Positions 1 to 32,067 of a stretch of 32,067 nucleotides of DNA are shown piece after piece (positions within the stretch are counted from its first letter, which is position 1; every line of letters begins with the position of its first letter). Where the stretch lies: positions 1 to 32,067 of the IMG/VR virus record IMGVR_UViG_3300020214_002617. One strand, 5' to 3'. The notes beneath the pieces are model-generated. The model was not told the DNA's origin. It worked only from the letters and a program-made list of their open reading frames with translations, and made no database searches. The translations under genes were made by a program, and so were the position numbers. Origin of the DNA: a virus.

Positions 1-2687
1 GTAGTTTTGAAAAAACGAGCTAAACGATTTGCAGCAATGCCAGCATAACTGGTGAAGCTGCCACCTGCGTAAATGTAGTTAGAATCTGATGTAATAGCAT
101 GAACAGTGCCGTTAAATAGATTGAAATAATTGGGTAGTATAACACTATCTGCAGATGAGTTTGTTGGTATGATTGCTCCGTATAATTTTTCATTGCCAGC
201 ATTATGAGCACTAGTAAAGCTGCCACCGTAGTATATGTAGTTATTATCTTGAACTATGGCATATGCAATACCACCAGCTAGTTGTGGTGCGGACGAAGCC
301 AAAACTTTGGGAAGACTTAGTGCTGCTATGCGTGATGTGCTAGCTCCTTGGTAGGTTGTAAAATCTCCACCTATATAAAGTTTGCCGTTGGTGGAGTCTA
401 GGGCTAGAGCAGCGATGAAGTTGTTGAATCCAGTTCCTATGGCAAATGTGGCTGTATCATCGCTAGCATTAGAGGTGTTAAGTCTAACTAGACAGTTTCT
501 AGTATTTTCTTGGTAGGTTGAAAAATCTCCACCTACGTAGAGTTTACCGTTAGTTGAGTCTAGAGCTAGAGAATGTACAGTGCTGTTAAATCCTGTTCCT
601 ATGGCAAAAGTAGTGGTATCATCGCTGGCATCTATAGTATTAAGTCTAACTAGACGGTTTCTAGTATTTCCTTGGTAGGTTAAAAAAGCTCCACCTACGT
701 AGAGTTTGCCATTGGTTGAGTCTAGGGCTAGAGAATATATAGTGCCACCAAAACCAGTACCTATTGCAAAAGTAGCTGTATCATCGCTACCAGGAGTCGT
801 AACGGTATTGAGTCGAATTAGGCGGTTTCTAGTGTTTGCGCCTGAGCTGTTGTACTGTGTAAAAGCACCACCAACGTAAAGTTTACCATTGGCAGAGTCT
901 AAAACTAGAGAGTAGACGGAATTGTTGAGTCCAGTTCCTATTGCAAATGTAGCTGTATCGTCGCTGGCATTAGAGGTATTAAGTCTAATTAGACGAGCTC
1001 TAGAGGGAGTGCCTTGGTAGGTAGTAAAATCTCCACCAACGTAAAGTTTACCGTTAGCTGAGTCTAGAGCGAATGAGCGTACAAGTGCGTTAAAGCCAGT
1101 TCCTATTGCAAAGGCAGTGGTATCATCGCTAGCATCTGCGGTATTGAGTCTAATTAAGTAGTTTCTTGCGGTATCTTTGTAGGCTGTGAACCCTCCACCA
1201 ACATAGAGTTTACCGTTGGTTGAGTCTAGAACAAGAGAGCGTACAAGACCATTGAATCCGGTTCCTATTTTGTGATTAAAGGTAGAGTCTAATTGACCAG
1301 TAACTTTATCTACCCTCATCAGGTAGGCTGGCGATTTGTAAGCAGTAAAATTTCCACCTACATAAAGTCGACTATTGGTGGTGTCTAGTGCGACGCACAA
1401 TACATTATTGCTAAAGCCAGTACCAATCACAAATGTAGCTGTATCGTCGCTAGCATTAGAGGTATTAAGTCTTACTAGATAATTTCTTGTATTTCCCTTG
1501 TATGTTGTAAAATCTCCACCTACGTAGAGCTTATTGTTGGTAGTATCTAAGGCTAGGTCGTTGACAGTGTAACTAAAGCCTGTACCAACGGCAAATGTGG
1601 TGGTATCATCGCTGCCAGGAGTTGTAACAGTGTTGAGTCTAACTAAATAGTTTCTAGTTCCGCCGTTGAGTCCACCATAGGTTGTGAATACTCCACCTAC
1701 ATAAAGCTTGGTAGCAACTGTATCTAGAGCTAAGGCATGTACGGCGTTGTTAAATCCAGTTCCAATGGCGAACGTAGCAGTGTCGTCACTACCGTTACTA
1801 GTGTTGAGTCTAACTAGACGGTTTCTTGTGCCTCCGTTGACGCCACCGTAAGAAAGGAAGTATCCACCTACGTAGAGCTTACCGCCGGTTATGTCTAGAG
1901 CGAGAGCGTAGACATGATTATTAAAGCCAGTTCCTGTTGCAAATGCGGTAGAATCATCACTACCTGGAGTTGTAACAGTATTGAGTCGAATTAGACGGTT
2001 TCTAGTAATGCCTTGGTAGGTTGTAAACTGTCCACCTACATATAGCTTATTGTTGGTGGTATCTAAAGCTAAACATTGTACAGTATTGTTGAATCCTGTA
2101 CCTACAGCAAAAGTAGCTGTATCATCGCTAGCGTCTGCAGTATTAAGCCTAACAAGATTATTTCTAGTATTTCCTTTGTAAGTTGTGAATGCCCCGCCTA
2201 CATAGAGTTTGCCGTTGGTGGAGTCTACTGCGAGAGCAGCGATGAAGTTGTTGAATCCAGTACCTATGTTGGTATTGAAAGTGGTATCTAGATCTCCTGT
2301 AGTTCTTGAAAAACGTGCCAATCTATTTACAGTAATGTTATTATATGTGGTAAAATTACCACCCATGTAGATGTAGTTAGCATCAAAAGCTATAGCGTGA
2401 ACGGTGTTATTAAACAAGCTAACATCAACAGTGCTATCACCGGAAATAATATTTAGAGCAGCTCCATATTGTCTTGTGCTAGCTGGGGTAGTTACAGAAG
2501 TAAAGCTTCCTCCGTAATAGATATAGCTACTATCTTGAACTATTGCGTCAATGGTTCCGTTGGCACTAGGCATCAATTGCTGTGTTAGTGCGTCAGAGGA
2601 AAAATTTGCAGTGAATTTTACTGAACCTAGGGTAGTATAGCCATCTTGTGTTACATCATTAGTGCTTAAGGTAGTAGTAATTGTCAT
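1..2687 (-). CDS. Giant delta-60/DUF5122-type beta-propeller repeat protein (3' end outside window)
   Basis: The frame is open from an ATG at 2687 to the left edge, about 895 residues with no stop seen, so the C-terminus is missing. An AAAGG ribosome site lies 9 bases before the ATG. After about 40 residues the protein consists of at least 16 units of 50-59 residues. A typical unit reads LALDSTNGKLYVGGDFTTY, then TRNRLVRLNTSNASDDTATF, then AIGTGFNN. This matches the delta-60 repeat family (TIGR02608/DUF5122), known to form beta-propeller blades in large surface proteins. Units 1-2 and 15-16 are more divergent (IYYGGSFTS, IYAGGSFTS) and resemble each other, as if capping the central array. The gene follows the fibre gene 2713-5919 after a 25-base gap, so I infer a virion fibre or receptor-binding protein. 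The repeat family is clear; the role is inferred. Confidence 0.85.
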   Translation of the reverse strand, partial: MTITTTLSTNDVTQDGYTTLGSVKFTANFSSDALTQQLMPSANGTIDAIVQDSSYIYYGGSFTSVTTPASTRQYGAALNIISGDSTVDVSLFNNTVHAIAFDANYIYMGGNFTTYNNITVNRLARFSRTTGDLDTTFNTNIGTGFNNFIAALAVDSTNGKLYVGGAFTTYKGNTRNNLVRLNTADASDDTATFAVGTGFNNTVQCLALDTTNNKLYVGGQFTTYQGITRNRLIRLNTVTTPGSDDSTAFATGTGFNNHVYALALDITGGKLYVGGYFLSYGGVNGGTRNRLVRLNTSNGSDDTATFAIGTGFNNAVHALALDTVATKLYVGGVFTTYGGLNGGTRNYLVRLNTVTTPGSDDTTTFAVGTGFSYTVNDLALDTTNNKLYVGGDFTTYKGNTRNYLVRLNTSNASDDTATFVIGTGFSNNVLCVALDTTNSRLYVGGNFTAYKSPAYLMRVDKVTGQLDSTFNHKIGTGFNGLVRSLVLDSTNGKLYVGGGFTAYKDTARNYLIRLNTADASDDTTAFAIGTGFNALVRSFALDSANGKLYVGGDFTTYQGTPSRARLIRLNTSNASDDTATFAIGTGLNNSVYSLVLDSANGKLYVGGAFTQYNSSGANTRNRLIRLNTVTTPGSDDTATFAIGTGFGGTIYSLALDSTNGKLYVGGAFLTYQGNTRNRLVRLNTIDASDDTTTFAIGTGFNSTVHSLALDSTNGKLYVGGDFSTYQENTRNCLVRLNTSNASDDTATFAIGTGFNNFIAALALDSTNGKLYIGGDFTTYQGASTSRIAALSLPKVLASSAPQLAGGIAYAIVQDNNYIYYGGSFTSAHNAGNEKLYGAIIPTNSSADSVILPNYFNLFNGTVHAITSDSNYIYAGGSFTSYAGIAANRLARFFKT
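50..2530 (-). repeat. Tandem array of 16 coding repeats, 160-177 bp period
   Basis: The plus strand carries a YVGG-type signature (CCNCCNACRTA and variants) near 63, 225, 367, 529, 691, 868, 1033, 1195, 1355, 1517, 1693, 1866, 2031, 2195, 2358 and 2510. Spacing is 160-177 bp, always whole codons, so the frame is kept. Longer units carry small inserts, either TVTTPGSDD or GGLNGGTRN-type. Adjacent units share long identical DNA stretches, which suggests recent duplication or gene conversion. Confidence 0.9.
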
Positions 2688-2712
2688 TTTACACGCCTTT
2701 GATTAAAAAATC

Positions 2713-5700
2713 TTAAAAACCATCTGTAGTGTTTAGTGTTGTAACCGTTGCTCTAAATCGAAGTCTATTTGCTACTGAAGTACCGCCGATGGCTGTGCTA
2801 GTATATTGTACTTGTCCACTTGGATGTATAAGGAGAGATACTCCAGGTGAGTCTCCACCGTAGGTATCATCTAGTAACCACATTCCTGCTTGAGTTTTGT
2901 AAACAACTCTAAGTGTACCTACTGTTGCTATCTCTACTTCTGATCCACTGTAGTATCTATAAATAGAATAATGAATTGTTGCAGATCTTACCTTAGTAGG
3001 ATCAAACAATAGACCGGTTACGTTGGATGGTGTTAGTTGTCCGTCTTCAAATGGGAACTCGGTTTCTGGAATATCTTGACCTAAATTCCATACCTCAATT
3101 GCTGATTGAATAGTTGTTGTTCCGGCGAGATTGGAATTGTAGCTAGGATCAAAACTTATTGCGCCAGCATCATGAGCGTCAGCAGAATCATTAAGGTGAG
3201 TATTTAAATATCCATCTAGTGCAGTAGAAGATTCATCTACGTAATCTTTAAGATTCTCGATAGCTGCCTGTACATTAGCACCTAGAGTTAATGCTGAGTT
3301 ATCAAACTTAATCGCAGATGCTTGATGGGCATCTAAAGTATCATCTACATGACTGGTTAGGTCGTAGCTAGAAGATAAAGCTTCAATAGCATCTTGTACA
3401 GTTTGTAAATTGAAATCTAAAACATAAGCATTATCTACAACATTGTATTGAGATGTTAGAGCAGGTGTAAAGTAAACAACATTTGCAACAATATTAATAA
3501 TAGTAACTGTTTGGGTAGGAGTTGTAGTAGATCTAACTTGAATTGTATTTCCGCTACTTAGACTAGAGCTATTAGCTACACTAATATTGGTGGCGCCCAC
3601 TTGGGCGTTTTGAGTTAAAGATACTTTTCTACCAATGTTAGTTAATACATTAGAAAATGCAACATCTTTTGCTTCATGTGGAAACTCAAAACCATCGTAA
3701 ATATTATCAAGGTGACGATAAAGATCTTTACCTAATTCATTGAGTACAGCGTGAACAGTAATGTCACCAACATTATTTATGGTAGGTGCATAAAGTGGTG
3801 ATGAAAAATTAAAAGGCGCAGTTGTAATTGCGTCTGAACGATGAGCTCTAATTAGACTCTTTGAGTGATCATTTAAATTTATAGCTAATGTGTCAGTAGT
3901 CTCTTTAAGATTAATAGGTTTTCGAATGATTCGAGCATTATTTGAAACCAACAATCCAGAAGGAATTGAGCTTAAATAAATTTTAGAATAAGGAATTAAG
4001 CTAGTTGGGGTGCCGCTAAGTTTTAGGCTTTGAAAATATTCTGGAGTATAGGTAGAATGCTCTATATCTGTAACAGTGCTAGGATAAAAAGTAGGAATTC
4101 CACTATTGTCTTGACCTAGACTAACTACGTCTCCTATCTTAAAGAGATTTGCTCTATCTACGAGTATGTAGCCGTCGCTAATGTTTGGATTAGCTTGAAT
4201 TGTAGCTTGAAGAGTTAAGCCTGGAAAGTTCTCTGGTAGAGAGGAATCTATGCGCTCAAATGAAGAGTAGCTTACAGATGTGGACTGATGAGCGTTAGTT
4301 GCTTGATCTTTATGGGCTAAGAATGTATCATAAAATCCTGAAAGATTGACGCCGTTATAAGTATCTGCATTAAACTGTTCTGCTGTTACGGTGCCGGCAA
4401 ATGTGCCACCATTGCTTACTATAAGATCGCCACCAATAGAGAGATCGTTTGTGGTAGTTACATTGCCAGTTAGTAGGGACGATCCTGAGATAGATAGGTT
4501 GCCGGAGCCTGTAATGTCGGTGGCAGTTAGGGCTCCGGATACTAAAGAACTTGCTACTATAACGCTATCTTGAACAGTAAGAGTATTTTGTATTGTAGTA
4601 GCGCCGCTTAGTGTTGTTGTGCCACCTATAGTTGCGTTACTCTCAACTTGCAGACTTCCATCTACTACCAAGTTATCATTAAAGGTTATATCTTGAAAAG
4701 AACTATTTTTAATAGTCAAATTTTGAATGGTAGTATTACCCTGAGCTGTTACTTCAAAAAGAGGGTTGGGTATTGAAGTATTGACGGCCGCTGATCCTAA
4801 GGGAATACTTACTGTATCTCCTGATAATGAGAGGTTATATCCGTCGACTACGCTGGCGACAGTTCTTGTTACACTGTTTGCATAAGTAGGAGATGGATAA
4901 TAGAATGTTACTGTATCACCGTTTGCAAACAAAGAGGTACTTACTACCTGTACAGTAGTACTACTAATAGCAGCTTGAGTTACCTGAGTAGCTGATGGAG
5001 CCCTGATCGTTAGTTGCTTGTCAGTTGCTTGCTGGCTATTTGTATTATTGTAGCCAGGAATAAAGAGTTGTTTTTCTATTTCGTCTACGGCATCAGTAAA
5101 AAGTGCTATTTTAGTATCTTTATTGGTTGAAATTAAAGTTTTATTTTCAATAATTTGATTATTTAGAGTGCCAACTACCTCGCCTACTACACCGTGTACG
5201 TTTTGTGTTAGTGTAGTGTGAGCATCTAGTTTAGTTTGGGTAGCAACCTGAAAGCTTAGATGATTTTCTGTAATTTGTCCAGATTGGATTTTACTGCCAA
5301 GAATGTAGCCATCATGAGCACTATTAATATCTTGCGCTTGATGCGTAGTCAATTTAGTAAAAATACCGTCGAGAGCAGTTTGTACAGTACCATAACCTTC
5401 TAAGGTAGGACTAACTCCAATTGCTCCAGCTGGGTGTGCGTTGGTTGTATCGTTTAAATGAGCGTCTAGTTCTGTTTGAGTTGTAACTTGAAAACTAAGA
5501 TGAGCCTCTGTAATTTGTCCAAGTTCAATTTTATCACCAAGCAACTTACCAGCGTGAGCAATATTAATATCTTTACTGGTATGTTCAGTTAGTTGAGTTT
5601 TTTTAGCTGACTGAGTAGCTACCGCATCCGCAAAAGCTTTTAATTGCTCAATTGCCTGTTGAGTAGTTGTGGCTGTCCAGTTAAATGAGGGTAAATCTAC

Positions 5701-5919
5701 ACTTGATGCTATAGTGAAGCTTGCTATGGTGATTGAAGAAGCAGAATGTGCTGTAGAACTATTCGTATGTGCATCAAGAAGTTGATCTAAGGAAAAACAG
5801 TAGGCCTGGATTGCGCCTATAGCACTTTGCACATCGTTCATGTGCATAGCCCTAATTACTTCGCCTGGGGCGTGAATATCAAAAGAATCGACCGCGGTAG
5901 GAAAACGTAATGTCGTCAT
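2713..5919 (-). CDS. Giant phage fibre/structural protein with HLND-DAH modules
   Basis: This 1068-residue protein is probably a long tail or head fibre. Its N-terminus, MTTLRFPTAVDSFD with H-MND at 26-29, resembles a docking segment seen in many phage fibre proteins (FP-DSF...H.NDL.DAI.ALE) and is shared with 12930-16064. The pattern H-x-N-D-x(3)-A-H-x-A-x-A-I followed by VQ-AI-L occurs about seven times, at both ends. Residues 112-154 and 192-234 form an internal repeat exactly 80 residues apart (DIN-AH-G, QIT-HLSFQV-TQT-LDAH). The middle (about 400-560) is rich in short T/S/G turns such as IGGTTTLSGATTIQNTL, typical of triple-stranded beta-helix shafts. The C-terminus ends in a compact domain containing IHPSGQVQYTSTAIGGTS. 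Fibre identity is well supported; its exact location on the virion is not. Confidence 0.8.
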   Translation of the reverse strand: MTTLRFPTAVDSFDIHAPGEVIRAMHMNDVQSAIGAIQAYCFSLDQLLDAHTNSSTAHSASSITIASFTIASSVDLPSFNWTATTTQQAIEQLKAFADAVATQSAKKTQLTEHTSKDINIAHAGKLLGDKIELGQITEAHLSFQVTTQTELDAHLNDTTNAHPAGAIGVSPTLEGYGTVQTALDGIFTKLTTHQAQDINSAHDGYILGSKIQSGQITENHLSFQVATQTKLDAHTTLTQNVHGVVGEVVGTLNNQIIENKTLISTNKDTKIALFTDAVDEIEKQLFIPGYNNTNSQQATDKQLTIRAPSATQVTQAAISSTTVQVVSTSLFANGDTVTFYYPSPTYANSVTRTVASVVDGYNLSLSGDTVSIPLGSAAVNTSIPNPLFEVTAQGNTTIQNLTIKNSSFQDITFNDNLVVDGSLQVESNATIGGTTTLSGATTIQNTLTVQDSVIVASSLVSGALTATDITGSGNLSISGSSLLTGNVTTTNDLSIGGDLIVSNGGTFAGTVTAEQFNADTYNGVNLSGFYDTFLAHKDQATNAHQSTSVSYSSFERIDSSLPENFPGLTLQATIQANPNISDGYILVDRANLFKIGDVVSLGQDNSGIPTFYPSTVTDIEHSTYTPEYFQSLKLSGTPTSLIPYSKIYLSSIPSGLLVSNNARIIRKPINLKETTDTLAINLNDHSKSLIRAHRSDAITTAPFNFSSPLYAPTINNVGDITVHAVLNELGKDLYRHLDNIYDGFEFPHEAKDVAFSNVLTNIGRKVSLTQNAQVGATNISVANSSSLSSGNTIQVRSTTTPTQTVTIINIVANVVYFTPALTSQYNVVDNAYVLDFNLQTVQDAIEALSSSYDLTSHVDDTLDAHQASAIKFDNSALTLGANVQAAIENLKDYVDESSTALDGYLNTHLNDSADAHDAGAISFDPSYNSNLAGTTTIQSAIEVWNLGQDIPETEFPFEDGQLTPSNVTGLLFDPTKVRSATIHYSIYRYYSGSEVEIATVGTLRVVYKTQAGMWLLDDTYGGDSPGVSLLIHPSGQVQYTSTAIGGTSVANRLRFRATVTTLNTTDGF

Positions 5920-5948
5920 TGATTTACTAGATCCTTGTCTAAGCTCTG

Positions 5949-5970
5949 ATTCTATCTAGATAGATAGAAT
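5949..5970. repeat. Perfect 10-bp inverted repeat between genes
   Basis: ATTCTATCTA and TAGATAGAAT flank a 2-base centre (GA) in the 63-base gap between the membrane-protein gene and the fibre gene. There is no trailing U-run in the leftward transcript, so it is not a standard terminator. It could be an operator, or a hairpin that stabilises or processes the mRNA. Confidence 0.55.
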
Positions 5971-5976
5971 AATCAA
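5949..5976 (-). promoter_or_regulatory. Possible sigma70-type promoter before the giant fibre gene
   Basis: On the minus strand TTGATT (5976-5971) is followed by a 16-base spacer and TAGAAT (5954-5949). The -35 matches 4 of 6 consensus bases and the -10 matches 5 of 6. It lies 30 bases before the ATG of 2713-5919. The -10 and spacer coincide with a perfect inverted repeat, so the site could also be an operator or an RNA hairpin. In AT-rich DNA such matches arise by chance. Confidence 0.3.
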
Positions 5977-5982
5977 TATGAT

Positions 5983-6309
5983 TTACTCTTCTTTACTCGA
6001 TTGGGCTGTCTGATTTTCTTGATCTTTTTTAATGGCTTGATATTTGTGTTCTTCAAGAATTGGCTTTGGTATACCAATTCCAAAAACTCCCAGAAAAGAG
6101 CCAAGATACCAAGCAAGTTGACTTAGCACTTTTGCTACTGAACCCTTCCATTTAGAATCGGTGGCTACGGAGAGTCTTGTTAGTAGTTCTGCAGTAGTAC
6201 GAAGAAGAAATTGAAGAAGTACCATAACAAGAAGAAACTTAGCAAGATCTAGATTGTTTACAGTAGAAAGGTCTAGGTTACTTACGAGTTCGTTTATAAA
6301 GTCTGTCAT
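5983..6309 (-). CDS. Small two-helix membrane protein, holin candidate
   Basis: The product has 108 residues with two hydrophobic segments, about 22-38 (LAKFLLVMVLLQFLL) and 62-80 (LAWYLGSFLGVFGIGIP). A basic linker, SKWKGSVAK, separates them, and a hydrophilic charged tail (85-108, EEHKYQAIKKDQ and following) ends the protein. Size, two membrane segments and charged tail resemble class II holins. However, no endolysin or spanin is visible nearby, so a holin role is only a guess; a virion or host-membrane function is equally possible. The ATG at 6309 is preceded by AGGAGAT. It lies 16 bases after 6326-6577 in the same leftward series. Confidence 0.5.
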   Translation of the reverse strand: MTDFINELVSNLDLSTVNNLDLAKFLLVMVLLQFLLRTTAELLTRLSVATDSKWKGSVAKVLSQLAWYLGSFLGVFGIGIPKPILEEHKYQAIKKDQENQTAQSSKEE

Positions 6310-6325
6310 GTGTATCTCCTAGTAT

Positions 6326-6577
6326 TCAAGATGATTTTGTATCTATTGCGATTTTTTGACCGATTTCTCTTTCTTGAGATTTTAAAATTTGTGTAAATCT
6401 TTCTTTTGAAAAACAAAACTCATGAGTTAGTGCAGGAATTTCTAATCTAGATTCGTCCTCTAAGATGAGGACTCGCACAGCAAGGTTTTCCTTCATTAAG
6501 TTTAGATCTGCCTTTACGTTGGCTATTTTTTTCCAAAATAAGGCGCCTGTTGATCTATATTTTACTACATATGACAT
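6326..6577 (-). CDS. Hypothetical protein, 83 residues
   Basis: I do not recognise this protein. It is 83 residues long, soluble and mixed alpha/beta in appearance. It begins MSYVVKYRSTGALFWKKI, has an ILEDESRLEIPAL strand region near the middle, and a charged helical C-terminus. An AGGAAAG ribosome site precedes the ATG. It sits between two other small leftward genes with gaps of 16-17 bases, so it is probably part of the same transcript. The opening (KYRS.G..FWKKI.NV) could be a strand-turn-strand of a small accessory fold, but no function can be assigned. Confidence 0.6.
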   Translation of the reverse strand: MSYVVKYRSTGALFWKKIANVKADLNLMKENLAVRVLILEDESRLEIPALTHEFCFSKERFTQILKSQEREIGQKIAIDTKSS

Positions 6578-6594
6578 CTTTCTTTCCTTTTGCG

Positions 6595-7146
6595 TTAGCA
6601 GTCTTCAGCGTTAGAAAATTCAGGTAGAGTTTTAATGTATAAGTACGTGTTTTTAATAATATTTGCGTCTTGTTGATTCATTGAGGAAATGCTATAATAC
6701 TGTTCAAAGATATTCCAATCGTCAAACTCTTTAGTTTTGACCCATTGTCCCTGTGGATTTTTACTATATAGGCCGTTGTTGTCTATATAAATTGAGTCTG
6801 TATGAAAGACCTCTTGCCATCCATGATTTTGAAGTTGGATAAATCTATCTTTAAACTTAAGAAGATTTTCTTCTAGAGGATTAGAAGCTTGAAAATCCTT
6901 GCTTAAATGAATAGTTACATTATTAACAATATTAATATGCTGTAAGCTTAGAACATTTAGGTGGTCGACTTTTAGAGTGTATTTTTTAGGGTTAGGGAGT
7001 TCAAATCTCATTTCTCGAAATGGGCGGGGATCGTCCATTTCCTTGAAAAGACCTATATCAAACTGAGCCATTCCAAATCTTGGGTCTAGCTTAATATCTA
7101 TCACTCTTGCTATATAAGATGTATTGGCAAAATTTTTTATAGCCAT
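6595..7146 (-). CDS. Hypothetical protein, 183 residues
   Basis: I do not recognise this protein. It has 183 residues, no signal peptide and no membrane segment. The first 80 residues look beta-rich (IARVIDIKLDPRFGMAQFDI, MRFELPNPKKYTLKV). The C-terminal half is more helical, with aromatic residues (WNIFEQYYSIS, TYLYIKTLPEFS). It sits 9 bases downstream of the tail-collar gene 7156-7914 in the same transcript. Co-expression with adsorption proteins suggests a baseplate accessory or fibre-assembly role, but nothing in the sequence proves it. Confidence 0.6.
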   Translation of the reverse strand: MAIKNFANTSYIARVIDIKLDPRFGMAQFDIGLFKEMDDPRPFREMRFELPNPKKYTLKVDHLNVLSLQHINIVNNVTIHLSKDFQASNPLEENLLKFKDRFIQLQNHGWQEVFHTDSIYIDNNGLYSKNPQGQWVKTKEFDDWNIFEQYYSISSMNQQDANIIKNTYLYIKTLPEFSNAEDC

Positions 7147-7155
7147 ATAAAATCC

Positions 7156-7914
7156 TTATTTTACTCGCATTATGTAAATAACATTAAAATATTTTGGCCT
7201 TAGATCGGTAGTTGTAGTTCCACTGGAATTAAGTATATTATGACCATGGCCGGCGCTGTATTGTAGTGTGGGTGAATTTGTACCTGGGTTAGTACCACCA
7301 GTATTAGCTCCGGAGCCATTACCATTTATACCAGAATATACACCGCTAGTATAATAATAATCAGGATTTCTGGTAATCCCAGCTTCTCCTATATCGTCAA
7401 TGCCAGAAGGAGAATACTCGGATAAAGACCAGGCTACCTGTGTTGGTATACCAACAGTGTTATAATCTGAGGTATTTCTAGTGTAGTTGTCTCCCGAGTA
7501 GTTGTTAGACCATTGATGGTTATGACGCATGTCGTGTGAGTGAGAGTTAACAGTGTGACCGTGAGAAAAATCGATAGTTCCTAAACTGGATTGCAAACTA
7601 TAAGTATTACTTCCACCTGTTGTTCCAGTAGTAGAGGAGCCTTGTAAAAATCTATCATCTGTAAGATTTGGCATGTTGCCAATAAATAGAGGGTCGCTAC
7701 CTGAAGGAAAAGCTTGTCCGTTACAGAGAGCGAATCCTTCTTTAATTTGACCAGAAACAGGGAGACTCCACGCTACTGTACTTGCTATTGCTACAACTGC
7801 TCCTACTGGTATTATACCGTAGCCATATGTAGGTACTTTGAAGGTAACTGATTGACTACCTTCGGGGCCAATTGCTAGTCCAGCATGATCTGCACCTACT
7901 AGTCTTGTTGCCAT
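7156..7914 (-). CDS. Divergent tail-collar (short tail fibre-like) protein with four HxH motifs
   Basis: This 252-residue receptor-binding-type protein has a divergent tail-collar core at about 37-100, with GFALCNGQAFP matching the GWLLCDG core of the family. HxH pairs follow at 118-120, 125-127, 131-133 and 223-225. In T4 gp37 such histidine pairs bind iron inside the needle-like tip; the same use here is inference. The C-terminus, LRPKYFNVIYIMRVK, matches the usual collar ending RP...NYIIK. The first 16 residues (MATRLVGADHAGLAIG) match those of 8707-9054 and probably form an attachment tag. An AGAGGAG ribosome site precedes the ATG. The leader is also shared with 8707-9054. Confidence 0.8.
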   Translation of the reverse strand: MATRLVGADHAGLAIGPEGSQSVTFKVPTYGYGIIPVGAVVAIASTVAWSLPVSGQIKEGFALCNGQAFPSGSDPLFIGNMPNLTDDRFLQGSSTTGTTGGSNTYSLQSSLGTIDFSHGHTVNSHSHDMRHNHQWSNNYSGDNYTRNTSDYNTVGIPTQVAWSLSEYSPSGIDDIGEAGITRNPDYYYTSGVYSGINGNGSGANTGGTNPGTNSPTLQYSAGHGHNILNSSGTTTTDLRPKYFNVIYIMRVK

Positions 7915-7960
7915 ACTACAACTCCTCTTACTTAAGAGTAGAAATCAATCGATAATATTG
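7915..7960 (-). promoter_or_regulatory. Conserved 5' leader block, copy 1
   Basis: Read toward the ATG at 7914, the block CAATATTATCGATTGATTT starts 46 bases upstream. The same 19-base block, 17 of 19 identical, occurs 46 bases upstream of the ATG at 9054. The distance from the end of the block to the ATG is 27 bases in both, although the intervening bases differ apart from the ribosome site. This suggests a shared promoter or operator element, or a common origin of leader plus N-terminal tag. Confidence 0.6.
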
Positions 7961-7980
7961 GAGAGACGAAGGAGTTTCAA
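7952..7980 (-). promoter_or_regulatory. Likely sigma70-type promoter for 7156-7914
   Basis: On the minus strand TTGAAA (7980-7975) and TATTAT (7957-7952) are separated by exactly 17 bases. Each hexamer matches 5 of 6 consensus positions. Transcription would start near 7945, giving a leader of about 30 bases that includes the conserved block's downstream half and the AGAGGAG ribosome site. It lies in the 88-base gap after 8003-8698. This is the best promoter match I found in the window. Confidence 0.5.
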
Positions 7981-8002
7981 CCAATTCAGGACAAATTAGT
8001 AC

Positions 8003-8698
8003 TTAGATCTTGATAATGTAATTCAAGACTATAGTAGGTTGCACTGTCTGGTAGGCGGTGTCGGAGCCGGTAGAAGATGTGTTAATGTTTTCTGTTACTG
8101 TTGCTCTATTACCTACAGTGACATTATCTGTGTTGCCATAAGTAGCGGTATTATGGTTCCGGCTAGTAAATGATATTACGGTTCCGGCAACAGGAATATA
8201 AGTTGCTGTGTTATTTTGACTAACCCAGTCGTTAGACGATATGAACCCTAAAGAAGCAGTGTTTCCATTACAGGACCCTATCAAAGCTACAATATTACCT
8301 TTGCCATGATCATGAGTACTATTGGCAAATGTTGTTGTTCCTGTTAGCCCTCCTGTTCTACTATGGCTATGAGAAGGGAGTTGCGAAGTAGTGAGAGAGG
8401 TGGATTGTACACCGCCAGTGGTGGCTATATTTCTTGCGTTGATTCCAGAAGATGCGGTAGTTAGCCTGTCAGCAAAACCTCCACTATTGGTGTCTTTGCC
8501 GGCCGAGACTCTTCCTCTCATATCAGGAACGTTGAATGAATTTCCATCTGTAGAGCCGTAAAGAACTCCTACAGTTTGAAATAATTCTGGATAACTTGAT
8601 CTAGCATAAGAGGTTCCGTCACATAGAAGCCAGCCGATTGGTGCTGTTTCTCCAGCAAAGGCTATAACGGTTCCTGGTGGAAATGGAAGATAAGTCAT
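8003..8698 (-). CDS. Tail collar domain protein
   Basis: This 231-residue protein is a textbook phage tail-collar protein (PF07484-type). The core runs PPGTVIAFAGETAPIGWLLC at 7-26, then DGTSYARSSYPELFQTVG, then NVPDMRGRVSAG at 56-67. HxH motifs at 110-112 (SHSHS) and 129-131 (HDH) suggest metal binding in the tip. The segment between about 115 and 210 is G/S/T/N-rich and probably forms the variable tip. The protein ends NYIIKI, as do the other two classical collars here. Its ATG has an AGGAG site and it lies 8 bases after 8707-9054. It probably contributes a short tail fibre or adhesin at the baseplate. Confidence 0.88.
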   Translation of the reverse strand: MTYLPFPPGTVIAFAGETAPIGWLLCDGTSYARSSYPELFQTVGVLYGSTDGNSFNVPDMRGRVSAGKDTNSGGFADRLTTASSGINARNIATTGGVQSTSLTTSQLPSHSHSRTGGLTGTTTFANSTHDHGKGNIVALIGSCNGNTASLGFISSNDWVSQNNTATYIPVAGTVISFTSRNHNTATYGNTDNVTVGNRATVTENINTSSTGSDTAYQTVQPTIVLNYIIKI

Positions 8699-8706
8699 AT
8701 ATTCTC

Positions 8707-9054
8707 CTATGTTATAAACCAGTTTGTACCATCAGAGATAAAAGTAGCTGCTTGGTAATTAGAGGAAAACAAGAAACTTACTAAGCCATCTATAGTTCCA
8801 GATGAGGTATTTATAAAAACGGAATAGTTACCTACTCTTTTTACAATTATGGTTTGGCCAACTACTGGAGTTGGTAAGGTTAAAGTGATTGCCTGACTTG
8901 TTGGTGTAGCAACAACAAAGGAATCATTTTGCGATAAAGAGCTTGTGATCGAGATCACTCTCACATTTTGAATAAGTCCATTTTTAATACCTATGGAGCT
9001 ATTTGCGTGAATTGCTAATCCAGTTTGATTTGAGCCTAAAAGTCGAGTTGCCAT
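8707..9054 (-). CDS. Small beta-rich virion/fibre protein with shared N-terminal tag
   Basis: The product has 115 residues. Residues 1-16 (MATRLLGSNQTGLAIH) match the start of 7156-7914, so both probably dock on the same partner. Residues about 30-115 form a beta module with TSQAITLTLPTPVVGQTIIV, then SSGTIDG, ending in SDGTNWFIT. The same module ends 11448-12479 and 12930-16064. It is a common fibre module in phages, reading LP...G....k....t..I.G....l..dG.W. The ATG has an AGAGGAT site and the conserved leader block upstream. It is the gene nearest the divergent AAA+ gene, so its promoter is probably in 9055-9158. Confidence 0.7.
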   Translation of the reverse strand: MATRLLGSNQTGLAIHANSSIGIKNGLIQNVRVISITSSLSQNDSFVVATPTSQAITLTLPTPVVGQTIIVKRVGNYSVFINTSSGTIDGLVSFLFSSNYQAATFISDGTNWFIT

Positions 9055-9100
9055 ATTTCATATCCTCTTGTAAAGATAAAAAAATCAATCGATAACGTTG
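9055..9100 (-). promoter_or_regulatory. Conserved 5' leader block, copy 2
   Basis: CAACGTTATCGATTGATTT lies 46 bases upstream of the ATG at 9054, matching the block at 7942-7960 in sequence and spacing. Here it is flanked by A/T runs that form an inverted repeat (9080-9106). Unlike copy 1, no convincing -35 hexamer lies 17 bases upstream. The block itself, rather than a sigma70 -10 box, may therefore be the conserved signal. Confidence 0.55.
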
Positions 9101-9106
9101 ATTTTT
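9080..9106. repeat. 9-bp inverted repeat in the divergent intergenic region
   Basis: AAAAATCAA (9080-9088) and TTGATTTTT (9098-9106) flank a 9-base loop between the divergent genes 8707-9054 and 9159-10187. The position between two divergent starts favours an operator or bidirectional control site. A terminator is less likely, because the stem is very AT-rich and no gene ends here. TTGATT on the plus strand (9098-9103) followed after 18 bases by TATTAC could be a weak promoter for the ATPase gene. Confidence 0.45.
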
Positions 9107-9158
9107 ATTAGTGTGACGTGATATTACTGTATGTGATTTTATGCAGGGAGATCTCTAA

Positions 9159-10187
9159 ATGGATAAAGAAACATTAATCTATACCGATTTTGAGGTTGTA
9201 GATAAGCTTCCCTTATCTAAGGGAACGAAACTTACGTTAAGTAAACATGAAAATTATCAGATTATGCATGGTCCTGAAGGACCAGAATTAGTAATCACTA
9301 AATTTGAAACTAAATCTCCAGCGCTAGAAATCCTAGATCCTGAAGAAGAGAATCTTAAGGAAATTGAAAAAACTGAAAAAAACGAGGAACTCAAAGAGGC
9401 GCGCGAATTTCGAAAAAAATGGCAGATTAAGCCGGGGCAGTGGTTACTTCATAATGAAAAAGGGCTACTTGCTCTTCAGCAGGAAGAAGAGCTTTATTTT
9501 GAAACTAGGACTAGTAAGAAGTTGTTGCAAATTTTAAGATCTTTTTTTAAAAATCACCATAAAATGCTTAAATATAAAAGACTAAAAAGATCATATCTAC
9601 TTCACTCACCTCCTGGTATGGGCAAGAGTGCTTTGTTGAGGTATTTTTCGCGAGAAGCTCTTAAGGTAGAAGGAACCAGTATCGTTAAAGTTTCTGGAGA
9701 TCTTGATTTTAATATACTTCAGCACATATTTTTGATGGAGTATCATAAAGATACTAAATTTATTATCTTAATAATCGAAGATTTTGGTAAAAAAGATTGG
9801 TCTCAAAATCAACATCTTTATAACCCAAGCTGTCTAAATTTCTTAGATGGAAACGTGCAATTATTTAGAGTTCCTACCTTAATCCTGACCACTACTAATT
9901 TTGCCAAAGAACTTGGATATCAATTAACCAATAGACCAGGACGATTTAGTCAAATTATTAGGGTCTTACCTCCTACAGATGAAGAGGTTTTTGAGTTGGC
10001 AGAGAGCTATCTCCAAAGACCTCTAGATCAAAGCGAAAAAACCGCGTTTGCGGGAAAGCCTTTTTCTCCAGATTATTGTTTAGAGGCGATTGTTAGGGCA
10101 GAGTTAGAAGAAGTCTCAATTGCAGTGGCTGTTGATGAGATTTTAAAAGAAAGAGAGGGAATTGTTGAGTGGGATAAGGTTGAATAG
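9159..10187 (+). CDS. BCS1-like AAA+ ATPase
   Basis: This 342-residue ATPase is the only rightward gene in the window. It has an N-terminal beta-like segment (1-55), a charged linker (60-90) and an AAA+ core (about 110-290). Walker A is SPPGMGKSALL (150-160), with S in place of the usual first G. Walker B is IILIIEDFG (202-210), with the E-D order seen in BCS1-type AAA proteins. Sensor 1 is TTTN (244-247), and RPGR (259-262) supplies the likely arginine finger, followed by a helical lid. A GGGAG ribosome site lies 8 bases before the ATG. BCS1-like ATPases act as protein translocases or remodelling machines; here the substrate is unknown. Possible roles are fibre assembly or an early host-directed function. 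It meets the next gene stop to stop with one base between. Confidence 0.85.
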   Translation: MDKETLIYTDFEVVDKLPLSKGTKLTLSKHENYQIMHGPEGPELVITKFETKSPALEILDPEEENLKEIEKTEKNEELKEAREFRKKWQIKPGQWLLHNEKGLLALQQEEELYFETRTSKKLLQILRSFFKNHHKMLKYKRLKRSYLLHSPPGMGKSALLRYFSREALKVEGTSIVKVSGDLDFNILQHIFLMEYHKDTKFIILIIEDFGKKDWSQNQHLYNPSCLNFLDGNVQLFRVPTLILTTTNFAKELGYQLTNRPGRFSQIIRVLPPTDEEVFELAESYLQRPLDQSEKTAFAGKPFSPDYCLEAIVRAELEEVSIAVAVDEILKEREGIVEWDKVE

Positions 10188-10188
10188 T

Positions 10189-10743
10189 TCATATTTTTAT
10201 GATGTAATTTACGCCTCTATTGTGTGGACGAGTTTCGTTATCTCCGCTTAGAGTTGCAGTATGTCCATGCGATGAAGATGGAATACTTACGTCTCCCCAG
10301 TTGTAAAAGTTTGCATCTATCCATCTATCGTCAGCTACTATCTTCATACCTCCGGAGGCGTTACTTCCACTTGGACGCATAATAGCTGAAGCGGCGACGC
10401 TATTGGCAGCAATAGATGATGATAGTCCGTTCTTAGCAGTTTTATTAGTTTGCCACCCACCTAAAGTCGTTACATCGCCGCCTAAGCTAGGGTGTGGTGT
10501 ACCAGTTCCTCTAAGAAAAGAAGCTCTATAATCTGGTATTCTAAACTGACTTGCAGAGGGAGCAGTCCAATTTGCATTAGTAGTAGGATTAAATTGAGTA
10601 TTGTAGGTAGTAGATAGAGTTTGAAATAATTCTGGATAATCGGCTTGATTATAAGCAGTGCCATCGCATAGGAGCCAGCCACTGGGTGGAGTGCTTCCAG
10701 CAAATGCAATAACAGTTCCTGATGGAAAGAAAAGAAAGGCCAA
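10189..10743 (-). CDS. Tail collar domain protein (short paralogue)
   Basis: This 184-residue collar protein has FPSGTVIAFAGSTPPSGWLL (6-25), CDGTAYNQADYPELFQTLST, and FRIPDYRASFLRGTG (67-81). It is a clear paralogue of 10752-11447: both have a TTYN-Q-NPTTN-NW insert, the TLGGWQT-KTAKNGL block and the ending GDNETRP..GVNYIIKI. The tip region is about 45 residues shorter and retains one HxH (159-161). The start is TTG at 10743, chosen because AGGAG lies 5 bases upstream and the collar core begins at residue 6. It lies 8 bases after its paralogue. Its stop is one base from the end of the convergent ATPase gene. Confidence 0.85.
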   Translation of the reverse strand: MAFLFFPSGTVIAFAGSTPPSGWLLCDGTAYNQADYPELFQTLSTTYNTQFNPTTNANWTAPSASQFRIPDYRASFLRGTGTPHPSLGGDVTTLGGWQTNKTAKNGLSSSIAANSVAASAIMRPSGSNASGGMKIVADDRWIDANFYNWGDVSIPSSSHGHTATLSGDNETRPHNRGVNYIIKI

Positions 10744-10751
10744 ACTAACTC

Positions 10752-11447
10752 CTATATTTTAATAATATAATTTACACCTTTGTTAACTGGACGAGTCTCA
10801 TTGTCACCTGTAAGGGTTTGCGCTGGTGTAGTACCAGAAGCAGTAAATGTTGCGCCGCCAAAGGACCAGCTATGTGCATGAGAGGGATCTGAGCTGCCAG
10901 TGCCACCATGAGTATGATTTCCAACAGAGCTAGTGTTAGCGGTAGTGTTAGTATTATCTAATGCTCCAAAACTTCCAGCACTAACGGCATAAGAGTTACC
11001 TTTATAGGTAAAAGTATGGTAGTGCCCTCCATCACCTCCAATGGTATGTGAGTGATTAACAGAGGTGCTGGAAGTGCCGCCATCCATTTGATTTTTAGCA
11101 CCACTAACGGATGTAGTGCTTGACGATGATGCTAGTCCGTTTTTAGCTGTTTTATGAGTTTGCCAACCACCGAGAGTTGTAGTATCTCCACCGGAAGCAG
11201 TGCCTATACCTCTAAGAAAGCTACCTCTATAGTCAGGAACTCTAAACTTTCCTGCTGAAGGAGCGGGCCAATTTGTATTAGTTGTAGGATTTATTTGGAT
11301 ATTATAAGTTGTACTAATGGCATTATACAGCGCAGAGTATGTTGTTTGATCGTAGTCTGAGCCATCACATAATAACCAACCATCTGGCGCAGTTGAGCCT
11401 GCATAAGGTAAAATAACTCCAGGTGGACAAAATCCTAAATAACTCAC
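10752..11447 (-). CDS. Tail collar domain protein with four HxH motifs
   Basis: The protein has 231 residues. The core is PPGVILPYAGSTAPDGWLLC (8-27), then DGSDYDQTTYSALYNAIST and FRVPDYRGSFLRGIG (68-82). The tip carries HxH at 132-134, 142-144, 178-180 and 190-192, consistent with a histidine-coordinated metal needle as in T4 gp37 (by analogy). It ends ETRPVNKGVNYIIKI. The start is GTG at 11447, immediately after the TAA of 11448-12479, with GGGAG about 9 bases upstream. The tip differs most from the paralogue 10189-10743, as expected for receptor-specificity determinants. Confidence 0.87.
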   Translation of the reverse strand: MSYLGFCPPGVILPYAGSTAPDGWLLCDGSDYDQTTYSALYNAISTTYNIQINPTTNTNWPAPSAGKFRVPDYRGSFLRGIGTASGGDTTTLGGWQTHKTAKNGLASSSSTTSVSGAKNQMDGGTSSTSVNHSHTIGGDGGHYHTFTYKGNSYAVSAGSFGALDNTNTTANTSSVGNHTHGGTGSSDPSHAHSWSFGGATFTASGTTPAQTLTGDNETRPVNKGVNYIIKI

Positions 11448-12479
11448 TTAGAAGATCTCCCAGTTGGATCCATTGCTAATTACCTGCAGTGAAGAAAACC
11501 TACTTAATGTAATTGAAGTAGCTCCATCTATAGTTTGTGAAGTTGTGGTATTTACTGTTAGTAGAATTCCTACATTCATGTTACTTTTAATTACATAAAT
11601 ACGACCAGCGATTCCGGTTGCTGATGGTAAGGTAATTGCGTAGGTAGTTGAGCCAGAGGCGGAAACGTAATAATCAGTGTTAGATAATGTAATTGGGCTA
11701 GTTGCTGCACGATAAGCCTGAGTGATGCCAGCATTATTAAAAGTAGATAATGAACTCAAAGACCATCTAGTTCCGTCCCAACTAAGCTCAACCCAACCCC
11801 TTCTTACGTCACAAACTAAAGATTCATTAGCGGCAAGATTATCTATAGTATCACCTGAAGCCGGAATAATTGTTAATGGATTAACATGCCAAGACTCTCT
11901 TGTATCTGAAAAACGTATAATTCGACCTAAAGCTCCGGCTGGCAGCGTTGCAGTAATTCCAGTAGTCGAGGTATTAGTTAAGTAATGAACACCAAAGCTA
12001 GCGGTAAAACTAGCTGAAACGGCTTGAGTTGCTAGTCCACCATCTAACCACTGAAGATTGCCGGAGCCATCACTTCTTAGAGAGCTATAACCATCTCCAT
12101 CATTGCTAGGTAAAGTTAATGTGTAAGATGAGGATACATTAGGTATTGTAATTGTTACAGTCTTACTTGGATCGGCTGCGGTTTTTATTACAAAAGAACC
12201 TCCGGCAAAAGCAGGAGTAGAAAGAGTTTTATTTGTTAGTGTTTGATTACTACTACCATCTACTACAAAATTCCAGTTTGTAGTAGAACCACTGTCTTGT
12301 TTTATGTATAATACTCCAGTGCCTCCACCAGTGTATAGGTAAAGGGAACCTATTTGTGCCGATTGAGCGATAGAAGTAGGATCTACAGAGCTCGCTGCGA
12401 CAGATGCAATACCATTTAAGTTAATAACATTTTTAAGTGTTTTAACTCGGGTGCCGTCAAATATTACTGCGCTGCCCAT
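11448..12479 (-). CDS. Tail fibre-like protein with two beta modules
   Basis: This 343-residue protein has an N-terminal part containing GTRVKTLKN and VVDGSSNQTLTNKTLSTPAF. The NQTLTNKTL signature is very common in phage tail fibres. Two copies of a beta module follow. The first, about 150-240, includes TATLPAGALGRIIRFSD, SGDTIDN and SWDGTRWSL. The second, 270-343, includes YAITLPSATGIAGRIYVIK, SQTIDG and SNGSNWEIF. The second also ends 12930-16064 and makes up most of 8707-9054. ATG at 12479 has AGGAG 5 bases upstream. It is likely an adhesin or fibre tip carried on the same structure as its neighbours. Confidence 0.75.
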   Translation of the reverse strand: MGSAVIFDGTRVKTLKNVINLNGIASVAASSVDPTSIAQSAQIGSLYLYTGGGTGVLYIKQDSGSTTNWNFVVDGSSNQTLTNKTLSTPAFAGGSFVIKTAADPSKTVTITIPNVSSSYTLTLPSNDGDGYSSLRSDGSGNLQWLDGGLATQAVSASFTASFGVHYLTNTSTTGITATLPAGALGRIIRFSDTRESWHVNPLTIIPASGDTIDNLAANESLVCDVRRGWVELSWDGTRWSLSSLSTFNNAGITQAYRAATSPITLSNTDYYVSASGSTTYAITLPSATGIAGRIYVIKSNMNVGILLTVNTTTSQTIDGATSITLSRFSSLQVISNGSNWEIF

Positions 12480-12487
12480 GCTTTCTC

Positions 12488-12919
12488 CTAATCGTAAAAG
12501 TTACAACAAAACTCAGCGCCGGCACTAGGTGCCACAAGAGGTTGTGTCCATAATTGAGTGCCAGAAGCAATAAACACTGGTATAAATCCATTGCCGCCTG
12601 GAAGATTTAGTAAGAGATCTGATTGATTTGAGGAGCTACCAGTTGCGATTCTGCTAGTATTACCTGTTGAATCGAAGATTTCGATATTATTGGCTGTAGC
12701 AGCGGTACTTGTTGCAGTTCCTGCTCCACCGGTAGCGTATAGTGGTAGCCAGCTGCCTGGATAAAAAGTTACTGTTGTTCCAGTTCCTCCGGTTTGACCG
12801 TTGCCATATCCTGAATCATAATAAATAGTAGCATTATTAGTAGGATTTGCATTATTTACTACAATTCTTATGGTATTTAAAGTTTTATTTCTTCCTCGTG
12901 GATAACCAAAAAATGTCAT
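12488..12919 (-). CDS. Small beta-rich fibre or decoration protein
   Basis: This 143-residue protein is rich in G, T, S, N and aromatic residues, and has no membrane segment. It begins MTFFGYPRGRNKTLNTIRIV, contains YYDSGYGNGQTGGTGTTVTF and PGSWLPLYATGGAGTATST, and ends with two adjacent cysteines in EFCCNFYD. I do not recognise a family. Composition and position, between the giant fibre gene (10 bases) and 11448-12479 (8 bases), suggest a structural partner such as a fibre cap or decoration. A GAGGAT site precedes the ATG. Confidence 0.65.
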   Translation of the reverse strand: MTFFGYPRGRNKTLNTIRIVVNNANPTNNATIYYDSGYGNGQTGGTGTTVTFYPGSWLPLYATGGAGTATSTAATANNIEIFDSTGNTSRIATGSSSNQSDLLLNLPGGNGFIPVFIASGTQLWTQPLVAPSAGAEFCCNFYD

Positions 12920-12929
12920 ATAATCCTCA

Positions 12930-15900
12930 CTAGATAATCATCCACGAACCAGATCCACTAGAGACTAGTGTAACTGATGCGTATGGAGCAAAATTTAATA
13001 TAAGTTGAGATGCTCCATCTATGGTATCGCTACCACTTGGAGTAATAATAATATTCTTATTCAAGGTAGCACAAGCACCACCTGCATCTTTAATGATCAC
13101 TACCATTCCTGACATTGGAGATGAAGGTAAAGTTGCAGTAACAGAAGATGGCGCACTGGTGGTGTCAAAGCGAACTATATAATCAGAAAGTTGTACAGCA
13201 TAACTAGTTGTATGAACTGTCCCAATCTTAACTACTCGAGTTGTTGTCTCTAAAATACCAGTTGTTTTGACGCGTGTTGTGGTTTGTCCTATATTTACAA
13301 TATCAGCTCTTTGAGTTCCAATATTTAAAATATGTCTTGCTGTAATCGTTCCACTTCCTGATGTTGAAAAGTTAACGGGAAGACCACCTTGCGTTAAGGA
13401 TACTTGAAAGGTTGGAAGCGGGGTAGAGACAGGATTTATTACATAATAAATTGTGCCAGCAACAATACCAGTGGGTAGTGTTCCGGTGGAGTCAAAGGTT
13501 ATAGTAGAATTAACCGGAGGATTAAGTGTTGACACTGATTGGAAGGTGTCGGCAGTAGGATTAGGTAGCACTTCTACATAATTTGCATCGAGCCTAGAAG
13601 TTAGAGCTTGATGCATAGCAGCTGTATCTGCTACGGCTAGATCTTTTCGTACTATTACCGAGCTGCTGGAGCTGCCAATATAAACTGGATAGTTCCCTGT
13701 ACTTGCTCCAATGGATAATACATGTGGTTCAGGAGTATCAAAGCCTGTACCATATACAGTACCTTTAGCAAAAATATCTTTCCAGCCATAACTTAAACTA
13801 CCTAAATTAAGAGTGTCATTAGTTCCTGGAGAAAGATGAGTATTAACAGCGGTAGATGATAGGTTACTAAGAGCTCTATTTGCTAAGTAGCCTGAGTCCG
13901 ATACTAGCTGATCTAGTGCGTATTTTAAAGTAGAGGTATTACTTAATTGCCAACCAGAGCCCGCTAGTTGTATAATTGCACTATGTGCACTAGTTACATT
14001 GGGAAATTGTGAACTTGTGAATCCTATGAATTGAGCTTGGTGACTAGCTTCAGAAGGCATATTAGGAGACAGACCGGTATTTATATTCTGATCTAGAACA
14101 TGGCGATTGAATTGAGTATTAAATACGTTAAAGTTTATGCCGTTGATGTAATCCAGATTATTAATTATTGGAGTATTTAAAGTACCAGGAATTGTAATGA
14201 TACCGGTTGGAGAGCCGAAAGTAACGTCATCTTGAAAAGTGATAGTTCCTTTTACTAGAATGGTATCTACATCTACATTTAAAGTGCCAGTGCCAGTTCC
14301 TAATTGAATTGCAGAACCCTGAACAGTAAGATTTTGTTGGATTATAGTAGAACCGGACGAGATTACATTACCTAACCTACTGACTTCAAAAAGAATGCTA
14401 CCAGAAGGGTCTTTAACGATAAGAGGATCAAGAACACTAGAATGCTCACTATCTACCATCTCTATAACTAATGCTGCAGGATCTATAGGTCCTTTTACGG
14501 TTAGTTTTCCATCAAGAGACAGGTTGCCGTTTACATCAAAAGAAGCACCACCATGATTTGCAATCTCAGGATCGTAAGTATTACCTTGATAGCCGCCATT
14601 AAGGGTTAGCAGGCCGGATATCGTAGTATTGCCAGCAATTGTGGCATTTCCACCAATAATTGCAGCAGAGGCGGATAAGCTGCCGTAAGTAGATAGATTA
14701 GCGTCAAAATGACCGGAAGAGGTAAAAGTTGCGGCAGAAGTAACGAGTAGAGTTCCGTATAGAGATGTTGGTTTATTTAGGAGTGCCGTACCTACTGTTA
14801 GGTCCCCACCTATTGTAGTATTGCTACTTACTGTTAGTGTACTATTTATTTGTGTTGTATCATCGACAAGTAGTCCACCAAATACTTGGGTTGAAAGGGC
14901 ATGAATATCAAAGGTTCCTGAACCACCAGGTTGACCAAAGATGAAATTATTACTAGTGCTACCGGCTCCTAGATATGTGTTACCAGAAACCCAAAAATCA
15001 GAGTAAAAATGAGTGTAACCAGAGCCATTGCCGACGTAAGCATCTATATCACCAACTTCTATTGTTAGAGTTTTAGTGCTACTTTGACCAAGTCTTATGT
15101 TTCCTGTAGTAGTAAGGTCACCTTGAGTAGTTAGACTCCCACCAACTGTGGTGTTACCAGTGATCGATAAATTGTCTTCAGATCCGTTACCTAAACTGGA
15201 TAGACCAGAAACATTAAGTGTACCTCCAACCTGTAAATTTCCTGAAAAACTACTGGTTGTATAATTAAATGCTGCGCTACCTGTAGCATTACCTAATGTG
15301 GCATCAGGACCTAAAGCTGTTATATTCCCTGTAGCCGAAATTGGACCGGTGATGGTTGTTGGTCCCTTAACTAGTAAATAGTCTAGAGTAGGATCGTTAC
15401 CTAACTGAGTATAGCCATCTACGACTAGGTTGTTGGCTACTTTTTCGGTACCAGCAAGGATTTCGTCGCCAAGGATTTCAATATTATTAAACTTAGCATT
15501 ACCTTGCTCATCTATCCATGATACAAGGGCACCATCTTTGTTGTAAATCTCAACTTGTCGAAGACCAGAATCTCCTGGACCTCCGCGAGCTACAAATTTG
15601 GGCCCGTTAAATACAACGCCAGAGTCGAAGGTTTTGTTGTAAAGATGTTGCTGATTTAATGTACCAACAACTTGACCTTGAACGCCGTGAACTACGTATC
15701 CATCGGCGTCAACACCGTTAGCTGAAATGCGATGGGCAATTAGTTGCTCGAATAGGGAGTCTATTCTGCTTCCGTTGAGATCGTAATTGCCTTGAGTGGC
15801 ATTTACACCAACTTGGTCAGTTAGAAGTTTAACAACACTATCTAATCTCGATAAAGCTTGAGTAATATTATCTAAGCTTTGAATATAATTGAGACTGCTG

Positions 15901-16064
15901 TAGGGAAGGGCGTAGCCATCAGGAAGAGTAGATGCTATAGATTGCTCGAGAGCTAAGATGGCGTCTCGTAGGTCGTTAACGTGGGAGGCATTAACAACAG
16001 TGATATCGTTAACAAGACTGGGATCAAAGCTATCTATTTGATTAGGAAATTTAGAGGTGGTCAT
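12930..16064 (-). CDS. Giant phage tail fibre protein
   Basis: This fibre protein has 1044 residues. Two ATGs are adjacent (16067 and 16064). I choose the second because AGGGG is 5 bases upstream of it but only 2 from the first, and because MTTSKFPNQIDSFD then aligns with MTTLRFPTAVDSFD of 2713-5919. H-V-N-D-L-R-D-A-I-x-A-L-E near 28-40 completes a probable docking segment. VVHGVQGQVVGTLNQQ is also shared with the other giant. The long centre (about 200-640) consists of short T/G/S repeats (IGGNATIAGNTTISGLLTLN) typical of trimeric beta-helix shafts. A segment LGSLSYGWKDIFAKGTVYG is characteristic of phage fibres. The last 90 residues form the TLP...SDTIDG...GSW module shared with 11448-12479. 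Confidence 0.82.
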   Translation of the reverse strand: MTTSKFPNQIDSFDPSLVNDITVVNASHVNDLRDAILALEQSIASTLPDGYALPYSSLNYIQSLDNITQALSRLDSVVKLLTDQVGVNATQGNYDLNGSRIDSLFEQLIAHRISANGVDADGYVVHGVQGQVVGTLNQQHLYNKTFDSGVVFNGPKFVARGGPGDSGLRQVEIYNKDGALVSWIDEQGNAKFNNIEILGDEILAGTEKVANNLVVDGYTQLGNDPTLDYLLVKGPTTITGPISATGNITALGPDATLGNATGSAAFNYTTSSFSGNLQVGGTLNVSGLSSLGNGSEDNLSITGNTTVGGSLTTQGDLTTTGNIRLGQSSTKTLTIEVGDIDAYVGNGSGYTHFYSDFWVSGNTYLGAGSTSNNFIFGQPGGSGTFDIHALSTQVFGGLLVDDTTQINSTLTVSSNTTIGGDLTVGTALLNKPTSLYGTLLVTSAATFTSSGHFDANLSTYGSLSASAAIIGGNATIAGNTTISGLLTLNGGYQGNTYDPEIANHGGASFDVNGNLSLDGKLTVKGPIDPAALVIEMVDSEHSSVLDPLIVKDPSGSILFEVSRLGNVISSGSTIIQQNLTVQGSAIQLGTGTGTLNVDVDTILVKGTITFQDDVTFGSPTGIITIPGTLNTPIINNLDYINGINFNVFNTQFNRHVLDQNINTGLSPNMPSEASHQAQFIGFTSSQFPNVTSAHSAIIQLAGSGWQLSNTSTLKYALDQLVSDSGYLANRALSNLSSTAVNTHLSPGTNDTLNLGSLSYGWKDIFAKGTVYGTGFDTPEPHVLSIGASTGNYPVYIGSSSSSVIVRKDLAVADTAAMHQALTSRLDANYVEVLPNPTADTFQSVSTLNPPVNSTITFDSTGTLPTGIVAGTIYYVINPVSTPLPTFQVSLTQGGLPVNFSTSGSGTITARHILNIGTQRADIVNIGQTTTRVKTTGILETTTRVVKIGTVHTTSYAVQLSDYIVRFDTTSAPSSVTATLPSSPMSGMVVIIKDAGGACATLNKNIIITPSGSDTIDGASQLILNFAPYASVTLVSSGSGSWMII

Positions 16065-16094
16065 CATGTCCCCTAGTTGTAGCTCTCTTATTTA

Positions 16095-17876
16095 TTAGGA
16101 TAATTGATGTAAAAAATCCTGTAATTCTTTTGTGAGATCCTTACTAACTACTGTAGCAATCAATTGATCAAGATCCATCACTGAGTTTGTAATATCTTGA
16201 GGAGAAAATTCAGATAAATCCTGGCCTAAGAATGCTTGCTTTTGCTCAGGTGTTAGTTTAGACTGGATATATTCCTTGAAACTATTGAAGCTTAGTATTG
16301 TTGTTTCTTCATCTTCTGTAGTGTCTTCACTAACTTCAACTTCTTCAAGGAGGATTATTACTCTAGGAACTACATTACTAGCTTCTAGATGGCGATACTC
16401 GTAGCTATCGAGAGCTCTTAAATTGGCATTGAAATCTAAAATCCTATCTTGAGGTTCTTGATGCATACTATTAGTATACATTGCATATAAGTGGTTATGT
16501 AATTTCTTGGCATATTGACATGCAGTTGAAGGCTGAGTCTGTGAACCCTTACAAGTGTTGCATGTTTGTATATATGCAGATGAGCGAAGTGCTTTTACGT
16601 AGTTTGGTTGTTGCAAGCGTTGCTTAGGAGATACCTTATTATGTATTTCTGTCTGGTATACTGCTAGTGCTTGCATGAACGCTTTTTTAGTTGAATCCAT
16701 CTTGCTAATTTTTACCAATTCATCAAGATCTTCTTCATCGAGATGTGTTTGTAAAGAGCTTAGTAGTTGCTCCAGAGTGTCTTCAGTGGTAGTAGATACA
16801 GTGTCGTGGAGGGATTTGCCTTTATCTTGAGACGAACTCTTACTCGAAACAGTAGTGTCGAGGCTAATCTCATTTACTAATTTCTTTTGTCTAGTATAGA
16901 TTTGTTTTTGAAGCTTTTCGAGCTCTCTTGCTTCTTCCATTGTGAGTGGTTGTTTCTCTTGAAGAAATTTTACTTTTTCTAGAAGAGAATAATCTTGTTT
17001 AGTAAAGCGACCAAGAGCTTTATTGAGTTTGCCAATGAGATTCATAACTACTTTTTGCGGTCCTCTAGCTCGAAGAGCGGCTCCTACAACATTAGGCTTT
17101 AGCGTAAAAGTACAATGTAAAACTGGTTGATTATTTTCAATCTCAAGATTTCTAAGAGGAGAATCAGCAGTAATCCATTTGCTTACTTCGGGAGTTAAAA
17201 GTACTTGAAATGCAATAGTGCCATTTGAAACAACAAACGTAGTACCCTGTGAAGTTTCGCTTGTGATTGTAGTGCCTGGAGGGGAGGGTTCAGGTAGTTT
17301 TATTCCTTCTACTGGTTGAACAAAATTGTGCCTGTCATTTTGGAGATTAGCTTCGCTAGTCAGTGTCGATTTATCTACTACAAAAAGAGGGGCGCTGACT
17401 CCACATTCACTGCAATATGGGCAGAAAGGAATATTAATGCCATCTTTATTGGGTTGAGTTGTATTAATTAGTTGAGCAGTAGCTGTAGCGTCTTGAGTAT
17501 AACGAAATTGTTCGGAGCGAGAACCATCAAGGGCTAGATCTTGAAGAAATGATTTGGAAAGTTCTACATATACATCGTTGGCAAGTTCGTCTACTTTTTT
17601 ACCTGTTTGTAGTAAAACTTTTTCAGTATTAGGGCTTAAACGTTTGCCTAGTAGTTGTCCCTTGATCCATCGAAGCAGGGCTCCATCGAAATTTTTCCTA
17701 TTTATGGAATAAATAAGAGCGATTAGGTCTGGTATGTGTTGTGGGCTACCGAGCATTTTTAATATGTCGTCTTCGGACATATTCTTTGCTACTTCTTGTA
17801 GGTCTTTAGAAACGAGATTAACATCGAAGTGACCAATCTGCTTTGGGTGAGCTCTAACAAATCGATATAACTTCAT
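16095..17876 (-). CDS. Hypothetical virion-type protein with two cysteine clusters
   Basis: I do not recognise this 593-residue protein. The first 130 residues are helical. A cysteine cluster, CPYCSEC (152, 155, 158), is followed by a beta-rich domain (about 165-275). Helices follow, with a coiled-coil-like stretch near 295-340 (EEARELEKLQKQIYTRQKKL). A second cluster lies at C439, C442 and C453 (CNTCKGSQTQPSTAC). The two clusters together could bind zinc or form an iron-sulphur site. A segment at 510-527 is acidic. ATG at 17876 directly follows the TAG of the upstream gene, with AGGAAG in that gene's end, so translation is probably coupled. A structural or assembly role is inferred only from position next to the fibre genes. 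Confidence 0.65.
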   Translation of the reverse strand: MKLYRFVRAHPKQIGHFDVNLVSKDLQEVAKNMSEDDILKMLGSPQHIPDLIALIYSINRKNFDGALLRWIKGQLLGKRLSPNTEKVLLQTGKKVDELANDVYVELSKSFLQDLALDGSRSEQFRYTQDATATAQLINTTQPNKDGINIPFCPYCSECGVSAPLFVVDKSTLTSEANLQNDRHNFVQPVEGIKLPEPSPPGTTITSETSQGTTFVVSNGTIAFQVLLTPEVSKWITADSPLRNLEIENNQPVLHCTFTLKPNVVGAALRARGPQKVVMNLIGKLNKALGRFTKQDYSLLEKVKFLQEKQPLTMEEARELEKLQKQIYTRQKKLVNEISLDTTVSSKSSSQDKGKSLHDTVSTTTEDTLEQLLSSLQTHLDEEDLDELVKISKMDSTKKAFMQALAVYQTEIHNKVSPKQRLQQPNYVKALRSSAYIQTCNTCKGSQTQPSTACQYAKKLHNHLYAMYTNSMHQEPQDRILDFNANLRALDSYEYRHLEASNVVPRVIILLEEVEVSEDTTEDEETTILSFNSFKEYIQSKLTPEQKQAFLGQDLSEFSPQDITNSVMDLDQLIATVVSKDLTKELQDFLHQLS

Positions 17877-17877
17877 G

Positions 17878-20007
17878 CTACTTCCTTAAGGAATTTAAAA
17901 TATAAGTAATTTTTGCTTGAACTTTTGGTGAAGCAATCTTCTTGAGGCGAGTAATGCTTGAAGCTGCAAGTGGTAGCTCTTCGGAAGTTGGAAGAGGTGC
18001 CTGTGTTTTTTGTTCTTTAGCTTCTGGCAACTTATCAACCCAAGCCATCACTTTAGTAACTATGAGATCAACCATTTCCTTGTCGTTTTGCAATTCTTCT
18101 AACATTTCACTAACAAGAGCTTGTTTAAGATCTTTTTCAGAAGTAAACGGATGCCCCTTAGAGTCCATAAATTGAGGTACTTCGGCTGCAAATTTGTGTA
18201 AGTATGTTGCGGTGCTTTGCTTTTTAATTAAAGAAGTCCAATCGATAGAAGAGGATTGAGGTGATTCTGAGCTTGTTGATGGTGCTGGTGACTGTTTTGG
18301 TGAAGGTTTACCAAATTGCTTAGTTTTCCCAACTTGACTTGCGAAGGAGGACCACCAAGGGGTCGTAGAAGAGCGAGGAGCTAGACCATAATTAGGTTGA
18401 GCAGTGAAGTCTAATCGGTCTTTGTTGTCTTTTCTGATCTCGTACTCTTTCCCGTCAACTACTACTTTTCTATTTAGAACATCGTCTAGTGTTACTTTTA
18501 CATTTTTCCCTTCTATTTGAAGATAACCTAAGACTGGATTACCATGCATGGTCGCCATAAGGTCGTCGCTTAGATCTATGAGATAGTTTTCGATGTCTTC
18601 TACCTCTGCTCCAGCTGAAAGATTGTATGTCTTAGGTTGATAGCTATCATTAGCTTGATTTTTAACATAGATAGGTTCATCTCCAATTTTAACCGAAGAG
18701 AGTGGTCTTTGTACCTCTTTGGAAGATGTTTGAATCTGAAGAGAATCTAAAATCTCTTTGTAGCTATCTGGATCTATCATTTTGCGACCATCGGCTCTTA
18801 CAGTTGCCTTGTCTGCTAATTGTTTTTCGAAAAGAGTTTTTTGCGCTTCATCAGTAAAAACAGGCTTCGACTCGGTAAAAGGACTAAAAGATTGCATTAA
18901 GGCGAAGCTTGCTATAGGATAGCCACTTGAAAAGGCGATTGGATGCTTAACCCCGTATTCTTTAGATAGATGATGCCTTAACGAACCTTCTGCAACAAGT
19001 TGTATTATTTTACGACGATAGCTTGCTGGAAAGCGTTTCATTATACTAGGAATTTCTTTAGGATTCACAGCCTTATCTTCGCGGCTGAAAGGTAATGTTA
19101 TCCCCTTTGTAACTAGATCGTGAAGCTTGGTGAGCTCTACTCTTAACATATTGAGCTTAGGATCTTTGGTTTTTTCATATTCTTTAGAAATAAAGGAAAG
19201 CCAACCATCCCATTCCATATCTGGAGTTCTAACTAAGGGAAGTTCTTGATTTAATTGATTGATAAGATCAACAGCGATTGCGTCAGCTAGCGCTGGCTTG
19301 TGTGCTACATAGTTTAATATAGTAACTTTAATAGGAGCATTTTCTACGGGACGTGTATCTTGAAAGCTTGTAAACTTAAAACCTAAGCGTGCGATACTAT
19401 AAGGACGCTCAGTAGATTCAGCCGTGAACTCCTTTAGTAGCTCTTGTACTTGTTCGGAAGTAGGCTTATCGGTAACTGGAAGATTGAGAATTTTACCTTC
19501 TCCAGCTTTTTGAAGAAGTAGTAGACGGGATGCTTGCTGAGATAGAACAAATTCGTTAGCGTCATCTATTCCATTGTTATTTAAGTCGTGTTTTAAATTT
19601 TCTTTGTCGCTCTTAAGTTTTTTTAACTCTTCAGCTTCGTCAGGAGAAATAACAAACGGTGAAGGACTATCTTGCGTATGCTTATTTTTAGCCTTACCCA
19701 TGAACTCTAGAGCTTGAGAACCTAAACCTTCCTTATCTGCAAGAGCTATATTTTCTTCTTGTGTTCTAATTTTACCTGCAGCTGTTTTTTCAGACGCAGC
19801 TCTTTTGAGAGTCGATAATTCTTTGGATGTTAGCCCATGACGGGAAGCGAAATCTTGTAGAGCGTCTTCTACTGAAGACCACTTAGCTAAGGTTTTACCT
19901 TCTTGTATGAGACGGACTTGGTCAACATAGCTAGCCTCAATGTGCTTTGCAAGTTTAGTTATCTTTTCGCTTTGAAGAAATTTATCTAACCATCCATCTC
20001 TTTTCAT
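17878..20007 (-). CDS. Hypothetical large virion-type protein with an EF-hand-like loop
   Basis: I do not recognise this 709-residue protein. Its start is MKRDGWLDKF, with GGAG before the ATG. Residues 122-140 are charged and helical and lead into DLNNNGIDDANE (141-152). The spacing D-x-N-x-N-G...D...E fits a calcium-binding EF-hand or dockerin-type loop, although position 8 is D rather than hydrophobic. The middle (about 190-470) appears to be mixed alpha/beta. Residues about 560-590 are S/P-rich, like a linker. KFA (605-607) and KIA (690-692) match a short motif recurring in neighbouring products. Two bases separate it from the upstream gene. Function unknown. Confidence 0.65.
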   Translation of the reverse strand: MKRDGWLDKFLQSEKITKLAKHIEASYVDQVRLIQEGKTLAKWSSVEDALQDFASRHGLTSKELSTLKRAASEKTAAGKIRTQEENIALADKEGLGSQALEFMGKAKNKHTQDSPSPFVISPDEAEELKKLKSDKENLKHDLNNNGIDDANEFVLSQQASRLLLLQKAGEGKILNLPVTDKPTSEQVQELLKEFTAESTERPYSIARLGFKFTSFQDTRPVENAPIKVTILNYVAHKPALADAIAVDLINQLNQELPLVRTPDMEWDGWLSFISKEYEKTKDPKLNMLRVELTKLHDLVTKGITLPFSREDKAVNPKEIPSIMKRFPASYRRKIIQLVAEGSLRHHLSKEYGVKHPIAFSSGYPIASFALMQSFSPFTESKPVFTDEAQKTLFEKQLADKATVRADGRKMIDPDSYKEILDSLQIQTSSKEVQRPLSSVKIGDEPIYVKNQANDSYQPKTYNLSAGAEVEDIENYLIDLSDDLMATMHGNPVLGYLQIEGKNVKVTLDDVLNRKVVVDGKEYEIRKDNKDRLDFTAQPNYGLAPRSSTTPWWSSFASQVGKTKQFGKPSPKQSPAPSTSSESPQSSSIDWTSLIKKQSTATYLHKFAAEVPQFMDSKGHPFTSEKDLKQALVSEMLEELQNDKEMVDLIVTKVMAWVDKLPEAKEQKTQAPLPTSEELPLAASSITRLKKIASPKVQAKITYILNSLRK

Positions 20008-20009
20008 AG

Positions 20010-20741
20010 TTACTCCACTTCACGACCTAAAATTTTATCACCTAAATGATGCTGTGCCTCTTCTTTTTGAAGAGCTGTAAGCATGTGGTCATCCAGAAAT
20101 TGTCTAAATTTGTTAAACCATTCACTGAGCGACTCTGGATTGCGGCGATCAAGCATTATATCGTTTTTCCAAAGCGCCCAAAAAATATTAGCAAGCGTCT
20201 TTGGATTAGATTCATCTTTGATTGCTGCGGATTTTAGTAAAGATGCTGTTTTTTGTTGTAGAAGAGTTTTCACTCGAAATTGAAAATACTCTCTAGCAAG
20301 CATAGTTTCAAATGAATCTAGATGACCATACTCAGTAAGGAAACTATTGAACTTGGTAGACCACTTGTTGAGTGTTTCTTGTGGATCTGTACTAAAATCA
20401 AATGCAATTTGCTCTATGTACGGAGCTAAAAAGATATCTACAACCTTTTTAGGACTATGATGTTTAATAGCAGCTTCGCTAAACTTGGTAAGTCCTGTTG
20501 TGGTATTAGCTTTTGTGCGACTAGTGTAGGTATAAGAGGGAGTTTCTGGAGAGACGTTATATGGACCCTTCCAGTAGGTGTGAAGAGGACCTTCTTCTGA
20601 TGGCATACCAAACTCCTTTAGAACCGACTTAACCCAACTATACTTTTCTGGATATTGCTCCATTAAGTGTAGAAGAAAGCGTGCTTGAGCTTTTGAGTCA
20701 AATCCTTTTGACTTGATTGGGTTGTAGGCTTTTTTATCCAT
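20010..20741 (-). CDS. Hypothetical helical protein with an internal repeat
   Basis: This 243-residue helical protein contains two copies of a segment of about 40 residues, 96-135 and 179-217. Both follow the pattern PKxxxxIFxAxxxxxI-xxD, then PExLxxWxxKFxxFL. A looser version occurs in the next two upstream genes (20741-21187 and 21234-21893). ATG at 20741 overlaps the TAA of the upstream gene by one base (TAATG), so the two are probably translated in series. Basic and K/A-rich stretches (LQQKTASLLKSAAIKDE) lie between the repeats. Family and function are unknown to me. Confidence 0.65.
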   Translation of the reverse strand: MDKKAYNPIKSKGFDSKAQARFLLHLMEQYPEKYSWVKSVLKEFGMPSEEGPLHTYWKGPYNVSPETPSYTYTSRTKANTTTGLTKFSEAAIKHHSPKKVVDIFLAPYIEQIAFDFSTDPQETLNKWSTKFNSFLTEYGHLDSFETMLAREYFQFRVKTLLQQKTASLLKSAAIKDESNPKTLANIFWALWKNDIMLDRRNPESLSEWFNKFRQFLDDHMLTALQKEEAQHHLGDKILGREVE

Positions 20742-21187
20742 TATAGGTATTCGCGTTCTTTTAGTTGCTTTAAAAAAATGAATTCTTGGTACTCGTTGAG
20801 TTTATATTTATTCACTAAGCTGCGAAACCAGCCATTAATGTCTTGCGCATTTTCGATTTTTTTAGATTCAAATTCTTCACAAACTGTAGTTAGAAAATCT
20901 TCGTCACTGATTGATTCGCAAGGAAATGATCTTAAATCAGAACTTAAAAAGTACGAAGCGCCTGTACCATTTCTCTCTTCTTTATAGATTGCAAATTTTT
21001 GTTCATTTTCTTTTAACCATTTAAAAATATTATTAGCTACATAAATTGCTTGGTTAAAATTTTCACCTCGATAGAAGGTATTTATGCTTGAACCCTCAAG
21101 CTCTACTACATAAAAAAGATTGCGATCTTCTTCGGTTCTTAAAACTAAAGTAAGAATAGGCGTATCAGATGCAAATTCGTTAATCAA
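20741..21187 (-). CDS. Hypothetical protein, TTG start
   Basis: This 148-residue protein has an N-terminal half that looks mixed alpha/beta (DTPILTLVLRTEEDRNLFYV, VELEGSSINTFYRGENF) and a helical C-terminus. The C-terminus contains DINGWFRSLVNKYKLNEYQE, related to the repeat in 20010-20741 and to the end of 21234-21893. The start is TTG at 21187: a GAGGAAAG site lies 5-6 bases upstream, whereas the nearby ATG is in another frame and stops after five codons. The stop overlaps the next start by one base. Function unknown. Confidence 0.62.
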   Translation of the reverse strand: MINEFASDTPILTLVLRTEEDRNLFYVVELEGSSINTFYRGENFNQAIYVANNIFKWLKENEQKFAIYKEERNGTGASYFLSSDLRSFPCESISDEDFLTTVCEEFESKKIENAQDINGWFRSLVNKYKLNEYQEFIFLKQLKEREYL

Positions 21188-21233
21188 AGAACTTTCCTCA
21201 TACTAATTAACTATCTGTATTTCTATTATTGCT

Positions 21234-21893
21234 TTAGGCGAAGTATGTCTCGGCCATATCTTCATGATTAACTGGGCTAGATCTTATAGTATGACCCATA
21301 TCGTTTAAGATGAAGTGAAGCTCGAGTTTTTCTCGATCAGTTAGCTTATAGCGCTCGTTGAGTTTTTCAAAAAGATCTTCTATATTTTTACCTTGCGAAA
21401 CTTTCGCATTAACTAAAATACGAGCTAAGCTAAAGATAAAAGGATTTACGTAGTAAACAAATTTAGAAGATTTAGTAGCAGTTTTTACTAGACCGCTTTC
21501 GACTGTATGAGCTATTTGCTCTAAGCCAAACTCAATTCCTTCTTCAATAAGATCAAGAGTTCTTAACTGATCCTCATTAAGATCGGCATAGGGAGCGTCT
21601 TGCTCAACACCACTAATTAGTTCGGCTTGAATATTTTTTAAATACTTGGCTGTACGACGAAGAGCATTAACGGAGCCGTCATATGTAGGAGGTAGATTAC
21701 GAGAAGCATTGACTATATAGTTAGTAAATTCTTGTGGATTTTGCCATTCTGTATACTCGACAAGCTCAGTTTCGGACTCATCCACTGTAACCGGCTCGGA
21801 TTCAAGATCATCTTCTGAGGCAAAAACAACATGATTTGTTACTAGATCATCTTCAGAAACAGAAAGATCTTGATTTATTTCCGTGTTAGTCAT
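21234..21893 (-). CDS. Hypothetical protein with acidic N-terminus
   Basis: The protein has 219 residues. Residues 1-50 are strongly acidic (SEDDL, ASEDDLESEPVTVDESETEL) and probably disordered. The rest is helical. Residues 133-215 (GLVKTATKSSKFVYYVNPFI onward) end with NIEDLFEKLNERYKLTDREK, which aligns with the C-terminus of 20741-21187 (WF-SL-NKYKL) and loosely with the repeats of 20010-20741. GGAGC precedes the ATG, and gaps of 46 and 59 bases flank it. That is wider than usual for this cluster, so a minor promoter is possible. Function unknown. Confidence 0.62.
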   Translation of the reverse strand: MTNTEINQDLSVSEDDLVTNHVVFASEDDLESEPVTVDESETELVEYTEWQNPQEFTNYIVNASRNLPPTYDGSVNALRRTAKYLKNIQAELISGVEQDAPYADLNEDQLRTLDLIEEGIEFGLEQIAHTVESGLVKTATKSSKFVYYVNPFIFSLARILVNAKVSQGKNIEDLFEKLNERYKLTDREKLELHFILNDMGHTIRSSPVNHEDMAETYFA

Positions 21894-21952
21894 TTCTAGC
21901 TCCTTTTATTGGTAGTCAGATATCTCGTTTATTCTTTTAAAATCAATAGCAG

Positions 21953-22696
21953 CTAGCTACGCTTAGTGAACGGTTTTAAACCTGCTAGACTCCAAAAGTT
22001 AAGCTGATTTTGCTGTTGATATGGAACTGGAGATTCGTAGCTCCAACCACTCCATATACTGGGGGATGTTGGGTATGAATGATGCATTTTTAAACTTTTT
22101 TTTGGAACAATGCATTTTTCTCTTTCTTCTAGAGATTCTGCATTTAAAAGACATTCGTCTTCTTGCTGTTTTTTATCTTTTTCTTTAGCTATTTTTTGCA
22201 ATGGAAAGGTAAGATTGTAATCTTTTTCTAGTTGATATACTAAACTTGCCTTTTCCTGCTCTGGTAATCCTAGTAATAGGCCCTGTATTGACTTAATAAT
22301 TTCTGCTTCGGGAAGAGATTCGTCTTGAACTATTTGCTCTAAAGTCTTGTATAGATTGTTGTCATTTTTTTGTGCCGATGCGAGCTTGTGCAGTATCTTG
22401 TAGCTAGAAAGTACAGAGCTTATTGGGTCCTCTTTAGAAAAAGAAATAAGCTTAGCTTCAATATCTCTTTGGATAATATCCACATCCGAAGCAGCTGTAA
22501 TAAATCCGTAAGTTTCAAGATTAGATTTTAAACTGTTAAGGTCGTGATGAGCTTTTTTAAATTGATTAATAAGATATTGCTGCTCTTCTATGAAGGCTGC
22601 ATCAGTTGCTATGGGATAGAGTTTAGCAGCAAGCGTGTACTCGCCTCTTCTTTCTAAAAGGTTAATAGTGGATTGAATTTTAGTTAATAGACTCAT
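21953..22696 (-). CDS. Hypothetical helical protein
   Basis: This 247-residue protein is almost wholly helical up to about 175. It contains two short hairpin-like motifs with a central glycine: LLERRGEYTLAAKLYPIA (13-30) and LETYGFITAASDVDIIQRD (60-78). Similar motifs occur in 23783-25348. Lysine-hydrophobic-alanine motifs are at 104-106 (HKLAS) and 168-170 (QKIAK). Two cysteines (182, 195) lie in a charged segment, and the last 45 residues are P/S/W-rich and probably extended. ATG at 22696 overlaps the TGA of the upstream gene (ATGA), indicating coupled translation. Function unknown. Confidence 0.63.
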   Translation of the reverse strand: MSLLTKIQSTINLLERRGEYTLAAKLYPIATDAAFIEEQQYLINQFKKAHHDLNSLKSNLETYGFITAASDVDIIQRDIEAKLISFSKEDPISSVLSSYKILHKLASAQKNDNNLYKTLEQIVQDESLPEAEIIKSIQGLLLGLPEQEKASLVYQLEKDYNLTFPLQKIAKEKDKKQQEDECLLNAESLEEREKCIVPKKSLKMHHSYPTSPSIWSGWSYESPVPYQQQNQLNFWSLAGLKPFTKRS

Positions 22697-23790
22697 TTTG
22701 CTTCTTCTGTTTTAAACCTTTTATACCCTTTAAGTGAGGGATCGTAAACGAGACCTTCTGCTGTAGCAATTTGCTGCATTATCTCGTTATGAGACCAAAA
22801 TCCTGCCTTTTTTAATTCGCTATATTTATTTAATAATTCTTGTAATTTTTCAGGTGTTAGTAACTGAATTTTTTTATTGTACCTAAACAGTGATGTTAGA
22901 TTAATTGCTACATTGCTTGTGCGATTTTTGATTTCTTCGTCCTGTTTTTGCCAGTATTTATCTTCTAATCCAACTACAGAAGATAAGGGGGTACCATAAA
23001 GAGCGTAGTCTGTAACTATATCTTTTGACACGTCTTCTTCTAGGGCCCATCCTATGACAGATCCTATAGCTATACCGGCTAGGGCGGATAGTGTGGCGAT
23101 GGCGGTCCAAATGCCGATGGCGGATGCAGCAGCACCTGCTCGTTGAAGTGCAAGAGCCATTCGTCCAATTTGTACTGCTTCTTGAGCTGCGACTCCAGCT
23201 CTTTGCGCTGTAGCAGCAGCATTTGCGCTATTAACGCTTGCGTTGCTTATGGAGGCGACTGTTGCTATTTGTGAAGGTCCAAGTTGTAAAGCACCTCTAA
23301 TTAAGGACATTATCCAGCGACGGGGAACGGCGGCGGCTAGAAGAGTTTTTATGGTATTGAGTATAAATAAGAGTGTGACGTTTCCAAATTTCTTTACAAC
23401 AAAATGTAGACCTATCCCTGTACCCATAGCTGCTGCGTCTTTAGCGTTTCCTTGAAGTGCCTGCATACCTCCGAGTAGAAGGCTGATTTTAGGGCTGAAA
23501 ATGCCAAAAGCGACCTCAGCAAGTATTTGTAATTCAGGAAGATATTGTTTATATTTGTTGTAAATTTCAGCGACGTTTGAAAGGGTCCACGACAAAGCAG
23601 TATCGCTAACATTTGTAACTAAAGATCCTTCTTCCTTTTTCATCTTTTCATAAAGTTCGCGATCAGTTCTCTTTAAAAACTCCATATCTACAGAGGCAAA
23701 GTGCACTGGAACTACAGGAGTAGAGCGCTGAAGACTTTGTAGTGTATCTAGTTGAGCTAGAAGGTTAGTGTAATATGCTGCACTAGACAT
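22693..23790 (-). CDS. Hydrophobic alanine/glycine-rich protein, possible membrane-active virion protein
   Basis: This 365-residue protein has a soluble helical N-terminus (1-90) and C-terminus (255-365) around a hydrophobic core. Likely membrane segments are about 137-155 (NVTLLFILNTIKTLLAAAV) and a long one at 221-250 (AASAIGIWTAIATLSALAGI, then AIGSVIGWAL), with weaker ones near 95-130. The helix at 190-220 is alanine-rich (AAATAQRAGVAAQEAV). In a structural cluster such a protein could be a pilot or injected pore protein acting on the host membrane; that is inference. It is too short and has the wrong pattern for a typical tape-measure protein. AGGAT precedes the ATG. It overlaps 23783-25348 by 8 bases and 21953-22696 by 4. 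Confidence 0.65.
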   Translation of the reverse strand: MSSAAYYTNLLAQLDTLQSLQRSTPVVPVHFASVDMEFLKRTDRELYEKMKKEEGSLVTNVSDTALSWTLSNVAEIYNKYKQYLPELQILAEVAFGIFSPKISLLLGGMQALQGNAKDAAAMGTGIGLHFVVKKFGNVTLLFILNTIKTLLAAAVPRRWIMSLIRGALQLGPSQIATVASISNASVNSANAAATAQRAGVAAQEAVQIGRMALALQRAGAAASAIGIWTAIATLSALAGIAIGSVIGWALEEDVSKDIVTDYALYGTPLSSVVGLEDKYWQKQDEEIKNRTSNVAINLTSLFRYNKKIQLLTPEKLQELLNKYSELKKAGFWSHNEIMQQIATAEGLVYDPSLKGYKRFKTEEAK

Positions 23791-25348
23791 TGGGAATATC
23801 CTTTTGAATTGTAGGTGTAGGAGCTTGAGACCTTGAAGGTGTTTGAGCCTTTTGTGTTGTGGTTATAGTTGGCTTAGAAGGTTTTTCTATTTCATCTTCA
23901 GAAACCTCTACAGATTTAGAAGAGCTTGGCTTGAGTTGAGCTACGTCTTGCTGCATAGAGAGCTGAATAGGAATTTTGCTTAAACTTGTATAGATTTCGG
24001 TTAGTTTTTTATTGAGCTTGTCTAGGCTATCTAGGTCTTCGCGTATAATTTTAAGCATTAAGTCAGCGTCAGATTGGCGGCCGGATGCTTCTAATTGCTT
24101 TTTAAGATCGTACATTGTATCTAGATGAACATTGTAATTTAATACATCCATTTCTTTCTTAATTTGCTGCAATACTTCGATAATTGTAGCTTGAGAGTCT
24201 TTATTTTTTTCTTTTTCTTCAGCTGTTTTTGTTAGGGGTTTTGCTTGCAACATCTCAGTAGCAGCAAGAGATAGAATAGAGCTGCCTTCTACAAAGCCTA
24301 ATTTTTGTAATTGAGTACTGGCACGACGAATGCGGGCAGATGCAACTTTAGGGGCTGATAGATTGAGTGCCTCGTATTCTAGCATAGAAAGTACTTTGTA
24401 AATTTTATCAGTACTAGTATTAGGAATAAGAGAGTGATTGATCATATCATGTAGGGCTTTACGAACAAGGTTGACTCGACTCAGTAATAATTTGCGCTTT
24501 TTTTCAAATTTTTGCAAACGATCCTCAAAGATAAAGTCTTTTTGACCGGGAATAGAGGCGTATTTTGTCATGAGAGGGTTGCTCCTACCTGTTCGTGTCC
24601 AATTGTACCACTTCTTAAAGTTAAATCTTTCAAACATATTCCAGTCTTTAGTAAAGTGATATAGTACTTGAGGAAAAGTATACTCTGTGTAAGCTCTTCT
24701 AAAAGCAGAAATTTGAGAAGCAGTACTCTTCCATAACTGGAGATTAGAATCAATCGGATACTTTTTATATGAGAAAGCCAAGGGATACGCAATTTTAATT
24801 GCTGGCAGCACTACGCCTGTAAGACCTAAAAATCTACCTACTTCGACGGCGGCTGGAAGTGTATTTATTCTTGAAGAGATTTCTGGAGAACTTACCCATT
24901 CTTCACCAGCATTTTGTGCATTGCTAACAGCAGTTTGTAGAATACGCATGATTGTAAATATGGGAGTTGCAAGTTGACGAAATTGTGCATCAGCCTGCTT
25001 AGCTGCGTCGTACTTAGACTTAAAATCAGAAGGAACTTCTTGATCTGGTACAGGAAATGAGCTGGTATCTACACGAGCTATCGAGGCTTGTGTACCATTT
25101 AATAGTGACCAAAGAGCTTTAAGTTGCTTTAAATATACTAAGGCAGGTTGAGGATCTTCATATACGGCGGTTGTTGTAATTGCTGGAAGAGAGTCGAGAA
25201 CAGTTTTTAGAGGAGGCCAGATTGCTCTAAGCTTATTTTGATACTCAGTAAATAGTCTTTCAAAATTAGTTTTATTCGCTGTATTTTTTTCAAGTACAGC
25301 TCCAGTAGGAGTAGGTGGTTGAGCTTGAGCTTTGATATCTCGAAACAT
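23783..25348 (-). CDS. Hypothetical helical virion-type protein
   Basis: This 521-residue helical protein has a mildly hydrophobic stretch at 165-195 (VGRFLGLTGVVLPAIKIAYP), followed by an aromatic and basic region (FKKWYNWTRTGR, 244-255) and coiled-coil-like helices (276-300 and 385-455). Glycine-centred hairpin motifs occur at 347-363 (LQKLGFVEGSSILSLAA) and 417-435 (KQLEASGRQSDADLMLKII). The last 50 residues are P/S/T-rich and probably disordered. Motifs KYA (262), KVA (334) and KTA (374) fit the short recurrent pattern seen in neighbours. Its ATG overlaps the TAA of the upstream gene (TAATG). Function unknown. Confidence 0.63.
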   Translation of the reverse strand: MFRDIKAQAQPPTPTGAVLEKNTANKTNFERLFTEYQNKLRAIWPPLKTVLDSLPAITTTAVYEDPQPALVYLKQLKALWSLLNGTQASIARVDTSSFPVPDQEVPSDFKSKYDAAKQADAQFRQLATPIFTIMRILQTAVSNAQNAGEEWVSSPEISSRINTLPAAVEVGRFLGLTGVVLPAIKIAYPLAFSYKKYPIDSNLQLWKSTASQISAFRRAYTEYTFPQVLYHFTKDWNMFERFNFKKWYNWTRTGRSNPLMTKYASIPGQKDFIFEDRLQKFEKKRKLLLSRVNLVRKALHDMINHSLIPNTSTDKIYKVLSMLEYEALNLSAPKVASARIRRASTQLQKLGFVEGSSILSLAATEMLQAKPLTKTAEEKEKNKDSQATIIEVLQQIKKEMDVLNYNVHLDTMYDLKKQLEASGRQSDADLMLKIIREDLDSLDKLNKKLTEIYTSLSKIPIQLSMQQDVAQLKPSSSKSVEVSEDEIEKPSKPTITTTQKAQTPSRSQAPTPTIQKDIPNV

Positions 25349-26040
25349 TAAATTAATCCTGCTTCTAGCATTTTTTCTCTTACTCTTGATGTAAAAACTG
25401 GAAGTCCTTCTGGGTTAGTTTCTAAGAAAACTTCCTTAATGGTCTCTTTTAGAATTTCTAGTTGTCTTTTTAATAGTTCGTAATCTGCTTCTACCTTGCC
25501 TGCTGCTCTTTTTTCTTGATCTACGATCATCTTATTATGCATCTGCATAACATCTTGAATTTTTCCTAGATATCCCGCTATTGCAACGTGATTTAAGTGA
25601 GAACCTTTATTTTCATCTAGGTCTTTAAGCTTCTCAATGCCGTTATGGCACTGATGAAGAAGTCCAAGAATAGTTTGATTATAGTCTATAAGACTATTTT
25701 GGACATATGCAGCTAGTCCTGCTTGGTATGATTCAGCTGTCTTTACTGTTTCAGTTCTTTGTTCGTGTCTTTTTTGAACTTCTAGTGCTCGACGTTGCTT
25801 TTGCAAATCTTTGAGAACATCAGCTTCAATGTTGAGATATTGAGATCTAAATTTTTGAAGCGTTACAAAGGAAACCTGCTTTTTCTTTTGAGTTTGATAC
25901 TTATTTTTTAGCCAAGCCTCAACTTGCCTTACAGACTCTCCCCCGATTAGTTTCTCTATGATTTCATCCTTATCAGGATGTTGAAAAATTTTTTTAAACT
26001 CGGCTTCTAATTTAGGACTTATTTTATTATTTTCTTCCAT
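25348..26040 (-). CDS. Helical protein with possible N-terminal HTH (small-terminase-like candidate)
   Basis: The protein has 230 residues. The N-terminal part (about 18-70) resembles a helix-turn-helix of the kind used by phage small terminase subunits: DEIIEKLIGGESVRQVEAWL (25-44), then VSFVTLQKFRSQYL (56-69). The rest is long charged helices (75-100, 165-205) suited to oligomerisation, a layout common in small terminases. However, no large terminase or portal is visible, so this assignment is weak; another DNA-binding or scaffold role is possible. The ribosome site is weak (GTAAGAAAG). A 42-base gap separates it from 26083-26316. Confidence 0.6.
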   Translation of the reverse strand: MEENNKISPKLEAEFKKIFQHPDKDEIIEKLIGGESVRQVEAWLKNKYQTQKKKQVSFVTLQKFRSQYLNIEADVLKDLQKQRRALEVQKRHEQRTETVKTAESYQAGLAAYVQNSLIDYNQTILGLLHQCHNGIEKLKDLDENKGSHLNHVAIAGYLGKIQDVMQMHNKMIVDQEKRAAGKVEADYELLKRQLEILKETIKEVFLETNPEGLPVFTSRVREKMLEAGLI

Positions 26041-26082
26041 ACTTTCTTACTCATTATATGCTTGATAGAAGGTCAACTGCTG

Positions 26083-26316
26083 TTAGCTTTCCTTCTCTCC
26101 CTTGGTAGCTTGAGAAAGACCTATAGCGATAGCTTGTTCGTGGCCACCTGGATGCTTATCTAAATGATGATGATGCTCTCTTATGTTTTCAGAGGCAAGA
26201 TCTTTTTTCTTTTTAGACATTTGTTTGTATTTAACTTTCTTACGCTTTGCTAAAATTGTTATAGCTAGTCTAATTGTAGCTCTTGCTATTTTAACTTTAG
26301 CGGTCGAGACGATCAC
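26083..26316 (-). CDS. Small basic histidine-rich protein
   Basis: This 77-residue protein starts with GTG at 26316, overlapping the TGA of 26313-27737 (GTGA). The N-terminal half is basic and partly amphipathic (VKIARATIRLAITILAKRKK, then VKYKQMSKKKKDL). It is followed by EHHHHLDKHPGGHEQAIAIG and LSQATKGEKES. The QAIAIGLSQA ending resembles a motif in small phage and bacterial proteins of the DUF6496 kind (QAIAIALSEA). The histidine cluster could bind metal. It may bind nucleic acid because of its charge; no function is established. Confidence 0.55.
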   Translation of the reverse strand: MIVSTAKVKIARATIRLAITILAKRKKVKYKQMSKKKKDLASENIREHHHHLDKHPGGHEQAIAIGLSQATKGEKES

Positions 26317-27737
26317 TCTGCAGGCTCCTTAGTGGGAGGAGATGGTTGAGCTACAGACAGAGGAGGTGTTTGGGTTTGAAGTCGCTCGTGCTCCTCTATG
26401 GCCGACATGGCGGCTTCTATGGAGATGTTGTTAGAAAATTTATAATTCAAAATTTGACGTTCGCGAGAGTTAGCAGGAAGGTATTGAAGTATTTGGTATA
26501 GTAGTTGTGTTAATTTTTGACTATCTTGAGTGGTTACTACAGCCTTACGTGCAATTTTAGCAAGTAACTCGTCTGTATCTGACGATGCGAAGACAGATTG
26601 ACCTTGAACGCTACCACCATTGTGGTGTTTACCGTCATAAGTATTAAAACCGCGAGCAAAATCATAAATTTGGCCATCTAAGCCACATTGACGTACACTA
26701 TCTTCTATTCTGATTAATTGCTGCCCAGGGTGATCGGGACACTGTCTAGAAGTCATAGTGGTAGGAGCAAAAAGCTGCTCAGAAATATGAGTACTAGCTG
26801 ATTGAGTAATTTTTTTAGCTTGCTCTAACATCTGCTTAGTTGGTTTTTTATCAGAACCTTTGTTGGCTCTTATATTATCCCAAAGACCTCTCTCGGAGGA
26901 TGTTCCGTCTTTTCTTTTAATCTTTTTGCTCAACCTTGTTAGGTTGATAGAGGCCTCTTTATTTGAGGCTGGAGCTGATGGCTCAATTCCTTCTTCATTA
27001 TCTTCAAAAACATCATAAATTTCATCAGAAGTAAGAGATTCTAATGCTGCTTCTTCTATCGAGCTAGTCTGAGGTTCCTTACTAAGGAAAGAAGGAAGTG
27101 GATGCATCTTATTCCAGTTGGGAGTTGATCTGTTTTCGGTGTTATCATAATTAATTTCGTGACCATTGCTGTAGCTAAATTGATCTTTCCACGAACTACT
27201 AGAATAGACAGAGCCTTCAATAGGACATTGATATGTGTTATCTGACACGCGACGAAGCATTGCTCCTGGATGTTCTGGGCAATGTCTTGAACGCTCAATA
27301 GGAGCTGGATATAAATTATTGTTAGCTTGTTCTGCTTTTTTCTCCATTGTAACTCCTTGAGTCTTGCCTTTGACCTCGAAGATTTCAGTATCGGTAATAC
27401 CGTAATCCTTCATCGGATTTTTAATATTGGTGCTACTCTTACTTATAGCATCAGCAACTTGAAGGGCATATTGTTTCAATAAAGGAGGATTATCTAGGAG
27501 ACCCCTCAACTCTACATAGCGGTGAGAATCTAATTCAGATTTAACCCAATCTAAAAACAACTCTTTTCCAACAGGAAGACCATCGGCAACAGGATCAAAC
27601 TTATCACCTTCTGCAAGATGATTAAGTTTGTGTTGAAATTGGCTTATAAACTGAGCTGCCATTCTATGTACGAAAGCATCTTTAGCGATCTTAATCATAA
27701 GACTTCGAGATGCAGTACGAGTTGCAGTATCAATCAT
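26313..27737 (-). CDS. Virion-type protein with duplicated CPxHPG zinc-like motif
   Basis: This 474-residue protein contains two copies of a small metal-site motif. The first is C153-P-E-H156-P-G...Q-C171-P-x-E-G-x-V-Y, and the second is C333-P-D-H336-P-G...Q-C351-x-x-D-G-x-I-Y. The C-to-C distance is 18 in both. C, H and C could bind zinc, with a fourth ligand from a downstream histidine (H193; H371/H372) or a second chain. Between the copies, residues 284-308 (RGLWDNIRANKGSDKKPTKQ) match a short motif found in many phage hypothetical proteins. The N-terminus (MIKIAKDAFVHRMAAQFISQ) is amphipathic, and the C-terminus is proline-rich. GAGAGG precedes the ATG. Similar zinc-type segments occur in other phage proteins, but the role is unknown. 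Confidence 0.65.
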   Translation of the reverse strand: MIDTATRTASRSLMIKIAKDAFVHRMAAQFISQFQHKLNHLAEGDKFDPVADGLPVGKELFLDWVKSELDSHRYVELRGLLDNPPLLKQYALQVADAISKSSTNIKNPMKDYGITDTEIFEVKGKTQGVTMEKKAEQANNNLYPAPIERSRHCPEHPGAMLRRVSDNTYQCPIEGSVYSSSSWKDQFSYSNGHEINYDNTENRSTPNWNKMHPLPSFLSKEPQTSSIEEAALESLTSDEIYDVFEDNEEGIEPSAPASNKEASINLTRLSKKIKRKDGTSSERGLWDNIRANKGSDKKPTKQMLEQAKKITQSASTHISEQLFAPTTMTSRQCPDHPGQQLIRIEDSVRQCGLDGQIYDFARGFNTYDGKHHNGGSVQGQSVFASSDTDELLAKIARKAVVTTQDSQKLTQLLYQILQYLPANSRERQILNYKFSNNISIEAAMSAIEEHERLQTQTPPLSVAQPSPPTKEPAE

Positions 27738-27750
27738 GAGAACCTCTCAC

Positions 27751-29340
27751 TTAAAATTTTAAACTAACTCCAGTATCAAACAGTATACTATCAGACTTCT
27801 CGTCTTCGGCAAAAATAGAACGAGTGCAAACTCCTGATTCGTCTTTACGGACGTTTTTACATGCGGTCTTAATCAGATTGCACTGATCAGATGCAGAGGT
27901 AGCTGTTTTAGGAGTATAGTAGTTACAGCTGCCGCAGCGTGTTTGATAACTAGTGGTAGCCTCTTCTAGCCAGGTTTGATAGTCATCAATTGAGGCAAAC
28001 TTGTAGTGTTCACCGAATTTTTCGCCAATGAGGTCTATAACCATTTGAGCTAGCTTAGGACTATGTTGATGAGCTGCTCTGCGGAGTTGTTTTTTAAGAT
28101 CGGGATAAGACATACTTACTAGTAATGGATGTACGTCAGTTGAGGTGGAGCCTTTGGTAGAGGCGTTTCTAATTGACTGGAAGGATAGATCGTATGTCTC
28201 GTTTTCGTGGTTAAATTGAGTAGGATTTAGAATCTGTCCTCTAACGTTTTCGACTGGTACTTCTATTTGTATCTTGCCATTCTCTGTGTTTACAGAGGCA
28301 ACATAACGTAAACCACCGTCCCAATCTCCAGCAAATTTCACTTGTGAATTCTTATATCCAAGATCGTTAAGTTCAATTGCTACAAGATCTCTACCGTAGT
28401 TGATGGTTGCACTGTCATAGTTAGAATCTTTTCGTAGCACTGCATCTTTGAGAGTTGTTTCTATCTCCGCTACTTCTAATTTGAGAGGCTGATTGGGTAG
28501 ATCTTCAAATTCATCTACCTCTATCATGGCCTGTGAATCGTTGCGAACTCCAACGTCTGTAAAACCTAGATCTGCACGAAGTTGAGATACAGCTTGTGCT
28601 TGTTTTGTATGTTTTTCATATGCAAGATCTGCTGCGAGAGTTTCAATACCAACCGTATCTAGACTATAAACTTTATCATTAGTAGTCATAACTTGTGGGA
28701 TCAACGGACTGCCGTTGCGAACTTCTACAGGAATATAAACAGAGGCCTCACCAGAGGCGATTTTAAATGTGGCTTGATATAGAAGAGTTTCAGGAGTTTG
28801 ATATTTTAATTTAAGTACTGGTTTTGCTACTTTATTTGTAGCTTCCAATTCTTCGTTTACGAGGATTGCAGCATATCGAAATAAAGGTGTGTCACGCTTT
28901 GCGTATATTAAGTTAGGATCTACAAGTTGATCAATATTTTCTTCGTTATCATAGAGATCTACCTCTGCAATAGTGTTCACAACTTCGCTTGCAGTTCTGA
29001 CGTCGCCATAATAATTGTGTCGGTTGGCTTGTTTTTGACTAACTACTGGAGTAGAGGAAGTAAGAAGATCTTGAAATTCTTCATTAAAATTAGTGTTTGA
29101 GGACCAGAATTTTTGACTTAAGGAGTGAAGATCTTGAGCTGTTACGGTCTTGTTAGGTTGACGAGAGGCCATCAACTCTATAACTCGAGCGACTTGCTGT
29201 ATGGTTTGGTCCTGACGATGATTATCAGCAGAAGCTTGAAATCTAGCTACAAGCTGTTTTGCAGTGTGTAGGCCATTTTCTTGCACAAACAATTGTTGAG
29301 TAAGCTCAACTAGTTGATCTTCAATTTTTTTGTCTGACAT
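27751..29340 (-). CDS. Hypothetical virion-type protein with cysteine-rich C-terminus
   Basis: The protein has 529 residues. Helices occupy 1-100. A beta-rich middle (about 150-390) contains two similar segments: KIASGEASVYIPVEVRNGSP with IPQVMTTNDKVYSLD, and VNTENGKIQIEVPVENVRGQ with ILNPTQFNHENETYDL. These look like a duplicated domain. After a helical stretch comes a five-cysteine cluster: C469, C472, C487, C494 and C505 (CGSCNYY...CNLIKTAC...GVC). The spacing could hold zinc or an iron-sulphur centre. GGAGG lies 6 bases before the ATG. The start lies 20 bases inside the upstream gene's end. Function unknown, though the duplicated beta domain suggests a structural protein. Confidence 0.65.
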   Translation of the reverse strand: MSDKKIEDQLVELTQQLFVQENGLHTAKQLVARFQASADNHRQDQTIQQVARVIELMASRQPNKTVTAQDLHSLSQKFWSSNTNFNEEFQDLLTSSTPVVSQKQANRHNYYGDVRTASEVVNTIAEVDLYDNEENIDQLVDPNLIYAKRDTPLFRYAAILVNEELEATNKVAKPVLKLKYQTPETLLYQATFKIASGEASVYIPVEVRNGSPLIPQVMTTNDKVYSLDTVGIETLAADLAYEKHTKQAQAVSQLRADLGFTDVGVRNDSQAMIEVDEFEDLPNQPLKLEVAEIETTLKDAVLRKDSNYDSATINYGRDLVAIELNDLGYKNSQVKFAGDWDGGLRYVASVNTENGKIQIEVPVENVRGQILNPTQFNHENETYDLSFQSIRNASTKGSTSTDVHPLLVSMSYPDLKKQLRRAAHQHSPKLAQMVIDLIGEKFGEHYKFASIDDYQTWLEEATTSYQTRCGSCNYYTPKTATSASDQCNLIKTACKNVRKDESGVCTRSIFAEDEKSDSILFDTGVSLKF

Positions 29341-30574
29341 TCGATCCTCCCCCTAAACTTTTAAGTGAGCTTAATATTTCTCTTTTACGCTCTAGTAATC
29401 TAGCTTTTTGTGTCTTAGAAGGTGCAGAACCCTCTCCTTGTTTAGAAGAATCAATACTCTGTTGTAATTCTTTGAGTTGCTGATTAAGTTTTTGCATCTG
29501 TGAACCTAATTCATTAACCATATTAGTAATATTTTGAAATAAAGAGTAAATAAAAGTGTAATATTTGAGGGCAGGTGTAAAATCTACGTCATCTTTCTCT
29601 AAAATAGTAGTGTCGCGGGCGGATGTGGCTGCTGCAATAAGATTGTGAGCTTCTTTGTACATTGTCTTCAGTTGGACTTGCATATTTGAGAGGTCGTTAA
29701 TCATTTCAGAAATAGAAGGGGAAGAAGATGCAAAAATAGTTGGTGTATGTATTTTCTTAGAACTAGCTTTTGAGAGAGGTGATTCTGGAGAGTAAGTTAA
29801 TGACTCTAAATTTTTTCTAGCATTTTGTTGCCAATCCCTAGGTGATAATGGAGTTTTACCAAAAGGTTGTCGAGCAAATGGATCTTTTTTTGAAGTATCA
29901 TTAATAGTGGTTAGGGCTAGTTCAATCAAATTTTGTTTAACTTGAGAAAAGCTATTTTCGTCTTTACTAATTTTAGAAATTTGATGTGCTAATTCGGGTA
30001 GGGAGACTAGATCTGGTCGATCTGCCGTTGCAACTACCACGATCTTGTCTAATATTTTTTTAATTTCATTAGCTATCTGTGTTGTGCGTGTTAGGTTATC
30101 TTTATTTTCATTAATAAAATTAATGACGTCCTTCCCCTCAGCAGTTCCGATGCTGTTGGCTAGGTTTTCTACTTCGTGGTCAACAATCTGTACGCGGAGA
30201 TCATTAAGACCTTTTTGAAATTTTTCTTGTGTAGTTTGATACTTAGACTTTCCAGTAAGGTTGTATTGCAAAAACTGCCATAAATTTTCTCCTACCTCTT
30301 GTAGCATTCCAGCTGGACCAGTAAGAGGGATTGATCTTAAAAGTTTGATTGGTTCCGCTTGTTGAGCAAAAAGATTTCTAATGCGCTCAGTTTTTGAGGT
30401 TAAAGAATTAGCTAAGTCTAGCGTTGGTCTAGTGGTTAAAGCTGGATTAGTTTTTGATAGTTGACTAATCATAGAGTGTATTTTGATGAAGGATTTTTGC
30501 ATATCCGCTAGTTTTCGGTAATTGGCGCCTAACCATCTATCCATGTCGGAAATTACTGGCTTAAAAGCTTTCAT
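29321..30574 (-). CDS. Hypothetical helical protein with coiled-coil C-terminus
   Basis: I do not recognise this 417-residue helical protein. It opens MKAFKPVISDMDRWLGANYR and has no membrane segment. An extended S/P-rich region spans about 245-285. The C-terminus (about 290-405) contains coiled-coil-like helices (NELGSQMQKLNQQLKELQQS, then ARLLERKREILSSLKSL). AGGAG lies 8 bases before the ATG, which overlaps the TGA of 30571-31920 (ATGA). Its own end overlaps the next gene by 20 bases. It is probably an oligomeric structural or assembly protein, inferred only from its helices and neighbours. Confidence 0.62.
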   Translation of the reverse strand: MKAFKPVISDMDRWLGANYRKLADMQKSFIKIHSMISQLSKTNPALTTRPTLDLANSLTSKTERIRNLFAQQAEPIKLLRSIPLTGPAGMLQEVGENLWQFLQYNLTGKSKYQTTQEKFQKGLNDLRVQIVDHEVENLANSIGTAEGKDVINFINENKDNLTRTTQIANEIKKILDKIVVVATADRPDLVSLPELAHQISKISKDENSFSQVKQNLIELALTTINDTSKKDPFARQPFGKTPLSPRDWQQNARKNLESLTYSPESPLSKASSKKIHTPTIFASSSPSISEMINDLSNMQVQLKTMYKEAHNLIAAATSARDTTILEKDDVDFTPALKYYTFIYSLFQNITNMVNELGSQMQKLNQQLKELQQSIDSSKQGEGSAPSKTQKARLLERKREILSSLKSLGGGSNVRQKN

Positions 30575-31920
30575 ATATTATTGTCTCCTAAATTTTCAAA
30601 AGCATTGGCTACGCTATGCAAGCTTCGAGGTAAGCTACTCTCTACTTCTTGAGAACTATGATATAAAGTAATATACGAATCGTAAGCGTGCTCAAGAAGA
30701 GTCTCGTACGCTTTTTGATAGCGATCGAGAATAACTTCTGTAAATCCTCTTAAAAGTTTCTCACCACTGATGCCGGTATCTGATGAACCGGATGAAAAGA
30801 GAGATTTAGTTCTTAAGATAAGACCGACCATTGTCTCTAAGTCTTTATAATTTCGTCTAGCAGATTCGAAATCTTGATATTTTCCTTGCTCTTGAAAAAT
30901 CCGAAATGCTGCACCCATTTCTGACTTTTCTTGAGATGAGTCGTTAGGTTTTGAGTTGGTAGTGGTTTCGTCTTTATTAGATTTCGATTGGTTGTTGGAT
31001 TTTGACGAACCTGTAGTTTGATCATCGTGTGCTTCTTCAAACTCTGCTTCGTCAAACTCTACTTCATCGTGGTCAGTAGGTTGTTGCTTTTTATTATTAG
31101 GGTCGTCAGAATTTGTATTGGCGACGCGGCGAAGGAAGCCTGGCCTAAACGATTTAATAACTTGAAATAATTGATTTGGTGTGAGATCTTTTTCTGCCAT
31201 AAAATTAGCTTCTATACGAGCTAACTCTTTTCTGGCAAGATCCTCCCAATCAAAGACAAATAGATCGTTCCAAGTAGGAGGTTTCTCCTGTTTAGGTAGT
31301 GTAGCTTGAATATTAGACGGAATAGAGGACCAAGACGCTAATTGAATATCACCGTGACCAATGCGAGATAGATCTCGCTTAACGATATTTAAATAGTCAG
31401 TGGCATTTTTTGTTTGAACGTTGAAGTTAGAAAGGCTACTTTTTACAGTCTCCTTCGATACACCGCGGAGACTACGATTGATGATCTGTATGTTGTCTCT
31501 TACTTGTTCTAGATCCTTGATTGTTGCAATGTATGGGTCTCTTAACTCGTAGTAGAGTTGAGAGGCTTTAGGTTGAAGATAATATTTAATAAATGTATTT
31601 AAATAGTTTTCTAGTCCTTGAAATATTTGGAACTTAGTATAGCCTACAAGAGATTCTGCCTGTTTAGAGGTGATTTTACCTTTTACGGAGAGGGTAAAAG
31701 AGGGAAGAGATAAGTTCTCATCGACAATATCGTCAAACTCAATATTGTTGTTGGCTAAATAATCAACAATATCGCCTAATGAATGAAGTATTTTAGCTTC
31801 TTGAAGAAAAGAATTTGAAGATATCTTAATTAAATAATTGAGTGATTGAGCGTAGCGAGCTGGATCTCGAAGTCCGAGTTGAGATAGAGTTTTAGTAAGC
31901 TGTTCTAGTTTTGTTTTCAT
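30571..31920 (-). CDS. Hypothetical helical protein with acidic low-complexity linker
   Basis: I do not recognise this 449-residue protein. A helical domain (1-260) contains LIKISSNSFLQEAKILHSL and a long helix near 130-185. An acidic, then S/N/K/T-rich, low-complexity linker (about 270-335, DEVEFDEAEFEEAHDD followed by SSKSNNQSKSNKDE) separates it from a second helical domain (336-449). Such linkers are common between independently folding virion domains. The ribosome site is weak (CGAGAT), and the gene lies 24 bases after 31945-32067. Its stop overlaps the next ATG. Confidence 0.62.
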   Translation of the reverse strand: MKTKLEQLTKTLSQLGLRDPARYAQSLNYLIKISSNSFLQEAKILHSLGDIVDYLANNNIEFDDIVDENLSLPSFTLSVKGKITSKQAESLVGYTKFQIFQGLENYLNTFIKYYLQPKASQLYYELRDPYIATIKDLEQVRDNIQIINRSLRGVSKETVKSSLSNFNVQTKNATDYLNIVKRDLSRIGHGDIQLASWSSIPSNIQATLPKQEKPPTWNDLFVFDWEDLARKELARIEANFMAEKDLTPNQLFQVIKSFRPGFLRRVANTNSDDPNNKKQQPTDHDEVEFDEAEFEEAHDDQTTGSSKSNNQSKSNKDETTTNSKPNDSSQEKSEMGAAFRIFQEQGKYQDFESARRNYKDLETMVGLILRTKSLFSSGSSDTGISGEKLLRGFTEVILDRYQKAYETLLEHAYDSYITLYHSSQEVESSLPRSLHSVANAFENLGDNNI

Positions 31921-31944
31921 ATCTCGACTTTTTGAGAAATTCTC

Positions 31945-32067
31945 TTACTCGAAGAGTTCGGGACATGATCCTTGAAGAAGCTTTTTACGAGAGTTGCTAA
32001 CATTCTGAACTACTTGCTTTAAAAAGCTAGGATCCGTAGAGATTCTATCTAGAAGATATTTACGCCA
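31945..32067 (-). CDS. C-terminal end of an unidentified protein (5' part outside window)
   Basis: An open minus-strand frame enters from the right edge and ends with TAA at 31945-31947. It gives 40 residues ending SRKKLLQGSCPELFE, with WRKYLLDRISTDPSFLKQVV upstream. It is in line with the leftward gene series and 24 bases before 30571-31920, so it is probably the next gene of the same transcript. Too little is visible for a family call. Confidence 0.6.
   Translation of the reverse strand, partial: WRKYLLDRISTDPSFLKQVVQNVSNSRKKLLQGSCPELFE

Follow-up and report, generated by a model that had tools for sequence, protein, structure and literature searches.

A conserved AAA+ ATPase linked to tail-collar gene arrays in a rare group of uncultured phages

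Phages encode helpers for the folding of their trimeric fibres, among them T4 gp57A, gp38 and the Tfa-type chaperones. These are small non-ATPase proteins unrelated to AAA+ enzymes, and we know of no phage fibre chaperone that uses ATP. An example of a phage-encoded fibre-folding helper comes from Pam3 (PMC9608196). BCS1 orthologues have been reported in jumbo phages with a proposed role in membrane-proximal assembly and translocation into the head, and this work (Iyer et al. 2021, PMC7824862) also cites a MoxR-vWA pair that one archaeal virus needs to assemble its tail; collar genes did not come up when we searched its text. In extracellular contractile injection systems, the AAA ATPase Pvc15/Afp15 loads cargo into the tube, and the particle assembles without it (PMC11495950). 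Our literature search returned no paper in which an AAA ATPase is connected with fibre assembly or with collar genes.

The window analysed here is the whole 32,067-base stretch of one virus record. Its sole rightward gene (9159–10187, + strand) encodes a collar-linked AAA+ ATPase of 342 aa, assigned by profile matches, alignment and predicted fold; the reading frame opens with ATG, and AGGGAG lies ~8 nt 5′ of the start. All other sizeable ORFs are on the minus strand, and the remaining plus-strand ORFs of ≥60 aa (60–87 aa) in the 32 kb overlap longer minus-strand genes, in agreement with the sequence-only reading that the ATPase stands alone against leftward genes. Because relatives share 43–57% identity with the window protein and dN/dS between them is 0.07–0.11, a value of purifying selection, the ORF is not a chance one, and a sequencing artefact is ruled out on the same grounds. 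Misassembly as the cause of the inversion is unlikely, since the ATPase is inverted in contigs L025, L028, L031 and L057 as well. The window holds a complete, real AAA+ ATPase gene.

This gene interrupts a row of tail-collar genes, as had been noticed, with PF07484 matches on both sides. To its right, a tail collar gene at 10189–10743 (−; 3.8e-16) converges on the ATPase across a 1-nt gap, followed by a second at 10752–11447 (−; 2.1e-14) and by a gene for a baseplate/fibre-connector protein with a T4 gp9/10 N-terminal-like segment (PF07880; 11448–12479, −). To its left lie a gene for a 115-aa protein resembling the C-terminal part of gp9/10-type fibre proteins (8707–9054, −), a third tail collar gene (8003–8698, −; 1.1e-20) and a divergent collar-like fibre gene (phrog_1800; 7156–7914, −), which brings the collar or collar-like genes of the array to four; the product of the last shares 36% identity with a protein encoded in L029 two genes upstream of the ATPase. 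An 83-aa protein (6326–6577, −) is related to a 78–79-aa ATPase neighbour in L029 and L033. Elsewhere in the window, 3–2687 (−) encodes a large, very repetitive protein whose repeat (TGFNNxVxxLALDTTNxKLYVGGxFTTY) is that of a propeller-like fibre or spike, and 16095–31920 (−) encodes ~14 consecutive proteins with hardly any PHROG match (9 scanned, 3 marginal), which suggests a poorly sampled phage lineage.

The ATPase and gene 8707–9054 are separated by a divergent leader of 104 bp (9055–9158), which contains an AATCAA(N)TTGATT dyad in addition to the ATPase ribosome-binding site AGGGAG. The dyad region recurs at 7942–7960, before gene 7156–7914, from which the leader and N-terminus of gene 8707–9054 are duplicated. 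The segments 7870–7960 and 9010–9100, 1140 bp apart, are 77% identical over 60 nt and 89% over 19 nt and share TTATCGATTGATTT and the dyad, which points to duplication or recombination inside the collar array or to a shared promoter/operator. Such a divergent leader with a repeated dyad would suit an ATPase that regulates expression of the array, where inversion and leader act as a switch for collar choice. We consider this highly improbable. Flanking inverted repeats of useful length are absent between 6.5 and 12.5 kb (best 30 nt at 77%), so that a DNA-inversion switch was rejected, and no invertase was recognised nearby. Several same-strand ATPases in other phages follow a collar gene by <30 bp and therefore have no such divergent leader. 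To our knowledge, BCS1/YjoB-type AAA proteins are not DNA-binding activators. A scan for sigma-70-like promoters found no more of them than in shuffled sequence, and no plus-strand hit within the leader.

The ATPase is predicted to consist of an N-terminal beta domain (residues ~8–52), a coiled-coil helix (61–87), a beta hairpin (93–105) and an AAA module (~117–332). Judged by its sequence, it is an AAA+ protein of the classic AAA clade: the AAA family model (PF00004) scores 21.7 bits against the window protein, just above the curated cut-off of 21.2, and matches 10 of 14 members at E ≤ 0.01. The E-D Walker B, TTTN sensor and RPGR motifs pointed out in the sequence-only reading are present, and alignments of all full-length relatives retain Walker A S-x-PGMGKS, Walker B IxEDFG, sensor 1 TTN and NRPGR. 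In the window gene, translation and alignment place the Walker A loop S-P-P-G-M-G-K-S at 9606–9629 (residues 150–157), sensor 1 T-T-N-F at 9891–9902 (245–248) and the arginine-finger segment N-R-P-G-R-F at 9930–9947 (258–263), and alignment places the Walker B end I-E-D-F-G, with the ED order of YjoB (LVIED), at 9774–9788 (206–210), all on the + strand.

We modelled the protein with AlphaFold using 18 aligned members (pLDDT 82, pTM 0.69); an earlier 4-row model (pLDDT 45) was discarded. Foldseek against the PDB returned Bcs1 as the top match (1.4e-12), and VIA-align yielded Z scores of 15.5 for YjoB (3.1 Å, 223 residues) and 14.7 for Bcs1 (3.4 Å, 219 residues), a small margin over the proteasomal and NSF AAA domains at Z 13–14.5. 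The structural matches span residues ~85–335 of the model, with YjoB covering 89–330 and Bcs1 starting at 85 or later, and YjoB is also the best profile match of the ATPase (9.7e-8). The predicted fold of the AAA module is thus BCS1/YjoB-like, which bears out the initial description of the protein as BCS1-like for this module but not for the whole architecture, as none of the 14 members matches BCS1_N (PF08740) at E ≤ 0.01 and residues 1–90 contain no hydrophobic run able to span a membrane. Since the BCS1-specific domain and the membrane anchor are missing, the ATPase may work like BCS1, and we do not claim BCS1 identity.

The segment that forms the pore loop of unfoldases reads G-D-x-[DN]-F in the ATPase and is as short as that of YjoB; when the two are aligned by profile, the stretch that precedes helix 2 contains no gaps and has no aromatic-glycine pore loop of the VCP type. 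This suggests that the ATPase more probably handles folded or partly folded protein than threads its substrate fully. Clamp loader or protease identity is ruled out by architecture. An FtsH-type AAA protease, which has a zinc protease domain C-terminal to the AAA module, was rejected because the protein stops ~70 residues past the AAA core (the PF00004 match ends at 269 of 342) and matches no peptidase family. Pvc15/Afp15 identity needs an N domain and tandem D1-D2 AAA domains, and the ATPase has a single AAA module in 342 aa.

IMG/VR (2.9 million contigs) was scanned five times, with either the ATPase itself or alignments built on it, and an additional collar-alignment scan of IMG/VR added L037 and L057. 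Beyond the window, this gave 12 placements (L002, L003, L004, L009, L010/L011, L025/L028, L029, L031, L032, L033, L057 and L037), where L010/L011 and L025/L028 are counted once each; the window makes 13. The arrays of L009, L010 and L011 are near-identical, as are the ATPases of L025 and L028. L002 is contig 3300020204_000007, L003 and L004 both come from the low-quality contig 3300045125_000169, where they lie 14 kb from each other and each carries a frameshift, and L037 comprises only the first 37 ATPase residues at a contig end. A scan of 84,980 bacterial and archaeal genomes revealed no relative, so that no prophage or host copy is known, and 50,697 annotated phage records yielded distant AAA proteins only. 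Those of KPP25, Pylas, Lpa804, cr10_1, R26L and phiXF1 lie in non-structural regions where annotated and are too far away in the tree to inform function. All contigs that carry the ATPase, many of them fragments, derive from uncultured phages, of which the carriers are a rare group.

The linkage between the ATPase and collar arrays is conserved. In all 13 placements the ATPase is found within or next to an array of collar or collar-like fibre genes; in most it is co-directional with the collars, in several with gaps of 12–28 bp. On one strand, L032 reads collar, collar, 25 bp, ATPase, 15 bp, collar; L033 reads collar, 23 bp, ATPase, collar-like gene; and L004 reads fibre gene, 12 bp, ATPase, small partner, three collars. 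The ATPase follows a collar by 27 bp in L003, and in L009 and L010 it stands on the strand of three consecutive collars (of up to six) and a small partner gene that precede it. G002 holds two ATPase copies 14 kb apart, one per collar array. The ATPase opposes the collars in four to five placements (window, L025/L028, L031, L057; in L057 it opposes the intact collar and shares the strand of a collar remnant), with at least three orientation changes on the tree. 'Lone opposite-strand' is therefore an accurate description of the window and not a peculiarity of its ATPase, and it is collar linkage rather than orientation that is the important point of the locus. Compared with L002, L003 and L004, the flanks of the window show no detectable similarity outside collars and other fibre genes; with flanking genes this unalike, the kept collar link indicates that the linkage outlived large rearrangement.

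Two further features of these contigs were observed. L025 encodes, by reading of its translation, a GroEL-like chaperonin of 568 aa (945–2651, −) on the contig shared with the collar-linked ATPase. In L057, immediately upstream of the ATPase, a ClpX-like reading frame continues into what is left of a broken collar gene (4834–5748, − and 4400–4830, −), which we interpret as gene decay or a recombination scar.

Random placement of the ATPase as near to a PF07484 gene has a combined Fisher p of 0.0013 (12 copies), in a test that is conservative in counting G003 as a failure, where divergent collar-like genes fall outside the Pfam model (one of them matches window gene 7156–7914 at 36%), and that is generous, hence modest, in that some contigs are short and consist mostly of tail genes, so that the arrays cover a good part of them. 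In six large contigs, members of the collar-linked clade, detected with the family profile or P0001, are confined to collar arrays. The sequence-only reading had proposed fibre assembly as one option and had named conserved synteny with collar genes as the observation that would speak for it. This synteny is found in 13/13 placements and lends support to the assembly role, as does the higher conservation of the ATPase (81–91% identity in matched phages) relative to the adjoining collars (59–75%).

The same reading had also offered an inserted moron gene that acts on host proteins or in phage-host conflict. Such an accessory gene would travel with the variable collar locus; it might remodel or inactivate a defence or surface protein of the host, or serve in conflict between phages. 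This would account for an ATPase that in some contigs (window, L025, L028, L031, L057) is inverted and has a leader to itself, and whose GC content is below that of its surroundings in 9/10 loci. It would also fit a weak similarity of the P-loop region to the anti-phage ATPase IetA (E 2e-4, 60 residues only); this match, at 14.9 bits against the cut-off of 510 of NF042959 (NCBIfam), is far too low for family membership, and IetA was rejected. No toxin or defence partner domain was found, and a gene of this kind is at odds with collar linkage in every placement, frequently within collar operons of the same direction and only a few bases from the next gene, with the phage whose two copies each have an array, and with the strong conservation of the ATPase across otherwise unalike phages. 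We regard the moron-like explanation as somewhat unlikely.

Further support for it comes from smaller phages that have similar collars and lack the ATPase. L040 and L041 encode the same collar subfamily and small partner, and their records contain no ATPase, whether close to these genes or elsewhere; none occurs in the available stretches of L063, L072 and L073, small phages with the same two genes; the ATPase is also absent from distant relatives with a single collar gene. The ATPase is accordingly an accessory of a subset of phages, and the collar proteins can do without it, which weighs against the assembly role. The small-partner family (~70–205 aa) starts like MKIIIKKGEPLWSxxGxHVLDxxGFAV (K-G-E-x-L-W-S) and directly adjoins collars, also in ATPase-free phages (L010 9392–9985, L002 9515–9892, L057 2985–3329, L041 10618–10875 and others); a fibre partner or chaperone is a possible assignment.

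In a maximum-likelihood tree, all 13 collar-linked rows form one clade (100/100), and replication-linked paralogues are its nearest kin (union 95/94); the tree is unrooted, and the program warned of long branches elsewhere in it. The paralogues nearest to the collar clade are L105, L109 and L106 (28–33% identity), of which L109, a further AAA paralogue copy, adjoins dnaE. Two phages hold both kinds of ATPase at different loci. In G003 the second AAA protein is encoded at 121.9 kb in the company of dnaE-, sbcC-, ssb- and ruvC-like genes, and the closest collar is 38 kb away; in G005 it is encoded at 81.9 kb, close to ribonucleotide reductase and ligase-like genes, with 66 kb to the closest collar (gene names around the replication paralogues were read from translations). 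The replication paralogues end in a GF-containing acidic tail that is missing from all full-length collar-linked members. In L105 (8866–9867, −), L106 (9275–10276, +) and L109 (9016–10011, +), these tails may bind a clamp or an SSB-type partner.

These neighbourhoods would agree with an ATPase that remodels another virion or replication complex, the ancestral role, and owes its collar linkage to shared descent only. Huge-phage relatives that adjoin a clamp-loader-like gene or dnaE, and the membrane-proximal head assembly proposed for phage BCS1 proteins (PMC7824862), point the same way. We judge this explanation to be very unlikely given the separate collar-linked clade, its missing tail and the presence of both ATPase kinds in each of two phages, and for the first two reasons the window ATPase was rejected as a replication-linked paralogue. 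Grouping with replication ATPases, which the sequence-only reading had set against an assembly role, is found for the nearest outgroup but not for the collar-linked proteins themselves. Duplication and recruitment of a replication-linked phage AAA+ protein is the simplest account of the paralogues and probably the origin of the collar-linked ATPase, with the direction inferred from an unrooted tree.

We tentatively propose, at close to even chances, that the ATPase is a dedicated BCS1/YjoB-type assembly factor for collar-domain (short-tail-fibre-type) receptor-binding proteins. An intact, conserved remodelling ATPase, its receptor-binding linkage and its duplication with a second array together suggest collars or their small partners as the substrate. 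The ATPase would form a ring that recognises a collar protein or small partner through its coiled coil and its small N-terminal domain. ATP hydrolysis would then remodel or release the bound protein, for example where trimers of the collar paralogues are mixed or mis-registered, and would thereby ensure that the baseplate receives the right tips. Multi-collar phages would need to sort similar subunits into the right trimers, a task that would not arise in single-collar phages. The stronger proposal, that the ring is a distinct ATP-driven fibre-assembly machine which builds, proofreads or chooses among side-by-side collar tips, assembling or exchanging them at the cost of ATP, we consider unlikely.

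Among described systems, YjoB of Bacillus subtilis (PDB 7w42) resembles the ATPase in its LVIED Walker B, TTN sensor 1, NR-x-GRF and short pore-loop-1 segment; it differs in that identity is 19% in the structural alignment, that the match begins at model residue 89 and leaves the N-terminal part of the phage protein unmatched, and that no fibre link is known for YjoB. The mitochondrial chaperone BCS1 (PDB 8t14, 6u1y, 9gs2), a heptamer that translocates folded protein, shares the fold of the AAA module, to which the match is limited, whereas the phage protein has neither BCS1_N nor a transmembrane segment. Pvc15/Afp15 is likewise an AAA+ protein in a phage-tail-like gene cluster and a loading chaperone, but is set apart, by its description, through tandem AAA domains and ~700 aa (PMC11495950). 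The replication-linked paralogues (L105, L109, L106) and the huge-phage relatives (L012–L014) have the same domain order, but lie among DNA-replication or nucleotide genes and carry the C-terminal GF-containing tail. The jumbo-phage BCS1 orthologues (PMC7824862) resemble the present ATPase in being phage-encoded AAA+ proteins of BCS1 type with a proposed role in virion assembly. BCS1-type ATPases in jumbo phages were already known; new is a defined clade tied to receptor-binding arrays. If the proposed assembly role is true, an AAA+ ring at these arrays would bring an energy-driven step to the virion structures that determine host range; the collar linkage gives the assembly role proposed for phage BCS1-type ATPases a concrete candidate substrate.
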